Shown in pieces: positions 1 to 64,000 of a DNA stretch of 64,000 nt (position 1 is the first letter of the stretch; every line of letters begins with the position of its first letter). Under the pieces are notes generated by a model. That model searched no databases. It had not been told where the DNA came from and saw only the letters and a list, made by a program, of their open reading frames with translations. The stretch covers positions 1-64,000 of the forward strand of contig NZ_CP012669.1 in the NCBI RefSeq assembly GCF_001281485.1, given 5' to 3'. Origin of the DNA: Altererythrobacter epoxidivorans. Lineage in GTDB: Bacteria > Pseudomonadota > Alphaproteobacteria > Sphingomonadales > Sphingomonadaceae. The translations under genes and the position numbers were made by a program.

Positions 1-143
1 CCAACCTGACCACCGAGATGGACGAGAAGAACGCGGCCACGCTGATCAAGCTGATCGACGCGCTGGAAGATGACGACGACGTCCAGACCGTATGGGGCAA
101 TTACGAGATCTCTGACGAGGTCATGGCGAAGCTCGACGCCTAG
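1..143 (+). CDS. YebC/PmpR-family transcriptional regulator, C-terminal fragment
   Basis: Only the last 46 codons are inside the window, read in the frame that starts at base 3 and ends with TAG at 141-143. The acidic run in [20 protein letters not shown] followed by SDEVM is the typical end of YebC/TACO1-family proteins, which act as DNA-binding regulators or translation activators. The ruvC gene follows ten bases later on the same strand; a yebC-ruvC neighbourhood is widespread in bacteria and supports the call. The N-terminal part lies upstream of the window and cannot be judged. Confidence 0.85.
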
Positions 144-152
144 CCCCTTTTC

Positions 153-638
153 GTGACGATAATCCTCGGCCTCGATCCTTCGCTCAGCTGTACCGGCTGG
201 GGCGTGATCCGGGCCGAGGGTTCGCGCATCAGCCATATCGCCAATGGCGAAGTGAAAACCGATGCGAAGGCACCCATCGCCGAACGTCTGCACCATTTGC
301 ACGATGCCATCCGTGCCGTGATCGGCAGCCATGCGCCCGACCGGGCGGCGGCAGAGGAAATCTTCGTCAACAAGAACCCGCAATCGACATTGAAGCTGGC
401 GCAGGCGCGCGGCGCGGTGCTGGCCGCCTGCGCGGCTGGCGGACTGGCAGTCAACGAACATGCTGCCCGGCTGGTCAAGAAATCGGTCGTTGGTACCGGC
501 GGTGCGGACAAGGCGCAGGTCCAGGCGATGCTGAAGGTGCTGCTGCCCGGCGCGGCGGTTGCCGGTGCGGACGCGGCGGACGCGCTGGCTGTGGCCATCG
601 CCGATGCGCACCTGTCCTACTCGCCGCTCTCCCGCTAG
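153..638 (+). CDS. ruvC: Holliday junction resolvase RuvC
   Basis: RuvC is the endonuclease that cuts Holliday junctions after RuvAB branch migration during recombination and repair. The 161-residue length is normal. The RNase H-like catalytic acids are visible: D8 in ILGLDPSLSCTGWG, E68/E69 in AAAEEIFVNKN, and D140 and D143 in the C-terminal GADAADALAVA helix. The start is GTG at 153, ten bases after the yebC stop and with no strong Shine-Dalgarno in the short gap, so translation may be coupled. ruvA and ruvB are not next to it within the window; the next gene is an unrelated reductase. No oddities are seen. Confidence 0.95.
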   Translation: MTIILGLDPSLSCTGWGVIRAEGSRISHIANGEVKTDAKAPIAERLHHLHDAIRAVIGSHAPDRAAAEEIFVNKNPQSTLKLAQARGAVLAACAAGGLAVNEHAARLVKKSVVGTGGADKAQVQAMLKVLLPGAAVAGADAADALAVAIADAHLSYSPLSR

Positions 639-728
639 GAAGTTCGCATGAATTCGCCCGCGAAACCGAGGTTTTTCCCTGTCATGGACTGTGTTCCATG
701 TGTTCCATCCAGTAGGATTTGAGGCCCG

Positions 729-1079
729 ATGATCCACCTGTTCGGCATCTCCAATTGCGACACCGTGAAGAAGGCCAGGACCTGGCTCGATAAAGAAGGG
801 CTCGAATACACCTTCCACGATTACAAGAAGGAAGGCGCGGACAAGGCCAATCTCGAACGCTGGTCGGACCGCTGCGGCTGGGAAGTGCTGCTAAACCGTC
901 GGGGCACGACCTTCCGCAAGCTGGCTGACGAGGACAAGGCCAATATCGACCGCGACAAGGCGATTGCGCTGATGCTGGAGCATCCCAGCATGATCAAGCG
1001 GCCGGTGGCCGAGGTGGATGGCGGTGACCGCGTGCTGGTCGGCTTTGCCGTCAGCGAATGGGAAAACGCCTTCCGCTGA
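729..1079 (+). CDS. ArsC/Spx-family thioredoxin-fold reductase (YffB-like)
   Basis: This is a 116-residue thioredoxin-fold protein. The N-terminal signature GISNCDTVKKA carries a single cysteine (C10), with no second cysteine in a CxxC arrangement, and NRRGTTFRKL matches the arginine-rich substrate segment of the ArsC superfamily. The NCDTxKKA form is the one I associate with YffB-like proteins, thought to be glutathione-dependent thiol reductases rather than true arsenate reductases. No arsenic genes are nearby. The TGA stop overlaps the ATG of the pnuC-like gene by one base (TGATG), suggesting co-transcription and translational coupling. The exact substrate cannot be deduced. Confidence 0.85.
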   Translation: MIHLFGISNCDTVKKARTWLDKEGLEYTFHDYKKEGADKANLERWSDRCGWEVLLNRRGTTFRKLADEDKANIDRDKAIALMLEHPSMIKRPVAEVDGGDRVLVGFAVSEWENAFR

Positions 1080-1666
1080 TGTTCCACATGAGCCTGCTTG
1101 AAATCGTCGGCACGCTGTTCGGGTTTGCCAACATCGTCCTGCTGATCAGGCGGTCGGTGTGGAATTTCCCTGCCGCGATGGTGATGGTCAGCTGCATCGC
1201 AGTCGTCCTGTTCGAAGCGAAACTCTATGCCGAGGCCGGGCTGCAGGTCTTCTTCTTCATCGTGAACGTCTATGGCTGGTGGCTGTGGGCACGAGCCGGC
1301 GGGATGCAGCATGCGGTGCAGGTCGGCTGGATGGGCTGGCCCACGCGGATCGGTTGGATTGCCGCGACCGCTGCGGTCAGCCTTGAGCTCGGCTGGGCCC
1401 TGTCGCGCTATACCGATGCGGCTGTGCCGATGGTGGACAGCGCAGTCGCGGGAATGAGCGTATCGGCGCAGTTCCTGCTGTCCTTCCGCCGGATCGAGAA
1501 CTGGATCGCGTGGATCGTGATCGATGTCGTGTCGATCTGGCTATACGTCTCGCGCGACCTTGACCTTCTGGCGGTACTCTATGTCGCTTTCCTCGTGCTG
1601 TCCGTGCTCGGCCTGCGCGAATGGTGGAAGGCTGCCAAGACCGGCGGCGAGGCTGGTGCGGCATGA
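1079..1666 (+). CDS. pnuC: PnuC-type nicotinamide riboside transporter
   Basis: This is a hydrophobic protein of 195 residues with about seven membrane segments. Family marks are WNFPAAMVMV, the aromatic run FFIVNVYGWWLW and the C-terminal WIAWIVIDVVSIWLY, all typical of PnuC. PnuC carries nicotinamide riboside by facilitated diffusion, and uptake is driven by phosphorylation inside the cell. The next gene, overlapping by ATGA, encodes a NadR-like kinase domain, exactly the partner expected. I chose ATG 1079, which overlaps the upstream stop by one base; ATG 1088 (MSLLEIVG) is an alternative. The two genes form an NAD-salvage pair inside a run of tightly packed plus-strand genes. Confidence 0.92.
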   Translation: MFHMSLLEIVGTLFGFANIVLLIRRSVWNFPAAMVMVSCIAVVLFEAKLYAEAGLQVFFFIVNVYGWWLWARAGGMQHAVQVGWMGWPTRIGWIAATAAVSLELGWALSRYTDAAVPMVDSAVAGMSVSAQFLLSFRRIENWIAWIVIDVVSIWLYVSRDLDLLAVLYVAFLVLSVLGLREWWKAAKTGGEAGAA

Positions 1667-2199
1667 CGAGCATCTGCTTCCACGGTGCCGAAAGCACGGG
1701 CAAGACGGTGCTGATAAGGCAGCTGGCAGAAGAGTACGGCTGCCCCTGGGTGCCCGAATACGGGCGCACCTATGCCGAGGAGCGCGGCACCGATTTCAGC
1801 ATGGACGACCTGCTCGCCATCGCCCGTGGCCAGGACGAAGCGATGCAGGAAGCGGCGCAGCAAGCACCCGCACTGCTAATGCTCGACACCGATCCGCTGA
1901 TGACGGCGGCATGGGCGCAGATGCTGTTCGGCGAGATCCCGGACGAACTGCTCTCCTATCCCAAGGCCGATCACTACCTGTTGTTCGAACCCGACGTCCC
2001 GTGGAAGGGCGACGGTACGCGCATGTTCGGCGCCGACGATGCGCGCCATCGTTTCGCAACAATAGCCGAGGATATGCTGGTGCGAACGAAGGTGCCGTTC
2101 ACGCGGGTTTCAGGCGGCTGGCGCGATCGTGAAATCCAGGCGAGGGACGCAATCGCTGCGCGTGTCGCCGGGGCGGGAGAGGACAGGGTCGATGTCTAG
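1663..2199 (+). CDS. NadR-like AAA-family nicotinamide riboside kinase
   Basis: This is a 178-residue P-loop protein. Walker A is GAESTGKT at residues 8-15, and PEYGRTYAEERG and MLDTDPLMTAAWAQMLFG match the kinase domain of NadR, which phosphorylates nicotinamide riboside to NMN. The HTH and adenylyltransferase domains of enterobacterial NadR are absent, so this is a stand-alone kinase. It starts at ATG 1663, overlapping the pnuC stop in an ATGA junction, and ends eight bases inside the next coding region. Coupling to pnuC supports NAD salvage: the transporter brings in the riboside and this kinase traps it. Substrate assignment is inferred from family and context. Confidence 0.88.
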   Translation: MTSICFHGAESTGKTVLIRQLAEEYGCPWVPEYGRTYAEERGTDFSMDDLLAIARGQDEAMQEAAQQAPALLMLDTDPLMTAAWAQMLFGEIPDELLSYPKADHYLLFEPDVPWKGDGTRMFGADDARHRFATIAEDMLVRTKVPFTRVSGGWRDREIQARDAIAARVAGAGEDRVDV

Positions 2200-3250
2200 A
2201 CTGGTTGGAATGCTTGCCGTGATGCTGGCGATGGTGCCGGTCGTGCCGCTGCACGCAGGCAAGCCGCTTGTCATCGCGCATCGGGGGGCAAGTGCGGAGC
2301 GGCCCGAACACACGCTTTCCGCGTATGAACGCGCGATCGAACAGGGCGCGGACTATATCGAACCTGACCTTGTCGTGACGAAGGATCTCGTCCTCGTCTC
2401 GCGCCATGAAAACGAGTTGAGCGATACGACCGATGTGGCTTCGCGCGAAGAGTTCGAAAGCCGCCGGCGCGAGAAGACGATCGACGGCCAGCGCGTCAAC
2501 GGCTGGTTCGCGGAAGACTTCACGCTGGAAGAACTGCGCACCTTGCGGGCGAAAGAGCGGCTGCCGAACCTCCGGCCGGGCAATGCGCGTTACAACGGGC
2601 TGTACCAGGTGCCGACCTTGCAGGAGATCGTGGCCTTGGTGCGCGCCAAGGAGGCGGAAACCGGAAGGCGCATCGGCCTGATCCCCGAAATCAAGCACCC
2701 CACCTTCTTCCTCCAGGCGGAAGGGATCGACATGGTCGACCTGCTGCTGAAGGAATTCCGCACGCTTGGCGTAACCGCGCAGGATCCGGTCTATATCCAG
2801 AGCTTCGATGCCGCCCCCCTCGGACGGCTTCGGCAGCGCAGCGATTTCAAGCTGGTGCTGCTGGTGAAGCCGGATGGCGGTCCGGAGGACGAACCCGGCC
2901 TTCGCTATGCCGAAATGGTCACGCCGACCGGCCTTGCCGAAGTCGCGACCTTTGCCGATGCGGTCGGCGCACATGTCGGCATGCTGCTCGGTCCCGATGG
3001 CTCGCCGACCTCGCTGGTGGCCGATGCGAAAGCGGCGGGGCTTCAGGTTTTCGCCTGGACCATCCGTCCGGAAAACGACTTCCTGCCTGCGCAATTGCGC
3101 AGCGGTTCGGATCCGGCGGGTGTCGGCTGCGGCGATGTCGTCCTTGCAGGGTTGCTGACAGCCGCCGGGGTCGATGGATATTTCACCGACAAGTCCCTGG
3201 CGGGCCGCAAGTGCAACACCGCGATGATCGCGGCGGGAGCGGATCGCTGA
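2192..3250 (+). CDS. glpQ: Periplasmic glycerophosphodiester phosphodiesterase
   Basis: This is a 352-residue enzyme of the GDPD TIM-barrel family, which splits glycerophosphodiesters into glycerol-3-phosphate and an alcohol. Residues 1-22 form a signal peptide (hydrophobic MLAVMLAMVPVVPLHA), so it should act in the periplasm. The catalytic segment VIAHRGASAERPEHT holds H30 and R31, and IEPDL provides metal-binding acids near residue 57. The length and the insert around residues 110-150 match the GlpQ class rather than the short UgpQ class. ATG 2192 was chosen because it places the signal peptide at the N terminus and overlaps the nadR-like stop by eight bases. Confidence 0.92.
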   Translation: MSRLVGMLAVMLAMVPVVPLHAGKPLVIAHRGASAERPEHTLSAYERAIEQGADYIEPDLVVTKDLVLVSRHENELSDTTDVASREEFESRRREKTIDGQRVNGWFAEDFTLEELRTLRAKERLPNLRPGNARYNGLYQVPTLQEIVALVRAKEAETGRRIGLIPEIKHPTFFLQAEGIDMVDLLLKEFRTLGVTAQDPVYIQSFDAAPLGRLRQRSDFKLVLLVKPDGGPEDEPGLRYAEMVTPTGLAEVATFADAVGAHVGMLLGPDGSPTSLVADAKAAGLQVFAWTIRPENDFLPAQLRSGSDPAGVGCGDVVLAGLLTAAGVDGYFTDKSLAGRKCNTAMIAAGADR

Positions 3251-3269
3251 ACGGTGCGTTGTCTTGCCC

Positions 3270-3767
3270 ATGAGCAAGGCTGACGATGAAAAGTGGATGC
3301 GCGCCGCATTCGAACATGCGGTCGCGGAAAAGGGCACCGATCCTTCGGACACGCCTATCGCTGCAATCCTCGTGCTCGGGGACAAGGAAATCGCGCGCGG
3401 CGTGAACCACACCGCCGAATGCTGCGATGCCACCGCCCATGCAGAGGTGGTGACCCTTAGGGCTGGCGGTGCGGCGTATGGCGACATGCGGATAGAGGGC
3501 GCGACGCTCTATTCGACCTTGCAGCCGTGCGGGATGTGCACGTTTGCCAGCATCTGGGCCGGGGTCAGCCGGATCGTCTATGGTGCCGGGCGTGATGACG
3601 TTCACGAGATGTATTTCGAGGACAGGCATCTCTCGACGCTCGATTTCGTCGCCGACGCCTACAAGGACGACCTGACGCTCGAAGGCGGGGTCCTCGCCGA
3701 CGAATGCGCGCAGCTCTATTTCCGTCCGTGGGACGATGTGCCCGAAGACCAGCAGGCCAACGACTGA
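3270..3767 (+). CDS. CDA-fold nucleoside/base deaminase
   Basis: This is a 165-residue zinc deaminase. The zinc and catalytic motif is HAEV (H57, E59), and the second zinc motif is PCGMC (C87, C90), the standard cytidine-deaminase fold. The overall arrangement, with N50ish NHTAE before the HAE motif and a C-terminal alpha/beta extension, resembles guanine or cytosine deaminases more than the tRNA-specific TadA. The start was set at ATG 3270 (MSKADDEK), 19 bases after the glpQ stop. Gene order gives no substrate hint. It is on the same strand as glpQ and converges on the transporter gene that ends at 3786. Confidence 0.85.
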   Translation: MSKADDEKWMRAAFEHAVAEKGTDPSDTPIAAILVLGDKEIARGVNHTAECCDATAHAEVVTLRAGGAAYGDMRIEGATLYSTLQPCGMCTFASIWAGVSRIVYGAGRDDVHEMYFEDRHLSTLDFVADAYKDDLTLEGGVLADECAQLYFRPWDDVPEDQQAND

Positions 3768-3785
3768 CCCGCTGGTCGAGGCAAT

Positions 3786-5135
3786 TCAATCCATGCGCGG
3801 TTCGGGCTCTGCGGCAAGATCGGCCTTGCGCACTCTGTCGCCGACCTTGAGCGTCAGGAACACAAATGCCGCCACGGTCATCAGTCCGGCTGCGAGCCAC
3901 ATCACGGTCGCCATTTCATTCGTGCCGCCGAGCATGGCGAACACGGTCGCTCCGATGGAGACAGGCAGGTTGGACAGAGAATTGTAGATCGTGAACTGCG
4001 TCGCCGCGACACTCGGATCGGACAATTGCATGCGCAACGGGTTTGTCGCGATGCTGGTCATGACAACTGCGAGTGACCACAGGCAGCTGAGGCCGATGAA
4101 AGCGGCAGGCACGATCCAGATCGAACGGCCGTAAAGCACCAGCAGGGCGAGCACTGCGAAATAAATCCAGACCACGAAGCTGGCATTTCTCGGCCCGAGC
4201 CTGGCCGTGAGGAAGCTGCCGACGCCGATGGCAAGCACCGCCATGACAAGATCGACGGTCGAGATCATGCTCGAATAGCTGGCAGTCGTATATCCGACGA
4301 CGCTGACGGCAATGATCGGCCACATCGTGTCGAAGAAGCCGGCCGTGCCGCGCGCCAGCGACGAAGCGAAGATGAGCTTCAGGCTGTCGAATTTGAGCAA
4401 AGAACGGAACGCCGCCACCGCCATCGGCCACCATGCGCCCACATGTTTTTGAAGGTTGATTTGCGACGCTTTGCCTTCGGTCCACGGAAGCAGCCTCTCG
4501 CCCGGCCGTTCGCGGAGGAACACGACGTAGATCGTGATCAGCAGAATGATCGGAAGGAAGAACAGGAAGGTCGCCTGGCTGCCGAAATACTGGAGGCCGA
4601 AGCCGCCGATGACCGCAGAAGCAGCACGGCCCACGGCCTGTCCGCCGAACATGAAGGAGCTGGCGGTGCCCTGTTCCTCTTCGGGAAGGATGTCGACCGC
4701 CAGCCCGTCGACGGCAACGTCCTGGATCGCGGACCCGGCCCCGATCAGGAAGATGACGTAGAGGATCACCTGCAAGTCGTCGGGCTGGGGCGCAACCACC
4801 GCCGCGATAGTGAAACCGAGCACCATCAGCATTTGCGCGACGATTAGCCACAGGCGCCGACGCCCCATGGCAAGGAAGGCGTATCGGTCCATCACTGCGG
4901 CCGGGATGAATTTGAAGCTCCATGGCAGGAACGTCGTGGCGATGATCGCGGCAACATCGGCTTCGGAAGCGCCATTGGCCACCAGCCAAGCCGGAAATGC
5001 CACCATCGAAACGCCGAGCGGCAGGCCTTGCCCGAAATAGAGCAGGAAGAACGAGAACAGCCTGAGCGGCTTGCTTTCGGACAATACCATGCGCTGCTGC
5101 GCGGCTGTTTCTGTCAAGGTCGCGTCCTCCTCCAA
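3786..5135 (-). CDS. MFS transporter, AmpG/PAT-like
   Basis: This is a 449-residue membrane protein with about twelve predicted helices. The start LLYFGQGLPLGVSMVAFPAWLVANG and the loop MGRRRLW after the second or third helix match the AmpG/peptide-acetyl-CoA transporter branch of the major facilitator superfamily. GSAIQDVAVDGLAVDIL is another conserved AmpG-type stretch. AmpG imports muropeptides for cell-wall recycling, but the PAT branch is broad and the substrate here is not certain. No amidase or beta-lactamase gene is adjacent. It lies convergent to the deaminase gene and in tandem behind ubiG on the minus strand, with a 27-base gap. Confidence 0.82.
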   Translation of the reverse strand: MEEDATLTETAAQQRMVLSESKPLRLFSFFLLYFGQGLPLGVSMVAFPAWLVANGASEADVAAIIATTFLPWSFKFIPAAVMDRYAFLAMGRRRLWLIVAQMLMVLGFTIAAVVAPQPDDLQVILYVIFLIGAGSAIQDVAVDGLAVDILPEEEQGTASSFMFGGQAVGRAASAVIGGFGLQYFGSQATFLFFLPIILLITIYVVFLRERPGERLLPWTEGKASQINLQKHVGAWWPMAVAAFRSLLKFDSLKLIFASSLARGTAGFFDTMWPIIAVSVVGYTTASYSSMISTVDLVMAVLAIGVGSFLTARLGPRNASFVVWIYFAVLALLVLYGRSIWIVPAAFIGLSCLWSLAVVMTSIATNPLRMQLSDPSVAATQFTIYNSLSNLPVSIGATVFAMLGGTNEMATVMWLAAGLMTVAAFVFLTLKVGDRVRKADLAAEPEPRMD

Positions 5136-5162
5136 AAGGAGGAGCTTAGTCAGTGCCCCGAA

Positions 5163-5921
5163 TTAAGCAAATCGCGCGGTGACGATGTAATTCAGCGACA
5201 TATCTGAAGACAGGTGCAGCGACTTGCCCGGACGCCATGCGATGCCGCGTGGTTCGCCCATCGCAAGGCCCGCGTCTGCCAGCAGGCCAGCCAATTCGTC
5301 CGGGGTAACGAAGTCGTCCCAGTCGTGCGTGCCGCGCGGCACGTAGCCGACCCGCTCGGCTGCCTCGACCAACAGCAGTTTGCTCGCCGCAGTCCGGTTG
5401 GGCGTCGACATGACGAGCAGGCCGTCGGGCTTCAGACTGGCCGCCACATCGCGCAGGAAAGCAGCCTTGTCGGACACGTGTTCGATCACTTCGAGGCAGG
5501 TGACGAGATCGAACTGGCCGAGCTGGAGGCTCGCAAGCTCCCCCGCCATGTACCGAATGTCGAGGCCGGAAGATTCGGCATGGGCGCTCGCCACTCCGAC
5601 ATTCTCCGTCGATGCATCCACTCCGGTCACGTCGCCGCCAAGCCGTGCAAGCGGTTCGCAGAGGAGGCCTGCACCGCAACCGATGTCGAGCGCGCTTTTC
5701 CCGCGCAGCGGTGCCGCCGCCTCGATGTCGCTTGCCCAATGCATGTCGATCGCGTCGCGGATGAATTGCAGCCGGACCGGATTGACCTGGTGGAGCGAGG
5801 CCATCGGCCCCTTTGCATCCCACCAATCGCGGGCGAGGCGCCCGAAATGCGCGGCCTCTTCGGGACGGATCGTTGTGCCGCCCGTAGATTTGGTTTCACC
5901 GCGAGATATTGCATCGCTCAT
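5163..5921 (-). CDS. ubiG: Ubiquinone biosynthesis O-methyltransferase UbiG
   Basis: This is a 252-residue SAM-dependent methyltransferase that carries out the O-methylation steps of ubiquinone synthesis. The start region HFGRLARDWWDAKGPMASLHQVNPVRL is the diagnostic UbiG/Coq3 segment. The SAM motif LDIGCGAGLLCEPLARLG lies near residues 77-94, and TCLEVIEHV and LVMSTPNRT are the usual later motifs. It is divergent from lysC with about 60 bases between the two starts, an arrangement common in alphaproteobacteria. Length and motifs are normal. Confidence 0.95.
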   Translation of the reverse strand: MSDAISRGETKSTGGTTIRPEEAAHFGRLARDWWDAKGPMASLHQVNPVRLQFIRDAIDMHWASDIEAAAPLRGKSALDIGCGAGLLCEPLARLGGDVTGVDASTENVGVASAHAESSGLDIRYMAGELASLQLGQFDLVTCLEVIEHVSDKAAFLRDVAASLKPDGLLVMSTPNRTAASKLLLVEAAERVGYVPRGTHDWDDFVTPDELAGLLADAGLAMGEPRGIAWRPGKSLHLSSDMSLNYIVTARFA

Positions 5922-5980
5922 GCCGCGCCCCTAACAGGCCCCGATTGCTTGCACCAGCCTATGCGACAGGAGGCGATAGC

Positions 5981-7261
5981 TTGGCTCGTATCGTGATGAA
6001 ATTCGGCGGCACCTCGATGGCGGGGACCGAGCGCATTCGTCGCGTGGCCAATATCGTGCGCAAACAGCAGGCGGCGGGTCATGAGGTTGCCGTAGTCGTT
6101 TCGGCGATGGCGGGCGAAACCGACCGGCTGGTGAATTTCTGCCGCGAGGCCAACGCGCTATACGATCCGGCCGAATATGACGTGGTCGTCGCAAGCGGCG
6201 AACAGGTCACTTCGGGCCTCCTCGCGCTGACGCTGCAGTCGCTCGGCTGCAAGGCGCGCAGCTGGCTCGGCTGGCAGTTGCCGATCCACACGATCGAAGC
6301 GCATGCCAAGGCACGGATCGAGAGCATCGACGCCGACGAGCTGATCGCATCGATGCAGCGCGGCGAGATTGCGGTCATTCCCGGTTTCCAGGGCCTAAGC
6401 GAGGACAACCGCGTCACCACCCTCGGTCGTGGCGGTTCGGATACTTCAGCAGTTGCGGTTGCAGCTGCGGTAAAGGCCGACCGGTGTGACATCTATACCG
6501 ATGTGGACGGCGTCTATACGACCGACCCGCGCATCGTGGCCAAGGCGCGGAAGCTGAAGGCCGTGACCTACGAGGAAATGCTCGAACTCGCCTCGGTCGG
6601 GGCCAAGGTCCTCCAGACCCGCTCGGTCGGGCTGGCCATGAAAGAGGGCGTGCGCGTGCAGGTCCTCTCCAGCTTCATCGGCGACGACGCCGTCCCGGCA
6701 GACGATCTGCCCGGCACGATGATCGTGTCCGATGATGAAATGAACGCTCTAGTGGAGAACGGCGATATGGAACGCCAACTCGTAACCGGCATCGCTCATG
6801 ACAAGAACGAGGCGAAGATCATCCTCACGCGCGTGCCCGACAAGCCGGGCGCCGTCGCGCATATCTTCGAACCGCTCGCCCAGGCATCGATCAACGTCGA
6901 CATGATCATCCAGAACGTCGGGCGCGACAAGGGCGAGACCGACGTGACCTTCACCGTGCCACAGGCCGACCTCGCTCGCGCGCAGGCGCTGCTTGAAGAC
7001 AAGCGCGAGGAAATTGGTTTCAACCGCATCATCACCGACAGCAAGATCGCCAAGATCAGTGTCGTCGGCGTCGGGATGAAGAGCCATGCGGGCGTTGCCA
7101 GCACGATGTTCCGCGCACTGTCCGACCGCGGGATCAACATCCAGGCAATCTCGACTTCCGAGATCAAGGTTTCTGTGATGATCGACGAGGACGAAACCGA
7201 ACTTGCCGTCCGCGTGCTGCACACGGCCTACGGGCTCGACACGGATGACGAGGCGGCCTGA
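5981..7261 (+). CDS. lysC: Aspartate kinase
   Basis: Aspartate kinase makes aspartyl phosphate, the first step to lysine, threonine, methionine and diaminopimelate. The N-terminal kinase signature KFGGTSMAGTERI begins at residue 7, and LGRGGSDTSAVAVAAA is the substrate-binding loop. The C-terminal third (from about residue 270) carries two ACT repeats, the sites of lysine/threonine feedback. The start is TTG 5981: it has an AGGAGG Shine-Dalgarno at 5969-5974 and gives the family-standard N terminus MARIVMKFGG, while the upstream in-frame ATG adds 24 unlike residues inside the ubiG promoter region. The 426-residue length is normal for the single-gene alphaproteobacterial type. Confidence 0.96.
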   Translation: MARIVMKFGGTSMAGTERIRRVANIVRKQQAAGHEVAVVVSAMAGETDRLVNFCREANALYDPAEYDVVVASGEQVTSGLLALTLQSLGCKARSWLGWQLPIHTIEAHAKARIESIDADELIASMQRGEIAVIPGFQGLSEDNRVTTLGRGGSDTSAVAVAAAVKADRCDIYTDVDGVYTTDPRIVAKARKLKAVTYEEMLELASVGAKVLQTRSVGLAMKEGVRVQVLSSFIGDDAVPADDLPGTMIVSDDEMNALVENGDMERQLVTGIAHDKNEAKIILTRVPDKPGAVAHIFEPLAQASINVDMIIQNVGRDKGETDVTFTVPQADLARAQALLEDKREEIGFNRIITDSKIAKISVVGVGMKSHAGVASTMFRALSDRGINIQAISTSEIKVSVMIDEDETELAVRVLHTAYGLDTDDEAA

Positions 7262-7356
7262 AGCCGGTCGAAATCGGTTCGTCGGGGATGAGGCACCGCT
7301 GCACGGGCGGTAAGGTCTCCGGCTAACCAATCCTTAACTCAATACGCCGAACCATT

Positions 7357-7377
7357 CGCGTGCTGAAGGAGCACGCG
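7357..7377 (+). promoter_or_regulatory. Hairpin enclosing the ribosome binding site of the PilZ-HTH gene
   Basis: CGCGTGCT (7357-7364) and AGCACGCG (7370-7377) are perfectly complementary over 8 bp and leave a 5-base loop GAAGG. The Shine-Dalgarno GAAGGAG (7365-7371) lies in this loop and the first two stem bases, and the ATG at 7380 follows two bases after the stem. When folded, the stem would block ribosome access. The structure is seen directly in the sequence; its use as a translational switch is inference. Confidence 0.6.
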
Positions 7378-7379
7378 AC

Positions 7380-8054
7380 ATGGCGCTAAAAGCGCATCTG
7401 GATTACCTGACCGACAACGCTGGCGACGAACGCGGACAAGAGCGACGCCGCCTCCTGCTGGAAACCAGCGGGACCCTCCCTTCGGGAGAGGAGGCCAATG
7501 TTTCCGTCCACAACATCTCGCAGACCGGGATGCTGCTGGAGACGACGCTTCCGCTCGAAGAGGGCGAAGCGCTGTCGGTGGACTTGCCGCAAGCCGGGAC
7601 GGTCGAGGCACGGGTGGTGTGGAAATCGGGCCTCCTGTTCGGCTGCCAATTCAGGGGCCCGGTTTCCGACGGTGCACTCAGCGCCGCGGAATTACGTGCT
7701 TCGGCTCCTCTCGCGCCTGCCATCGGTCGGCCCGCGACTGCCCGGCAGGTCCCGAGCGAGCTTTTCGGCAAGCGACTGGAACAGCTGCGCAAAGGCCAGA
7801 GCCTGACACTGGCGCAAGTGGCCGATGCACTGGGTGTAAGCAAGCCGACCGTGTGGGCCTGGGAAAAGGGCAAGGCGCGTCCGATAGCCGACCGAATGCC
7901 TGCGCTTGCCGAGGTGCTGGGCATAGCCGAAGACGAACTAGCCCATTTCAGCGAGCCCCCCGGGATCGGAGAACTCGTCGAAGCGAGCCGTGCCCGTATT
8001 GCAGAGGCCTATGGAACGACTGCGGACCGCGTGAAGATCATGATCGAAGTCTGA
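7380..8054 (+). CDS. PilZ domain - XRE helix-turn-helix fusion regulator
   Basis: This is a 224-residue two-domain protein. Residues about 18-95 form a PilZ domain: R18xxxR22 (with further arginines) and N45xSxxG50 are the two c-di-GMP binding motifs. Residues about 128-190 form a Cro/CI-type helix-turn-helix (GKRLEQLRKGQSLTLAQVAD, then GVSKPTVWAWEKGKARP). A linker rich in alanine and proline joins them. The family logic predicts DNA binding controlled by c-di-GMP, though binding is not shown. A degenerate GGDEF protein is encoded next on the same strand, after an AT-rich gap. The start at ATG 7380 is supported by the Shine-Dalgarno held in the hairpin just upstream. Confidence 0.82.
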   Translation: MALKAHLDYLTDNAGDERGQERRRLLLETSGTLPSGEEANVSVHNISQTGMLLETTLPLEEGEALSVDLPQAGTVEARVVWKSGLLFGCQFRGPVSDGALSAAELRASAPLAPAIGRPATARQVPSELFGKRLEQLRKGQSLTLAQVADALGVSKPTVWAWEKGKARPIADRMPALAEVLGIAEDELAHFSEPPGIGELVEASRARIAEAYGTTADRVKIMIEV

Positions 8055-8290
8055 AGCACTGACACAACTTTGCCAAAACAATGCGTAATAAATGAATAAC
8101 ATGGTAAACAAAATACAGCGTTGAGTCGTATTTTAGTTAAGTAAGGTTACGTAGTTAACCAGGTTGTTCTTTTATTAATGCTTTTCCCTAGGGTATGGCG
8201 CGAAAATAAAAGAAACGGGTTAGTTAACGTCAAAGCTTGACTAGGTACGGTTAGACGGGGGGTAGTCGTCAAAGCCGGGGGCAAGCGGCA
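8055..8290 (+). promoter_or_regulatory. AT-rich intergenic region upstream of the GGDEF gene
   Basis: This 236-base gap is clearly richer in A and T than its surroundings, with several GTTAAC/TTAACC-like words between 8130 and 8230. GTCAA-AGC-TTGAC at 8229-8241 is a small perfect palindrome. The gap very likely carries the promoter of the GGDEF gene; no specific -35/-10 pair was assigned. Confidence 0.4.
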
Positions 8291-9220
8291 ATGTTAAGGG
8301 GTTTCACCGTCGATGACGGTTCGGTTCTGTGCGGTCTGTTGGCGGAAAGTGCTGACGACATAATACTCAAACTCGATGTGCGCGGCTTCGTGACGAGCGC
8401 CTCACAGGCGATCGAGCACCTGAGTCTCGACTTGGCGCAGTATCTCGTCCCGCCCCACATCTCCGACCTCGCCATGAGATCCCACGGAGAAGCCGTCCGG
8501 ACCTATTTTTCAGACACGATCGAAGGAATGGGAGCCGGTGGAGGGATCGAATTCCCTGCGTCTGGTTCCGCGACCGGCGGTGTCGCGGAACGCTGGTATG
8601 CCTTGAATTTGAGGCCGACGATCGACCAGATCGGGGCGACCACCGGCGCTTTGGGCGTGATGCGATCGAACGCCGGTGGAGGTGCGCGCGGCATCGGTGC
8701 TGCAAGCGGGGTTGCGACCGTCGATCCCCTCACCGGCCTCGCCAACCGGGCGGCGCTGATAGCCATGCTGGCGCGTAGCATTTCGGCGGCACAGCATGGT
8801 GCGTTGATGGTCATGTCGATCGACCGTTTCCGCGCGATCAAGCTGCGCTACGGGCAAACACGCGCCGACGAAGTGCTATGGGCCTTCGCCCAGTTCCTGC
8901 GATCCATGCTGGGCGAAATTCCCAGCCTCTCCCGGCTCGAGGGCGAACGTTTTGCCGTGATCATTCCCGGAATGAAAACATCCGATGCCTTCGCTTTGGG
9001 AGAAGAAACCGTACGGACGTTCGCGGGCCTGTCGCTCGAAGGCGAGGGCAGGGGCGTCAACTTGACCGCCAGCGCCGGGATTGCATCGCTCGGCGCAACT
9101 GTCGACGACGTGCTCGGCAAGGCAGAGCTCGCGCTTACGGTGGCGAGTGGCGGCGGCGGGAAACGGGTCGAACTGGCCGACAACCTGCCGGGATGCCTGA
9201 TGGCGCGAAGGAGCGCGTGA
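8291..9220 (+). CDS. PAS-like/degenerate GGDEF domain protein
   Basis: This is a 309-residue protein. The N-terminal part (about 20-125) looks PAS-like, and the C-terminal part is a diguanylate-cyclase fold: the entry motif DPLTGLANR (145-153) and metal-binding SIDRF (176-180) are intact. The active-site GGDEF loop reads LEGERF (216-221), so the two glycines and the aspartate are not conserved and synthesis of c-di-GMP is doubtful. Degenerate GGDEF proteins often serve as sensors or binding partners. The neighbouring PilZ-HTH gene makes a shared c-di-GMP theme likely. The start ATG 8291 has a G-rich sequence 6-12 bases upstream. Confidence 0.75.
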   Translation: MLRGFTVDDGSVLCGLLAESADDIILKLDVRGFVTSASQAIEHLSLDLAQYLVPPHISDLAMRSHGEAVRTYFSDTIEGMGAGGGIEFPASGSATGGVAERWYALNLRPTIDQIGATTGALGVMRSNAGGGARGIGAASGVATVDPLTGLANRAALIAMLARSISAAQHGALMVMSIDRFRAIKLRYGQTRADEVLWAFAQFLRSMLGEIPSLSRLEGERFAVIIPGMKTSDAFALGEETVRTFAGLSLEGEGRGVNLTASAGIASLGATVDDVLGKAELALTVASGGGGKRVELADNLPGCLMARRSA

Positions 9221-9267
9221 CCGTCGGCGCTTGCCGTGCGCCGGGAACGCGCCTAATCGCCGGCGCC

Positions 9268-10287
9268 ATGACGACCTATCCCAAGACTTCGCGGTTGATG
9301 AACCGCGGCACCGATTTCCTTGGCTGCGACTACGCGATCCTTTGCGGCGCGATGAGCTGGGTTTCCGAACGCAATCTCGTGTCAGCGATCTCGAATGCCG
9401 GTGGCTTCGGAGTGATTGCGTGCGGCGCCATGACGCCGGAGCTGCTCGACACGGAAATTACCGAAACGAAAAAGCTGACCGGCAAGCCGTTCGGTGTGAA
9501 CCTCATCACCATGCACCCGCAGCTGTTCGAGCTGATCGAGGTCTGCAAGAAGCATGAGGTTACGCACATCGTGCTCGCTGGAGGTATCCCGCCCAAGGGG
9601 AGCGTGGAAGCGATCAAGGGCGAGAGCGGCGATGATGCGAAAGTGATCTGCTTCGCGCCGACCCTGGCGCTCGCAAAGAAACTGCTGCGTTCAGGTGCGG
9701 ATGCGCTGGTGATCGAGGGCATGGAAGCCGGCGGCCATATCGGCCCCGTTTCGACCAGCGTGCTCGCGCAGGAAATCCTGCCCGAATTGGCGGCCGATCA
9801 CCTGGTCTTCGTCGCCGGTGGTATCGGCAAGGGGCAGGCCATCGCAGGTTACCTCGAAATGGGTGCCGCCGGCGTACAGCTCGGCACGCGCTTTGCCTGC
9901 GCGACCGAAAGCATTGCCCATCCCGACTTCAAGAAGGCGTTCTTCCGCGCGTCTGCGCGCGACGCGATCGCCAGCGTCCAGGTCGACCCGCGCCTGCCGG
10001 TAATCCCCGTCCGCGCGCTGAAGAACAAGGGCACGGAAGCCTTCACCGCAAAGCAGATCGAAGTCGCAGGCAGCCTTGATCGCGAAGAGGTCGCCATGGC
10101 CGAAGCGCAGTTGCAGATCGAACATTATTGGGCGGGCGCCCTGCGCCGCGCAGTCATCGACGGCGACGTCGAAGGCGGCTCCTTGATGGCGGGCCAGTCG
10201 GTCGGCATGGTCAAGCAGGAAGAACCCGTCGCCGATATCATCCAGACGTTGATGGCGGAAAGCGAAGAAGCGCTCACGCGCCGCTGA
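9268..10287 (+). CDS. Nitronate monooxygenase family flavoprotein
   Basis: This is a 339-residue FMN-dependent TIM-barrel protein of the nitronate monooxygenase / 2-nitropropane dioxygenase family, which oxidises alkyl nitronates. Visible marks are the N-terminal DYAILCGAMSWVSERNLVSAISNAGGFGVIA, the flavin-binding DALVIEGMEAGGHIG and FVAGGIGKGQAIAGYLEMGA, and GVQLGTRFACATES. ATG 9268 was preferred because the reading frame upstream of it is a shadow of the GGDEF gene. The gene follows the GGDEF gene by 47 bases and may be read from the same promoter. The physiological substrate is unknown. Confidence 0.9.
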   Translation: MTTYPKTSRLMNRGTDFLGCDYAILCGAMSWVSERNLVSAISNAGGFGVIACGAMTPELLDTEITETKKLTGKPFGVNLITMHPQLFELIEVCKKHEVTHIVLAGGIPPKGSVEAIKGESGDDAKVICFAPTLALAKKLLRSGADALVIEGMEAGGHIGPVSTSVLAQEILPELAADHLVFVAGGIGKGQAIAGYLEMGAAGVQLGTRFACATESIAHPDFKKAFFRASARDAIASVQVDPRLPVIPVRALKNKGTEAFTAKQIEVAGSLDREEVAMAEAQLQIEHYWAGALRRAVIDGDVEGGSLMAGQSVGMVKQEEPVADIIQTLMAESEEALTRR

Positions 10288-10305
10288 TTTCCCGACAGCG
10301 CGCCG

Positions 10306-10641
10306 TCAGGCGAACGAGTCCAGCAGGCGCGCAGCATCATGCTGCGTCAGCCGGATCAGCCGTGCACGGCGGTCCCTCGGATCCAGTTCCGAGGTGACGA
10401 TCCCTTTCGCCTTGAGCCGTTCCAGCGCCAGATAGAATCCGCGATAGGACGACTCCGAAGCGAGAAGTAATTCCTTAATTCTCGATTCACCGTGCGAAAT
10501 AAGGTGGATGATGATCCGCCCTTCGACCGTGAAGATTTGAATGCCCGCGCGCCCGAAGGCGGCAGCAAATTCTGACAGATTCTTTTTCACTTGCCCGACC
10601 AAATAGAAATTCCCGCACCCGATGCGGGAAATAAATAGCAT
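10306..10641 (-). CDS. MarR-like winged-helix regulator
   Basis: This is a 111-residue protein. The middle and C-terminal parts read like a MarR winged helix: recognition helix around SESSYRGFYLALERLKAKGI and wing SELDPRDRRARLIRLT. The N-terminal helix is short, so the usual dimerisation region may be reduced. It is transcribed divergently from the trimeric-autotransporter-like gene across a 220-base AT-rich gap and is a candidate regulator of it or of itself. The start at 10641 is the most upstream ATG; a later start is possible. Confidence 0.7.
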   Translation of the reverse strand: MLFISRIGCGNFYLVGQVKKNLSEFAAAFGRAGIQIFTVEGRIIIHLISHGESRIKELLLASESSYRGFYLALERLKAKGIVTSELDPRDRRARLIRLTQHDAARLLDSFA

Positions 10642-10861
10642 CCCTGTTATGCTGAAGGCCGATGACTTGCGTCTATAAGGACCAATAGCCCTTACCGGTT
10701 ATTCTAGGAACAACACCATATCAAGTGCATCATGTATATCTAATATAGGATCTTAAAACAATTATCAATGCCTAATTAATTCGCGTAGCCCCTCTGCAAC
10801 TGGGCCCTCGGGTCGCCTGGTTTTTAACAAATGATATATTACCTTCTGAGGGGTTTTACTT
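10642..10861. promoter_or_regulatory. Divergent AT-rich promoter region (marR-like / surface protein)
   Basis: This is a 220-base gap between divergent genes, strongly AT-rich at 10700-10790. It includes the imperfect repeat ATGTATATCTAATATAGG near 10731, a plausible winged-helix operator or promoter core. The Shine-Dalgarno GAGGGG precedes ATG 10862 by about nine bases. Individual promoter boxes were not assigned. Confidence 0.4.
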
Positions 10862-12565
10862 ATGCGTACTATGAATAAAGCGGGTCGCGTGATTGGCGTC
10901 GGCCTTATGACGGGCGTTGCAGGGGGCGCGCTGGTCATGGCAGCTTCGGCTTCGGCACAGTCGGCTGAAACCTGCTTCAAATATCCGGATGGCAGCGTTT
11001 ACTGCTATGAACCGAACGATGTCGATTACCGCCTCGGCCAGCAGGGCTACTCGGGTATTGCCGACGGCGCATTTGACAACCTCGCCAGCAAGATCGAGCA
11101 GACCACCCCTACCGAAGCTGAAGTTGAAGCGGCGCAGGCCGAACTCGATGCAGCGAACGAAGCAGCGGCAACGCTGAATGACGCCCAGGCTGCCGTTGAA
11201 GCAACGCTTACGGCTGACAACCTTGCTGCTTTTGCAAGCGTCGAAACCGCAGAAGCCGACCTCGCATCCTCGCAGGAAGCTGAAGCTGCAGCCAGTACTT
11301 CGCTTGCCGATGCGCAGACAGCATTCAATGTTGCCGCTGACGATCTGACCGATGCCAACCAGGCAGTGACCGATGCACAGGTCGCGGTTTCGGACGCCCA
11401 GGACGCGGTTAACGCTGCGCAGGCGGCATATGACGCTGACCAGACTACAGCGAACCTTGCAGCGCTCAACGATGCGCTTGCCGACCGCGCTGATGCCCAG
11501 CTGGCCCTGGCCGATGCAGAAGATGTTCGTTCGGACGCGCTTGCAGCAGCGAACGCAGCTTCGGCCGACCTGACTGCTGCGCAGACCGTCTTCGACGATG
11601 CCGTTGATGCACGTATTGCAGCAGCTGACGACCTGACCGATGCCCTTGCGGCGCTCGATACCTCGCTTGCTTCGAACGACGATTTCGTCGACGCGATCAC
11701 TGACGCTGGATATTCTGCCAGCGCTTCGGGCCTGACGGCACTCGGCGATGATGCTTCGACGGCAACTGTCGCAGCGGCAACCGAGCAGCAGCAGTTCGAT
11801 TCGCTGGACGATGTTGCGAACACTTTCATCCGTGCACAGGAAGTCCTCACCCCGGCTGCAGAAAACCAGAATGCTGCCATCGCGGCTGCATCGCAGGCTC
11901 TGCTGGGTGACCCGCGCGCCAATGAAACCGACTTCGAAATCGAAACGGTTGCCGCCCTCGTCGATCACGAGACCCGCATCACCGCCAACGAAGCGACCCT
12001 CGTCGATCACGAGACCCGCATCACGGCAAACGAAGCGACGCTCGTCGATCACGAAGACCGTATTACGACCAACGAAGCAAACATCGCCAGCAACACTGCT
12101 CGTATCACGGTGGCGGAAACAACCCTCGTCGAGCATGACGAACGTATCACCGCCAACTCGACTGCGATCGTTGCTGAAGCCGAAACGCGCGCTGCTGCCG
12201 ACACCATGCTTCTCGAAGCCATCACGTCGGAACAGAACGCACGTATCGCTGCTGACAACGCCATGATGGCGCAGATCAACAACCTCGGTGGCCGCGTCGG
12301 CGTCCTCGAATCGCGCATGAACGATTTCGACGATCGTCTCGCGAGCTCGACCGCAACGGCGATCGCTCTTGGTGGCATGGGCTTCCTGCCTGACACCACG
12401 TTCAACCTCGCTGTGTCGGGTGGTTTCTACGAAGGCGCAAATGCCATCGCAGCAAACGCCGGTTTCCGCGTCAGCGACAACATTGCCATCACTGCCGGTG
12501 TCGGCGGTGGCCTGAACAAGGGCGGCAAGGTCGGCGGCCGCGTCGGCGTCATCTTCGGCTGGTAG
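10862..12565 (+). CDS. Trimeric-autotransporter-like coiled-coil surface protein (YadA-anchor type)
   Basis: This is a 567-residue secreted protein. Residues 1-33 form a signal peptide ending ASAQSA. A small cysteine-bearing segment (CFKYPDGSVYCYE, 38-50) follows, then a long alanine/aspartate-rich coiled-coil stalk (about 85-270), a spacer, and 14-residue repeats TRITANEATLVDHE (about 371-430). A C-terminal region (about 495-567) ends in FGW and resembles the beta-barrel anchor of YadA-type adhesins (IALGGMGF... VGGRVGVIFGW). Such proteins trimerise in the outer membrane and mediate adhesion or aggregation. The long alanine stalk with few hydrophobic heptad positions is unusual. A strong terminator follows at 12599. 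Confidence 0.78.
   Translation: MRTMNKAGRVIGVGLMTGVAGGALVMAASASAQSAETCFKYPDGSVYCYEPNDVDYRLGQQGYSGIADGAFDNLASKIEQTTPTEAEVEAAQAELDAANEAAATLNDAQAAVEATLTADNLAAFASVETAEADLASSQEAEAAASTSLADAQTAFNVAADDLTDANQAVTDAQVAVSDAQDAVNAAQAAYDADQTTANLAALNDALADRADAQLALADAEDVRSDALAAANAASADLTAAQTVFDDAVDARIAAADDLTDALAALDTSLASNDDFVDAITDAGYSASASGLTALGDDASTATVAAATEQQQFDSLDDVANTFIRAQEVLTPAAENQNAAIAAASQALLGDPRANETDFEIETVAALVDHETRITANEATLVDHETRITANEATLVDHEDRITTNEANIASNTARITVAETTLVEHDERITANSTAIVAEAETRAAADTMLLEAITSEQNARIAADNAMMAQINNLGGRVGVLESRMNDFDDRLASSTATAIALGGMGFLPDTTFNLAVSGGFYEGANAIAANAGFRVSDNIAITAGVGGGLNKGGKVGGRVGVIFGW
11957..12082 (+). repeat. Three tandem 42-base coding repeats in the surface-protein stalk
   Basis: Units at 11957-11998 and 11999-12040 are nearly identical at the DNA level, beginning CTCGTCGATCACGAGACCCG; a third, diverged unit covers 12041-12082. 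Each encodes one 14-residue coiled-coil step. Recent duplication is indicated because silent sites are also conserved between units 1 and 2. Such repeats can change number by slippage or recombination. Confidence 0.8.
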
Positions 12566-12598
12566 TCTCCTGGCTGATGGAGGTTTCCTCCAAGAAAG

Positions 12599-12630
12599 GC
12601 GGTCCGGGTCTTGTGCCCGGGCCGCTTTTT
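12599..12630 (+). terminator. Rho-independent terminator after the surface-protein gene
   Basis: GCGGTCCGGG (12599-12608) pairs with CCCGGGCCGC (12616-12625) with one G-U pair and a 7-base loop, and is followed by TTTTT at 12626-12630. It lies 33 bases after the stop codon. Confidence 0.9.
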
Positions 12631-12727
12631 GTTTGCGCCCGCGATATTCGGCGGCGCAACTAGGGCTTGTCGATCTTCGGCTTGCTCCATAGGCTTACCG
12701 GTGACGGGGAAGTCTGGGAGAAGATCG

Positions 12728-13600
12728 ATGTGCGAGCAGAACGAAATCGAAAACTGGGCCCGCAAGGGGCTGACCCGTAGGCAGTTGGGCGCATTCGGCG
12801 TTGCGGCAGGTGCTGCGGCCTGTGCTCCGACCGATGGCGCCGCCAATGGTGCGGCATCGGCTACCGGCGGGCTTGCCGAAAGCAATGTAACTTTCGAGAC
12901 TCCTGCCGGGACGATGGATGGCTTTTTCGTCCATCCGGCTGGCAAGCGCTCGCCCGCTGTCCTGTTCTGGCCCGACATTGCCGGCATCCGCGAGGCCAAG
13001 CGGCAGATGGCGCGGCGCCTTGCAGGCGAAGGCTATGCGGTGCTGCTCGCCAATCCCTACTACCGCGATGTCGCTGGCGAACAGTTCGCGGATTTCGCCG
13101 ATTTCGCTTCATCGGGAGGTTTCCAGAAAGTCACTCCGTGGCGCGAGAAATTTTCGGCTGAGACGATCCAGCTCGATGCGCGTGCCTGCTCTGCATGGCT
13201 GCGTGGACAGGATGCCGTCGACAGTGCCCGCGGCATGGGGACCCAAGGCTATTGCATGACCGGAAGCTTCGCCGTGCTCGGTGCCAATGCAGTTCCGCAG
13301 ATGAAGGCAGCAGCCAGCTTCCATGGGGGCGGACTGGTGCGCGACAGCGAGACGAGCCCGCATCGCAAGCTGCGGGAAGACGTGCATTACCTGATCGCCA
13401 TCGGCCAGAACGACGATGCCAAGGCGCCGGGCGACAAGGATGCACTGCGGGAAGCTGCGACCACGGTCGGAGCCGAGGCAGAGATCGAGGTTTATGCCGC
13501 CGACCACGGCTGGTGCGTGCCCGACAGCCCGTCTTACGACAAGGCAGAGGCAGAGCGCGCCTGGTCACGCCTGCTCGCGATCTACGGGTCCGAACTTTAG
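12728..13600 (+). CDS. Dienelactone hydrolase family protein, Tat-type lipoprotein
   Basis: This is a 290-residue alpha/beta hydrolase. A twin-arginine motif TRRQLGAF (RR at 17-18) leads into a short hydrophobic stretch and a lipobox-like GAAAC with C32, so export by Tat and lipid anchoring are likely. The nucleophile elbow GYCMTG has cysteine C176, the nucleophile used by dienelactone hydrolases, and DHGWCVPD supplies the histidine. The family opens cyclic enol lactones, but many members are general esterases and no aromatic-degradation genes are nearby. ATG 12728 was chosen because it places the Tat signal correctly. The gene is separated from the upstream unit by the terminator at 12599. 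Confidence 0.85.
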   Translation: MCEQNEIENWARKGLTRRQLGAFGVAAGAAACAPTDGAANGAASATGGLAESNVTFETPAGTMDGFFVHPAGKRSPAVLFWPDIAGIREAKRQMARRLAGEGYAVLLANPYYRDVAGEQFADFADFASSGGFQKVTPWREKFSAETIQLDARACSAWLRGQDAVDSARGMGTQGYCMTGSFAVLGANAVPQMKAAASFHGGGLVRDSETSPHRKLREDVHYLIAIGQNDDAKAPGDKDALREAATTVGAEAEIEVYAADHGWCVPDSPSYDKAEAERAWSRLLAIYGSEL

Positions 13601-13662
13601 TATCCGGCGGACTTGTCGGCGCCTCTTGTCGTGCAAAGTGAAATCGCGCAGGGCATAGGGCC

Positions 13663-14517
13663 ATGAGCAACGAATTGATCCTGACCCTGAGCTGTGCCGA
13701 CCGGCCGGGCATCACCGCCCGCGTTTCCGGTTTTCTCTACCAGCACGGGGGCAACATCCTCGATGCGCAGCAATTCAACGATGTCGACAGCGACCGCTTC
13801 TTCATGCGGGTCGAGTTCGACCCCGGCGAAACGGACCGGAGCGAGATCCGCGAAGGCTTCGCGCCGATTGCCGATGAATACGGCATGGAATGGAAGCTGG
13901 CGCTGCGCGACCGGCCGCGCCGTGTGCTCATCATGGTCAGCAAGTTCGACCATTGCCTTGCCGACCTTCTCTATCGCTGGCGTATCGGTGAACTGCCGAT
14001 GGAGCCGGTCGCGATTGTCTCGAACCATCCACGCGATGCCATCGGCGTCACCTACGTTGGCGAGCTGCCCTTCTATCACCTGCCGGTGACCCGCGAGACG
14101 AAGGCCGCGCAGGAAGCGCGCGTGCGGGAGATCGCCGAGGAGACGGGCGCCGAACTGATCGTGCTGGCACGCTACATGCAGATCCTGTCCGACGAACAGG
14201 CGGCGCATTTCGCCGGTCGCTGCATCAATATCCATCACAGCTTCCTGCCGGGGTTCAAGGGTGCAAAGCCCTATCACCAGGCCCATGCCCGCGGCGTGAA
14301 GATGATCGGTGCGACTGCGCATTTCGTCACCACCGATCTCGATGAAGGTCCGATCATCCACCAGGACGTGGAATCGATCACCCATGCGGACAGCCCCGAC
14401 GAACTGGTAAGAAAGGGGCGCGATATCGAACGGCGGGTGCTGGCAGAAGCGGTCAGGCTTTTTCTCGAGGAACGCGTTCTCCTGAACGATCAGCGTACGG
14501 TCGTCTTCAAGGGCTGA
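13663..14517 (+). CDS. purU: Formyltetrahydrofolate deformylase
   Basis: This is a 284-residue enzyme that releases formate from 10-formyl-THF, balancing one-carbon pools and feeding purine synthesis. Residues 1-80 form an ACT domain (LTLSCADRPGITARVSGFLY), and the rest is a formyltransferase fold with NIHHSFLPGFKGAKPYHQAH and the catalytic aspartate in HFVTTDLDEGPIIHQD. Length and motifs are standard. It converges on the phosphatase-like gene, overlapping its 3' end by 11 bases. Confidence 0.95.
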   Translation: MSNELILTLSCADRPGITARVSGFLYQHGGNILDAQQFNDVDSDRFFMRVEFDPGETDRSEIREGFAPIADEYGMEWKLALRDRPRRVLIMVSKFDHCLADLLYRWRIGELPMEPVAIVSNHPRDAIGVTYVGELPFYHLPVTRETKAAQEARVREIAEETGAELIVLARYMQILSDEQAAHFAGRCINIHHSFLPGFKGAKPYHQAHARGVKMIGATAHFVTTDLDEGPIIHQDVESITHADSPDELVRKGRDIERRVLAEAVRLFLEERVLLNDQRTVVFKG

Positions 14518-14953
14518 GGAGCGCTTTCCACGGAGCCGCTGCAGGGTCTTCGCTGGCGAGCGGGTCCCACACGCTGAGCATCTTTGTGCGCGCAGCAGCT
14601 TCGTCCACTTTCCGGTCGATCAGATACATGAAGGCCGTGACGCGCCAATTCATGATGCAATGAACGTGGACCGGCCCTTCGATCTGGTCGAGTACTTCCC
14701 GCAACGCTTCGACATGCGCCCTCGTGGGCGCGCCGAACGGCACGGGGATATGCGTGTAACCGATGCCGAGCGACGCAAACCGCGCCGCTTCATCAGGCAG
14801 GGCCTCGGGATGGTCGCCAAGCGCCAGGTTGACGACATGGGCCGTACCCGACGCGGCAAGTCCCTCTGGCGCCTCGGGCAATAACCGCCCCGAGGTGGTA
14901 ACCCGCCCGGACCAGCGCAGGAAATTGCGCATCGAGGGCGAGCCACCGTCCAT
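14507..14953 (-). CDS. Protein tyrosine phosphatase-like protein
   Basis: This is a 148-residue protein. GPVHVHCIMNWRVTAFMYL looks like a phosphatase P-loop, but only four residues separate the cysteine from the arginine (C-IMNW-R) instead of the five of classical tyrosine phosphatases. I recall this shorter form in a bacterial family often labelled 'protein tyrosine phosphatase family protein'. Activity is therefore uncertain. ATG 14953 lies two bases after the stop codon of the PQQ dehydrogenase, so the two genes are almost certainly translated together. The role of the pairing is not known. Confidence 0.7.
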   Translation of the reverse strand: MDGGSPSMRNFLRWSGRVTTSGRLLPEAPEGLAASGTAHVVNLALGDHPEALPDEAARFASLGIGYTHIPVPFGAPTRAHVEALREVLDQIEGPVHVHCIMNWRVTAFMYLIDRKVDEAAARTKMLSVWDPLASEDPAAAPWKALLSP

Positions 14954-14955
14954 CG

Positions 14956-17061
14956 TCAGCTTGCTTCCAGCGCCTTGTCCTCGTTGGCGCGCTTGATCAG
15001 GTATTGGCGAATGGCCTCTGCATCGGCGGGCTTCAGCACCTTGGAGAAGCTGATCATGCCGTTGTGGCGCAGCGCCCCGTCGATGACGATCGACTTGATC
15101 GCATCCTTGCTGCCGATTGCGCCCGAATAGCGCAGGTCGGGAACATTCGCCCCGCCAACAGCAGCATCGCCGTGGCACATGGCGCAGTAACGGGCGAAGT
15201 TCGACGCGCCGAGCGCAACCTGTTCTTCCGTGCCGGTGAACGCCGGCGGGTCGAGCACGTTTTCACCCAGTGCAGGCGGATCGGGCAGTTTTACATCGCC
15301 GCCAAGCTTGAACACCAGCAGGCGGCTGATGTTCTTGACCGGCCCGGACTTGTCGGCAAGCACGCCGGCGGTCAGGTCCCATACGCCGCCCCAACCGACC
15401 AGCACCGCGACATATTGTTCGCCATCAATGGCGTAAGTCATCGGCGCAGCGATCACGCCGGTCTGTGCCGCAAAGCTCCACAGGGGCGAGCCAGTCTTCG
15501 CATCATAGGCCTTGAACATGCCGGCTGCATCGCCCTGGAAAACCAGGTTCCCAGCGGTCGCGAGCGTTCCGCCATTCCATGGTCCCTTGTGCGGGACGGC
15601 CCAGGCTGCTTCCTGCTTGACCGGATCCCAGGCCAGCAGCGACCCGCTGAACTGTTCGGCCATCTGCGCGCGAATTGCCTTGTCGGCCGGCATGGCGACA
15701 GGCGCGGTATCGATCCCGATCTGCCAGCCCTGCTTGTTCGGGGTCCAGTCCTTCGCAGCGAGGAACCCCTGGATGACCTGGTTGCTCGGAATATACATCA
15801 GCCCGGTCTGCGGGCTGTAGCTCATCGGCTGCCAGCTGTGCGCACCGATCGGTCCGGGCATGCCGATGAAAGGCTGATCGCTTTTTTCGTAACGAGCTGC
15901 CTCGAGGATGTTCGGGCGGCCGTTTTCGTCTAGCCCGTCGGCCCAGTTCATCGGCGCGAAGGCTTCACCCGACAGGAATTTGCCGGTCTCCGCATCGAGG
16001 ATGTAGAAGAAGCCGTTCTTCGGTGCGTGCATCACGACGTGGCGGATCTCGCCGTCGATCTCGATATCGGCAACAGTGATCTGCGCGTTGGAATCGTAGT
16101 CCCAGCGATCCTCCGGCGTTTCCTGGAAGTGCCAGCGATATTCGCCGGTCGCCGCATCGACCGCCACGATCGAGCCGGTGTAGAGACTGTCGCCTTCACC
16201 GCGGTCATGCGCGGCCGGGTTCCACGGCTCTGCATTGCCGGTGCCGAAATAGACGAGGCCGGTCTTGGGGTCATAGGTGATCGAATCCCACACGGTGCCG
16301 CCACCGCCCAGTTCCCACCACTTGCCGCCCCATGTTTCGGCAGCCTTTTCCATCGCTTCATTTTCAAAACCATCGGCCGGGTTCCCCGGCACGGTGTGGA
16401 AGCGCCAGACTTCCTTGCCTGTCTTCCAGTCATAAGCAGCGAGATAGCCGCGCGCCTTGTATTCCGCACCGCCACTGCCGATCAGGACAAGGCCGTTGGC
16501 CACGCGCGGGGCGCCGGTGATCGTGTAGCTTTCCTGGTCGGGGACGGTCATCTTCTCCCAGGCTACCTTGCCGCTTTTCTGGTCGAGCGCGACGAGGCGC
16601 CCGTCGAGCGTGGCGACGAAGACCTTGTCGCCATAAAGAGCGACCCCGCGATTGACCGCGTCGCAGCAGGCGCGGGCACCGGTTTCACGCGGAACTTCCG
16701 GATCGTATGCCCAGACAGGCTCACCCGTTTTCGCATTATAGGCCTTCACCATGCTCCACGCCGTGGACACGTAAAGGATGCCGTCATGGACGAGCGGGGT
16801 GGCTTCCTGACCTCGTGCCGTGTCGATATCGGAATACCAGGCCAGGCCGAGTTCGCCGATATTGCCGTCGGTAATCTGGTCGAGCGGCGAGAAGCGCTGT
16901 TCCATATGGCCCCCGCCATAGGTCAGCCATTCTTCGCCCGGACTGTTCGCGATCAGGGCATCGGTCACACCTTCTGTGGCCGGGCCCGAAACCTCGTCAG
17001 TCGATGAACCGCATGCGCCAACAAACAGCGCCAATGCCAGCGCCCAACCTGCACGTGCCAT
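14956..17061 (-). CDS. PQQ-dependent quinohaemoprotein dehydrogenase, lipoprotein
   Basis: This is a 701-residue periplasmic alcohol dehydrogenase of the type with an eight-bladed PQQ propeller and a C-terminal cytochrome c domain. The signal peptide ends in a lipobox (LFVGACGS). The adjacent-cysteine pair in ARACCDAVNRG matches the rare disulphide ring over PQQ. GGGGTVWDSITYDPKTGLVYFGTGNAEPWNP and the tryptophan-docking repeats are visible, and the haem motif CAMCH is near the C terminus. The start was set to ATG 17061, which has a GGAGAGG Shine-Dalgarno; the longer frame adds 13 unlikely residues. No pqq synthesis genes are in the window, so the cofactor source is unknown. Confidence 0.92.
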   Translation of the reverse strand: MARAGWALALALFVGACGSSTDEVSGPATEGVTDALIANSPGEEWLTYGGGHMEQRFSPLDQITDGNIGELGLAWYSDIDTARGQEATPLVHDGILYVSTAWSMVKAYNAKTGEPVWAYDPEVPRETGARACCDAVNRGVALYGDKVFVATLDGRLVALDQKSGKVAWEKMTVPDQESYTITGAPRVANGLVLIGSGGAEYKARGYLAAYDWKTGKEVWRFHTVPGNPADGFENEAMEKAAETWGGKWWELGGGGTVWDSITYDPKTGLVYFGTGNAEPWNPAAHDRGEGDSLYTGSIVAVDAATGEYRWHFQETPEDRWDYDSNAQITVADIEIDGEIRHVVMHAPKNGFFYILDAETGKFLSGEAFAPMNWADGLDENGRPNILEAARYEKSDQPFIGMPGPIGAHSWQPMSYSPQTGLMYIPSNQVIQGFLAAKDWTPNKQGWQIGIDTAPVAMPADKAIRAQMAEQFSGSLLAWDPVKQEAAWAVPHKGPWNGGTLATAGNLVFQGDAAGMFKAYDAKTGSPLWSFAAQTGVIAAPMTYAIDGEQYVAVLVGWGGVWDLTAGVLADKSGPVKNISRLLVFKLGGDVKLPDPPALGENVLDPPAFTGTEEQVALGASNFARYCAMCHGDAAVGGANVPDLRYSGAIGSKDAIKSIVIDGALRHNGMISFSKVLKPADAEAIRQYLIKRANEDKALEAS

Positions 17062-17209
17062 ATATTTCCTCTCCCTTATCGGTGGCATGTTGCAACGCAA
17101 TTGGCTGCATGTCCATCGTCTAGATTCAGGTCTTGGTCCGCTTTTTCTTGGAGACCGGCAAGCAAGGCTCTAGGCTACTGAAATCAAATCCAATGGAAGA
17201 GGGGTTCCC

Positions 17210-18208
17210 ATGGAATTCGTACTGATTGCACTGCTGTTTCTTCTGATCGTGTTCCTGCTGATGGCGGTTCGCGTCGTTAAGCAGGGCTATGTCTATACGA
17301 TCGAACGGCTCGGCAAGTTCACGATGGCTGCGGAACCTGGTCTCCACCTCCTGATCCCCTTCTTCGACCGTGTCGGGCAGAAGGTGAACATGATGGAGCA
17401 AGTGCTCGACATCCCGGGCCAGGAAATCATCACTGCCGACAACGCTATGGTCGGGGTCGATGCCGTGGTTTTCTTCCAGGTGCTCGACGCCGGCAAGGCA
17501 GCTTATGAAGTCGCGAACCTCTACCAGGCGATCATGGCGCTGACGACGACCAACCTGCGCACCGTGATGGGCAGCATGGACCTCGACGAAACCCTGTCGA
17601 AGCGTGACGAGATCAACGCCCGACTGCTGTCGGTCGTCGACCACGCGACCTCGCCGTGGGGCGTCAAGATCACCCGCGTCGAGATCAAGGACATCCGTCC
17701 TCCGCACGATATTTCGGAAGCGATGGCGCGCCAGATGAAGGCCGAACGCCTGAAGCGTGCCGAAATCCTTGAGGCAGAAGGCGACAAGACCAGTTCGATC
17801 CTGCGCGCCGAAGGTCGCAAGCAGTCGGCCATCCTCGAAGCAGAGGGCAAGCGCGAAGCGCAGTTCCGCAATGCAGAAGCGCGCGAACGTGCGGCAGAGG
17901 CCGAAGCCCGAGCCACCCAGATGGTGTCCGATGCCATCGCAGCTTCGGGCAACCAGGCGATCAATTACTTCATCGCGCAGGAATACACGAAAGCGGTCGG
18001 CAAGTTTGCCGAAAGCCCGAACGCGAAAACGATCCTGTTCCCGGTCGAAGCGACGCAGCTTATCGGCTCGCTCGGCGGCATCGGCGAACTGGTTCGTGAA
18101 GCCATCGGCCCGGGCGAAGGCGAAGCCGCCACGTCCGCGAACCGCTCAGGCCAGCCGCTGCCCGCTGCGCGGTCGCGCACCAGCGTGCCGCGCACAGGTG
18201 ACCAGTAA
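17210..18208 (+). CDS. SPFH/band-7 membrane protein, QmcA-like
   Basis: This is a 332-residue protein with one N-terminal membrane helix (residues about 2-22), an SPFH/PHB domain (KQGYVYTIERLGKFTMAAEPGLHLLIPFFDRVG), then a long charged coiled coil with repeated AEGxxxSxILxAEG units and a C-terminal hydrophobic patch. Proteins of this group form ring- or cage-shaped assemblies in the membrane and accompany proteases or NfeD partners. Its stop overlaps the ATG of the NfeD-family gene (TAATG), the textbook operon pair. A GAGGGG ribosome binding site precedes ATG 17210. Confidence 0.93.
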   Translation: MEFVLIALLFLLIVFLLMAVRVVKQGYVYTIERLGKFTMAAEPGLHLLIPFFDRVGQKVNMMEQVLDIPGQEIITADNAMVGVDAVVFFQVLDAGKAAYEVANLYQAIMALTTTNLRTVMGSMDLDETLSKRDEINARLLSVVDHATSPWGVKITRVEIKDIRPPHDISEAMARQMKAERLKRAEILEAEGDKTSSILRAEGRKQSAILEAEGKREAQFRNAEARERAAEAEARATQMVSDAIAASGNQAINYFIAQEYTKAVGKFAESPNAKTILFPVEATQLIGSLGGIGELVREAIGPGEGEAATSANRSGQPLPAARSRTSVPRTGDQ

Positions 18209-18687
18209 TGGATAGCTTCGGCGGGATAGAGGCGCACTGGATCTGGATCGGCCTCGGCCTGATCCTTGCCGCGCTCGAAATCCTCGTCCCGGGCGTTTAC
18301 CTGATCTGGCTGGCCGTTGCCGCGATTATCACCGGCGCGCTGGTGTTTGGCATCGGCCTGGCCCTGCCGGCCCAGATCATCGTCTTCGTTTTCCTGTCGC
18401 TGATCGCTGCCTTCAGCGCGCGCCGTTTCCTGCGCGACCAGCCGATCGTCAGTTCCGACCCGCTCATGAACCGCCGCGGTTCACGCCTCGTCGGTGAACT
18501 TGCGCTCATCACGCAGGCGATCGACGGCGGGACCGGGCGGGTGAAGCATGGCGACAGCGAATGGCTCGCCCGCGGCCCCGACCTCGCTGCCGGAACGCGT
18601 GTCAGGATCATCGGGAACGACGGCTCAATCCTGATCGTCGAGCCCTTCGAGGCCCTGCCTCCACCGAAAAGTGCGGAGCAGGCCTGA
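18208..18687 (+). CDS. NfeD-family membrane protein
   Basis: This is a 159-residue protein with N-terminal hydrophobic helices (about 10-75) and a C-terminal OB-fold-like beta domain (GELALITQAIDGGTGRVKHGDSEWLARGPDLAAGTRVRIIG), the short NfeD1b form without the serine protease domain. It is coupled to the SPFH gene by a one-base stop/start overlap, and NfeD proteins are known partners of SPFH proteins. The role is taken to be membrane organisation or quality control. It converges on the NDUFA9-like gene. Confidence 0.9.
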   Translation: MDSFGGIEAHWIWIGLGLILAALEILVPGVYLIWLAVAAIITGALVFGIGLALPAQIIVFVFLSLIAAFSARRFLRDQPIVSSDPLMNRRGSRLVGELALITQAIDGGTGRVKHGDSEWLARGPDLAAGTRVRIIGNDGSILIVEPFEALPPPKSAEQA

Positions 18688-18699
18688 CGCCATTCGCCG

Positions 18700-19650
18700 T
18701 TAGCTGGCGAGGGCGCTCTTGCCGGTGAAACGGCCGTGCTTGCGATAGCGCACCATCCACTTGTCGAGGAACAGGCCGAGCGGCTTCGGCTCGATCCCGA
18801 ACGCCTTGAAGCCGGGATGATCGCCTGATGCGACACTACCCTGTTTCAGCAGCGTCCATTGGTCGCGGCCCATGGGCGTTCCGGGCAAAGCGGCAAAGGT
18901 CGCGGAAGCTGCGTCGGGCATGGCGATGAAGTGACGGTCGCGCCCTTGGGCATCGGCGATGCGGCGATTGATATCCATCATGGTCAGGGTCTCTGGGCCA
19001 CCGAGTTCATAGGTCTTGCCGCCGTGACTTGCTGGATCGGCGGCTGCGGCAGCGATCGCTTCTGCGACGTCGTCGACATAGACCAGCTGCAGTTTCGAAT
19101 CCGGCCCGAAGACCGGCAAGACCGGCACGAACTTGATCATCTGCGCGAACATGTTGGTGAAATTGTCGTCCTTGCCGAAAATGATCGACGGACGGATTAT
19201 GGTCGCCTTGGGGAAGGCCTCGGCGACCAGCTTCTCGCCGAGCGCCTTGGCACTGGCATAGGCCGTTTCCGATTCGGCATCGGCACCGATCGCGCTGACA
19301 TGCACGAAGGCGCCAGCACCATTGGCAGCGGCGATTCGGGCCATCGCCCCGGGCGCTTCGCCCATCAGCTTGCGCAGATTGCCGTCGAAGCTGCCGACCA
19401 GGTTGACTACGACATCCGCACCCGAGATGGCAGCAGCCAGGCTCTGCTCATTGGTGACATCGCAGCGCGCGAATTGCAGCTGGCCCAGATTCGCGAGCGG
19501 CTTGAGCGAGAAGCTCTTCTCGGGATGGCGGCTGGCGATCCGCAGTCGCGCGCCGCGCGCAAGCAGCGCTTGGGCCACATAATTGCCGAGAAATCCGCTA
19601 CCCCCGAATAGGGTTACGAGCTTGTCCTGCAGGGGTGTGGTCTGTGCCAT
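18700..19650 (-). CDS. NDUFA9-like NAD(P)-binding SDR protein
   Basis: This is a 316-residue atypical short-chain dehydrogenase. The Rossmann motif LVTLFGGSGFLGNYVAQALLARG is at residues 11-33, and the YASAK segment matches the YxxxK position of extended SDRs. Length and sequence resemble the complex I NDUFA9 subunit family, common in alphaproteobacteria, where it can bind NADPH structurally in NADH dehydrogenase; no nuo genes are nearby. It is the last chromosomal protein gene before the tRNA-Leu at which the element is inserted. Confidence 0.85.
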   Translation of the reverse strand: MAQTTPLQDKLVTLFGGSGFLGNYVAQALLARGARLRIASRHPEKSFSLKPLANLGQLQFARCDVTNEQSLAAAISGADVVVNLVGSFDGNLRKLMGEAPGAMARIAAANGAGAFVHVSAIGADAESETAYASAKALGEKLVAEAFPKATIIRPSIIFGKDDNFTNMFAQMIKFVPVLPVFGPDSKLQLVYVDDVAEAIAAAAADPASHGGKTYELGGPETLTMMDINRRIADAQGRDRHFIAMPDAASATFAALPGTPMGRDQWTLLKQGSVASGDHPGFKAFGIEPKPLGLFLDKWMVRYRKHGRFTGKSALAS

Positions 19651-19821
19651 TGTGTATCCGTTGTGTGCCGTTTGGAACTGCTGCCGCGCGCCTTGCCGTA
19701 ACGGGCGATGGACTGCAAGCGTTCCGGAGCGAACAGAGCCGTTGACAGGCGGGTATGGCAGTCGCTATTGGCCCGCGCCTACCCGGCGGCAATGGCTCGT
19801 TTGACCATGCTGCCCGAAAGT

Positions 19822-19908
19822 GCCCAGATGGCGGAATTGGTAGACGCACCGTCTTCAGGTGGCGGCGCTCGCAAGGGCGTGGAGGTTCGAGTCCTCTTCT
19901 GGGCACCA
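19822..19908 (+). tRNA. tRNA-Leu (anticodon CAG)
   Basis: The acceptor stem GCCCAGA (19822-19828) pairs perfectly with TCTGGGC (19898-19904), followed by A and an encoded CCA (19906-19908). The anticodon stem CCGTC/GGCGG closes the loop TTCAGGT, giving anticodon CAG. A long variable arm (CGCTCGCAAGGGCG) marks a class II tRNA, as expected for leucine, and the T loop TTCGAGT is present. The integrase gene starts 165 bases downstream, so the 3' half is the element's attachment site. Confidence 0.95.
19882..19908. other. Probable attL core (3' end of tRNA-Leu)
   Basis: The T arm and acceptor 3' strand through CCA (19882-19908) is the usual crossover segment for P4-type integrases that use tRNA genes. 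The tRNA is complete here, so integration restored it. The partner repeat was not found by eye to 64000; the exact crossover is inferred. Confidence 0.55.
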
Positions 19909-20073
19909 TTTGTTCTTCTCACGTTCTCCCAAATATTCTATAAAACCCGCAGAAATCCTAGGGATTTGGCCCTTGGATCGTTCCGGATCGTCCCGCCTGT
20001 TCTCGGGGGTTCCAGACACTTTTGTGGGCCTTTTGAGGCCATTTCGCAAAGGCCCAGATGAAAAGGCCCCCAC

Positions 20074-21297
20074 ATGCCGCTGACAGATACTCGCCTCCGC
20101 GCACTCAAGCCCAAGGATAAGCCGTACAAGGTCACCGATGAGCGCGGCCTATATGTTGAGGTCACGCCGACTGGCGGCAAACTTTGGCGATTCCGATACC
20201 GGATCGGCGGTGCGCAAAAGAAGCTCTGCATCGGCAGCTATCCGGAAATCAGCCTCAAGCAAGCGCGAGACGTGGCCTACGAGGCACGACGAGCTGTTGC
20301 TTCTGGCGGCGACCCGGCCTTTGAGAAGCGGAAGCGGAAAATCCGCGCCGAGTTCCTTTCTGCACAGACGTTCGAGGCAGTCGCGCGTGAGTATATTGAA
20401 CAGATGATGGTCCAGAATGGTCGCGCCGATGGCACGATCGTCAAGGCCAACTATTTCCTCGAGAAGCTTGTGCCTGCCATCGGGAACCGACCCATCAACG
20501 AGATCGAGCCGTTCGAAGTCCTGGCTCCTCTCAAACGACTGGAAGCCACTGGTAAGCACGAGACTGCGAAGAAATGCCGCTCGTTCGCAGGCCGCGTGTT
20601 TCGCTACGGAGTCGCTACCACCCGCTGCAAATCCGATCCGACCAGTATGCTGAAGGGCGCTCTCGTAACGCCGAGAGCCACGCATTATGCAGCAATCCTC
20701 GAGCCCACCGAGCTAGGCGGGCTGCTGCGCGCAATCGACGACTTCACTGGCTACATGGTGACGAAGTTAGCTTTGCAGATCGCGCCGCATGTGTTCGTAC
20801 GCCCCGGCGAACTCCGGCACGCCGAATGGCATGAGATCGACCTCGTCGATGGGGTCTGGAAGATCCCTGCCGGTAAAATGAAAGCGCGCCGAGCGCATGC
20901 CGTCCCGCTTTCCAAGCAGGTTAGAGCCTATCTCACTGATCTGGCCGAGATGCTCGGCCGCGAAGGATATGTTTTCCCATCTGCGCGCAGCTCCAAGCGT
21001 CCCATGAGTGAAAACACGCTCAATGCCGCATTCCGTCGCATGGGATATTCGAAGGAAGAAGTCACCGCTCATGGACTCCGGGCGACAGCATCGACATTCC
21101 TGAACGAGTCGGGCCTTTGGAATCCCGACGCGATCGAGCGTGCCCTGGCACATGGCGACAGCAATGTTGTGCGTGGCATCTACCATCGCGGCAAACATTG
21201 GGACGAGCGCGTGCGAATGGCTCAATGGTGGAGCGACTACCTCGATGAGCTGCGGACAGGAGGAAAGGTCATCATGGGAAAGTTTGCGAAGGGTTGA
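20074..21297 (+). CDS. int: P4-type tyrosine recombinase (element integrase)
   Basis: This is a 407-residue site-specific recombinase. The N-terminal DUF4102-like arm-binding domain (LTDTRLRALKPKDKPYKVTDERGLYVEVTP) and the C-terminal catalytic domain are both complete. Active-site residues are visible: arginine in VFVRPGELRHAEW, the HGLRATAS box (HxxR), and LAHGDSNVVRGIYHRG with the nucleophile tyrosine, followed by the family ending RVRMAQWWSDYLDEL. It should integrate and excise the element at the tRNA-Leu located 165 bases upstream. No excisionase was recognised beside it. Confidence 0.95.
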   Translation: MPLTDTRLRALKPKDKPYKVTDERGLYVEVTPTGGKLWRFRYRIGGAQKKLCIGSYPEISLKQARDVAYEARRAVASGGDPAFEKRKRKIRAEFLSAQTFEAVAREYIEQMMVQNGRADGTIVKANYFLEKLVPAIGNRPINEIEPFEVLAPLKRLEATGKHETAKKCRSFAGRVFRYGVATTRCKSDPTSMLKGALVTPRATHYAAILEPTELGGLLRAIDDFTGYMVTKLALQIAPHVFVRPGELRHAEWHEIDLVDGVWKIPAGKMKARRAHAVPLSKQVRAYLTDLAEMLGREGYVFPSARSSKRPMSENTLNAAFRRMGYSKEEVTAHGLRATASTFLNESGLWNPDAIERALAHGDSNVVRGIYHRGKHWDERVRMAQWWSDYLDELRTGGKVIMGKFAKG

Positions 21298-21433
21298 TCG
21301 GGAGATCGAATTTCTTCTCAGCCAATGCAGGATTGAAGGCTCAGGATCAGCCCTATCAGGGACACTGACGCCAGCACGGCGAACTCAATTCTGATGCCCC
21401 AGATCCGAAGCCAATTCCGCATCGTGCCGAGCC

Positions 21434-21628
21434 TCAGTTCGTAGAGCTTTGGCAGCTAAGTTGATCGAAGCGTTCAGCAACAGTCTTCCACGTTGCTATG
21501 CCTGCCTCGTCCCCTTCGTTGGATAGCCGCTGGATTTGCTGCGCGATATAAGCGGTTCCCTCTTCGCCATGGTTCTTTTCGACCCAGAGTGCGACGGCCC
21601 ACAATTCCTGATCGCGGTTCAGCACCAT
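21434..21628 (-). CDS. Small DUF6961-like protein
   Basis: This is a 64-residue protein, MVLNRDQELWAVALWVEKNH at the N terminus, followed by a mostly helical, acidic body. It resembles a small family I recall from sphingomonad mobile elements (DUF6961); its function is unknown. The ATG at 21628 overlaps the 3' end of the nuclease gene by ten bases, so the two are translationally coupled. Confidence 0.65.
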   Translation of the reverse strand: MVLNRDQELWAVALWVEKNHGEEGTAYIAQQIQRLSNEGDEAGIATWKTVAERFDQLSCQSSTN

Positions 21629-22170
21629 GGCTCACGTCTCCCGGTCCATGTCCGCGCCAGCCCTTCGCTGACCAGCTGATCGCCAAGCGAGCGGCCGCCG
21701 CGCGTTACAACCCGCAATTTGCGACCGTACTGATCCTCATCTCTGCTCCCGATAGTCGTCAGTTCAAAGGGCCCGTCATTGAGCAATTCGACAAGGCGGT
21801 ACGTCGCACGCATGCCGAGTTGGTACTCATAGTCGCAGCGAGGCTCGCTGATCTCGGGAGTGTCGATGTCGGCAATCCGGATCTTCACGCCATTAAGCCA
21901 GAAAGTATCTCCATCCACGACGCATGTGCGCCGGATCGATCCGCAGACGTCGAATTGCGGGGAGCTCGCTTGCTGGAATAGAGTTTGAGGCTGCTGATCA
22001 TCGTTAGCAAGGCTGGCGTCATGGACTGGCCAGTTGAGTGCCAGCATCCCTCCAGCAAATACGATCGCGAATGCTCCCAAACCCAACGCGATCTCCTTTC
22101 TGAGCTTCCGGCGCTTCTGTACCTTCAACGCCTTGCGAAAGTCGAACGGCTCACCGGGGGTCTCACTCAC
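21619..22170 (-). CDS. Membrane-anchored thermonuclease (SNase) family protein
   Basis: This is a 183-residue protein. A basic cytoplasmic N terminus and one membrane helix (about residues 27-46, ALGLGAFAIVFAGGMLALNW) precede a staphylococcal-nuclease-like domain with VVDGDTFWLNGVKIRIADIDTPE and the arginine in DQYGRKLRVV. The domain should face the periplasm and cut DNA or RNA in a calcium-dependent way. The start is GTG 22170 and is uncertain. Together with the transglycosylase upstream it may belong to the transfer or entry functions of the element. Confidence 0.82.
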   Translation of the reverse strand: MSETPGEPFDFRKALKVQKRRKLRKEIALGLGAFAIVFAGGMLALNWPVHDASLANDDQQPQTLFQQASSPQFDVCGSIRRTCVVDGDTFWLNGVKIRIADIDTPEISEPRCDYEYQLGMRATYRLVELLNDGPFELTTIGSRDEDQYGRKLRVVTRGGRSLGDQLVSEGLARTWTGRREPWC

Positions 22171-22240
22171 TGGCGTTGTCCGTCTTCATTCCGGCACATG
22201 ATTTCAGACAATAGCCGGAAATCAGGTAGTTTCGTCAATT

Positions 22241-22819
22241 TTACGTACCAATTGCTTGCCAACGTCCCAACACAGACCGGACATATTGCGGCGTTTCACC
22301 ATTCTTGGGAATGCCGCGTGATCGGGAGACGGCACCCGGGCCAGCATTGTAAGCAGCCAAGGCCAGGTGGACTGCGTCGAACCGGTCTAACATCTCGCGA
22401 AGGTACCTGGCGCCACCGTCGATCGATGCAAGAGGGTCATGACGGTTCCGGACGCCCAGTTCTCTCGCCGTGGCCGGCATAAGCTGAGCCAGCCCGGCAG
22501 CACCGGCTGGACTAACAGCCATCGGATTGAAGCGGGACTCAGCCCAGATAAGAGCACGAAGCAGGTTGGTCGGAAGCCCGTAACGGCGTTCAGCCTCGGC
22601 TATCGCCGCCATATACAGGCCCTCCCGGTAGGATACGATTGCTGGCCCGGCTTGGTAGATTGCAGGAAGATATTCCCTTGCCGGCTGCTGGTCCGTCTCC
22701 GGTGGAACGATCGCGTGCTCGAACAAGGTGAAATCCTGGGCGCGGACTTGCTGGGAGGAGGTCGCGATCATTCCCAGACAGGCGACCGCTATCGCGGTCC
22801 GACGATTGAGGCGGGTCAT
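22241..22819 (-). CDS. Exported lytic transglycosylase (SLT domain)
   Basis: This is a 192-residue protein. The signal peptide MTRLNRRTAIAVACLGMIAT ends near VRAQ. The SLT domain follows with AEAERRYGLPTNLLRALIWAESRFNP (catalytic glutamate in ESRF), SPAGAAGLAQLMPATA and LALAAYNAGPGAV. Such enzymes open the peptidoglycan locally, as VirB1-type helpers of conjugation do. ATG 22819 was chosen because it begins the signal peptide and has GGAG about 11 bases upstream; the longer frame is implausible. It is in tandem with the nuclease gene. Confidence 0.88.
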   Translation of the reverse strand: MTRLNRRTAIAVACLGMIATSSQQVRAQDFTLFEHAIVPPETDQQPAREYLPAIYQAGPAIVSYREGLYMAAIAEAERRYGLPTNLLRALIWAESRFNPMAVSPAGAAGLAQLMPATARELGVRNRHDPLASIDGGARYLREMLDRFDAVHLALAAYNAGPGAVSRSRGIPKNGETPQYVRSVLGRWQAIGT

Positions 22820-22957
22820 CTCGAGTGGTGCTCCATTGATTCGAATCGAGATAGAACATAAGTAGAACATATGCCTGTAGGAAAGCAGCGAATGCCTGCC
22901 TTCGGGAGAGGAGAGGAACGCTGATGAGGGGGCCACTTTGCTTGCTGAGGAGCTCGC

Positions 22958-23872
22958 ATGTCCCTGTCTGTCCAAGCTCATCCCAACCGGTCGCTTGCCG
23001 AGACCGCCCGTCGCATTTGTGAATCGCGAGGGGGCAAATGGTCCGGCACTAAGGGCATGGCCTGTTGCCCCGCGCATGATGACCGCACGCCGTCACTCGG
23101 TGTGTCGCTCGGTCGACAGGCCATCCTCTTCCACTGTTTCGCGGGATGCGATCAGCAGAGCGTGCTGGCTGCTTTGGCGCGTGAAGGTTTCGAGGCACCG
23201 GCGCTCTTTTCAGCTTCTGCGACCCCCAACGAACCCGAATCGACCAGCACCCGCAAACCCTCGGCGGTAGCGTTAAGGATCTGGCGCGATGCACAGCCAC
23301 TGCGTGCCAGTCCGGCAAAGGCATATCTTGAAAGCCGCGGCATCCTCGCCGCATCTCCGGCGCTCCGCTTCCATCCACGAACGCCGCTTGGCCCGAAAGG
23401 ACGGGCCCGCTTTCTGCCCGCCATGATCGCGGCAGTCAGCCTCGACGATGGCCCGATCGCCATCCACCGCACGTTCCTGTCTACCAAGGCCTCAGGCAAG
23501 GCCGCTTTCGACAAACCTAAGCGCGCACTCGGCACGCCCGGGCAAGCTGCTGTCCGCCTCTTCGCTCCGGCCTCCGGAAAGCTCGGCCTCGCCGAGGGTA
23601 TCGAGAGCGCGATGTCGGCCTATGCCCTCACCGGCATCCCCGTCTGGGCTACCCTGGGTAATGAGCGCTTCGGTCTCGTCAGCGTGCCTGAGAGCGTGAC
23701 CGAGCTTCACCTCTTCGTCGATCACGATGCTGGCGGCGAGCTGGCCGCGTCGCGTGGCCTGGCCGCTTATGCCCGCGATGGGCGGACGATCCACGTTCGC
23801 AAACCACACTCACGCGACACCGACTGGAACGATGAACTTACAGCATGGCTGCGCCGCAAAGCGGCGCGGTAG
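22958..23872 (+). CDS. Toprim-domain primase-like protein
   Basis: This is a 304-residue protein. The N-terminal part has a zinc-ribbon-like arrangement of CHC2 primase type (CCPAHDDRTPSL, then FHCFAGC). The C-terminal part is a Toprim fold (KLGLAEGIESAMSAYA as the glutamate motif, HLFVDHDAGG as the DxD-like motif). Proteins of this pattern occur in plasmids and integrative elements as accessory primases or replication helpers. The following gene, 75 bases downstream, encodes the large methyltransferase-helicase, and both probably share a transcript. No helicase domain is fused here. Confidence 0.82.
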   Translation: MSLSVQAHPNRSLAETARRICESRGGKWSGTKGMACCPAHDDRTPSLGVSLGRQAILFHCFAGCDQQSVLAALAREGFEAPALFSASATPNEPESTSTRKPSAVALRIWRDAQPLRASPAKAYLESRGILAASPALRFHPRTPLGPKGRARFLPAMIAAVSLDDGPIAIHRTFLSTKASGKAAFDKPKRALGTPGQAAVRLFAPASGKLGLAEGIESAMSAYALTGIPVWATLGNERFGLVSVPESVTELHLFVDHDAGGELAASRGLAAYARDGRTIHVRKPHSRDTDWNDELTAWLRRKAAR

Positions 23873-23947
23873 AGGAGAGAGAGCTTCTCGAATTCCTGAT
23901 CCGGCAGAGGGCGTGTCCCGATGCCCTCATCAGGAGGACGAATCGCC

Positions 23948-26900
23948 ATGTTTCAATCAGACCTGTTTCCCGCCGGCGAGCAACAGTCGTCAGTGCCATT
24001 GGCTTACGCCGTCGGCGCCAGGATTGCCGCGCTTCTCGCTTCGGGACGTCACCTTTCCCGCGCCGATATCGCCGGCCTGTTCGCCGAGGAAACCGGCGTC
24101 ATGGACTGGGGAAGCGCCTGGACCATCGATGACTACAACAACGCGGTCGAGATCGGCGCACTGCTCTGGCTGCGAGAGTCCTCACGGATCGATCTGGCGA
24201 CGAACGTGCACGAAGCCGAAGCGCGGTTCGACTGGCTCAAAGCAGCCTTACCGCCCCGGCATGTTCGCAGCGAGGCACAGGTCGAGCTCCAGCAGTTCTC
24301 GACCCCGCCAATGCTGGCCTGGCTGATGGCAGGGGCCGCAGCTATCTCTGCGCACGACACGCTGCTCGAACCGTCCGCCGGCAATGGTGCGCTTGCCCTA
24401 TGGGGCAGCGTCCGGAAGGCCTCGCTGCTCCTCAACGAGATCGATCCGGCAAGACGAGACAGCCTAGGCCACATCTTCGCTGCGGCCCCGATCACCGCGC
24501 ATGACGGGGAACTGATCGCCGACCTGCTTCGCGGCCCTGTTCCGTCGGCCGTGCTGATGAACCCGCCATTCGCCCGCAGCCAGGAACGCGGCAAGGATGG
24601 TGAGACGGCGCAGCGCCACCTGCGCAGTGCAATCCGGGCGTCAGCCGCTGGGGCGAGGATAGTCGCGATCATGCCCGAAGGCTTCGACGCTTCAACCTTC
24701 GCCAAGGAACAGGACGAAGCATCGCTCCTGCTCAATGTCCGCTTGCAGCAGATGTTTCGTCGGACAGGGACGGGGATCGCCGTTCGTCTGGTTGTGTTCG
24801 ATAAGACGCCGACTGCGTCCTCGCCTGCGATCACCGAAGATACTGCCGACCTCATCTCGCTCCACGAGCTTATCACTGCGCTTCCGCCACGCGTACAGAC
24901 CTCCGCCAACATCCATCGCCTGCCGCTCGGCAAGCCAGTGCGCCTCGTTTGCAAGACTTCGACCCAAAGCGCGCTGGTTCGGCCGGTGGCGCCGTTCGCC
25001 GCGACACCAGCAGCCACGGCGAATGCGATCGACCTTGCCTATTCGGTCCTCGCCGACACCGCGCCTGTGCCCGAACAGGCAGGCATCTACCTGCCTTACC
25101 GGCCCAGCCGCATCGCCTTCGAAGATGCGCCGGTCCATCCCACCCCGCTCGTGGAATCGGTCGCCATGGGTTCGGTCGCGGCACCGCAGCCCGATGTTTG
25201 CCCGCGTCTCCCCGCAAATTGGCAGGCCAATGGCCTCTTGTCCGAAGCGCAATGCGAGACACTGGTCTACGCTGCCCAGGCATTCGCACACGACCTCCCG
25301 GGTCAATTCAAGGTCAGCCAGGAAGGCACCTCGCTTGAGCTTGCCAACGACGGCCACGCCTACCGCCAAGGCTTCTTCCTCGGCGACGGGACAGGAGCTG
25401 GAAAGGGACGACAGATCGCCGCGGTCATCATGGACCGCTGGCTCGCCGGCGAGCGTCGCCATATCTGGATCACCAAGAACGAGGCGCTGCTCGAAGATGC
25501 ACGCCGCGACTGGGAAGCACTTGGTGGGCTGCCGCTCGACATCCAGCCGCTCTCCCGCTGGAAACTTGGCCACCCTGCAACGATGTCCGAAGGCATTCTC
25601 TTCGTCACCTATCCGACGCTGCGCTCGGGCCGCGCCGAGGATACGCGGCTCGACCAGATCCTTGCCTGGGCGGGCGAGGATTTCGATGGCGTGATCGCTT
25701 TCGACGAAGCCCACGCCATGGCCAATGCGCTCGGGGGCTCTTCAATCCGCGGCAAGGTCAAGGGCTCCGAACAAGGGATGGCGGGCCTCAGGCTGCAGAA
25801 CCATCTCCCGCGCGCCCGCGTGCTCTACGCGTCTGCCACTGGCGCTTCGGATATCGCCAACCTCGGTTACACCTCCCGGCTCGGCCTGTGGGGACCCGAG
25901 ACCGCTTTTCCGACCCACGAGGCGTTCATGACCGAGATCCGCGCTGGCGGCGTCGCGGCGATGGAGCTCGTCGCCCGCGACCTCAAGGCCCAGGGCCTCT
26001 ACCTTGCCCGTGCGCTGTCCTTCGCCGGGGTCGAGTACGAAATCCTCGAACACAGCCTGACCGAAGCGCAGGTACGGATCTACGATGCCTATGCCGAGGC
26101 CTGGGCAATCATTCACCGCAATCTCGAAGCGGCGCTCGAAGCAACCCGCGTGGTCGACGAGGACAGCGGCGATACGCTCAATCGCAACGCTAAGGCGGCA
26201 GCGTTGTCGATCTTCGAAGGCACCAAGCAGCGCTTCTTTGCCCAGCTCCTGCTTTCGATGAAACTGCCGAGCCTGATCCCCGCGATGGAAGCGGCGCTTG
26301 GCGAAGAGCATTCGGTTGTCGTGCAGCTGGTCTCGACCGCCGAGGCCATGCTCGACCGGCGCCTTGCCGACCTGTCCGACGAAGAACGCGAAGCGCTCGA
26401 TATCGATCTGTCCCCGCGTGAATATGTCATCGACTACCTTTCGAAGAGCTTCCCGGTGCGCCTGATGCAGGTCTTCGCCGACGACGACGGCAATCTCCGC
26501 TCCGAGGCAATGAGCGACGAGGAGGGCAATCCCGTCTTCTGTCCGCGCGCCGTGGCCGCGCGCGATGCGCTGATCGAACAGCTTTGCGCGCTGCCGCCCA
26601 TCGCAACAGCACTCGATGCGGTTATCGAGCATTTCGGAACCGAGGCTGTGGCCGAGGTCACGGGCCGGACCCGAAGGCTGGTATCGGGCCGCGATGGCCA
26701 GCAGCGCCTCGAACGGCGAAGCCCCAGTGCCAATGTTGCCGAAGCGCAAAGCTTTATGGAAGGGACCAAGCGCATCCTGGTCTTCTCGGATGCAGGTGGC
26801 ACGGGACGTTCCTACCATGCCGACCTTGGCTGCCGAAACCAGCAGCGCCGGGTTCATTTCCTGCTCGAGCCGGGCTGGCGCGCCGACAACGCTATCCAGG

Positions 26901-28195
26901 GTCTTGGACGTACCAACCGCACCAACCAGGCCTCGGCCCCGCTCTTCCGGCCGGTAACCACCGACGTGAAGGGCGAACGCCGCTTCATCTCGACCATTGC
27001 GCGAAGGCTCGAGGCATTAGGCGCGCTGACGCGCGGCCAGCGCCAGACCGGCGGGCAGAACCTGTTCGACCCGGCCGACAATCTCGAAAGCGATTACGCG
27101 CGCGACGCGCTCAGCCGCTGGTTCCAGCTGCTCTATGACGGCAAGCTCGAGGCCACGAGCTTCAGTAACTTTGTCGAGCGCACCGGCCTCCGGCTCGAAA
27201 ACCCCGATGGCGGGCTGACCGACAATCTCCCCACGATCCAGCGCTGGCTCAACCGCATCCTCGCCCTGCCGATCGCGCTCCAGAACGGAATCTTCGACGA
27301 ATATCTCGGGTTGGTAGAGGCGCGGATCGAAGCCGCACGCGAAGCCGGAACGCTCGACCAGGGACTGGAAACCGTCAGGGTCGATCGCTTCACGGTCCTT
27401 GCCGACGAACTTCTCCGCACCGACCCCGTGACCGGAGCCGAGACCCGCCTCGTCTCGCTCGAAGTAACGAGGCACCTTCGGCCTCTACGCTTGCAGCGCC
27501 TCGTACGCATGCACGAGATCGGCGGCCCGCGCGCGATCCCGATGCGAAATGCGCGCTCGGGCAAGGTCGCACTGTCGGTTCCGGCCCGACGGCTCATCGC
27601 CGACGACGGCGCCGTGATCGAACGTCGGCGCCTGCTGCGCCCGCTCAAGTCTGCAAACTGCACGCTTGAGGCACTCGCTGAAAGCCATTGGGAAGAAATT
27701 GGCGTCACCGCATTCACGAGGGCCTGGCGTGCCGAGGAAGAGGAAGCGGCCAAGTCACCGGTGACCGAGCGCGTCCATCTTGCTACCGGCCTATTGCTCC
27801 CGGTCTGGAAGCGCCTGCCCGGCGATCATGTTCGGGTCACCCGGCTCTTTGCCGAGGACGGCCAGTCGATCATTGGGCGTGAAGTGCTCGATATCGATCT
27901 CGCCGCAATCGCCGAGACCTTTGGTCTTTCCGGATTTACCGGACCGGCGCCTGAGCAGATCGGCAACCTCGTCATCGCCAGCGGCAAGCCGCTGGGCCTC
28001 GCAAGCCACGATGCCTTGACCGTCAAGCGATCGCTGGTCGGCGGCGAACAGCGGCTTGAACTGACCGGGTTCTCGCCCGATCGGCTCGACTGGTACAAGG
28101 GCAAAGGCTGCTTCACCGAGATCATCCGCTACCGCACGCGCCTGTTCGTCCCGGTGTCGAATGCCTCGTCGGTTCTCCCCGCGCTTGCCGCCTGA
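23948..28195 (+). CDS. Giant methyltransferase - strawberry-notch helicase protein
   Basis: This is a 1415-residue protein. The N-terminal region holds a class I DNA methyltransferase-like fold: motif I LLEPSAGNGALALWG and motif IV MNPPF, the adenine-specific type. The centre is a superfamily II helicase of strawberry-notch type: Walker A-like GDGTGAGKGRQIAAV, Walker B region VIAFDEAHAMANA, and GLGRTNRTNQ as the arginine motif. The C-terminal part matches the SBNO extension. These proteins are common cargo or core genes in large alphaproteobacterial elements; they may protect or remodel transferred DNA, but the role is unproved. ATG 23948 has AGGAGG ten bases upstream within the shared ATCAGGAG leader. 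Confidence 0.85.
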   Translation: MFQSDLFPAGEQQSSVPLAYAVGARIAALLASGRHLSRADIAGLFAEETGVMDWGSAWTIDDYNNAVEIGALLWLRESSRIDLATNVHEAEARFDWLKAALPPRHVRSEAQVELQQFSTPPMLAWLMAGAAAISAHDTLLEPSAGNGALALWGSVRKASLLLNEIDPARRDSLGHIFAAAPITAHDGELIADLLRGPVPSAVLMNPPFARSQERGKDGETAQRHLRSAIRASAAGARIVAIMPEGFDASTFAKEQDEASLLLNVRLQQMFRRTGTGIAVRLVVFDKTPTASSPAITEDTADLISLHELITALPPRVQTSANIHRLPLGKPVRLVCKTSTQSALVRPVAPFAATPAATANAIDLAYSVLADTAPVPEQAGIYLPYRPSRIAFEDAPVHPTPLVESVAMGSVAAPQPDVCPRLPANWQANGLLSEAQCETLVYAAQAFAHDLPGQFKVSQEGTSLELANDGHAYRQGFFLGDGTGAGKGRQIAAVIMDRWLAGERRHIWITKNEALLEDARRDWEALGGLPLDIQPLSRWKLGHPATMSEGILFVTYPTLRSGRAEDTRLDQILAWAGEDFDGVIAFDEAHAMANALGGSSIRGKVKGSEQGMAGLRLQNHLPRARVLYASATGASDIANLGYTSRLGLWGPETAFPTHEAFMTEIRAGGVAAMELVARDLKAQGLYLARALSFAGVEYEILEHSLTEAQVRIYDAYAEAWAIIHRNLEAALEATRVVDEDSGDTLNRNAKAAALSIFEGTKQRFFAQLLLSMKLPSLIPAMEAALGEEHSVVVQLVSTAEAMLDRRLADLSDEEREALDIDLSPREYVIDYLSKSFPVRLMQVFADDDGNLRSEAMSDEEGNPVFCPRAVAARDALIEQLCALPPIATALDAVIEHFGTEAVAEVTGRTRRLVSGRDGQQRLERRSPSANVAEAQSFMEGTKRILVFSDAGGTGRSYHADLGCRNQQRRVHFLLEPGWRADNAIQGLGRTNRTNQASAPLFRPVTTDVKGERRFISTIARRLEALGALTRGQRQTGGQNLFDPADNLESDYARDALSRWFQLLYDGKLEATSFSNFVERTGLRLENPDGGLTDNLPTIQRWLNRILALPIALQNGIFDEYLGLVEARIEAAREAGTLDQGLETVRVDRFTVLADELLRTDPVTGAETRLVSLEVTRHLRPLRLQRLVRMHEIGGPRAIPMRNARSGKVALSVPARRLIADDGAVIERRRLLRPLKSANCTLEALAESHWEEIGVTAFTRAWRAEEEEAAKSPVTERVHLATGLLLPVWKRLPGDHVRVTRLFAEDGQSIIGREVLDIDLAAIAETFGLSGFTGPAPEQIGNLVIASGKPLGLASHDALTVKRSLVGGEQRLELTGFSPDRLDWYKGKGCFTEIIRYRTRLFVPVSNASSVLPALAA

Positions 28196-28223
28196 TCCCT
28201 CGGGCAGACCCCAGTCTCAGAAT

Positions 28224-28299
28224 GAGAGTGGAGGGAGCCCTTTGGGCTTGTGGGCCTCGTGATCCTCACCTGCGCCTTCATTCCATCAGGAGAACACCC
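28224..28299 (+). promoter_or_regulatory. GA-rich leader of the ParB-like gene
   Basis: The leader has the box GAGAGTGGAGGGAGC at 28224-28238, then a hairpin AGCCC-TTT-GGGCT (about 28236-28248) and the ribosome binding site ATCAGGAG at 28285-28292 before ATG 28300. The ArdC leader at 40706-40720 carries GAGAGGGGAGGGAGC, 14 of 15 bases the same, at a similar distance from its start. A shared control is inferred. Confidence 0.5.
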
Positions 28300-30273
28300 A
28301 TGATCCAGTCGATTCCCTTGAAGAAGCTCGTCCCGAGCCCGCGCAACGTTCGCAAGTCGAGCGACGTGCTGGCCGACCTTCAACTGCGGGCAGACATCGC
28401 CGCGCGCGGCCTGCTGCAGAACCTCGTCGTGCGCAAAGGAAAGCGCGGCAAGTTCGAGGTCGAGGCCGGCGGTCGCCGGCTCGCTGCACTGCAGGCGCTG
28501 GCCGAAGATGGCGCCTTGCCCGAGAACCACGAGGTCACCTGCCTCGTCATCGAAGGCGAAGAAAGCGAAGTGCGCGAAGCCAGCCTTGCCGAAAACTTCC
28601 AGCGTCTGGCGATGAACCCGGCCGACGAGGCGCAGGCCTTTGCTTCCATCATCGAGGCGGGGGCTACCCCCGAAGACGTGGCGCGCCGCTTCGGCCTCAC
28701 CGTCCGCTTCGTCGAAGGACGCCTGCGTTTGGCAAGTCTCGCACCCTGCGTCTTCGAAGCACTCGCCGAAGGCACGATCACGCTCGACATGGCCAAGGCC
28801 TACGGCGCGATCTCCGACGTGGAGTGGCAGGCGCATGTCTATGCCGAGTTGCAGGATGCCTGGTATCAGATCACGCCTGATACGATCCGCCGCATGGTGC
28901 TTGATGCCACGGTGCGCGGTTCCGATCCGCGAGCGGTTCTCGTCGGACGCGATGCCTACCTCGCCGCAGGTGGGCGGATCGAACGCGAACTGTTCGACGA
29001 CGATGCCAGCGAGAGCTGGATCGATGTCGCGCTGCTCGAAGACCTCGCGCACAAAGCCATGGAAGAAGCAGCAGAAAAGGCCGCGCTCGAATATGGCCTT
29101 GCCTGGGTGCGCCCGACGCTTGGCAACTACGTCAGCCATGACCTCGTCGAAGGTCTCGGCCGTCTGCCATGCGAGCCTGCGCCGATGACCGAACAGGAAG
29201 CGAAGGAACTTGGCGAGCTCGAAGCCGACTACGACCGCGTCGCCGCAGTGCTCGAAGACGAAGACAGCGACGAAGACGAGGTCGCCAAGGCCGAACAGGA
29301 ACTCGTGGTGATCGACCGCGCCATGTGCGTGCTCAATGATCGGCCGCCAGTACTCGCCGATGAGCTGAAATCCGAGGCTGGAGCTTTCCTCGTCCTCTCG
29401 CGCAATGGCGAACCGACTTTGGTCCCGCAGTTCTATACTCAGACCGAAGTCATCGCTGACGAAGGTGTGGTCGAGGCAGTCGAGAACATTGGAACGGTGA
29501 AGACTAAAGGGAGCTCGCTGTCGCAGCGCCTGCTCGACGAACTGGCCATGCAGCGCCGCGACATCCTGGCGATCCATCTCGCCAACGATCCGGCATTGGC
29601 GCTCGACTTCTTGGTCTTCACGCTCGCCGATGCCGATGGGCATGACTGGCGCGCCAAGAAAGCGTCGACGCTGGTCGGCTCGGTTGCTTCCGGCCCGGTT
29701 ACCGGGTTCGAGGCCAAGGATGCGCCCGCGAGTGCTGCTTTGGCCGAGTTTGCCGGGTCGCTCGATGAAAGCTGGCGCTCTGGCGAAAGCGATGTTGAGC
29801 GGTTTGCCAGGTTCCGGGCACTATCCGACGAGGGGCGCTCGGCCTGGCTTGGTCATGTCGTCTCGCGCACGCTTGTCGCGAGCCTGGCCTGCGAAGGCGA
29901 GCGCTCGGTGCCTATGCATGAGGCTCTGGGCTCGCTCCTGGAAATCGAGACCGCGCATTGGTGGCGTCCCACGGCGGCCAACTATTTCGACCGCGTGGCC
30001 AAGGCCCGCACGCTCGAGGCACTCGATGCTGCCGGTGGTCCCGAACTGGTCAGTCGCTACGCTGCATCGAAGAAGGCCGAATTGGCGAGCGCTGCCGAGC
30101 GCATCTTCTCCGGCAACTTCATTGGCGAGTCTGAGGTCAAGGAGCGGGCGCAGGCTTGGGTTCCGCCGATCATGCGTTTCGCCGGTTCGGAAGAAGTCGA
30201 ATTGGCCGACCACGAAGGAAACGAGGCGGTCAACGGCGAAGGAACTGACGAGATTGCCGAGCAGGCTGCCTGA
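28300..30273 (+). CDS. ParB/RepB/Spo0J-like DNA-binding protein
   Basis: This is a 657-residue protein. Residues about 1-100 form a ParB-N domain (IPLKKLVPSPRNVRKS, GLLQNLVVRKGKRGKFEVEAGGRRLAAL, EASLAENFQRLAMNP), and a helix-turn-helix stretch follows (TPEDVARRFGLTVRFVEGRLRLASLAP). The rest is a long acidic/helical extension typical of the large ParB-like proteins of plasmids and integrative elements. No ParA gene is next to it. ParB proteins bind parS-like sites and CTP for DNA segregation, but such stand-alone element proteins may act in regulation or maintenance. ATG 28300 has ATCAGGAG upstream; the earlier ATG is in the leader. Confidence 0.88.
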   Translation: MIQSIPLKKLVPSPRNVRKSSDVLADLQLRADIAARGLLQNLVVRKGKRGKFEVEAGGRRLAALQALAEDGALPENHEVTCLVIEGEESEVREASLAENFQRLAMNPADEAQAFASIIEAGATPEDVARRFGLTVRFVEGRLRLASLAPCVFEALAEGTITLDMAKAYGAISDVEWQAHVYAELQDAWYQITPDTIRRMVLDATVRGSDPRAVLVGRDAYLAAGGRIERELFDDDASESWIDVALLEDLAHKAMEEAAEKAALEYGLAWVRPTLGNYVSHDLVEGLGRLPCEPAPMTEQEAKELGELEADYDRVAAVLEDEDSDEDEVAKAEQELVVIDRAMCVLNDRPPVLADELKSEAGAFLVLSRNGEPTLVPQFYTQTEVIADEGVVEAVENIGTVKTKGSSLSQRLLDELAMQRRDILAIHLANDPALALDFLVFTLADADGHDWRAKKASTLVGSVASGPVTGFEAKDAPASAALAEFAGSLDESWRSGESDVERFARFRALSDEGRSAWLGHVVSRTLVASLACEGERSVPMHEALGSLLEIETAHWWRPTAANYFDRVAKARTLEALDAAGGPELVSRYAASKKAELASAAERIFSGNFIGESEVKERAQAWVPPIMRFAGSEEVELADHEGNEAVNGEGTDEIAEQAA

Positions 30274-30303
30274 CCCCTCCTGACAGGTCTAGGTCACTCG
30301 GCG

Positions 30304-30337
30304 GGCGGTCCGTCCCTCTAGGGACGGGCCGCCTTTT
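30304..30337 (+). terminator. Strong rho-independent terminator after the ParB-like gene
   Basis: GGCGGTCCGTCCC (30304-30316) pairs with GGGACGGGCCGCC (30321-30333), 13 bp with one G-U, loop TCTA, followed by TTTT. It closes the toprim/helicase/parB transcription unit and marks the edge of the first cargo block. Confidence 0.92.
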
Positions 30338-30525
30338 CGTGTTCTTCCAGTGCGGCGTCCGACACGATACTTCTGAATGCCACATTCCTAGTGCTGAGGA
30401 AGCGTGTCAGCAGTCGCCGACAAAGCGGTCATTGAGCAGCCGTAGCTTGTTCGTTGATAGCTGTCCTTCGTTCATGCGAAACTCAAGAACTGGACCAACT
30501 CACAGACCGAAGGCGCCACCTCTTA

Positions 30526-31554
30526 TCAGCGGAACAAACTTCGTCCACGACGCCCAAGCCCTCGCTCGTCCAGCCCCTTCTGGATCAATGCCAGAAGGCG
30601 GTCCCTCCAATCGTCGGAGTGGATGATCCGATCGAAGTGGGCATCGCGGTCGCGAAGCAGTTCGAGGCGGGAGCGCTGCGAAATGGTAGGCCAATCCTCG
30701 TACAGGACGTAAACTGCATTCCCGTATTTGAGGTTCTCGAACACCACCAGATCATCGGCGAACTGAGCTCCGAAATAGGAGCCGAAGCCGCCTTGCCCGC
30801 GAATATATGCGGTGGGGTTCAGCCGCTCGAAAAGACGCACACGGTCGCGGACATGCTTGTCGAAGTCCGGTGCGTTGCGCGGGTCCACTGGTTGTTGCGC
30901 CAGTCGCTCGATCACCTCGTCTATCGTGCCCGGCGGGAAGATTTGCCAGTCGAGGGTAATGGTGGCGATGTAGTCGTCCCGCGTGGCGTCGGCCGCGAAA
31001 ACCCCCGTTACACCCGTGTTCTCCTGAAGAACATTTATGGACCACAGTAGCATCAGATCGAACTCGCGTTCGGCCCGCTCCAGGTAAGGGGTCAGGGTGA
31101 ATCTGATGGCGACGTAATCACCGCCCCCGTCTTGCAGCACCTCCGGTTGGATCAGCATCCCCTGCGGTTCGAACACCTGATGCTGATAGACCTCACGATC
31201 CCATGTGTGCATGTGGGTGCCGTATGTGCCTGCATCCCCAAAATTCGGCGTCTCGAATACATAGGTTTTCGTGACCATCGGCCAGTCGGTTCGCTTCCGA
31301 TCCCACCCGTGGGCATTACGCTCCGACCATTTACCGGCATCCGCGGGAGGCATTACCGGCCCATCGATGATTATGGCGCCGTCCGCTGCCCGCAATCCGA
31401 TGTGGGCGTATTCGCCCCGTTCGATGTCTGCGCGAGCAATCCTCTTCGTGGCTGCAATCACAATAAGATCGCCCTCAACTTCTTCAAGCGCGGTCAGAAC
31501 GTGCGGGGGAACCTTGCGGTAGTTCCTCTTCCACGGAAATGTACGGAAGGCCAT
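30526..31554 (-). CDS. Uncharacterised 342-residue protein
   Basis: I do not recognise this protein. It has no signal peptide, no membrane segment and no obvious nucleotide-binding loop. It begins with a basic segment (FPWKRNYRKVPPHV), has a mixed alpha/beta body rich in aromatic and acidic residues, notable short motifs THMHTWDREVYQHQ and LMLLWSIN, and a basic C terminus (GLGRRGRSLFR). It is in tandem with the small repeat-protein gene 57 bases upstream and divergent from an XRE/ImmA pair, so it may be regulated by that XRE protein. The location beside defence-like genes suggests a cargo function, not shown by its sequence. Confidence 0.7.
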   Translation of the reverse strand: MAFRTFPWKRNYRKVPPHVLTALEEVEGDLIVIAATKRIARADIERGEYAHIGLRAADGAIIIDGPVMPPADAGKWSERNAHGWDRKRTDWPMVTKTYVFETPNFGDAGTYGTHMHTWDREVYQHQVFEPQGMLIQPEVLQDGGGDYVAIRFTLTPYLERAEREFDLMLLWSINVLQENTGVTGVFAADATRDDYIATITLDWQIFPPGTIDEVIERLAQQPVDPRNAPDFDKHVRDRVRLFERLNPTAYIRGQGGFGSYFGAQFADDLVVFENLKYGNAVYVLYEDWPTISQRSRLELLRDRDAHFDRIIHSDDWRDRLLALIQKGLDERGLGRRGRSLFR

Positions 31555-31611
31555 TTGGCATCGTCTCCTGAAAAGGAAGTGCCGTCCGGGTGAGCGGGCG
31601 GCACTGAATGC

Positions 31612-31830
31612 TCATTTCTCGTGGGTAGTGGTGTTCGGGCTCCGCTTGCCGTGCGCGGAGGTTACAAAGCGCCCGGAGATCGCACTGCGATACGCACCGC
31701 CGGTGCTTCCGCTCTTGCCGCTCGCTTCGTGGACCGTGGTGCTCGGGCTGCGTTTCCCGTGTGCCGAGGTCACGTAGCGTCCACTGATTGCGCTACGGTA
31801 GTGCCCACCGCCACTTTTACCTTTTGCCAT
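31612..31830 (-). CDS. Small two-repeat protein
   Basis: This is a 72-residue basic protein made almost entirely of two copies of one unit, YRSAISGRYVTSAHGKRSPS in the first copy and the same with F for Y and N for S in the second, joined by a glycine/serine linker. The start is ATG 31830, with AAGGAG eight bases upstream. I recall similar short proteins as unannotated genes in proteobacterial mobile regions, but no function. It is transcribed with the unknown gene downstream and away from the XRE gene. Confidence 0.65.
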   Translation of the reverse strand: MAKGKSGGGHYRSAISGRYVTSAHGKRSPSTTVHEASGKSGSTGGAYRSAISGRFVTSAHGKRSPNTTTHEK

Positions 31831-31872
31831 AATCAAGGCTCCTTGTGCTCGTGGCAGGTGAGTTCGTTACTG

Positions 31873-31889
31873 CCATACACGGTGTATGG
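31873..31889. promoter_or_regulatory. Perfect 17-base palindromic operator
   Basis: CCATACAC-G-GTGTATGG is a perfect inverted repeat (8+1+8) in the gap between the divergent small-repeat-protein and XRE genes. Size, symmetry and position fit an XRE-dimer operator controlling both directions. Binding by the 31963 gene product is inference. Confidence 0.7.
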
Positions 31890-31962
31890 TGACTACGAGT
31901 TCGCTTGTCAAGCATAAGGAGTCAGGTTATCGCCGAACTTCCCTAACAGCACCGGAGGACAG

Positions 31963-32286
31963 ATGCCATCCCTGCTCGGCACCAAGATTAATGAACTTCG
32001 TCGGGAACGCGGGCTCACGCTTGAACAGCTTGCGCAAGCGACCGACAGCTCAAAGAGCTATATGTGGGAGATCGAGAATAAGGACGTTGCCCGCCCATCT
32101 GCCGAGAAACTTGAGAGGATTGCGAACGCTTTAGGTGTCACGTCCGCGTTCCTGATTGACGCCTCGCAGGTCAAGCCGACCGAGGATGTGGAAGACACAG
32201 CATTCTTTCATCGATTTCAGAAAGCTGATCCCGATGTGAAGGCGAAGCTCAAGCGGATTCTGGACGTGCTAGACGATGAGGAGTGA
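31963..32286 (+). CDS. XRE-family regulator of an ImmA/IrrE pair
   Basis: This is a 107-residue protein. The first 65 residues are a Cro/CI helix-turn-helix (GTKINELRRERGLTLEQLAQ, SSKSYMWEIENKDVARPSAE), followed by an acidic tail (LDVLDDEE). A GGAGG ribosome binding site precedes ATG 31963. The end overlaps the metallopeptidase gene by 11 bases, the classical arrangement in which the ImmA/IrrE protease cleaves its XRE repressor after a stress signal (known for the family, inferred here). The palindrome 75 bases upstream is the likely operator. Confidence 0.88.
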   Translation: MPSLLGTKINELRRERGLTLEQLAQATDSSKSYMWEIENKDVARPSAEKLERIANALGVTSAFLIDASQVKPTEDVEDTAFFHRFQKADPDVKAKLKRILDVLDDEE

Positions 32287-33124
32287 TCCCACCACACCAA
32301 GCGCGTGGGCCAATACCCTCGTGACGATGTGGGGGCCGCGGTTCCCGGTAGATGTGCGCCAAATCGCGCTCGAATACTCCAAGCGTTTCAGCGATCCCAT
32401 CCTGGACATCATTGAAGCGCCGGTGCCGTGCTTCGAGGGCGCGCTTGCTCCGCTCAAAAAGCGTGGCGGGTGGGCCATCCTGTATAATCCGGGCATCCGC
32501 TCGGCAGGGCGGATTAATTACACCCTCGGGCACGAATGGGGACATTACCTTTGTCACCGCCAGCAATCGCCCGCTGGATTCGAGTGTGGTGAGAGCGACG
32601 TGCTGGGCGGATCGCGGCAGCAGGAGCGGGAGGCAGATAAGTTCGCATCCTATCTGTTGATGCCGCTCACCGATTTCCGAGCCCAGGTAGGTGCACAGCG
32701 CATGACGCTGGACCTCTTGAAGCACTGCGCTGATCGCTATGATGTATCGCTGACGGCCGCTGCGTTAAAGTGGCTGGAAAGCACCGGTCTGTGCGCCGCC
32801 GTTGTGGTCGCCACCAACGGCTTCGTGTTGTGGGGCCGCCGGAGTGCAGCAGCGGGCCGCGCTCGCATCTTTTTCCCATCCGGCATGGAATTGCCGCGAG
32901 GATCTCTCGCCGCAGGAAGCGGTGGCTCATCTCCCCCGTCTGAGGGGCAGGACCTGCCGCCGGGCGTCTGGTGGAACCGGCCGGTGCGCGAAGTCGCAAT
33001 CTTTGCTGACCATTACGAAATGACAATCTCGCTGCTTATCTTTGAGGACCACGGCGTGTTGCCCGACGGCTGGGAAGACGATAAGGTCGAGGACACGGTT
33101 GATCGCTTTGCGCTGAGGAAATAG
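32276..33124 (+). CDS. ImmA/IrrE-family zinc metallopeptidase
   Basis: This is a 282-residue protein. The zinc motif is HEWGH (H86, E87, H90) in NYTLGHEWGHYLCH, with the probable third ligand E119 in READKFASYLLMP, the COG2856/DUF955 signature. The C-terminal 130 residues form a less conserved sensory-type domain. The gene overlaps the XRE gene and should act on that protein, as ImmA does on ImmR in ICEBs1 or IrrE on DdrO. The pair may sense DNA damage and derepress the divergent genes at 30526-31830 or control element transfer; neither is proven. Confidence 0.88.
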   Translation: MRSDPTTPSAWANTLVTMWGPRFPVDVRQIALEYSKRFSDPILDIIEAPVPCFEGALAPLKKRGGWAILYNPGIRSAGRINYTLGHEWGHYLCHRQQSPAGFECGESDVLGGSRQQEREADKFASYLLMPLTDFRAQVGAQRMTLDLLKHCADRYDVSLTAAALKWLESTGLCAAVVVATNGFVLWGRRSAAAGRARIFFPSGMELPRGSLAAGSGGSSPPSEGQDLPPGVWWNRPVREVAIFADHYEMTISLLIFEDHGVLPDGWEDDKVEDTVDRFALRK

Positions 33125-33375
33125 ACAGCGATCGCCGACTTTGCTGTCTACCCGCTCCAGAGCGCCGAAGCAGCAATAGCCGACATTGGGAGCGCACCTG
33201 TGTTTCCGGCACATCCACGACAAAACCGTCATAGAGCGTCAATCATGGCACTCGGCGTCATCGATCACAGCAGAAAGCGTGAGGCTGACAACTGACGTGA
33301 GCCGAGTGACGTTCAGAGGGAAGGAATCGAGAGGGCAATGGCGTTTCTGATCGTTTTCCAGTGCAAACGCCTTCG

Positions 33376-34623
33376 TCATATATCGGCGGGCCAGGCCCAG
33401 CTGAAGTAGCGATTATAGACGTCGGCGAGGTCAGTCGGCGCAGCATGCGAGCTGATCGCGCTCGAATACCAGTGCGTTGTGGTCGCGATCGGTGTCGGGA
33501 AGGTTTGCGCGATGTAGGGATTGAACGGGCCGAAGGCTGGTGACACGGCGCGATAGTCCTTATTGATCGTCTTGAGCCAGCTCACGCAGACCGTTTGCGC
33601 TCCTGCGGCCTTCAGATAGGCCCGTGCACCCTCGAAGCTGTTACCCTCGGTGCAGATATCATCGATAACGAGGACACGCTTGCCGCCGCGCGCGGGCGGC
33701 GACTTATAGGGTTTGCCGCCCACTCCGCGGACCGGCGCCGGGTTGAGCCGGATCGTGTTGAGCTGATTGTCGAGGCCCACGCTTCCCCCTGAGGCCCGCG
33801 CGGTCTGCGATTTCACCGCTTTGGTGTGACGGAGAATGAGGTCGGGCAGATAGCTCTTGCGCAGTGACTGCCCCAGGATGTTGAGCGCCTCACTGATCAC
33901 CGTCGCGTTGGAAGTCGGCGCGTGCCCGGGATAGGCGGTGATATAGTCGATCTCGTCAGCGAGACCTGAAAAATAGATGCGCGCCGCGAGAAGACGGCCC
34001 CAGAAATTCGCATCGCCGGCCCCGTGTTTCGAGGTCGCCTTGGCGTTTTCAGAATAGGCATGCGCTTGTGCGTAGCGCGGCGAGAGCGTTGTGAAAGGCG
34101 CGAGCGCATAGACCCGCAGATCGCCCTGTTCGAGCGCCCAGAACCAGCCGTCGAGGCCCAGACAGAGGCAATCGACGAAGCGCGCGACGTCGCGCGGAGA
34201 GTCGAATTGAAAGCCGTAGGGGCTCGCCACTCCGTGCCACATGACGTTCACAAACAGCAGGCCGCCATTGGCAGCGGTCTTCATATCGTCGGTGGTGTTG
34301 CCGACATAGAGGACCTCATTCCGCTGCCAGCCCTTCTCGGAGAGGATATGCGCGGTGGAATCGGCGCGTGGCTTATACGGCATCCCGTTTTGGCCGCCGA
34401 TATAATAGCAGATCGGACCGAGCCGCTCTTCGAGCAGGGTCCGGAACGGCTTGGACTGGCCGGGACTGGTGACCGTCCAGTCATGGTTGCCAATGAAAAC
34501 CGGCTCGACACCCCGCGCCTTGAGATAGCGCAGCAGCCGCAGCGTTTCCTCAAACAGCGGCGCGTTGATCGTGCCCTTGGTCACGAGCACATCGTGCAGC
34601 GAAAAGATCGCCCCCTTGAGCAC
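33376..34623 (-). CDS. HAD-like domain fused to a phosphoribosyltransferase domain (ShosT-like)
   Basis: This is a 415-residue protein. Residues about 1-130 follow the HAD fold: motif I region AIFSLHDVLV, basic K84 in MPYKPRAD and motif IV VLYVGNTTDDMKTA (104-115). In motif I the nucleophile position two residues before D11 is leucine, so phosphatase activity is doubtful. Residues about 210-345 carry a type I phosphoribosyltransferase core with PRPP loop VLVIDDICTEGNSF (D321, D322). The GTG start at 34623 is two bases after the stop of the DprA-like gene; it is the last gene of a four-gene unit. By analogy with ShosTA, this could be a toxic effector controlled by a DprA partner. Confidence 0.8.
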   Translation of the reverse strand: MLKGAIFSLHDVLVTKGTINAPLFEETLRLLRYLKARGVEPVFIGNHDWTVTSPGQSKPFRTLLEERLGPICYYIGGQNGMPYKPRADSTAHILSEKGWQRNEVLYVGNTTDDMKTAANGGLLFVNVMWHGVASPYGFQFDSPRDVARFVDCLCLGLDGWFWALEQGDLRVYALAPFTTLSPRYAQAHAYSENAKATSKHGAGDANFWGRLLAARIYFSGLADEIDYITAYPGHAPTSNATVISEALNILGQSLRKSYLPDLILRHTKAVKSQTARASGGSVGLDNQLNTIRLNPAPVRGVGGKPYKSPPARGGKRVLVIDDICTEGNSFEGARAYLKAAGAQTVCVSWLKTINKDYRAVSPAFGPFNPYIAQTFPTPIATTTHWYSSAISSHAAPTDLADVYNRYFSWAWPADI

Positions 34624-34625
34624 GG

Positions 34626-35669
34626 CTAGCTATCCCCAAATAGCGAAAGTTGGCCCAACTGAGCGGGTGAAGGCTTGCCGATCGCCGACCGGACGAAGGC
34701 GTCGAACCGTCTCTGGTCGTGCGGTACGGTGAAGATTTCGCCGGTCGGAAGCCCCATGCCGCGCTCCAGCACCACGCGCTCGTCCGGCCACTCAGGCAAG
34801 CGCAGGCAGGCAATAGGCCGCTCGAGCGCGGTCGCGAAGCGGACCGTATGGGCCGTGCCGCTGCGGCGATTCCATTCGGCTGGGATCAGAATCCGGCCGA
34901 GCGCCGCCTGGAGCCGGTTGCGCTGGACGAAATTCTCGGCGCTGTAGGACGCTGTTGGTAGATACTCGCTGACGATCGCGCCGCCGGTCGCGAGAATATG
35001 ATCGCGCAGTCGACCTGAGCCCTTGGGATAGTCTTCGAGCATGCCGGTGCCCAGCACCGCGATCGTCGGCACGCCAGCGCGTAGCGAGTGTTCATGCGCC
35101 AGTTGATCGATGCCGGCCGCGAGGCCACTGACGGTCGGTACACCCCATTCGCCGAGACAAGCGCCCACATAGCGTGACAGGAAGAAGCCGTCGGCGCTGG
35201 GCTTGCGGGTACCGACGATCGCAATGGACGGCTCGGCAAGGCGCTCGACGCTGCCCTGCACGAAAAGCCAGTGCGGCGGGCGTTCAAGGTCGAGCAAGGC
35301 GGAGGGAAAGCCGGGCGAGCCCCGAAAGAGCAGACCAATGCCGAGCGCTTCGAGATGCTCGGCCAGGCGGTCACCCTGTTCAAGCGCATGCCCGCGAACC
35401 CGCGACCAGTGCCGCTTTGAGATGGCCTTGCCGTCGCTGCCTGCAGGGTTGGACGCCTCTGGCCCATATTCGAGCGCATCGCTGAACGATTTTTTGTCTT
35501 CCGCCATGGCGAACAGGGTTTTCTGACCAATGCCCCGCACCGTCGCGAGAGCGAGAAAGGCACGCTCCTCGTCGATCGTGCCCGCGCTCGGCGGGGTGAG
35601 CGCGGTCGCCGCATGGACGTCGCTGACACGGTCTGGGGGTCCGTCGTGGCTTGGCCGATCCATGCTCAC
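34626..35669 (-). CDS. DprA/SLOG-family protein 1 (ShosA-like)
   Basis: This is a 347-residue protein. A helix-hairpin-helix-like segment (FLALATVRGIGQKTLFAM) precedes the DprA Rossmann/SLOG domain with SIAIVGTRKPSADGFFLSRY, VSGLAAGIDQLAHEHSLRAG and IAVLGTGMLEDYPK, and RNRLQAALGRILIPAEW later. True DprA loads RecA in natural transformation, but here the gene is in an accessory operon with phosphoribosyltransferase genes on both sides. A similar pairing defines ShosTA, where the DprA protein is the antitoxin. It starts at GTG 35669, overlapping the upstream stop in GTGA; ATG 35663 is an alternative. Confidence 0.88.
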   Translation of the reverse strand: MSMDRPSHDGPPDRVSDVHAATALTPPSAGTIDEERAFLALATVRGIGQKTLFAMAEDKKSFSDALEYGPEASNPAGSDGKAISKRHWSRVRGHALEQGDRLAEHLEALGIGLLFRGSPGFPSALLDLERPPHWLFVQGSVERLAEPSIAIVGTRKPSADGFFLSRYVGACLGEWGVPTVSGLAAGIDQLAHEHSLRAGVPTIAVLGTGMLEDYPKGSGRLRDHILATGGAIVSEYLPTASYSAENFVQRNRLQAALGRILIPAEWNRRSGTAHTVRFATALERPIACLRLPEWPDERVVLERGMGLPTGEIFTVPHDQRRFDAFVRSAIGKPSPAQLGQLSLFGDS

Positions 35670-36319
35670 AGGCCTCCGAAGGCAAGTGGATCGTCGGGAA
35701 AAACCCGCCGCGCGACGAAGAGGCCGATGATCGGAACATTCGGGAATCGGGCCGCAAGCGCGGTGTGCATGGCCCGGTAATGGGTTCCGGCTGTCAGGAC
35801 ATCGTCGACGATACCGATTGTCTGCGGTGCCGGGGCGGCAATGGTTTCGTCGATCGCGTAGAGGTCGAGCAGGTCTTCGACGGTGACGCGGTCACCTTGT
35901 CCCGCTTCGTGCGACGCGGTGGTCGAGGCAGCCTGACGGACGAGCGCGCGCACGTCGGGCGCAGGCTGGCGCATTAGCCGGCAGATGCGCTCCATGCGAT
36001 CATCATAATCCGGGTGATCTGTTGCCTTCGACCCGGGCACGGGCACGAGGGTAGCAATGCCGAGCCACGCCGGGTTAAGCGCGGCGCCAAGCGCGCGGCC
36101 GCACGTGCCGATCGCTTGGCCCTTGTACCAATAATGTGGCTGGTCGGCTTGGCTGGGCTTCTTCTTGAGATTGCTGATAAGCTGGTTGGTGGCGCTGAAG
36201 GAATAGTCGCGGTGCGAGGTATATTCGTAGAGATAGTAGCACCGATCCTCGGCCGTCAGGTGATAATGATCCCCGCGGCTCGTCTCATCGATCTGCGAGA
36301 GCCGGACAACGTCAACCAA
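35666..36319 (-). CDS. Phosphoribosyltransferase-like protein (ShosT-like)
   Basis: This is a 217-residue protein. The PRPP-binding loop QTIGIVDDVLTAGTHYRA (D172, D173) is the hallmark of type I phosphoribosyltransferases. The front half carries ATLVPVPGSKAT, often seen in ComF-like members, though the ComF zinc finger is absent. A short acidic loop leads into a hydrophobic end. It overlaps the 3' end of DprA-like gene 2 by eight bases and the start of DprA-like gene 1 by four, so all are co-translated. The role as nucleotide-targeting effector is inferred from the ShosTA parallel. Confidence 0.82.
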   Translation of the reverse strand: MVDVVRLSQIDETSRGDHYHLTAEDRCYYLYEYTSHRDYSFSATNQLISNLKKKPSQADQPHYWYKGQAIGTCGRALGAALNPAWLGIATLVPVPGSKATDHPDYDDRMERICRLMRQPAPDVRALVRQAASTTASHEAGQGDRVTVEDLLDLYAIDETIAAPAPQTIGIVDDVLTAGTHYRAMHTALAARFPNVPIIGLFVARRVFPDDPLAFGGL

Positions 36320-37205
36320 GGGCGCTCCAGATGTCGTCGGGCGTCTTCACGCGCACTGCACCTTCGGCTTCGAAGCGGGCTGGCCACGTGATGTCCGTCC
36401 GCTGGAAGCAATTGTCGAGAATGAAGAGCTTGCGGCCCTGATGGAGCGCGGCGCGCGCCTGGGTCAGCGTGCCCGACGTATCGCCAGCCTCGACGATGAT
36501 CGTGCCCTCGGTGAGAGCGCTCATCGTGACATTGCGCTCGGGGAAGAAAAGCCGGTTATGCTGGGGTGCCTGCTTGGCGTAGCGAAGAACTGGCACCTGC
36601 GAGATCAGCAGATGATCGCGGGCGATCACCTCTTGCAGATCGGCATTCTCCTTGGGGTAGCAGGATCCAAGCGGCGTCCCGACCACGGAAATGGTGCGTC
36701 CGCCGCGCGCGATCGCGCCGCGATGGGCGGCCGAATCGACGCCCTTGGCAAGGCCAGAGACGACCGTGAAATCGCGATCGACGAGTTCGCGTGCAAGCCG
36801 CTCGGCGCGACGGATACCATCGGGCGAGGCCTCGCGGCTGCCGACGACGGCCACGCACCGGGTTTCGGTGATCTCCCAGGCGCCGCGATAATAGAGAAGC
36901 TCGACTGGGTGGCGCGCGTCGCGCAGCTTTGCGGGATAGTCACCGGCATGATGGATGCGGACGCCAAACTGATGGACACCGGCCTTCTTGAGCTTCGCCA
37001 TCACCTCGGCCGCGCACTGCTCGGCAAGCTGGGCGGGCACGAAGTCGGACGGAAGCGCTTCGGCATCGAGCGCAAAGCGATCGGCCAGGGTTTTGAAGGT
37101 CGCGCCCTTTTCCAGCCAAAGGGCCTCATAGGCGCCGAGCTCTCGGCGCGGCGAGATTGGCGCCAGCGCTGGTCCTGAATCGTTAAGGGCGAGACGCATG
37201 CTCAT
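36312..37205 (-). CDS. DprA/SLOG-family protein 2 (ShosA-like)
   Basis: This is a 297-residue protein and the first gene of the operon. A helical N terminus (LGAYEALWLEKGATFKTLAD) precedes a full DprA domain: RCVAVVGSREASPDGIRRAE, VVSGLAKGVDSAAHRGAIAR, ISVVGTPLGSCYPKEN and GTIIVEAGDTSGTLTQAR. It is more canonical than DprA-like protein 1, and the two are not close copies, so this is not a recent duplication. ATG 37205 was chosen over upstream frames that lack family similarity; ATG 37199 is possible. The promoter must lie in the 240 bases before the divergent gene at 37448. Confidence 0.88.
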   Translation of the reverse strand: MSMRLALNDSGPALAPISPRRELGAYEALWLEKGATFKTLADRFALDAEALPSDFVPAQLAEQCAAEVMAKLKKAGVHQFGVRIHHAGDYPAKLRDARHPVELLYYRGAWEITETRCVAVVGSREASPDGIRRAERLARELVDRDFTVVSGLAKGVDSAAHRGAIARGGRTISVVGTPLGSCYPKENADLQEVIARDHLLISQVPVLRYAKQAPQHNRLFFPERNVTMSALTEGTIIVEAGDTSGTLTQARAALHQGRKLFILDNCFQRTDITWPARFEAEGAVRVKTPDDIWSALG

Positions 37206-37447
37206 GCGGCCCTTGCGTCGGTTGAATACATGTGTCCCATCCGGGCTTGTCCTTCCCCTCGGTGCCAGCCTCGGCTTGACAGATGTGAAGCCAAGGACGT
37301 GCCAAGGCAAGTGAAACGTCCGCGCGCTGCTCCAGGTGCCGCGATACGAGACGAAATGTCCTCAACAGCCGCTCAATAATGTTCTTCATTTGTTTCAAAG
37401 TCAATGTGGGGCTTGGTCAAGCAAGTCCCTTCGCATAGGTTGGGTCG

Positions 37448-38269
37448 ATGCGGGATGAAGATGACGATCGGAAAAGGAAACGGTGGGAGGACGCTGAGGA
37501 GGAGCGCCACTATTGGGAATCGATCGAGGACGAAAAGCGGGAAGAAGAAGAGAAAGCGGCGCAGGCACAAGCTGACGCCATAGAGGCCATGGAAACGTGG
37601 TTCTTCGAGCAGTTCGAAGATCCGCAAGTCGAGATGCCTCGCGACAGCGAGGAGCAGAGCTTCATCTTTCCGTGGGGTGGCCCGTTCGAAGCAAGCGATG
37701 TCCTCCACGGCGAGTTTTCACACCGGTTCGACGAAGCGACCATCATGGCGGCGGTCGAGCATATCGAGCGCGACGGCACAGTCGAATAGGCGCCAACCTC
37801 GCACGGCGACTTCTATGAGCATCCGGACAGCGAACCTGACGAAGAGCCCGAAGCGACGCGCGTGGAGTTGACGGGCCGCATCCTGGATCGTCTCGACCAG
37901 CTTGAAGCGGCGATCGCGGCAATGCCTGGGCAGCCGGGCAATATTGGCCACAATGCGCTGCCAGAAGAGATTGGTCTGCCGCCATACGGCGACGAGGAAG
38001 TGGCGGAGATCAAAGCGGCGATTGCCGAGACGCGTACGGAACTGGCTGAGGTCGACCCCGACGCCGCCGTGCTTGCCACCCAGTCTCGTCGATTCGAGCA
38101 ATGGGGCAAGAAACTTGGCCTGTGGCTCGCCAAGAAAGGCGATCTGGCGGTCGACGAGCTCATCAAGAACGGCATCAAGGCTGTTACATGGGCCGGCGCG
38201 CTCACGCTATTCGGTGACCTGGCGCATGACCTTTTCGCGCTGGCCAAGGCCTTGCTCGCTCATTTCTAA
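37448..38269 (+). pseudogene. Conserved-looking coiled-coil gene interrupted by one in-frame TAG
   Basis: One frame runs from ATG 37448 to TAA at 38267-38269 and is broken only by TAG at 37787-37789. The first part (113 codons) is highly charged and glutamate-rich (KRKRWEDAEEERHYWESIED); the part after the stop continues in the same frame (APTSHGDFYEHPDSEPDEEP, then a coiled coil and hydrophobic end with WAGALTLFGDLAHDLFALAK). TAG could come from TGG by a single change. Either the gene is inactivated, or translation restarts at an internal site (for example ATG/GTG near 37862), or the stop is read through. I do not recognise the family. Confidence 0.65.
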
Positions 38270-38985
38270 GCTTCATCGTCTGCGACATCGCTGTCGCAGA
38301 GCCGCGCGAAATTCGGGGCTGCGGTGCTTAGCTCCGCATAGAGCGGCATGACGAGCATGAGCGAGGTCGCGAGGCACTCAATCAGAAGCCAGGCGCGGCG
38401 CGCATATTGCTCACCGCGCGGCGTGAAGGTCGCGCCGAGCCGGACAATGTCGAGCACTGCGAACGAGGATGCGGTCCCTGCGTCATTGGGATGGGCATAT
38501 TCGCTCAGCTGATCATAGAGCGCGCGGAATGCCGGCAGCGTCTTCGTGAGCTTGTCGACGGCGTTCAGAATGTTGATGGCGTCGGGCCGGTCGTCACGGA
38601 CGCGCGAGCCCATCAGCATGCTCATCAGCGTCGCGTCCAGCGTCTCGATATCACCACCTTCATAGCGGGTGACCAAAGGGTGGAGGCTGTTGAGGGCGGC
38701 GATCGACTCGATCGTCGCTCGGGTGAGGACGATGCCGGCGACATGGTCGTCCCGATCATAGGCGTCGAGTGCGGATCGTCCCAATTCCTCTATCCGCCAG
38801 AGCAGGCTGTCACGATAAAGCGTTGCCTTGAACGGCAGCTTGGAGCGGCGCGCGGTGCGACGCGCGTCGAGCGCTTGCGGCCTTGCCGCCGCGATCTGGG
38901 CGAGCGCGGCTCCGGCACTTGCCCGGCTCGCCTCATGGTCCCATTTGAGGGCGACATCGTCATTGTCCATGGATCCCATGTTCAT
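38266..38985 (-). CDS. Uncharacterised helical protein
   Basis: This is a 239-residue, mostly helical protein. RATIESIAALNSLHPLVTRY and AFRALYDQLSEYAHPNDAGT resemble proteins that are loosely HEPN- or DUF5677-like, but no catalytic RxxxxH motif is clear. The end is hydrophobic (LLIECLATSLMLVMPLYAEL). It converges on the interrupted gene, overlapping it by four bases, and is followed upstream on the same strand by the protease gene. ATG 38985, 38979 or 38970 may be the start. No function is assigned. Confidence 0.65.
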   Translation of the reverse strand: MNMGSMDNDDVALKWDHEASRASAGAALAQIAAARPQALDARRTARRSKLPFKATLYRDSLLWRIEELGRSALDAYDRDDHVAGIVLTRATIESIAALNSLHPLVTRYEGGDIETLDATLMSMLMGSRVRDDRPDAINILNAVDKLTKTLPAFRALYDQLSEYAHPNDAGTASSFAVLDIVRLGATFTPRGEQYARRAWLLIECLATSLMLVMPLYAELSTAAPNFARLCDSDVADDEA

Positions 38986-39152
38986 GAACGGTGGCGCGAC
39001 GTCCAGTCAGCCGTCACCGAAGCGCCAGACAGGGAGGCCCGCTTTGCGCGCTATGTTGGCGCTAATACCGGCGCCGGGAAAATCGCTGGTAGTTGCTTGA
39101 TCATCGGATCGGGCACCGCCCTCTGGGCATCCAACGCGGACGAACTTTTGAT

Positions 39153-40292
39153 TCAGTCGCCCCGCCAAGTATCGAGTTGCCAATTGCTGTGCTCGGTGGC
39201 TACCTCGAGATAGCGCGACGCCAAGAACTGAGCGCGGGCGGAATCAGCTGCCGCGATCAGCTTAGCCGGCGCAGGATTGTCGGCCGGTGTGAACCAGACG
39301 AGACCGGTTTCGCGCTTGTGAACACGCGGTGAGACGATGGCGGCGAAGGCGTCGAGCGCCGCTTGCAGGACGCCATCGTCGTTGCATGCCATTTCCACGA
39401 AGACGTCGCGATTATCATCCATCACATAAATGTGTGCGTCGTAGACATAGGAGCTGAGGCTGGTGGTTTCATGCTTTGAAAAGCGCATCGCCACGAGCGT
39501 CTCAGAGTATCGTCCGGGAACGCCATAGCTCAGACTGAAGCCGTACTTTTCCGCGGCAAGATCTACCGCCGGCGTGATGGAAAGCAGGCTGTTATAGCCG
39601 GTCTCGACCAGCGATTTGTCTGTACCGAGGCTTTCGGTAACGAGCGCCAGCGCGATACCGGAGCGGTCGAGCGCGACGCCGCCGCTGAAGCCCCCGCGCG
39701 CCATGGTTGAGGCGATGAAGTGGCTCGCAGGTGAATGTCGGACGCGCACGACCGCGTTGATTTGCCCCAGCGTTGCGACCTGCACAGGAATGGTCGTGTA
39801 CGGGATCGGCGGGTATCCGAGGATGAGGATGTCGGCGAGGACGAGATCGTGCTCCTCGAGGTCATACTCGGTGTGCTGGCTCACCGAGATCGCTGGCAAT
39901 GGCGTGTTACCGACATCGACGCGGAAGACGGCGACGTCGATATTCTCGGGCCCGAAATGCGGGCCTTCTACGATTGTCAGCCGGCGCGGGGCGATCGCGT
40001 CGGAGTTGGCTTGCTCCTTCGGGTAGGCAGACTTGGTGGTTGCGACTTCCTTGATGGTCAGGCCTTCGACGACATGGCGCGCGGTGACGAATATCCCGTT
40101 ACCGATGTGGAAGCAGGAGCCGATGCCCTCATCGCCCTTTGAATCCACAACGGCAACATAGGCGACAGCTCCGGCTGCGCGAATATAGGTTTCGTGAAAC
40201 TGGCTTTTCTCAAAGTCCATTTGCAAATTCCGGGCAATTTCCGAGGCCGAAAGGCTTGAGACTGATTTAGCGGAACGGTGTTCGTTGCTCAA
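39153..40292 (-). CDS. Trypsin-like serine protease
   Basis: This is a 379-residue protein. A chymotrypsin/HtrA-type domain shows the catalytic triad: H73 in IFVTARHVVEG, D119 in NIDVAVFRVD and S203 in ARGGFSGGVALD. No signal peptide or PDZ domain is visible, so it is probably cytoplasmic, which fits a defence or effector-activating protease more than periplasmic quality control. The C-terminal 150 residues are unrecognised. The most upstream start is TTG 40292; ATG 40220 is an alternative that keeps the whole protease domain. It lies in tandem with the helical unknown, 167 bases upstream. Confidence 0.82.
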   Translation of the reverse strand: MSNEHRSAKSVSSLSASEIARNLQMDFEKSQFHETYIRAAGAVAYVAVVDSKGDEGIGSCFHIGNGIFVTARHVVEGLTIKEVATTKSAYPKEQANSDAIAPRRLTIVEGPHFGPENIDVAVFRVDVGNTPLPAISVSQHTEYDLEEHDLVLADILILGYPPIPYTTIPVQVATLGQINAVVRVRHSPASHFIASTMARGGFSGGVALDRSGIALALVTESLGTDKSLVETGYNSLLSITPAVDLAAEKYGFSLSYGVPGRYSETLVAMRFSKHETTSLSSYVYDAHIYVMDDNRDVFVEMACNDDGVLQAALDAFAAIVSPRVHKRETGLVWFTPADNPAPAKLIAAADSARAQFLASRYLEVATEHSNWQLDTWRGD

Positions 40293-40773
40293 TCTGGGGC
40301 TGGATCACCGCGCCCCGTGCCCGCGATCAGCGGGCAAAAAGATCATATTCCCAGAGCATCATCGAGGGGCGTCCGCTAGGTACGAGCCCTACTGCCGCTT
40401 ATATCGCCAGCGGTCATCTGGAGGTTGTTGTGCGAACGACCGGGTCTGGTCGACATCTGTCGGAAAAGCGGGACGTCTGCTGCTGGGATCGAAAATCTCA
40501 CGCTGAGCGTCGGGTATCGGTCGGACCCGGAAGACTACACCAACGCATTCGAATGTCAGCTATCCCGTTTTCGAGACTGTGAAGCTGCCTTTCGGGACTG
40601 TCCGACATTTTGGACAGATTGAGCCGAGTGATCCGATGACCGCATTCAGGAGATCAGAGGCATCTCTTCTATGGCCGGCGAGAGGGCGCTTAGCGTTCCA
40701 TTAAACGAGAGGGGAGGGAGCTTTGCTCTTCCTGAGCCGGGACAACTCCGTTCCGGCGATCAGGAGATCTCCC
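40293..40773. other. Intergenic region between cargo A and ardC
   Basis: These 481 bases contain no convincing gene; the short open frames found have neither a ribosome binding site nor family features. A hairpin CTGTCC/GGACAG lies at 40598-40617. Two CG(A/G)GACTGT words stand near 40572 and 40593. The ardC leader occupies the last 68 bases. The protease promoter must lie near 40293-40400. Confidence 0.5.
40706..40773 (+). promoter_or_regulatory. GA-rich leader of ardC
   Basis: Box GAGAGGGGAGGGAGC at 40706-40720 is followed by hairpin GAGC-TTT-GCTC (40717-40727) and ribosome binding site ATCAGGAG (about 40759-40767) before ATG 40774. It matches the ParB-like leader at 28224-28299 in box, hairpin and Shine-Dalgarno. 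Confidence 0.5.
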
Positions 40774-41703
40774 ATGACCAAGTCCCGCCGCTCTGTTTCG
40801 ACATCGCCTGCCCAGCGCATTACCGCCGCCATCATCGAGAAGCTCGAGGAAGGAACAAAACCCTGGGTCAAGCCTTGGCGAGGTGTGCCGGTCTCCCGGC
40901 CCTTGCGCTCCTGCGGGACGCCCTACCGCGGCATGAACACCTTCTGGCTGTGGATTGTTGCCGATGGCTGTGGCTACGGCTCGCCATACTGGATGACGTA
41001 CCGCCAGTGCCAGGCGCTCGGCGGACAGGTTCGCAAGGGTGAGAAATCGACCATCGCGATCTTCTACAAAAGCTACACCAAGGAGGTCGAGACTGCCGAA
41101 GGCGAAGCGGACATCGAGAACCGGCGCGTGCTCAAGGCCTATGCCGTGTTCAATGCCGACCAGTGCGACGGCCTCCCCGAGTTCTATCATCCCAAGCCGC
41201 TGGTTGCCGCACTGGAGCCCGAAGGACGCGAAGACCGGCTCGATGGCTTCTTTGCCGATATCGGCGCAGACCTGCGCCATCATGGTGCGCAGGCCTATTA
41301 CGAGCCGCAGCGCGACCGGGTCACCATGCCGCCAGCCGAACTCTTCGATGCCTACGACCACTACTACGCAACGCTCGCACACGAGCTGTCGCACTGGACG
41401 GGGCATCCCTCGCGGCTCGACCGCGATCTCAAAAACCGCTTCGGCAGCGATGCCTATGCTGCCGAGGAACTGATCGCCGAACTGTCCTCGGCCATTCTTG
41501 GGGCCGAACTGGGTCTTCCGGTCACCCACCTCGACCACCACGCCAGCTACATCGCCTCCTGGCTCAAGATCCTCAAATCGGACGAGCGTGCGATCCTCAC
41601 CGCTGCGGCCAAGGCCGAGGAAGCGGCCAGCCTGTTACTTGACCTAGGGGGTCACCGATCCAGCGAAAGCGAGCCCGACGTCGATCTCGCTGATGCAGCC
41701 TGA
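40774..41703 (+). CDS. ArdC-family antirestriction protein (zincin)
   Basis: This is a 309-residue protein of the ArdC family. The N-terminal single-stranded-DNA-binding domain (RITAAIIEKLEEGTKPWVKPW, RGMNTFWLW, GQVRKGEKSTIAIFY) is followed by a metallopeptidase-like domain with HELSH (203-207) and a downstream EELIAELSSAILGAELG glutamate motif. ArdC proteins protect incoming single-stranded DNA and blunt host restriction during conjugation. The position next to TraD, the relaxase and SSB fits. ATG 40774 was chosen from the ATCAGGAG site; the longer upstream frame lies in the leader. Confidence 0.92.
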   Translation: MTKSRRSVSTSPAQRITAAIIEKLEEGTKPWVKPWRGVPVSRPLRSCGTPYRGMNTFWLWIVADGCGYGSPYWMTYRQCQALGGQVRKGEKSTIAIFYKSYTKEVETAEGEADIENRRVLKAYAVFNADQCDGLPEFYHPKPLVAALEPEGREDRLDGFFADIGADLRHHGAQAYYEPQRDRVTMPPAELFDAYDHYYATLAHELSHWTGHPSRLDRDLKNRFGSDAYAAEELIAELSSAILGAELGLPVTHLDHHASYIASWLKILKSDERAILTAAAKAEEAASLLLDLGGHRSSESEPDVDLADAA

Positions 41704-41714
41704 GGAGCAGTGAG

Positions 41715-42155
41715 ATGGGACGTTCCGTCAGCTATCCGCCCGGCTCCGTGGTGGCCTTTCGCCTGCTCGATGACAGCGAAGACGAAGATATCGACTGGGT
41801 CTACGAGTGCCTCGTCGACGAGGTCATCGATGCCGCGAAAGCGGCCTTTCCTTCGTTCGAGCGCTTCGATGGATGGCGCGGCCGCGAGGATCGCATCCTC
41901 CTGCGCAACGCCTTCGCCGATTGCGGCGTATCGACTTATTGCGGGCTCGCCGCGATCTGGCTCGCCGAGCGCGACGATCCCCAGTACTGGGAGGCCGATT
42001 TCTACAACCCGCGAACGGCCAGGGCACGGCACTGGCTTGGCCAGGTCTCGGGTAGGTTCATCGACCTGTTCGGTGACTTGCGCCTGGTCGGGCGCCTCTC
42101 GAATGGCGAAGCGATCTTCGAGCGCTCCCGATCCACCTGCGCCACCGGATTCTGA
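41715..42155 (+). CDS. Uncharacterised element protein
   Basis: This is a 146-residue protein with an acidic N-terminal third (FRLLDDSEDEDIDWVYECLVDE) and a hydrophobic core. It has no recognised motif. GAGGAG seven bases before ATG 41715 and a gap of only 11 bases after ardC suggest the same operon. I recall similar unnamed proteins beside ArdC in sphingomonad elements. Confidence 0.65.
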   Translation: MGRSVSYPPGSVVAFRLLDDSEDEDIDWVYECLVDEVIDAAKAAFPSFERFDGWRGREDRILLRNAFADCGVSTYCGLAAIWLAERDDPQYWEADFYNPRTARARHWLGQVSGRFIDLFGDLRLVGRLSNGEAIFERSRSTCATGF

Positions 42156-42211
42156 TCCAGCCTCATCCTTGTCCGCCGGGAGAGGCCCTTGGGCCGGTCG
42201 GGGCGCGCCGC

Positions 42212-42263
42212 AACCTGCGGCCCGTCGGCCCGTGTTACCCGCGCCAGCCTAGGGCCGCAGGTT
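42212..42263. repeat. Perfect 12-bp inverted repeat upstream of the DUF2493 gene
   Basis: AACCTGCGGCCC (42212-42223) is matched exactly in reverse complement by GGGCCGCAGGTT (42252-42263), leaving a 28-base loop. It lies in the 219-base gap before the DUF2493 gene and has no downstream T run, so a simple terminator is unlikely; a structured leader or protein-binding site is possible. Confidence 0.6.
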
Positions 42264-42374
42264 TCCCGCTACGCGGTGCGCCTTGCCCCTTTCCCCGGCC
42301 CTGATCGGGCTCCGGCGGACAGGCCCGAGGCAATGGTGCCTCCTCTCCTTGTCCCCGCGATCAGGAGACACACC

Positions 42375-43310
42375 ATGTACGACAGCTTCATCGATCAGTT
42401 GAGCGGCCTCGACCTTTCAGGCCTCAGCATCAGACCAGCCCCCTTCAACGAGACCGATTTTCCCTGCGAGGACGCGATCGACCAGACGCTTGGCGCCGTA
42501 TGGTCCGACCTTTTCGCGATGTTTTCCGACACGGCCCTTGAGGCCGATGCCGAGGATATTGCTTGGGGCGTGGTCAATCTCTTTCACCGCGCAGCCAGCC
42601 GCAAGTCGGCTCAACTTGATCGGGCCAGCGACGAGATCCGGGTCCTCATCGCATCTGCCGATGGCTCCGAAGTGCATTCGAGCAATCTGGAAGAGCAGGT
42701 CGAGCGCGCGCAGGCCGCCGAGGCCAGCATGCTGGCCTTCGAGCAGATGCGTGAGGCGGCGGCAGCACTGTACCGCGACGAGACCGGTTCCTCGTGGAAG
42801 CCCATTTCGGGCTCGCGCACGAGCCATTCGCGCCACCTTACTTCGGCTGTGATCGATGCCCGCGATTTCCTCCGCGCACGTGCTGAGAACCGGCGTCACG
42901 CTCTGATTCCGGAAGGAACTCCGGTCGTTTTCACCGGTGGTCGCCAGAGCTTCGAGAGCGCCGAGGATGCGCGTGTCTACGCCGATAATATCTGGGCGAC
43001 GCTCGACAAGGTTCGCGATGCGGTTCCCGATCTCTTCCTGGTCCATGGCGGCGACGGTAAGGGAGCCGATCGTCTGGCCGCGAGCTGGGCTGAACGCCGC
43101 GAAGTGCAGCAACTGACCTATTCGCTCGATCGTCGGCTTGGTGCGCGCGCCGGGTTCAAGCGCAACGAGCAGATGCTCTCGCTCAATCCGCGTTATGTCG
43201 TCGCCTTTCCGGGCAATGGCGTGACCGAACGGCTGGTGATCGATGCCAAGACGCGCCGGATCACCGTGGTCGATCGTCGCGGCCTCTTGGGCACCACTCC
43301 CGGGTCGTGA
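42375..43310 (+). CDS. DUF2493 (SLOG-like) protein
   Basis: This is a 311-residue protein. A helical N-terminal half precedes a DUF2493 domain with PVVFTGGRQSF, LFLVHGGDGKGADRLAASWA and the C-terminal NQMLSLNPRYVVAFPG-like stretch (here NEQMLSLNPRYVVAFPGNG), which is a Rossmann/SLOG-type nucleotide-binding fold. The DUF2493 family is common on plasmids and elements; its ligand is unknown. ATG 42375 has the shared ATCAGGAG ribosome binding site. Confidence 0.85.
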   Translation: MYDSFIDQLSGLDLSGLSIRPAPFNETDFPCEDAIDQTLGAVWSDLFAMFSDTALEADAEDIAWGVVNLFHRAASRKSAQLDRASDEIRVLIASADGSEVHSSNLEEQVERAQAAEASMLAFEQMREAAAALYRDETGSSWKPISGSRTSHSRHLTSAVIDARDFLRARAENRRHALIPEGTPVVFTGGRQSFESAEDARVYADNIWATLDKVRDAVPDLFLVHGGDGKGADRLAASWAERREVQQLTYSLDRRLGARAGFKRNEQMLSLNPRYVVAFPGNGVTERLVIDAKTRRITVVDRRGLLGTTPGS

Positions 43311-43379
43311 GGGCCCTTCGTCAGCCATATCTGAATTGCCTGGATGTGCATTCGGCGCCGACCCGACTATGGACCGGTC

Positions 43380-43649
43380 ATGCAACTTGACGATCTGCTG
43401 CAGCGCTACTTTGCCACCACCGACCTCTCCGGGGTTGCCCCCGACACGTTGTCAGCCGGCATAGAGCATTGCCGGGTCGATCTCGGCCTTGAGGAGGACC
43501 GGGGCAAGCGCTTTGCGTTGTGGTCGTTCCTGCACATGTTTGGGTCCGCCCCCGATCTCGATGTGGCGTTCGAGAACGAGGAAGATCGGGAAGCAGCCCG
43601 CAACTTCATGGATCTCCTGGCGGCATCGGAAGGCGATGGAGCAGGCTGA
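43380..43649 (+). CDS. Small uncharacterised element protein
   Basis: This is an 89-residue acidic protein, MQLDDLLQRYFATTDLSGV at the N terminus. It reads as a helical domain with a cluster FENEEDREAARNFMDLLAAS. No motif is recognised. ATG 43380 lies 69 bases after the DUF2493 gene, and the longer upstream frame has no support. Confidence 0.6.
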   Translation: MQLDDLLQRYFATTDLSGVAPDTLSAGIEHCRVDLGLEEDRGKRFALWSFLHMFGSAPDLDVAFENEEDREAARNFMDLLAASEGDGAG

Positions 43650-43917
43650 TTGCAGTAGGGTCTTGGCACCTTAAGGCCCACACCCGATACCCATCCGGCT
43701 TTCTTCGCGAACAGTCCTGAACCAGGTCAGCTGAGGACAGCAACCCGTTCCTTTCCGGCCGTGTTGCCGCGCTTCGCGCGCCTGCCCGCACCACCCGTCA
43801 TGAACAGGTTCCCCTTGGAGCTTCGCTCCTGCGGTGCAGTCCTCCCATGCCCTGCTTCTTCTGAATGTTCGCAAGCCGGAGATGGTCTCCGGTTTGAGGA
43901 ACTGAAGGACTTACACC

Positions 43918-44316
43918 ATGACCAATATCGCAATCCTCACTGGCCGCATCGCCCGCGATCCCGACACCCGCGAGACCAAGGGCGGCACCAACGTCACCGG
44001 GATCACCGTCGTCACCGATCGCCCCGCTCGCGACAAGGACGGCAAGACCTACAAGGACGAGAACGGCTACACCGCCAAGGAAAGCGAGTTCCACCGGGTG
44101 ACCTGCTTCAACGGCCTCGCCAAGACCGTCGGGCAGTACTGCTCAAAGGGCCAGCTGGTCAGCGTCCAGGGCCGCATCCACTACACCCAGTGGGAGGACA
44201 AGGACGGGGTCACGCGCTACGGCACCGAAATCCTCGCCGACAAGGTCGACTTCCTCTCCCGCGGCAACGGCTCGGGTGAAGAAGGCGACAACACGGACGC
44301 TCCCGAGATCGACTGA
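43918..44316 (+). CDS. ssb: Single-stranded DNA-binding protein (element-encoded)
   Basis: This is a 132-residue OB-fold protein, MTNIAILTGRIARDPDTRET, with EFHRVTCFNGLAKTVGQYCSKGQLVSVQGR, the core of bacterial SSB. The C terminus is acidic (EEGDNTDAPEID) but lacks the standard DDDIPF tip, so partner recruitment may differ from that of chromosomal SSB. SSBs on conjugative elements coat the incoming strand. A GAAGGAC ribosome binding site precedes ATG 43918, and a small GGAGC-TTC-GCTCC hairpin lies at 43817-43829. Confidence 0.92.
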   Translation: MTNIAILTGRIARDPDTRETKGGTNVTGITVVTDRPARDKDGKTYKDENGYTAKESEFHRVTCFNGLAKTVGQYCSKGQLVSVQGRIHYTQWEDKDGVTRYGTEILADKVDFLSRGNGSGEEGDNTDAPEID

Positions 44317-44340
44317 CATCGATCCCGATCGTCCCCTTAC

Positions 44341-44378
44341 GAAGAGGCTCGACCGCAAGCGGCAGGGCCTCTTCTTCT
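44341..44378. terminator. Bidirectional terminator between ssb and the DUF6437-like gene
   Basis: GAAGAGGC (44341-44348) pairs with GCCTCTTC (44367-44374), with an inner CCGC/GCGG-type hairpin and a T-rich 3' side TTCT. It lies 25 bases after ssb and just before the end of the convergent gene. Confidence 0.7.
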
Positions 44379-44382
44379 GTGG

Positions 44383-44649
44383 TTACTGGGTTCCCGGCGC
44401 AGCGTTCGAAGCACGGGTTGCAGCGCGCCCGATCAGCTTCTCGATCGCGGCATCCTCGCCGAGTTTCCCGAGTTCTTCGGCAACCTTCCTCAGGCCCTTC
44501 TTCGAGAAGCTTTCGAGGCCGCTTCCCAGGATGATTTCGCCGAGTTCTCTGGCCGCTTGCACTTCAAGTTCGCGTTGCTTGGCGTCGAGCGCCTCGCGGT
44601 CTGCTTCGAGCTTTTGTAGAGCTGCAATCGCGCTCCTGTTTCGGGGCAT
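44383..44649 (-). CDS. DUF6437-like small protein
   Basis: This is an 88-residue helical protein, MPRNRSAIAALQKLEADREA at the N terminus, with an obvious coiled coil up to residue 45 and a basic, glycine-containing end. I recall this pattern as DUF6437, found in sphingomonad plasmids and elements with no known function. ATG 44649 was chosen over the longer frame because it gives the family N terminus and has an AGGA sequence upstream. Confidence 0.65.
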   Translation of the reverse strand: MPRNRSAIAALQKLEADREALDAKQRELEVQAARELGEIILGSGLESFSKKGLRKVAEELGKLGEDAAIEKLIGRAATRASNAAPGTQ

Positions 44650-44995
44650 GTTACCTGTCCTTTTGTCCCCCTCGGATTTGCTCCCTGGCTGTCTCCATGC
44701 CTGGGTCATCGGGGTGTAGGAAAGGCAATTCGCACGCAGCAGGCGTTCGATATTGGGGCGGAGGTGGTGGGTTCTTGCTCACGGTTCTCCCAGCATGATG
44801 GCCTTGCGCCTCCCGCCTCAAGGACGGCGGGGTCCCACCATTTTGCCCGCCACCGGATTGCATCCGGCAGCGAACAAAATCGTTACCCCCACCGCCGCTA
44901 TCGCGGTCGCCCATTCGGGCGATCCCTGACCCGGGATGCACAAGACCATCGCGCGCACCTCCTGTCGTCTCACGACAGAAATCAGGAGGATTATC
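44650..44995. other. Intergenic region with a perfect hairpin before 44996
   Basis: These 346 bases hold no supportable gene. CTGTCGT-CTC-ACGACAG (44962-44978) is a perfect 7-bp hairpin 18 bases before the next start, just 5' of the ATCAGGAGG ribosome binding site. CCGGAT-TGC-ATCCGG (near 44860) is another small hairpin. Confidence 0.5.
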
Positions 44996-45217
44996 ATGGC
45001 TTATTCGATGCATTGCGCCCTTCCGTCCCGGAGCTATTTCGAGGCTCTGGAAACAGCCGAGAAGAGAGCGCTGCACAGCTTCTTCGATCAGCACGTTATC
45101 GAGGATGACGAACTCGGGTACTTTGCCCTCGACGAAGGTGACTACAACATATTGCCAGCACATCTCGCAGCGAGGGTGGTCCACACGGTCCACGGCGGCA
45201 TGCTCGACGAGTTTTGA
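44996..45217 (+). CDS. Small uncharacterised element protein
   Basis: This is a 73-residue protein, MAYSMHCALPSRSYFEALET at the N terminus, acidic and helical, ending GGMLDEF. No family is recognised. It starts at ATG 44996, with ATCAGGAGG seven bases upstream, the strongest form of the element's shared ribosome binding site, so it is probably translated well. Confidence 0.6.
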   Translation: MAYSMHCALPSRSYFEALETAEKRALHSFFDQHVIEDDELGYFALDEGDYNILPAHLAARVVHTVHGGMLDEF

Positions 45218-45948
45218 GACTACCGACAGGTCGGGAACCGGGAACGGTTCCTGCCCTTCTTTCTTATTCGCCGGGTAGCCCAATCAAACAAAAGAACCCG
45301 GCTCGGTCGGTTGCTCTGACGGCCGCCCACCGCAATGCGGCGGCGCCCGATAAATGGAGCGGGGCTGTGGACGCACTCTGTCCCGCGCATCTTGCGATGC
45401 GCTCCTGAGGGTGCGGCGTGATTTGTTCTTGGGCCCCGCGCGCACTTGCGAACCGGCACCGGGTCGGGCGGCGGGAAGCTGGGCACGCGACATGCCCCGC
45501 TTGCCTTGCTTCCCACGCGCCCTTGGCCGCTGCCTCTTTCGCAGGTGCTGTCTTTGGCTGGAGGCGTCCAACTGCTTTCTATCTGCATGCGGTGAGCTGC
45601 CAGGCCCGGTTGCTCGCGCTCCAACGAGGAGGTCGGAAAAGGTCGTCCTTGATCAATCCCCCCTCACTGTCTGGGCCACCCCGCACACATGGGAACAAGG
45701 GAGCACACCGTACCCCGCGATTTCGGGATTTATCTCTCTGTTATTGCTGAAGAATATGGTTTTGGGCGAAATCAACCCGTCTGCGAGTAGAGCGGCTTCA
45801 CGCTGATCCGCTGACAACTCACATCTCTCTATCACACTGAAATACTGTCTGAATCTTTCGATTGACTGCGAGTTGTTCACGATTTATTCTCATCAACACC
45901 TTCCGCAAGGTGAGCCAGGTTCCGTCGGCCCGACAAGGAACCTGCTTC
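45218..45948. other. Long non-coding region before traD and the relaxase (candidate oriT region)
   Basis: These 731 bases contain no well-supported gene. The left half is GC-rich with a perfect hairpin GCGCATC-TTGC-GATGCGC (45385-45402). The right part (about 45700-45900) is markedly AT-rich. A minus-strand frame at 45653-45880 starting GTG is only weakly plausible. Because MobF relaxases usually have oriT near their gene and this is the only long gap before the transfer genes, it is a candidate transfer origin; no nick site can be named. Confidence 0.4.
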
Positions 45949-46281
45949 ATGACCCGACAAGATCGGCTTCAGACATTCGTATCTCTCTCCGTGGGTAACT
46001 GGGTTCGCCAGTGTGCCGCGGACCACGGCGTTAGTGTCAGCGTCTTTATCCGTGACCTCATCGTCGCAGCGTGGCAGCGCGAAAACGAGGCGAAGGACCG
46101 GCCCGCAGGGCTCGATCCCGCGCGCCAGGCGATCTTCATTTCGGTGGCGCTCGATGCGCTTCTGGCCAGCCATTCTGACGCGAGTTTGCGCGATCGTACT
46201 CACGAGGCGTACCGGCGACGCCTCGAGCGTCTTGGCCTCCCCGTCAACGCGAGCATGGGAGGCCATTCCCATGAAGCATAA
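45949..46281 (+). CDS. Small transfer-region protein, possible relaxosome accessory
   Basis: This is a 110-residue protein, MTRQDRLQTFVSLSVGNWVR at the N terminus. It has a ribbon-helix-helix-like start and a basic C terminus (RRRLERLGLPVNASMGG). It overlaps traD by 11 bases, and AAGGAAC precedes ATG 45949. The position just ahead of TraD and the MobF relaxase suggests an oriT-binding accessory, but no family can be named with confidence. Confidence 0.6.
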   Translation: MTRQDRLQTFVSLSVGNWVRQCAADHGVSVSVFIRDLIVAAWQRENEAKDRPAGLDPARQAIFISVALDALLASHSDASLRDRTHEAYRRRLERLGLPVNASMGGHSHEA

Positions 46282-48583
46282 TCTCCTGAACTTCACCCGC
46301 GGGAGCCAGCTGCTTGGCCACTTCGGTTTCATGTTTGCAGCCGGCATGAAGGGCCCTTTGATTGTCACTGGCCTGGTTGCCGTCGGCACCTGCTATTGGG
46401 AATTGCGGACGGCTCTGAGTGATCACCAAATCTACCTGGTCTGGATGCACATCTACGCCAGTCTCTATGCCTTCATGGAGTTCGATCCTGCCAAGCTGGT
46501 CAACCTTGAGCTGCTTGACGGCGAAAGGGTTGGCCTCCCCTTTGGCATCGTCCGCGAGTTCCCGCCGATGCGCGAGGCCGTTGAGGCATTTCGTACGGCA
46601 GTGAAGCAGGGATTGCTGCTCTCGGCGGTACTGCTGATCCCTGCCTTCGTGTTCTTCTGGTGGTTCGCCGAGCGCTTTGGCGGGCGGTCGAAGGAGCGCA
46701 AGCACGAGCGCGGCGCAATGCTTGTTTCGCTCGACGAACTCGAAGGAGAAATCGAGCGTCACAACAAGGCATTCCGAGCCGAGGAATTGGGACGCAAGTT
46801 CGGCTGGAAGTGGCGGCTCGCGAGCTCGTCGGCGCTCGCCGAAGCGGGCCACTACCAACCTGCACATCTTGCCGGTGTATGCTGGCCGTGGCGGCTCGAG
46901 CAAAGCCACGCCATGCTCATTGGCACAACCGGAACGGGCAAGACCGTGGCGCTCACCGAACTTGTTGCCGAAGCGCGTGAACGCGGCCAGCGCGCGGTCA
47001 TTTTCGACCTGACAGGGGCCTTCATTGAGGCCTTCTACGATCCCGCGCGCGACATTATTCTCAATCCTGTCGATGTTCGGTGTCCGCTGTGGAGCGTGTT
47101 CAACGACTGTACGACGGAAGCCGAGTTTCACGCCGCTGCAGAAGCGCTCGTGCCCCATGACGGGGGTGGTTCCGAACAGTTCTGGGTGCTCGCTGCGCGC
47201 ATGCTGTTCGTCGAGATGTGTCTCCATCTTGGCCGTGCCGGCACGGCAACCAACGAGGCTTTGGCTCGGCGGCTGATGACCGCTGACCTGTCCGAAGTGC
47301 ATAAGCTGATGCGCGGTACCATGGCCGATCCGCTGACCGCTCCGGAAGCGGCCCGCATGGCGGAATCGATCCGCGCGGTGTTCAATGCGAATGCGAAAGT
47401 GCTCAAGCTCTTGCCCTCATCCGGACCGCGCTTTTCGGTCCGCGACTGGGTCAAAGGCGACTGCCAGGCGGGCTCGATCCTGTTCCTCTCTGCCCGCTAT
47501 GTCGACATGAGTATCTCCTCGCAGTTGCTGACGCTGTGGCTCGACACGGCGATGAATACGCTCATGACGCTCGAGCGCACACAGGACCTGCGGATGTGGT
47601 TTCTGATCGACGAGCTCGGCGCCCTTCACCGACTACCGGCGCTTGAAAAGGGACTGCAAACCGCGCGCAATTTTGGCGGTGCGATCGTCACCGGGGTGCA
47701 TGCGTTTGCCAAGCTCAAGGAAGTCTACGGCGAGAACATGGCCATGACACTGTCCTCGCTTGCGCGAACCAAGCTGATCCTGGCGACGGCCGATCGAGAG
47801 ACAGCGACTTGGTGCTCCGATTTCATCGGTCACCGGCAGGTGCGCGACATGGAAGAGGGTTATAGCTACGGGTACAACAATGCGCGCGATGCAGTCAGCC
47901 TGACGCCCAGGCGGCAGATCGAACCGTTGCTCCTGCCCGACCAGTTTATGAACCTTCCGAGGTTGTCAGCCTACATCAAATTTCCTGACGGATTCCCCGC
48001 TGCGCCGGTTTCGCTCATTCCGCGGACGCGTGGCCGTATTGCCGAAGGTTTCATCGCCCGCGAGAAACCGCTCATAAGGCCTGGCCAGGGTCCTGCGGCA
48101 ACTACGCTCCAAGCGAAACCGGGTTCGAAACCGAATGACGAGCATCCCGTTTCGACCGATGACGGTGCTGGTAAGCCTGTCGATTCAAAGCAGCTCAAAC
48201 TTGACTTGGAGGGGCAGCGCCGTGTCGCCGATGAACCGCAGGATCGGCAGGAGCCTGTGCCGCTTGAAAAGCTGAATGCAGGGCGCGCTGCTGGTGATCT
48301 CGGTGCCGAAACTCGGTCCGATACGCATCTGGATGCAGTTCCAACGCTACCTCTCGCCGCAGTGCAAACCGGTGAGGATGCACCAGCAGTGGGCGCGGAA
48401 CAGCATCCGTCCGAACCGGGAACCGCCGGCGATGACGCAGCTGGAAAGGGCGGTTCGACGCCCCAAGCTCGCGCGGTGACCAGTGGGCACCAATCTCTCA
48501 CGCCGGTTGAGAAAGACCTGCGTGAAGGTGCGGTCGCAGATCCTCCGGAAAAGGATTTCGGCGAGTTCGAGCCCGACATGTGA
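46271..48583 (+). CDS. traD: TraD-type coupling protein (T4CP)
   Basis: This is a 770-residue protein. Two N-terminal membrane segments (about 18-42 and 114-133) precede an ATPase domain with Walker A GTTGTGKT (218-225) and Walker B MWFLIDELGALHRLPALEKG, the TraD/TrwB pattern. The C-terminal 170 residues are low-complexity and acidic, a common tail for docking the relaxosome. It should link the relaxase-DNA complex to the mating channel. ATG 46271 overlaps the upstream stop by 11 bases; the relaxase gene starts 58 bases downstream. Confidence 0.93.
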   Translation: MKHNLLNFTRGSQLLGHFGFMFAAGMKGPLIVTGLVAVGTCYWELRTALSDHQIYLVWMHIYASLYAFMEFDPAKLVNLELLDGERVGLPFGIVREFPPMREAVEAFRTAVKQGLLLSAVLLIPAFVFFWWFAERFGGRSKERKHERGAMLVSLDELEGEIERHNKAFRAEELGRKFGWKWRLASSSALAEAGHYQPAHLAGVCWPWRLEQSHAMLIGTTGTGKTVALTELVAEARERGQRAVIFDLTGAFIEAFYDPARDIILNPVDVRCPLWSVFNDCTTEAEFHAAAEALVPHDGGGSEQFWVLAARMLFVEMCLHLGRAGTATNEALARRLMTADLSEVHKLMRGTMADPLTAPEAARMAESIRAVFNANAKVLKLLPSSGPRFSVRDWVKGDCQAGSILFLSARYVDMSISSQLLTLWLDTAMNTLMTLERTQDLRMWFLIDELGALHRLPALEKGLQTARNFGGAIVTGVHAFAKLKEVYGENMAMTLSSLARTKLILATADRETATWCSDFIGHRQVRDMEEGYSYGYNNARDAVSLTPRRQIEPLLLPDQFMNLPRLSAYIKFPDGFPAAPVSLIPRTRGRIAEGFIAREKPLIRPGQGPAATTLQAKPGSKPNDEHPVSTDDGAGKPVDSKQLKLDLEGQRRVADEPQDRQEPVPLEKLNAGRAAGDLGAETRSDTHLDAVPTLPLAAVQTGEDAPAVGAEQHPSEPGTAGDDAAGKGGSTPQARAVTSGHQSLTPVEKDLREGAVADPPEKDFGEFEPDM

Positions 48584-48641
48584 AAGGCAAATGGGGAGGG
48601 ATTACCTGGCCGCGAGGGGAGCCCGACGAGGATTAGACTGG

Positions 48642-51557
48642 ATGCTTTCCGTCGCCAATGTGCGCTCCCCTTCGGCTGCTGCGAGCTATTTCGCGGCAGA
48701 CAATTACTACACCGGCGCCGATGCCGATCGTTCCGGCACCTGGGTCGGGAAGGGAGCGGAACGACTTGGTCTCGAGGGCCGCGTCAGCACCGAGCAGTTC
48801 GATGCCTTGCTGCGGGGTGAACTTCCCGGCGGCATCCAGGTTGGCAATGCGGGCCAGGCCCACAGGCCTGGAACCGACCTCACATTCTCACTCCCGAAAA
48901 GCTGGTCGCTGCTCGCGCTGGTGGGCGGCGACCAGCGGATTATCGATGCTTATCGCGAGGCCGTCATCGAGACCTTGCGCTGGGCAGAAAAGAACGCGGC
49001 GCAGACCCGGATGGGCAGTCAGGCTGGTTACGGGAAGGTCGCGACAGATAACCTGACGATTGGTCTTTTCCAGCACGACACCAACCGCAACCAGGAGCCA
49101 AACCTGCATTTTCACGCGGTCGTGGCGAATGTCACGCAAGGCAGCGACGGAAAGTGGCGCGCGCTTCGCAATGACAAACTTTGGTCGTTCAACACGCTGC
49201 TCAACTCGATGACCATGGCTCGCTTTCGTCTGGCAGTCGAGAAGATGGGCTACGAGGCTGGGCCGGTTGGAAAGCATGGCAACTTCGAAGCCGGAGGCAT
49301 TGCCCGCGAGCAGGTCATGGCCTTTTCGACGCGGCGCGAAGAAGTCCTCGCAGCCAGGCGCGGGAGCGGACTGGAGGCAGGGATTGTCGCAACGCTGGAA
49401 ACACGCAAAGGCAAAGAGCCAGTGCGCGATCGCGAGGGCCTTCTTTCGTCGTGGCGCCAGCGAGCCGAAGAGGTCGGTCTCGATCTCGGTGGTCTGATTG
49501 ACGCATCCCAGATGCGTGCCGCGGCGAGGGTCGCCGGAGGCTCGAAAGAGCAAAGCCTCCTTCAGCGCGGGATTGCGAAACTGAGGGAGTTTGCGCAGCG
49601 GATCAAGGGCGATCCGGCCGATCCACTGATCCCTGCCCATGTCCTCAAGCAGGATGCGCCGACCATCGCGGCCGCACAGGCCGTGGCCTCTGCGGTACGC
49701 CATCTCTCGCAGCGCGAGGCAGCCTTCCCGCGTGAGGGATTGCTGAAGGCTGCGCTCGATTTTGGGCTTCCGACGACGGTCGACCACATCGAAACCCGTG
49801 TGAACGCATTGGTCAGAGGCGGCGCACTCGAGCCCGGCAAAGGCGAACATAGAGGCTGGCTGGCGAGCCGGGAGGCGCTGGACCTTGAAAGCACAATTCT
49901 CGCGAATGTCGACCAGGGACGAGGTGCGGTGTTGCCCATCCTGGATCGGAAAGACGCAGCAGAACGGGTTCAGGCTGTTGCAGCGATCAACCACGGAATT
50001 TTGCTCAACGAAGGGCAGGAGGATGCGGCGGGCCTTGTCCTTTCGTCGCGCGACAGGATCGTTGCAATCCAGGGTGTAGCCGGGGCCGGCAAGAGCAGCG
50101 TGATGAAGCCGGTCGCCCAACTGGTCCGCGAGGAAGGCAAGCAAGTGCTGGGGCTCGCCGTGCAGAACACGCTCGTCCAGATGCTCGAGCGCGACACCGG
50201 CATCCGTTCGATGACCATCGCCCGCTTTCTCGCCCAATGGGGCAGGCTGCTGCACGAGCCGGGAAATGCCACGTTGCTGGGTGAGGCTCGGAGCGCTCTC
50301 GGAGACCATGTCCTGGTGCTCGATGAGGCGTCGATGGTGTCGAACGACGACAAGGCCAAGTTGGTACGGCTGGCGAACCTTGCCGAAGTCCATCGTCTGG
50401 TTCTCGTCGGCGACAAGCGACAGTTAGGCGCCGTCGATGCCGGTAAGCCCTTCGACCTCGTCCAGCAGGCCGGGATCGAGCGCGCCAACATGGATGTGAA
50501 TTTGCGCGGCCGCGATCCCATCCTGCGGCGAGCCCAGGCCGCCGCGCAGGAGGGACGCATCGACGATGCGCTCCAGGCTCTTGCTCCTTCAACCATCAAG
50601 GCTCGCGGGGACAGTGCGATTGTTGCTGCCGAAAAGTGGCTTTCGCTCAGCCCGGCGGATCGGGATCGGACCTCGATCTACGCTTCGGGACGGGCTTTAC
50701 GTTCTGCGGTCAACGAGGCTGTTCAGCGCGGACTCAAGGCCAACGGCGAGCTCGGCCCACGATCGGGCCGGCTGACCGTTCATTCGCGGGTGAATGTGAC
50801 ACACGAGGAGCTGCGATACCTTCGCACATATCAGCCGGGCATGGTCCTCAACTTTCGCTCGCGCGACAGCACGCAGAAACTCTCCAAGGGCGACTACACC
50901 GTCAAGACCATCGACCATGCGCGCAAGCAGCTCGTGCTTGAGGACAGGAAGGGGCGGGTTCACAAGTTCAATCCCGCGCGATTACGGCCGGGCGCAGTCG
51001 AGAGCCGGCTGTCGCTCTTCGAACGCAAATCGCTTTCCATCATCGAGGGTGACAAGATCCGTTGGACCGACAACGACCACAAGCGCGGGCTATTCAATGC
51101 CGACCAGGCCAGGATCGTGGCCATCGACACAAAGGGCGTCTTGGTGAAGACATCAGCGGGCAAGGAGCTTCGCCTGAGCCGCGGCGACCCCATGCTCAAA
51201 CGCTTGAACCTCGCCTACGCCCTCAATGCGCATATGGCGCAGGGACTTACCTCGGATCGCGGGATCGCAGTGATGGACAGCCGCGAACGCAATCTCGCCA
51301 ATCGGCAGACCTTCCTGGTCACTGTCACCCGGCTTCGCGACGGCCTTACGCTGATTGCAGACAATGCCGAGAAACTCGGCCGGGCCATCAAGTCCAACAG
51401 CGGCGAGAAAGCGTCGGCACTTGAAGTAACACAAAGGCTCAAAGCGGCAGCTGCCAACGGGCTTTCGCAAGACAAGGATGTTGGCAGTGCTTTGCCTGCA
51501 AGTGACAAGCCCGAACTCACAAAGGAAAAGGTAAAGCCGTTCGAAATCGGGATTTAA
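48642..51557 (+). CDS. traI: MobF relaxase-helicase (TraI/TrwC type)
   Basis: This is a 971-residue protein. The N-terminal TrwC relaxase domain has MLSVANVRSPSAAASYFAAD with Y16 and the Y22-Y23 pair in NYYTG, and the metal triad around H156 and H158 in NLHFHAVVANV. The C-terminal half is a RecD-like superfamily I helicase: Walker A GVAGAGKS (478-485) and VLDEASMVSN, with LAYALNAHMAQGLTSDRGIA near the end. The MobF family nicks oriT and unwinds the transferred strand. ATG 48642 was preferred: it begins the family N terminus, and the upstream frame is a shadow of traD. Confidence 0.95.
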   Translation: MLSVANVRSPSAAASYFAADNYYTGADADRSGTWVGKGAERLGLEGRVSTEQFDALLRGELPGGIQVGNAGQAHRPGTDLTFSLPKSWSLLALVGGDQRIIDAYREAVIETLRWAEKNAAQTRMGSQAGYGKVATDNLTIGLFQHDTNRNQEPNLHFHAVVANVTQGSDGKWRALRNDKLWSFNTLLNSMTMARFRLAVEKMGYEAGPVGKHGNFEAGGIAREQVMAFSTRREEVLAARRGSGLEAGIVATLETRKGKEPVRDREGLLSSWRQRAEEVGLDLGGLIDASQMRAAARVAGGSKEQSLLQRGIAKLREFAQRIKGDPADPLIPAHVLKQDAPTIAAAQAVASAVRHLSQREAAFPREGLLKAALDFGLPTTVDHIETRVNALVRGGALEPGKGEHRGWLASREALDLESTILANVDQGRGAVLPILDRKDAAERVQAVAAINHGILLNEGQEDAAGLVLSSRDRIVAIQGVAGAGKSSVMKPVAQLVREEGKQVLGLAVQNTLVQMLERDTGIRSMTIARFLAQWGRLLHEPGNATLLGEARSALGDHVLVLDEASMVSNDDKAKLVRLANLAEVHRLVLVGDKRQLGAVDAGKPFDLVQQAGIERANMDVNLRGRDPILRRAQAAAQEGRIDDALQALAPSTIKARGDSAIVAAEKWLSLSPADRDRTSIYASGRALRSAVNEAVQRGLKANGELGPRSGRLTVHSRVNVTHEELRYLRTYQPGMVLNFRSRDSTQKLSKGDYTVKTIDHARKQLVLEDRKGRVHKFNPARLRPGAVESRLSLFERKSLSIIEGDKIRWTDNDHKRGLFNADQARIVAIDTKGVLVKTSAGKELRLSRGDPMLKRLNLAYALNAHMAQGLTSDRGIAVMDSRERNLANRQTFLVTVTRLRDGLTLIADNAEKLGRAIKSNSGEKASALEVTQRLKAAAANGLSQDKDVGSALPASDKPELTKEKVKPFEIGI

Positions 51558-51571
51558 GCCGAGGGGAGCTC

Positions 51572-52207
51572 CTAAAGCGCGCGTCCGAACCAGATGACAC
51601 GCCCGACCACTTGGATTTCGGACCGATCGACGTCGTCCCAGCTGGGATAAGCCGAATTATCGCTGCTGATGGTGATCTTGCGGCCACCGGGCTTTAGCGT
51701 CACGCGTTTGACCACCAGCGCGTCGTCGGCGCGCAGGACGTAGATGCCGTCACGCAACCGCGAGCCTTGGTCCGATGCATCGACCAGCACCTCGTCGCCA
51801 TCGCTGAGTGTCGGTTCCATGGAGTCGCCCAGGACGTGGATGATCGAAAGGCTGGCGCTTTTTGCCCGCGTTAGCCGGCCAAGCCAGCGTTCGTCGAAAC
51901 CAAAGCGGGTATGGGCGGTCTCGCTTTCGGCAATCGCTCCAAAGCCCGCCGATGCATCGACATTGAGCACGGGTATTTCGATCAACCCGTCACGTATGGG
52001 CGCGGGCGGTCCGCCAAGCACTTGCTCGTCGACCCCGAAGAAGCTGGCAAGCGTGCGCCGGTCATCGTCATCCAGCTTTCGCGGCGAGCCGCGCTTGATG
52101 AACTGCTGAATGTAGGACGAGTTTCGTCCGATCATCCGCGAGATCGAGGAATATCCGAGCCGTCGCTGCTGGATCAGGCGATCAAGCTCCTCTCTGACAT
52201 GTTCCAT
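51572..52207 (-). CDS. S24 peptidase/HTH repressor (LexA/CI-like)
   Basis: This is a 211-residue protein. An N-terminal helix-turn-helix-like half (YSSISRMIGRNSSYIQQFIK) precedes an S24 self-cleaving domain: cleavage site A87-G88 in DASAGFG, catalytic S129 in VLGDSMEPTLSDGDEV and lysine K167 in LVVKRV. Such repressors cleave themselves when RecA filaments appear, linking regulation to DNA damage. It is divergent from a small regulator-like gene across an 88-base gap with inverted repeats (52232-52290), and may control the restriction cargo or transfer genes. Confidence 0.9.
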   Translation of the reverse strand: MEHVREELDRLIQQRRLGYSSISRMIGRNSSYIQQFIKRGSPRKLDDDDRRTLASFFGVDEQVLGGPPAPIRDGLIEIPVLNVDASAGFGAIAESETAHTRFGFDERWLGRLTRAKSASLSIIHVLGDSMEPTLSDGDEVLVDASDQGSRLRDGIYVLRADDALVVKRVTLKPGGRKITISSDNSAYPSWDDVDRSEIQVVGRVIWFGRAL

Positions 52208-52295
52208 CGTGTCGTTCCTTCTGACGGTCTCAGGAGAGAAGGAAATCTCCTAGACTCGATGGAACCTTCCTACTAAGAACAAAATAGGAACACAA
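52208..52295. promoter_or_regulatory. Divergent operator region with two inverted repeats
   Basis: AGGAGA (52232-52237) and TCTCCT (52246-52251) form one inverted repeat. TTCCTA (52267-52272) and TAGGAA (52285-52290) form a second with a 12-base centre. GGAACCTTCC at 52261-52270 is palindromic. They lie between the S24 repressor and the small gene and are probable binding sites of the repressor. Confidence 0.5.
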
Positions 52296-52514
52296 GTGCT
52301 GAGTGAGTCGAGGAAGGCCATGAAATTGCTGGATCGCATTGAGCGTCATTTGAAAGAATCGCACATGTCGGCGACACGGTTCGGTCGTCGGGCGGTTGGC
52401 GATCCGCGGTTTGTCCTGGACTTAAGACAGGGAAGGCGGCCGCGGCGACGGACCTTGGAAAAAGTTGAGGTCTATCTCAGCCATGCCGAGGTGCGAAACG
52501 GAGACAGTCTTTGA
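52296..52514 (+). CDS. Small HTH-like regulator
   Basis: This is a 72-residue basic protein, with LDRIERHLKESHMSATRFGR then GDPRFVLDLRQGRRPRRRTL, which looks like a compact helix-turn-helix seen in small element regulators of sphingomonads. The start is GTG 52296, or ATG 52320, which gives a shorter protein. It is divergent from the S24 repressor and upstream of the GHKL gene by 118 bases; a Cro-like partner role is inference. Confidence 0.55.
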   Translation: MLSESRKAMKLLDRIERHLKESHMSATRFGRRAVGDPRFVLDLRQGRRPRRRTLEKVEVYLSHAEVRNGDSL

Positions 52515-52632
52515 ACGCAAATCGTTTGTCAGCTTTCATTTAACGATCATCCCGCTAAGTTCGATGCCGTTCGACGCGGGGGGTAGCGGGCTGGATTTCA
52601 GCAAAGGTGCCCTCCTTCAAGGGGGCGGCTAA

Positions 52633-54270
52633 GTGAATGATCTGATTAATCAACCCGACGCGCCACGGCTCATTTACGGGCTTCGGGACACAGGCTACAG
52701 TTTCAATACCGCCGCCGCTGACATCATCGACAATTCAATCGCGGCCAACGCGACCGAGGTCAATGTACGAATAGAGCTGTCCGAAGACGGCCGTAAATTC
52801 GTTTGCTTCGGTGACAATGGTGATGGAATGGACAGCGAGATGCTGTTCGACGCTATGCGTTACGGGGCGCCTGCCAGAGCTAATCTCGCCAGTCTCGGCA
52901 AATTTGGCCTTGGTCTCAAGACGGCATCCAGTTCAGTCTGCCTTAGGTTTACGGTCATTTCCCGCGAGTCCGAAGAGGCTGACTTCGCTAAGCTCGCTTG
53001 GGACCTTGAGCATGTCGAAGAGCAGAATCAGTGGGAAATGCTCCGCGAAGAAATGACCGCAGACGACTATGAGCTCTTTGAAGAGCTTTGCGGTGACAAG
53101 GGCACGCTAGTGGTCTGGTCCAAATGCGACCGTCTGTTGTCGAAAGAATATGACGATCCGGGTGGCGCGAGAGAACAGGCTGCAATCAGACGACTGGGTG
53201 AGCGGCTGATCGACCATGTCGCTCTCATTTATTATCGCTTCCTCGACAAAGGGGACGATCGTGAGAGGCACGTCTCGATAACCGTAAATGGCGAGCAAGT
53301 CAGACCGTGGAACCCGTTTTATCCTGAAAAGGCCGATCAGGTCCTCTCGCCTGAACAGCAGAAGCTTGAGATCGAACTGGAAGACGGGTCGGTTGAAACA
53401 GCGCAAATCAGGGCGTGGATTCTGCCCAACCGCCGGGATCTCACCAAAGACGAGCAGAAAGTCGCGAATATCACCAACCGCGGCCAAGGGTTTTACATTC
53501 ATCGCGAAGGGCGTGTGATCCAGCAGGGTGGCTGGCTCGGCGTGTTTGGCGCTGTTGAGCCGCATACATCATTGCTGCGCGTCGAGTTCGACTTCACTCA
53601 TAAGCTTGATGAGGCCTTCAAAGTCGACGTCAAGAAGTCGAAAATTCTCTTCGATCCGGCCCTTGAGGAAGCGCTCAAGACCTTGCTTCAGCCGACTTAT
53701 CGCGAGGCAGGAAACCGCTACCGACGCAAGGAGAAGGCAGCTGCGGTCGAGCGCGGCGTCGATCACGGCAGCGCGAATAAAGTCATCGGCAATACGCCTT
53801 CGACCAAAAAACCGGACGTTCAGTCTGCCGACGCGGGTCAGAAAACCGCTACGCTCAACAACAATCGCGGTGCAGGCATAAAGCTCCGGGTGCCCGTGGA
53901 TACGCACGTAAACCCGGACAGCATTCACGTTGAAGCTGTTGAAACCATTACGTCCGGTGATCTCTGGGAACCGGCCATGCGCAGCGATGCAGAGTCAGGC
54001 TTCGTGGCAGGCGTCCGCATTAACAAGCACCACGACTTCTATCTGAAAATCTATCAGAGGGCTGCCGCCAGTGGCTATGCAGTCGAGGGTATGGATCTGC
54101 TGCTGTGGGCTTTTGCTGTGGCTGAGCAGAACAACACCAACGATGACCTTGAGCCTATATTTGAGGACATACGCAACGAGATTTCGACCAATCTCAAGAA
54201 GCTGCTGCGTGAAGTGCCTCTGCCCGACGACGAAGAGCTGACAGAGGCCGGGGACGAAGAAGGGGACTGA
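52633..54270 (+). CDS. GHKL (MutL/MORC-like) ATPase of a restriction-type system
   Basis: This is a 545-residue protein. The GHKL ATP-binding fold is complete: N-box AADIIDNSIAANA (28-40), G1 box DNGDGMD (61-67) and G2 box GKFGLGLKTAS (89-99). A transducer-like domain follows (to about 370), then a linker and an acidic C terminus. MORC/MutL-like ATPases in predicted restriction systems occur with helicases, Dcm and Vsr (Iyer, Abhiman and Aravind 2008, recalled), which matches the genes that follow here. The HNH gene begins one base after this stop. ATP-driven clamping on DNA is the expected mechanism. Codon use and base composition are less GC-rich than in the transfer genes. Confidence 0.88.
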   Translation: MNDLINQPDAPRLIYGLRDTGYSFNTAAADIIDNSIAANATEVNVRIELSEDGRKFVCFGDNGDGMDSEMLFDAMRYGAPARANLASLGKFGLGLKTASSSVCLRFTVISRESEEADFAKLAWDLEHVEEQNQWEMLREEMTADDYELFEELCGDKGTLVVWSKCDRLLSKEYDDPGGAREQAAIRRLGERLIDHVALIYYRFLDKGDDRERHVSITVNGEQVRPWNPFYPEKADQVLSPEQQKLEIELEDGSVETAQIRAWILPNRRDLTKDEQKVANITNRGQGFYIHREGRVIQQGGWLGVFGAVEPHTSLLRVEFDFTHKLDEAFKVDVKKSKILFDPALEEALKTLLQPTYREAGNRYRRKEKAAAVERGVDHGSANKVIGNTPSTKKPDVQSADAGQKTATLNNNRGAGIKLRVPVDTHVNPDSIHVEAVETITSGDLWEPAMRSDAESGFVAGVRINKHHDFYLKIYQRAAASGYAVEGMDLLLWAFAVAEQNNTNDDLEPIFEDIRNEISTNLKKLLREVPLPDDEELTEAGDEEGD

Positions 54271-54271
54271 G

Positions 54272-55096
54272 ATGCTTGCCGAGAAGCAGGCTCTGATCCG
54301 CCAGGAAGTCGAGGAGGGAACCGGCGCTGCAATTTGCCTGGAGGAAGACAGGTCCGGAGTGCAGACAGCGATCAGGCTCTGGTTTGCAGACCTTGAGCGC
54401 TCTCACAGCCCGATAGTCACTCTTCGGCCCACGGGTCTGCGCCGCTTTGAAGCGAAGCTGGCATTCGGCAATTTTGCAGCTGATACGATCCGGCAGATGC
54501 AGCAGGCAAGCGCAGAAGAGCTCCAGCTCGCAAGGGCACTCGTCGCATCAGTAGCATCGAGCGCAAATCTGAAAATCGCTAACGGTCAGACAACCGATGA
54601 CTGGATAATCGACAATGGCAGTTTCACGATTATCGCAGAGAAACGGGGTATCGAGAGCCGGTTTGACGATGATTCCGTTGCAGAGACCTGCCGTGAGCTC
54701 GTCATCCCTGTTCTTGCCGCAATGGCAGAACTTTATGGATACGACCCGATCGAGGAAAGCGCCCCGTCCGATCAGGAAGCACTGACTGAAGGCGCCGTTA
54801 AACTCACCGTCGTACGCCGGCGCGAACGGAACCCACGCAATCGTTTGCTCTGCCTGCGTATCCACGGGGCCGTCTGCAAGATCTGCAGTCTTATTCCCGG
54901 CAAACTCTACGGCGATGCCGGGGCTATCATTGAAGTGCATCACCTGCAGCCTCTGTCTCTTTCCGGGGACCCCAGACCATACGATCCGGCAACAGACCTG
55001 ATACCACTTTGCCCAAACTGTCACCGCGCGGTCCACACAAGGCGCCCTGTTCCGTGGACACCTGCAGAACTCAGAAGCAAGCTGTCCAGTGACTGA
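54272..55096 (+). CDS. HNH endonuclease with unknown N-terminal region
   Basis: This is a 274-residue protein. The C-terminal 75 residues form a zinc-bound HNH nuclease: CKIC (near 203), IEVHHLQPLS (near 222) and LCPNCHRAVHT (near 246). The N-terminal 180 residues are unrecognised, and may bind DNA or partner proteins. The start lies one base after the GHKL gene, and the end overlaps the SNF2 gene by eight bases. The probable role is the nuclease of the restriction-type cargo. Confidence 0.88.
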   Translation: MLAEKQALIRQEVEEGTGAAICLEEDRSGVQTAIRLWFADLERSHSPIVTLRPTGLRRFEAKLAFGNFAADTIRQMQQASAEELQLARALVASVASSANLKIANGQTTDDWIIDNGSFTIIAEKRGIESRFDDDSVAETCRELVIPVLAAMAELYGYDPIEESAPSDQEALTEGAVKLTVVRRRERNPRNRLLCLRIHGAVCKICSLIPGKLYGDAGAIIEVHHLQPLSLSGDPRPYDPATDLIPLCPNCHRAVHTRRPVPWTPAELRSKLSSD

Positions 55097-56915
55097 CGGG
55101 CCTGCACCGCTTCCTGCCGATTTCAGGCAGCTTTCAGCGGCACCTCCTCAGGGCTGGGAGCTGTCGTCAAGAGTTGTGCAGCCGGAAATCCGGATCCGGA
55201 AAGAGGGTGCTGGTTTTGCGATCCACGTTGCTGGCACCAGAACTGTGCGGGGGGAAAAGAAAGTCTGGGACGCGCCCGGCCCGGACTACAACTGGGTCGC
55301 CGACGGAAATGTAATCCGCCCACTTCCTCACGATACGCCGGCCATAGTCCGGCAGATGCTGGGCGGGCAGCTGCCGAAAACGCTCAGCTTTCCCGATGTG
55401 GTGCGTCTTGTCCGGCTGGGTAATCCCGACATACCTGTCATAGCTGAAGAGAGCGTCTTCCACTCAGCGCAATCGGCTGCTGCCGACCTGCGCCCGGATC
55501 AGGACATTCCGGGTCTGCATGCGACTCTGTTCCCGTATCAGGCTCAGGGCGTAGCATGGATGGACCAGACCATACGGCATACTGGCGGCCTCATTCTCGC
55601 TGACGAGATGGGGCTCGGAAAGACCATCCAGATTATTGCCCTGCTGCTCTGCGAAAAACCGGAAACGTCACGACCAGCCCTCATCATCTGCCCGACGAGC
55701 CTGATCGCCAACTGGCGGAAGGAGATAATGAAGTTCGCGCCCGAGCTTTCTGTTCTCATCCACCGCGGACACAACAGAACCGGCATCACCGCGGGTCTGC
55801 AGCGGGCCCAGGTCGTGCTTTCAACCTACGACACTGTGGTCAACGATATATCCATTTTTGCAGGCATGACCTGGTCATGGCTGATCTGTGATGAGGCGCA
55901 GGCTCTGAAAAACCCCGATTCCGGGCGCAGGCGGTCAGTCGGGAGGATTCCCAGGCAGCGAACCATTCCGATGACAGGGACGCCGGTCGAGACATCGCTC
56001 CTGGATCTCTGGTCGCTTGCCGACCTCGCGATACCTGGATTGCTGGGAAGTCGGCAGGACTTTGAAGCCGATCATCCGGACTCCGAGGAATCGGCAAAGA
56101 ATCTGGCTCGTCTGACCGATCCCGTTGTTCTCTGCCGAAAAGTGAGGGATGTCGCCGGCGACCTTCCGGAGCGCATCGATATCGATCTGCCACTCGAACT
56201 CGGCGATGAGCTTTCCCGGCGTTATGATGAAGTACTGGCCGAGACGCTTGAGAAGTACCCTGTGGCAGGCAATCTCGTCGCGACAGGTCAGTTGCAGCTC
56301 TTCTGCGCCCATCCCTGGCTGCAAGGATCGGGCGACCCCGAGAGGGATCAGGACGCTGGGATCAAGCCGTCAGCCGGAATGCCGCTCTTCACACCGAAGG
56401 TGGAGCGCGCAATCGCTATTCTCGAAGAGGCGTTCAGGAGCGGACGCAAGGTTCTGATCTTCGCAATTTTCAATCGCTGTGGCGAGATTCTCCGTGAGGC
56501 AACACAGGGACGGCTGCCGGATGCATACTGGGGGGCGATCAACGGGGCCACGCCGCAGGAAGAGCGGCAGGCAATCGTTGACGCATTCTCCTGCCACGAT
56601 GGGCCGAGCTGCCTTGTACTCAATCCAAAAGCGGCGGGTGCCGGACTCAATATAACAGCTGCAACGGTAGTCATTCACTTCACCCAGGCATGGAACCCTG
56701 CACTTGAATCCCAGGCAAGCGCCCGCGCGCACCGACGCGGGCAGACCGAACCTGTCTATATCTACCGGCTGTTTTACGAGGACACGGTCGAACGGGTGAT
56801 GATTGACCGATCTCAGTGGCGCCGCGAACTTGGCAACGAAGCAGTCCCGGTATCGACACGTGATGCAGATGATCTGAGGCGGGCCCTTTCAATCCGGCCT
56901 GGCGGAGAAAATTGA
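55089..56915 (+). CDS. SNF2-family helicase/translocase
   Basis: This is a 608-residue protein. After a 140-residue N-terminal domain comes a SNF2 ATPase: Walker A ADEMGLGKT (171-179), DEAQ box in WLICDEAQALKNP, motif III PMTGTP and motif VI SARAHRRGQTEPV. Such enzymes move on double-stranded DNA. The start is GTG 55089, overlapping the HNH gene by eight bases; the stop overlaps the next ATG (TGATG). It should power searching or remodelling for the nuclease of the system. Confidence 0.92.
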   Translation: MTDGPAPLPADFRQLSAAPPQGWELSSRVVQPEIRIRKEGAGFAIHVAGTRTVRGEKKVWDAPGPDYNWVADGNVIRPLPHDTPAIVRQMLGGQLPKTLSFPDVVRLVRLGNPDIPVIAEESVFHSAQSAAADLRPDQDIPGLHATLFPYQAQGVAWMDQTIRHTGGLILADEMGLGKTIQIIALLLCEKPETSRPALIICPTSLIANWRKEIMKFAPELSVLIHRGHNRTGITAGLQRAQVVLSTYDTVVNDISIFAGMTWSWLICDEAQALKNPDSGRRRSVGRIPRQRTIPMTGTPVETSLLDLWSLADLAIPGLLGSRQDFEADHPDSEESAKNLARLTDPVVLCRKVRDVAGDLPERIDIDLPLELGDELSRRYDEVLAETLEKYPVAGNLVATGQLQLFCAHPWLQGSGDPERDQDAGIKPSAGMPLFTPKVERAIAILEEAFRSGRKVLIFAIFNRCGEILREATQGRLPDAYWGAINGATPQEERQAIVDAFSCHDGPSCLVLNPKAAGAGLNITAATVVIHFTQAWNPALESQASARAHRRGQTEPVYIYRLFYEDTVERVMIDRSQWRRELGNEAVPVSTRDADDLRRALSIRPGGEN

Positions 56916-57349
56916 TGAGCAGTCAGACTTATGAGAAGCCGCTGACGGCGAACGACACTGGAGAGACCGGAGGTCATCAGGCAGGAATACACATACCGAA
57001 ATCACAGACGGATCTGATCGCGCTGCTTCCGTTTCTCGATCCTGCGCAGAAGAACCCCGATGCCTGGCTGGAGATGACGGACGACACGGGCGTGACCTGG
57101 CGCTTCCGCTATATCTACTACAACAACAGGCTTCATGATGACGGCGGGACAAGGGACGAGTACCGCATCACCCATATGACCAAGTTCTTCCGCGCTGTCG
57201 GTGCGACGGAAGGCGATGTAGTCGTGCTTACCGGATCTCCGGGAAGTCTAACCTATTCTGTGTCAGTCCGGAAGGATGAGTCGCCTCAAGGCGAGGAGGC
57301 AGGTGCACCGGTGAGGGTCCGCCTGAAAGGCTGGCGACGTGTACATTAG
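56915..57349 (+). CDS. EcoRII-N (B3-like) DNA-binding domain protein
   Basis: This is a 144-residue protein. The opening LTANDTGETGGHQAGIHIPK and the following beta-rich body (WRFRYIYYNNRL, DEYRITHMTKFFRAV) match the EcoRII N-terminal DNA-binding pseudo-barrel, which reads CCWGG. The catalytic domain of EcoRII is missing, so cutting must come from a partner such as the HNH protein. It ends VRVRLKGWRRVH, a tail shared with the next protein (see findings). The start ATG 56915 overlaps the SNF2 stop by one base. CCWGG specificity would fit the Dcm and Vsr genes but is inferred. Confidence 0.85.
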   Translation: MSSQTYEKPLTANDTGETGGHQAGIHIPKSQTDLIALLPFLDPAQKNPDAWLEMTDDTGVTWRFRYIYYNNRLHDDGGTRDEYRITHMTKFFRAVGATEGDVVVLTGSPGSLTYSVSVRKDESPQGEEAGAPVRVRLKGWRRVH

Positions 57350-58976
57350 AGAAGCCGGAGAGCCGACAGATCCGCCAGGCGCGCGGCACCAAGGAAGCAT
57401 CCGACAACCTGGATCGGTGGATGATCTCCCGATCGGCGTCCTTCACCTTGGTGTGAAGACTGCAACGCTGGAGAGGGCCGGTTTCCGCACCGTCGGCGAT
57501 CTCGCCAGCGTAACCCGGGAGCAGATCATCCGGATTCCCACAGTGGGCTGGCGTACGGCCGATCTGCTCAGTGAAAACCGGCAAGCTTTGATTGATGCTT
57601 CGGATGCTGAGACGGGCACTGACTGGGACAGGTACTGCGAAACAACGCGTATCCCGCTCCTGCCGCATGAGGGCCGGCCGAGTTCAGGTAAAGACTTTCT
57701 GGCTTCCCTTCCGGACTTTCTCGCCGGGGTCGCCGACAATCTTGCTGACGAAACCTTCTCCGCAATTCTTCGCGAACGTATCTGTCAGCCTCCGGAACGG
57801 CAGAAGACGCTCGATGAAATAGCTGCGACAACCAGCCCTCCGGTCACCCGCGAAAGGATCCGGCAGAAGGAGAAGAAGCTGCTGGGGCAGCTGACCGGCG
57901 GGCTACTCAACGAGACCTATGGAACGCTGGGAATACATTTCCGTCCGGAGTTTTCGATCTGGTGGAAACGGGCTGCTGACCGTCTTTCCCACCTTGAGGA
58001 AATCGAGTTCACAGATTTCGTAGAAGCCCTCTCCGCTGAATGGGAGGTGCCCAATCATGCGGTCATAACACAGCTCCCGATCATCCTTGCGATCGTCACC
58101 GGCGAACCGCAGATGTCCGGTGAGTTCCGGGCAGCGAGTCGGGTCGATCCCCGGCTTTTCGGCGATCTGAGGGGGGAAGTGCTCGGGCTCCCACTGAACC
58201 GACTCAGACTGGGCAGATACGCTGAGCGTCTGGCTGAAGCCGGATCAGAAACTGTAGGGGATATCGTCGCGAGGTTGCGCGCCGGCAGCCTGGGGGCAAG
58301 GAGAGGAAAGGCGGACGAGGTGGCTGCGATGCATGCAAATCAGCTGGCCTCCTGCCTCCGTGATGATGGTCTGATCGACTGGCGGTCATACCGGACAGCC
58401 AACGCACTGAGCTGTCTGCCAGCCTCGCCAACGGTCAATGCCGCTGAGTTCGTCGCCACACTTCGCGAGACCGTCTGTGACTTGCTGACCGCGTGCCGCA
58501 TTACGAAGCGCGCGTCTGAAATTTACCGTCTCAGGACGAGCCGCACTCTTGGGAGCCAGATGACACTGCAAGCTGTCGCCGACGCCCTCGATACCCATCT
58601 GCCGACGGTCAAACGCGAAGAAACGGTGTTTCTGAGTTTTCTGAATGGAGTTCTGATCGGTCACGACTTCAGCAAGTTGCCCGTATGGCTGGATGACCTC
58701 TGGCTGAAGTACTGGGATGAAGCCCGGGCCAGCTATGAAAGTGCCCGGGACAACTACGGAGAATTCTCGGAGAATCTTGCCTGGAAATGGCGACTGACGG
58801 TGCGCGACATCGGCAAAGCTGCACCAACGATCTGGGCAGTGCTGAGCGGCTATCCGAACGACAGGCGCTCGAAAAGAGCCATCAGCAAAGCTCCCGTCGT
58901 GAACCCGATCATTGATCCGGACCCTCAGTTACCTGCCGGAAGGATCCGGCTCCGTGGCTTCCGGCGGGTGCATTGA
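57339..58976 (+). CDS. Protein with RNA polymerase alpha-CTD-like and sigma-region-4-like segments
   Basis: This is a 545-residue protein. Near residues 32-80, IGVLHLGVKTATLERAGFRT with VGDLASVTREQIIRIPTVGW resembles the helix-hairpin-helix of the RNA polymerase alpha C-terminal domain. Residues about 150-185 (KTLDEIAATTSPPVTRERIR) resemble sigma region 4; a second, weaker pair lies near 285-320 and 395-430. No nuclease motif is visible. The C terminus GRIRLRGFRRVH repeats the tail of the EcoRII-N protein. It starts at GTG 57339, overlapping that gene by 11 bases, and its 3' end overlaps vsr by 48. DNA binding and scaffold functions are inferred. Confidence 0.7.
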   Translation: MYIREAGEPTDPPGARHQGSIRQPGSVDDLPIGVLHLGVKTATLERAGFRTVGDLASVTREQIIRIPTVGWRTADLLSENRQALIDASDAETGTDWDRYCETTRIPLLPHEGRPSSGKDFLASLPDFLAGVADNLADETFSAILRERICQPPERQKTLDEIAATTSPPVTRERIRQKEKKLLGQLTGGLLNETYGTLGIHFRPEFSIWWKRAADRLSHLEEIEFTDFVEALSAEWEVPNHAVITQLPIILAIVTGEPQMSGEFRAASRVDPRLFGDLRGEVLGLPLNRLRLGRYAERLAEAGSETVGDIVARLRAGSLGARRGKADEVAAMHANQLASCLRDDGLIDWRSYRTANALSCLPASPTVNAAEFVATLRETVCDLLTACRITKRASEIYRLRTSRTLGSQMTLQAVADALDTHLPTVKREETVFLSFLNGVLIGHDFSKLPVWLDDLWLKYWDEARASYESARDNYGEFSENLAWKWRLTVRDIGKAAPTIWAVLSGYPNDRRSKRAISKAPVVNPIIDPDPQLPAGRIRLRGFRRVH

Positions 58977-59450
58977 CGAGGCACCCACGGATTTTACGTC
59001 CTGGCCTCTGATTTCGAACAGTAGTTCATCGCCCCTGAGCCAGGATGTCAGCCGCGTCAGAAGTTCCTTCAGTTCAATTCTGTTCTTTCCCTTGAGCGCG
59101 CATTCCCAGATGGTGGCAGTGCGCCATCCTTCCGAAAGCAGCGCTGATCTGACAGCCTTGTCCCTCTTCTGATTGGCGCCGATCTTCGCCGCCCAGAATT
59201 CCGTGCGTGTCCCTGGAAGCCGGAACAGATGGCAGTCATGACCATGCCAGAAGCAACCATGCACGAAGATAACTGCATGAAACCGGCTGAGTACGATGTC
59301 GGGCTTGCCGGGCAGATCCTTCCGGTTGACCCTGAAGCGATAACCCAGCCGGTGAAGGCCACTCCGGATCAGAAGTTCAGGCTTCGTGTCCCTTCCCCTG
59401 ATAGCCGACATGTTGCGGCTTCTTGTCGCGGGATCATGGACGTCAGGCAT
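58929..59450 (-). CDS. vsr: Vsr-family very-short-patch repair endonuclease
   Basis: This is a 173-residue protein. It begins MPDVHDPATRSRNMSAIRGR and has E25 in TKPE, D51 in GKPDIVL, H64 in FVHGCFWHG and H69, which equal the catalytic positions known for E. coli Vsr (Glu25, Asp51, His64, His69, recalled). Vsr nicks T:G mismatches formed by deamination of 5-methylcytosine in Dcm sites, so it protects the genome beside its dcm partner. ATG 59450 overlaps the dcm stop by eight bases; the 3' end overlaps the alpha-CTD-like gene by 48. Confidence 0.93.
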   Translation of the reverse strand: MPDVHDPATRSRNMSAIRGRDTKPELLIRSGLHRLGYRFRVNRKDLPGKPDIVLSRFHAVIFVHGCFWHGHDCHLFRLPGTRTEFWAAKIGANQKRDKAVRSALLSEGWRTATIWECALKGKNRIELKELLTRLTSWLRGDELLFEIRGQDVKSVGASSMHPPEATEPDPSGR

Positions 59451-60675
59451 ACTCCCGGACAGCCACCTCATCGTTCGGAGCTGCTTCCCGGGTTATATGC
59501 GGACGCATGATCCTTGCGACCTCGCTAAACACCGGCACTGCCACCGAGTTACCGAACTGCTTATACGCCTGCGTATCGGAAACAGGGATCCGGAAAGTGT
59601 CGGGAAAACCCATCAGCCTTGCGCATTCCCTCGGGGTAAGCCGTCGGGGATTCTTGCGTCCCTTTTGCTGCACAAGAATTTCAGACCCATCCTTGTAATA
59701 GCGCGCTGAGAGCGTTCTGCAGGTGTCGTCGGGGCCTACCAGGCCATAGCCAAAGCCATTGCCTGCTGCACGATGCTTGGCTGAGTAATCACGGAGATAT
59801 TTCCAGAGGTGATTGCTCAGGGTATACTTGGCACTGACCCTCGCAAGTTCTCCCTCCGTATAGTGCGATTCTGCAGTTTCGCTGCCGTTCTCGGGATGGA
59901 GTACCGATCGCATCCGCGCTTCGCCTTCAACCGGAAGCTTCAAGTCCGCCCAGTCGAATCCACTTTTTTCGCGGAAGCCAACGAGCACGATCCGTTCACG
60001 GTTCTGGGGAAGAAAATGACGTGCGTTTAGAACGCGAACATGGAGCTCGTATCCGAGGTCTTTCTCCAAAATTTTGCGGATGACCTCGAAGGTCCGTCCT
60101 TTGTCGTGGCTTTTCAGATTTTTCACGTTCTCAAGCAGGAATGCGCGTGGTCGGTGAGCCTTCAGGATCCGTGCAACATCGAAGAACAGCGTTCCCTGAG
60201 CCTCGTCAAGGAACCCATGCTTCCGGCCCAGCGCATTCTTTTTTGACACCCCGGCGATTGAGAATGGCTGACAAGGAAAGCCTGCGAGCAGAACGTCATG
60301 CTCAGGAATCTCATCGACGGGGACTTTGGTAATATCGCCGGCGATCGGGCGGTTGTCCGGATAGTTGGAGTGATAAGTAAGCTGTGCATATTTGTCCCAT
60401 TCAGACGTGAATACGCAGCGGCCGCCTATGCTATCAAAAGCCCGGCGTAGTCCTCCTATGCCGGCAAAGAGATCAATGAATGTGAACCCCCTCGCATTTG
60501 TGTGTGTCGGGACTGTTTCGGCTCGCTCACGCAGCCAGTCGAGCACGACTTTGCGAGGTCTGATCTGTCCGGACTCCCAGCGGAAAATCTCCCGTTCGGA
60601 GTAACCCAGTTTTTCTGCAAGTTCCTCGGTCGAGAGCCCGGCCCGGCAGCGTAGAATTCGGAACTCAGATTGCAT
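59443..60675 (-). CDS. dcm: DNA cytosine-5 methyltransferase with N-terminal HTH (Dcm-like)
   Basis: This is a 410-residue protein. An XRE helix-turn-helix (residues about 5-50, LRCRAGLSTEELAEKLGYSE) precedes a C5-methyltransferase: motif I FIDLFAGIGGL (66-76), motif IV GFPCQPFS with C135, motif VI LLENVKNL and the C-terminal FGNSVAVPVF. It groups with Dcm/EcoRII-type enzymes because Vsr and an EcoRII-N protein lie beside it, so CCWGG is the likely target; the DNA target loop was not decoded. The HTH may give autoregulation, as in M.EcoRII. It is divergent from nothing: hipA ends 115 bases upstream on the same strand. Confidence 0.93.
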   Translation of the reverse strand: MQSEFRILRCRAGLSTEELAEKLGYSEREIFRWESGQIRPRKVVLDWLRERAETVPTHTNARGFTFIDLFAGIGGLRRAFDSIGGRCVFTSEWDKYAQLTYHSNYPDNRPIAGDITKVPVDEIPEHDVLLAGFPCQPFSIAGVSKKNALGRKHGFLDEAQGTLFFDVARILKAHRPRAFLLENVKNLKSHDKGRTFEVIRKILEKDLGYELHVRVLNARHFLPQNRERIVLVGFREKSGFDWADLKLPVEGEARMRSVLHPENGSETAESHYTEGELARVSAKYTLSNHLWKYLRDYSAKHRAAGNGFGYGLVGPDDTCRTLSARYYKDGSEILVQQKGRKNPRRLTPRECARLMGFPDTFRIPVSDTQAYKQFGNSVAVPVFSEVARIMRPHITREAAPNDEVAVREYA

Positions 60676-60789
60676 ATGTCTGCCTTGGGTAATTGTAGGG
60701 ACGGGATGTCATGAAAATTCCCCACGGGCAAGGGCGGGCATTTCAGTTTCAACAGGCAGCTGTAGGCGATCGCCGGGCCTGCCGGCTTC

Positions 60790-62088
60790 TCAACCGATAT
60801 CGCGGAATCCACGCCTAGCCTTCCGTGCCATGTCGGCTTCCACTCCGGCAGTATTGCAGTGCTTGTTCCAGTTACTGACTGCGGCCCGGATCGTGTCGAT
60901 GATCGACCTGGTCTCAGCAGGTTTCAGGTCAGCAAACCGTCCGAATTCCAGCAAATCGTCGAGTTCGAAGTCGTCGGTCTTGCCAGCCAGAGACATCTGA
61001 TGCTCGTTGGTCCAATCCCCATTGGGATTGTAGGCGTAGACGACGTCGAAAGCGGGCGAAAGGCTCCAGCGACCCGAGCTATCCATGAGGAAGGCGATGT
61101 TCTTGGTGTGGTCGTCCTGGTTGCGAATGAAGACATTGAGCAGCGCGCGGCGCACCTGCTCCTTGATCGCTTCGCGGCCGAGACCGAGCATGCGGATGGT
61201 CTCGATTGCCTGCTCGTAGCTGTAGGCTCGAGCGAGGTTGAAATCGAAATGGCGCATTGCGCAAAGCGACTGCATGTGGAGCTTCTTGCCGTCAGGCGTG
61301 CGATCGAAGCGCTGGGTCATGAAATGTGCCCGCCCGCCTTCTTCGTGCAGACGAGAGCGAGCCATGTCGATGCCAGCCTCTCGGGCTAGCAGATAGCAGG
61401 CGTACTCAAGCCGGCCGAAGCCCATCGGGTCGGCAAGTTCCTTGTCGGCATTGCCCGACACGCCATCGAATTTGACCAGCCATTGCGTATAGCCGGGCCC
61501 TGCAGTCAGCTGCCCTGAATGGAATTCTCCGGTCGCCTCGTTCCAGGCGAGGACGGCCTTGGCCCGGGCGCCGCCGGCGGAGGTGCCGACGCGCAGGATC
61601 TCCTGGAGTGCGCGATGATCATCCTCTCCTTTGAGTACACCGGCCAATTCTTCACGCGCGGCAATGACCCTGTTGGCGAGCTCGACAAGCGGAGCGATAT
61701 CGACCGGCCGACCCTTTTCGCGGCGCTCGCCGGTGGCAGGTTCGAATTCGAGCGCGCCCATGCCTCTGCGGCCGGTGTAACAAAGGCGCTCGACCGGATC
61801 GAAGCTGTCGGCTGTGCGGCCCTGCTCGGCAAGCCAACGATTGATGAGGGCGTTGCCAAACTTGTCGGGCAGGCTGTCGGCCAGCATGCCCGGTAGCCCT
61901 TTGAAGGTCTCGTAATTCAGTGCGGGAAAGTCGTAGACGCCGCTTCGTAAGGGCATTGTGAGCGGGGCGACTTCGATACCGCTGCGGCTGAATTCCGGAG
62001 TGTATTCGAAAACCCCGACATCGCGATTCTCATCCCACAGGACGGCGCCGATCTGACGGCCCCAGAGATTGACTACCGCACGCGTCAT
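60790..62088 (-). CDS. hipA: HipA-family serine/threonine kinase toxin
   Basis: This is a 432-residue protein with the family order: N-terminal beta domain (MTRAVVNLWGRQIGAVLWDE), an activation/ATP loop RVGTSAGGARAKAVLAW, the kinase core QWLVKFDGVSG, the catalytic segment VFIRNQDDHTKNIAFLMD and SLSPAFDVVYAYN. HipA of E. coli phosphorylates glutamyl-tRNA synthetase and causes dormancy. Its start overlaps the hipB stop (ATGA-type, four bases). As part of the element it may stabilise it by addiction. Confidence 0.94.
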   Translation of the reverse strand: MTRAVVNLWGRQIGAVLWDENRDVGVFEYTPEFSRSGIEVAPLTMPLRSGVYDFPALNYETFKGLPGMLADSLPDKFGNALINRWLAEQGRTADSFDPVERLCYTGRRGMGALEFEPATGERREKGRPVDIAPLVELANRVIAAREELAGVLKGEDDHRALQEILRVGTSAGGARAKAVLAWNEATGEFHSGQLTAGPGYTQWLVKFDGVSGNADKELADPMGFGRLEYACYLLAREAGIDMARSRLHEEGGRAHFMTQRFDRTPDGKKLHMQSLCAMRHFDFNLARAYSYEQAIETIRMLGLGREAIKEQVRRALLNVFIRNQDDHTKNIAFLMDSSGRWSLSPAFDVVYAYNPNGDWTNEHQMSLAGKTDDFELDDLLEFGRFADLKPAETRSIIDTIRAAVSNWNKHCNTAGVEADMARKARRGFRDIG

Positions 62089-62444
62089 GGGGCCTCGTCA
62101 CCCCAGCTCCATTCCTCGCCAGCCTCACCTTCAGAAGACTTGCGCACCCTTTGCCGCGCCTTGCCGGTGTCGGACCGGGGATCGAGCGGGCTCAGCTTGG
62201 CGTCCGGCATGACATCCAGCAGGCGGTCTTCAATTTCAAGCGCACGCATGATCCTGGCAAGGCTATCGATGGTCCCGCCATTGCCGGCTTCCAGGCGGGC
62301 GAGCGTTGAACGCGAGATACCTGCCATTTCCGCAAGCTCGGCCTGCTTAAGATTGCGTGATATGCGATATGCTTCGATCTGCTTCCCGAGGTCGGATAGC
62401 AGCACCGAGAGAGGGCGCAGGTCTGGTGAATCATAATGGGGCAT
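62085..62444 (-). CDS. hipB: HipB-family antitoxin
   Basis: This is a 119-residue protein. A Cro/CI helix-turn-helix (IEAYRISRNLKQAELAEMAG, ISRSTLARLEAGNGGTID) covers residues about 15-75, followed by a variable polar tail with a basic-acidic end (EEWSWGDEAP) that should bind HipA. It overlaps hipA by four bases and stands before the operator region at 62445-62552, typical of an autoregulated hipBA operon. Confidence 0.92.
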   Translation of the reverse strand: MPHYDSPDLRPLSVLLSDLGKQIEAYRISRNLKQAELAEMAGISRSTLARLEAGNGGTIDSLARIMRALEIEDRLLDVMPDAKLSPLDPRSDTGKARQRVRKSSEGEAGEEWSWGDEAP

Positions 62445-62587
62445 TATCGAGACATTATCTCCGATATGGAGCTTTGTGTAGCGATGTTGCGTCTTTACAT
62501 GAAGGCACCTAATGTGTCAATATCGAGACGTAAATTGGCTTATCACCGATAATGCATCAAATTTGCGACTTTATGTAGGTCGGAGTG
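62445..62587. promoter_or_regulatory. hipBA operator/promoter region
   Basis: Two palindromes of one type lie here: TTATC-TCC-GATAT at 62455-62467 and TTATC-ACC-GATAA at 62540-62552. TATCGAGAC occurs as a direct repeat at 62445-62453 and 62521-62529. TATC/GATA half sites are those known for HipB operators, with different spacing. The region also carries the promoter of the small membrane protein. Confidence 0.6.
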
Positions 62588-62797
62588 ATGGAAATGGATG
62601 ACGAGAAAGAGCAGAACGACCAGACGGACTGGAAGGGTCTACGAGAGATCGACCGTGCCATCTCCGAAAATCGCCTCACCTCCTACTCTTGGAAGAAGTC
62701 CTGGGCCGACCCGTGGGGCAGGATCAAGCTCATCGCAATCTTCGTGGCGCTGGCTGCTTTTGTTGCGTTCGTAATCGTCAACGATGTGATCCTTTAA
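62588..62797 (+). CDS. Small single-helix membrane protein
   Basis: This is a 69-residue protein with an acidic N terminus (EMDDEKEQNDQTDW) and one C-terminal membrane helix (about 48-66, LIAIFVALAAFVAFVIVN). GGAG lies 2-8 bases upstream; ATG 62588 or 62594 may be used. It converges on traG with a four-base overlap. Function is unknown; small membrane partners of transfer proteins or toxin-like peptides are possible. Confidence 0.6.
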   Translation: MEMDDEKEQNDQTDWKGLREIDRAISENRLTSYSWKKSWADPWGRIKLIAIFVALAAFVAFVIVNDVIL

Positions 62798-64000
62798 GGG
62801 CGCCGCCACTCCTTTATTGCATCTGCCGCCTCCTCGCTCGCGCCTGTGGCGCCTTCTGTTTGGCCATCCAGATAGCCTCTAACTGATCCGATCCGCCCGC
62901 GACCTTGCCGACGCACCCGCTCGACTTCATCCGTGATGCCAGACCGATCCGGAGCATCGGGCATTGAGGGACCACCCGAAGAGCTCACGGCTCCTCTTGC
63001 GCGTACCTGCCCAGCACTTCCGATTCCGGGGCGGCTGACCGGAGCGAAGTCGGGGAGCGAAAGGTCGGCTTCGATGTCGTCCTGAAGCCGATCAGCATAG
63101 CTATCGACAAACCGTGATTGCAGCTGCTGACCCCGCGCGCTCATCTGGAACTCGATGTCATCGAAGCGCACCGGCCCGTAGTAGTCGCGATTGGCTTCGA
63201 TCTCGGCCATGCCCCATTCGCGATAGGCCTGGCTCAAGTTCAGCGTGCCTGCGACGCTGTTGGCCTCGTACCAGCTGGCCTGGTTCTCGAGGCGGCTGGC
63301 CATCTCTTCGGCCCGACGCGCCTCTCGCGTATAACTCTCTGCTTCGGTCAGCGATCGGCTGAGACCCGACGAGCTGGTCGATACCTGCGATACTGAGCTC
63401 GAGCTCGTCTCGCGCAAGAAACCTTCACGCGTGTTCGACCAGTTGCGACTGTCGGAAAGCTGGCGCAGCGTTCCCATGATCCTGCCGCGGTCTTCCGAGG
63501 CGATCCCGATATCGCTGTCCGTCCAGCTCTGATTTCGGCCTCCCCTGACGCCAAGTTGAGCAGTGCCAGGGCCTCTTTCGCCCTTGAGACCCAAAGAAGC
63601 ATCGCCATTGAGAAACCATGAAACCGTGATGTCATCAGACGCGCGCCGGGACAGGCCAAACTGCTGCTGGAGCGTCCTTGAGGCATTGTCGACTTCGCTG
63701 AATGCCGTGCCGATGCTGTCGTTCGTGCCGACGCCGCTGACCGTATCGGAGCTCTGACCCTGGCTGTAGGCGTTGCGAATCTCGCTGAACCGTGTGAGCG
63801 CGGAGCTCGTCGATTGCTGGGCGAGGTTGGCATAGGTCTCGCTCTGCGTCCGGCTCTGGCTCGCCATCGTTCCGAGGCGGCCGGTGAAGTCCTGCCCGAG
63901 CGTCGGTGTGAACGGATAGCTTGAATTCGGGACAGCAGCGAACTCGCCATCGGGGAAGCTGGTGGTCTGCGTGCCGCTATCGCTGAAACCACGGGTCTGT
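62794..64000 (-). CDS. traG: TraG-type conjugation protein, C-terminal part
   Basis: The reading frame is open to the right edge, so only the last 402 codons are present. The visible sequence is polar and serine/glutamine-rich: SARGQQLQSRFVDSYADRLQ, TREARRAEEMASRLENQASW and LNGDASLGLKGERGPGTAQL match the C-terminal, periplasmic region of F-type TraG, which stabilises mating pairs. The N-terminal membrane domain lies beyond 64000. It is the marker for an F-like mating system on the element. Confidence 0.8.
   Translation of the reverse strand, partial: QTRGFSDSGTQTTSFPDGEFAAVPNSSYPFTPTLGQDFTGRLGTMASQSRTQSETYANLAQQSTSSALTRFSEIRNAYSQGQSSDTVSGVGTNDSIGTAFSEVDNASRTLQQQFGLSRRASDDITVSWFLNGDASLGLKGERGPGTAQLGVRGGRNQSWTDSDIGIASEDRGRIMGTLRQLSDSRNWSNTREGFLRETSSSSVSQVSTSSSGLSRSLTEAESYTREARRAEEMASRLENQASWYEANSVAGTLNLSQAYREWGMAEIEANRDYYGPVRFDDIEFQMSARGQQLQSRFVDSYADRLQDDIEADLSLPDFAPVSRPGIGSAGQVRARGAVSSSGGPSMPDAPDRSGITDEVERVRRQGRGRIGSVRGYLDGQTEGATGASEEAADAIKEWRRP

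Follow-up and report, generated by a model that had tools for sequence, protein, structure and literature searches.

ShosTA of P2-like phages of E. coli (PDB 8zvb, 8zva and 9vzo) is presented as a two-gene module in the cited passages of the literature (PMC12593503, PMC9122126). According to the relevant section of a review (PMC12593503), ShosT combines a phosphoribosyltransferase (PRT) with a pyrophosphatase and disturbs the purine pool, and ShosA binds DNA and counteracts the toxicity, Gp0.7 of phage T7 being the trigger. An excerpt of Rousset 2022 (PMC9122126) has a DprA–PRT pair protecting against T7 and lambda, and a passage elsewhere (PMC10732053) places ShosTA among the systems that a phage single-strand-binding protein, or perhaps a DNA–protein intermediate, activates. 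PsyrTA/RqlHI likewise brings together a DprA-like antitoxin and a PRT-bearing toxin. PsyrT bears a RecQ-like helicase too. A passage in PMC5512222 also describes a helicase-fused PRT that is coupled with DprA.

The locus described here lies in a window of 64,000 nucleotides (positions 1 to 64,000 of contig NZ_CP012669.1, Altererythrobacter epoxidivorans). Four intact ORFs follow one another on the minus strand from 37205 to 33376, in the order DprA1, PRT1, DprA2 and HAD-PRT. Read from its sequence and that of its relatives, the operon is genuine and well preserved, and combines two ShosTA subtypes. We propose, with a probability of about 0.72, that it is a composite anti-phage toxin–antitoxin system whose two distinct ShosTA modules came together in an ancestor and have since been inherited and transferred as a unit. 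As far as the literature was searched, the combination is new, its parts being already known; no title or abstract in that literature describes a four-gene or double ShosTA, which is a weak test of absence from print.

DprA1: 36312..37205, minus strand; 297 aa, ATG start; ShosA-like DprA/SLOG protein, predicted antitoxin and sensor of the short pair
PRT1: 35666..36319, minus strand; 217 aa, TTG start; ComFC-like phosphoribosyltransferase without HAD, predicted toxin of the short pair
DprA2: 34626..35669, minus strand; 347 aa, GTG start; predicted ShosA of the HAD-type module
HAD-PRT: 33376..34623, minus strand; 415 aa, GTG start; predicted ShosT of the HAD-type module, with a degenerate HAD and a PRT domain

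Operon anatomy and the two modules

The initial annotation had called these four genes, with an 8-base overlap between the PRT1 start and the DprA1 stop, a 4-base overlap between the DprA2 start and the PRT1 stop, and a 2-base gap from DprA2 to HAD-PRT. When the ORFs were rechecked, all of this proved correct; a longer DprA1 start, TTG at 37310, is a possible alternative. The view of the locus as a tight ShosTA-like operon is upheld as well; PADLOC labels all four proteins as ShosA or ShosT. However, the description of the operon as “doubled” is misleading because its halves belong to different subtypes, neither being a copy of the other. Internal duplication is ruled out: DprA1 and DprA2 have about 30% identity over a 157-residue match, against 37% between DprA1 and the chromosomal DprA, and tblastn at 1e-6 does not link PRT1 with HAD-PRT, whose profile match is weak.

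The matches of DprA2 and HAD-PRT to the two ShosTA proteins extend along most or all of the sequence. DprA2 matches Pfam PF02481 at 2.7e-52, the PADLOC ShosA profiles PDLC03961 (3.2e-82) and PDLC02997 (8.3e-62), and the solved ShosA 9vzo at 2.4e-61 over residues 34-346. HAD-PRT matches the PADLOC ShosT profiles PDLC03012 (4.4e-83) and PDLC03962 (1.7e-54), and the solved ShosT 8zvb at 1.1e-82 over residues 2-412; in Pfam, its HAD and PRT matches are sub-threshold only. The gene order (ShosA first), the PRPP motif and a HAD domain without the nucleophile Asp are shared with ShosTA. In HAD-PRT, the PRPP motif residues D321, D322, T325 and G327 are invariant in 10 aligned sequences. At the site of the nucleophile Asp, placed in the alignment by what we take to be the HAD motif, nine of the 10 aligned sequences have Ser and one (L045) has Gly, which makes it improbable that the HAD domain is a normal phosphatase. 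By homology, DprA2 and HAD-PRT are an ordinary ShosTA module, with predicted toxin and antitoxin roles. The HAD fusion, taken earlier as a trait setting this operon apart, is thus no novelty: the solved ShosT is itself a HAD-PRT protein, and the copies in E. coli P2-like phages have this ordinary form. What differs from ShosTA is that the HAD-type module here follows a further DprA–PRT pair and completes an operon of four genes. In contrast to PsyrTA, no helicase domain was found in PRT1 or HAD-PRT, and the PsyrT match of HAD-PRT has an E value of only 0.057. One further protein, P0017, in which part of DprA2 is fused with HAD-PRT, seems to be a frame-shifted read-through and was left unused.

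DprA1 and PRT1 are, on the same kind of evidence, a second, shorter ShosTA-like pair with predicted toxin and antitoxin roles. DprA1 matches Pfam PF02481 at 4.5e-58 and the PADLOC ShosA profile PDLC03961 at 5.5e-94. PRT1 has no Pfam domain match and matches a PADLOC ShosT profile at 2.5e-52; its fold resembles ComFC and the PRT domain of ShosT. The PADLOC profiles do not sharply distinguish the short from the HAD type, since PDLC03962 (237 positions) matches both PRT1 and HAD-PRT, and PDLC03961 both DprA1 and DprA2. No HAD domain was found in the 217 residues of PRT1, which have a PRT fold throughout; because PRT1 lacks the HAD domain of the solved ShosT, we name DprA1 and PRT1 “ShosTA-like, short type”. 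Short pairs with adjacent DprA1-like and PRT1-like genes and a PRT without HAD, as in the window, are present on the Sphingobium plasmid pNIN1, on one plasmid each of E. coli and Enterobacter, and in Burkholderia phage Mana and Pseudomonas phage Riah; there they stand alone, whereas here the pair is coupled to the HAD type. The GSR and YPK positions of DprA1 align with S. pneumoniae DprA (3uqz), whose R115 and K175 align with R124 and the YPK lysine of DprA1. We take R115 and K175 to be single-strand DNA contacts of the pneumococcal protein. The counterpart arginine of DprA2, R155, is invariant in 15 aligned DprA2 sequences. These residues hint that both DprA proteins may be able to bind DNA.

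Distribution of the quartet and pairing of partners

When public genomes were scanned with the PRT1 alignment, 162 relatives emerged, and the 80 best went into the analysis. Ten of these best 80 of 162 PRT1 loci have the operon's four genes in its order and on a single strand: Sphingobium fluviale, a Porphyrobacter MAG, Sphingomonas koreensis, Stakelama pacifica, Acetobacter tropicalis, a Rhodospirillales MAG, a Reyranella MAG, Labrys sp. KNU-23 and two Sphingopyxis MAGs. The Acetobacter tropicalis quartet (L058) is on a contig of only 4,965 bases, where contamination is possible, and the quartets L059 and L060 are near copies. Within the best 80 of 162, the ten quartets are exactly the loci with a PRT1 identity of at least 67%, the other 70 having at most 65%. 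These 70 carry DprA1–PRT1 only. A check put forward earlier was whether the four genes always occur together; they do not, and with 70 of the 80 PRT1 loci (best 80 of 162) lacking the HAD module, PRT1 does not require it. In six of the 70 the sequence stops less than 1.5 kb behind PRT1, four have a split DprA1 or PRT1 (L078, L088, L098, L120), and in L127 PRT1 is followed by a weak HAD-PRT-like match of 67 bits, which is probably a different PRT. Homologues scattered as single genes, which the initial annotation had thought would speak against its reading, are not the pattern in these loci, where the homologues form two-gene pairs.

The HAD type is rarely seen. At E <= 1e-40, HAD-PRT was found in one of 385 genomes of the class (the window's own) and two of 398 of the phylum (the window's own and one other). 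Among 396 genomes of the order, matches of the HAD type were found in 3 and PRT1-type matches of at least 115 bits in 5, with 74 bits for the next; all three belong to the five. HAD-type loci without PRT1 occur on plasmids, in phages and in one further genome. The viral scan gave no relative with the window PRT1 as single query and 30 with the PRT1 alignment as query; both types on one viral contig were seen in none of these 30 PRT1 loci and none of 13 HAD-type loci, many of the matches lying near contig ends. Protein clusters were paired from the top 120 of 251 HAD-PRT and the top 120 of 918 PRT1 proteins, and 20 of 118 HAD-PRT clusters are on contigs equal in size to that of a PRT1 cluster, against 0 to 2 in offset controls, which is a hint only. 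The four-gene arrangement is more than chance: its order recurs in 10 of 80 PRT1 loci (best 80 of 162), and HAD-PRT is otherwise rare.

Of the 118 loci with room upstream of PRT1, 117 have DprA1 directly in front of it (80 of 80 in genomes, these being the best 80 of 162; 28 of 29 viral; 9 of 9 in plasmid or phage records). The exception, L176, has a 50-bit PRT1 match and, about 840 bases upstream, an ORF scoring as DprA2 (148 bits); it was not counted as a swap. For HAD-PRT, 30 of the 31 loci with room have DprA2 directly upstream, the split copy of Rhizobium sp. ACO-34A being the exception. No DprA–PRT partner swap within 400 bases was found in the loci examined, the sets of which include near copies. 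Since the partners are fixed and unswapped in these loci, the pairing favours one DprA per effector, which fits the suggestion of the initial annotation that each DprA controls one effector.

Descent of the operon and a second union

In the PRT1 tree (116 rows), the 11 quartet rows, that is, the ten and the window, form one clade with an SH-aLRT of 96, and no pair-only row falls inside it. The HAD-PRT tree (130 rows) places every one of the 11 quartets within one 60-row clade with a support of 96. In this clade, 17 further rows (19 with two unlabelled ones) are on contigs equal in size to that of a PRT1 cluster, and no HAD-type-alone locus was seen, about half of the rows being of unknown context. 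Eight of 123 loci, whose best piece was too short, are absent from the PRT1 tree (L006, L021, L078, L088, L120, L173, L174 and L176), the HAD-PRT tree omits L127 for its weak match (67 bits, probably another PRT), and both omit duplicate loci from the same genomes (such as L009, L010 and L050-L053). In the HAD-PRT tree, the matched rows P0021 and P0024 are marked “context unknown”, the IS66-split L004 is marked “alone”, and P0035 is the same protein as L061.

The pairwise distances of the four proteins in the 10 complete quartets correlate at 0.90-0.97 (permutation p <= 0.0002), a congruence also expected from co-transfer on one element. Mean identities among the quartets are 87% for DprA1, 76% for PRT1, 75% for HAD-PRT and 73% for DprA2. 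Going by candidate start codons, the PRT1 start is at -8 from the DprA1 stop in 7 of 10 quartets, at -4 in two and at -32 in one; the HAD-PRT start is at +2 from the DprA2 stop in 7 of 10, at 0 in two and at +3 in one; and the DprA2 start is at -4 to +3 from the PRT1 stop in 8 of 10. In L062 and L079, the nearest candidate DprA2 starts are 45-54 bases behind the PRT1 stop, so this junction is not tight. Of 36 comparisons (nine chosen pairs by four genes), 33 were computable and have dN/dS values of 0.016 to 0.214, and dS near or above 1 in most of them makes those ratios rough. The window and L055, the sole unsaturated pair, have a dS of 0.22-0.27 and a dN/dS of 0.029-0.115. Both halves of the operon look functional, and on these trees the quartet is one unit by descent, shared by several alphaproteobacterial groups.

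Both module types also lie side by side in rhizobial plasmids, as in the window but tail to tail on opposite strands: in NT-25, R. leguminosarum GLR17, S. alkalisoli YIC4027 and Rhizobium sp. ACO-34A, where an IS66 element splits the HAD-type module. The rhizobial-plasmid PRT1 has 34-40% identity to the window PRT1 and forms its own clade with a support of 100. A single origin of the rhizobial and tandem unions is rejected in a 46-row subset of the PRT1 tree (p-AU 0.006), which comprises 12 of the 15 union rows and 34 of the 101 pair-only rows. Therefore, by this tree test, the two ShosTA types were brought together at least twice, and the rhizobial union is convergent.

Mobile context, alternative explanations and significance

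The element carrying the operon is of conjugative type and adjoins a tRNA-Leu gene (19822-19908). Its genes include an integrase, a primase, a Strawberry-notch helicase, ParB, ArdC, SSB, a coupling protein and a TrwC relaxase, and other defence-like genes are also on it. In a search for its right end, the 23-base tRNA-Leu end was not found a second time, allowing at most 2 mismatches. Relatives of its ParB-like protein accompany 5 of 11 quartet loci (window counted) against 1 of 70 pair-only loci (among the best 80 of 162 PRT1 loci). A CapH/CapP-like pair was considered as a regular partner, which the loci do not bear out; only the window and L054 have it among the 11 quartets, some of which have short flanks. 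Another neighbour is a possible accessory gene, by association only:

Trypsin-like serine protease: 39153..40292, minus strand; PF13365 at 2.1e-11

Of the 34 HAD-type loci, 8 have a member of this protease family nearby, compared with 1 of the 107 pair-only loci (Fisher p 4e-5, the loci not being independent and near copies being counted). The protease is within about 0.3 kb of the module in L040, L041, L043, L134 and L137, about 1.3 kb downstream in L061 and L079, and about 1.9 kb upstream in the window.

The DprA fold, the likeness of the PRT1 fold to ComFC and the conjugative-type element could also be read as signs of a competence-derived (DprA, ComFC) function in DNA uptake or recombination, and not in defence, given that PRT1 and both DprA proteins share their folds with the ComFC and DprA of natural transformation. 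We find this very improbable. A separate chromosomal DprA at 850657-851268 scores 243 bits versus 197 and 179 for those of the operon; DprA1 and DprA2 score 154.4 and 142.5 bits with TIGR00732, below its curated cut-off of 191.15; and the solved proteins that DprA2 and HAD-PRT match are those of the ShosTA toxin–antitoxin system. No competence genes were found among the annotated neighbours, and it is for these that the earlier remark on their absence holds.

A narrower form of the proposed explanation sees two independent ShosTA modules side by side, co-carried by the mobile element without a functional link. It is possible, at somewhat below even odds: each module also occurs alone, co-transfer explains the congruent distances, and the element bears other defence-like genes. 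However, the junctions are tight in most of the 10 quartet loci, the quartet PRT1 clade has no pair-only row, no HAD-type-alone locus was seen in the 60-row HAD-PRT clade (about half of it of unknown context), and there is a second union of separate origin. The tight junctions, together with the co-divergence (r 0.90-0.97), the quartet clade without seen loss and the low dN/dS in both pairs, would also fit one cooperative four-part system, another narrower form, with mixed DprA complexes, or with PRTs acting in one pathway or one guarding the other, such that losing either pair would break the system. This is rather unlikely, since DprA1 is closer to the chromosomal DprA (37%) than to DprA2 (about 30%), partners are not swapped, and both pairs exist alone elsewhere. 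It is unlikely, too, that the operon is a four-part machine in which two DprA sensors would cross-regulate two PRPP-using effectors in a two-step or two-signal nucleotide attack, with the protease possibly a further trigger that cleaves an antitoxin.

Our favoured reading remains that of two distinct ShosTA modules, brought together in an ancestor of the operon and then passed on and transferred as one. To the anatomy, homology, common descent and selection read from the sequences, a mechanism may be added in which toxicity, trigger, nucleotide chemistry and any cross-talk are predicted. Each DprA would bind DNA and hold back or counteract its own PRT, and translation in step would have each toxin made after its antitoxin. 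A DNA or replication signal caused by the phage would free one or both PRT enzymes, which would use PRPP, disturb the nucleotide pool and so stop the infected cell. Two different effectors under two sensors would give a broader range of triggers, and a reserve should a phage block one of the pairs.

Two ShosTA subtypes have come together on at least two occasions of separate origin, and one of these unions has become a stable operon in several alphaproteobacterial groups, a retention which hints that the pairs do better together than alone. The operon offers a testable case for why toxin–antitoxin defence modules fuse, whether for back-up against inhibitors, for a wider range of triggers or for real cooperation. 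The PRT1 type, as a short ShosT-like protein without HAD, isolates the PRT chemistry, and the trypsin-like protease associated with HAD-type loci is a further lead.

Setting of the operon

The four-gene operon lies on a conjugative-type element that adjoins tRNA-Leu and carries an integrase, a coupling protein and a TrwC relaxase. A second copy of the 23-base tRNA-Leu end was not found in the genome when up to 2 mismatches were allowed.

19822-51557, conjugative-type element
31963-33124 (+), CapH/CapP-like regulator and metallopeptidase pair
37448-38269 (+), uncharacterised gene upstream of the operon
38266-38985 (-), uncharacterised gene upstream of the operon
39153-40292 (-), trypsin-like serine protease
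42189-43310 (+), SLOG-family protein YspA (PF10686)

The two uncharacterised genes occupy the same position in the four-gene loci L056 and L057, with 69-91% identity. The CapH/CapP-like pair (PADLOC, 9e-29 and 9e-62) is convergent to the operon and was seen in only one other quartet, L054; none of the 19 ORFs run through PADLOC matched a CBASS core gene. YspA is a further SLOG-family protein on the element, besides the operon's DprA proteins, and relatives of 35-37% identity lie near L056 and L057.

Serine protease and HAD-type ShosTA

Trypsin-like serine protease genes lie near 8 of 34 loci with the HAD-type module (DprA2 and HAD-PRT), versus 1 of 107 short-type, pair-only loci, counts that include near copies and non-independent loci. 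The relative loci listed with the protease are L040, L041, L043, L061, L079, L134, L137 and L167. The protease has motifs of the His/Asp/Ser type. It may serve HAD-type ShosTA as an accessory protein or as a trigger.

Among short-type relatives, L052 (genome G330; 7506-8974 and 13948-14679) has, ~5 kb beyond its DprA1-PRT1 pair, a second DprA1-like ORF (403 bits) with no adjoining PRT1 match.

Further defence-like genes

52633-58976 (+) with 59443-60675 (-), defence-like cluster
60790-62088 (-), HipA-like kinase

The cluster encodes an MzaB-like GHKL ATPase, an HNH protein, a SNF2 helicase (ZorD/DpdE-like), a REase-like protein and a cytosine methylase, and is probably an additional defence cluster, restriction or Mza-like.
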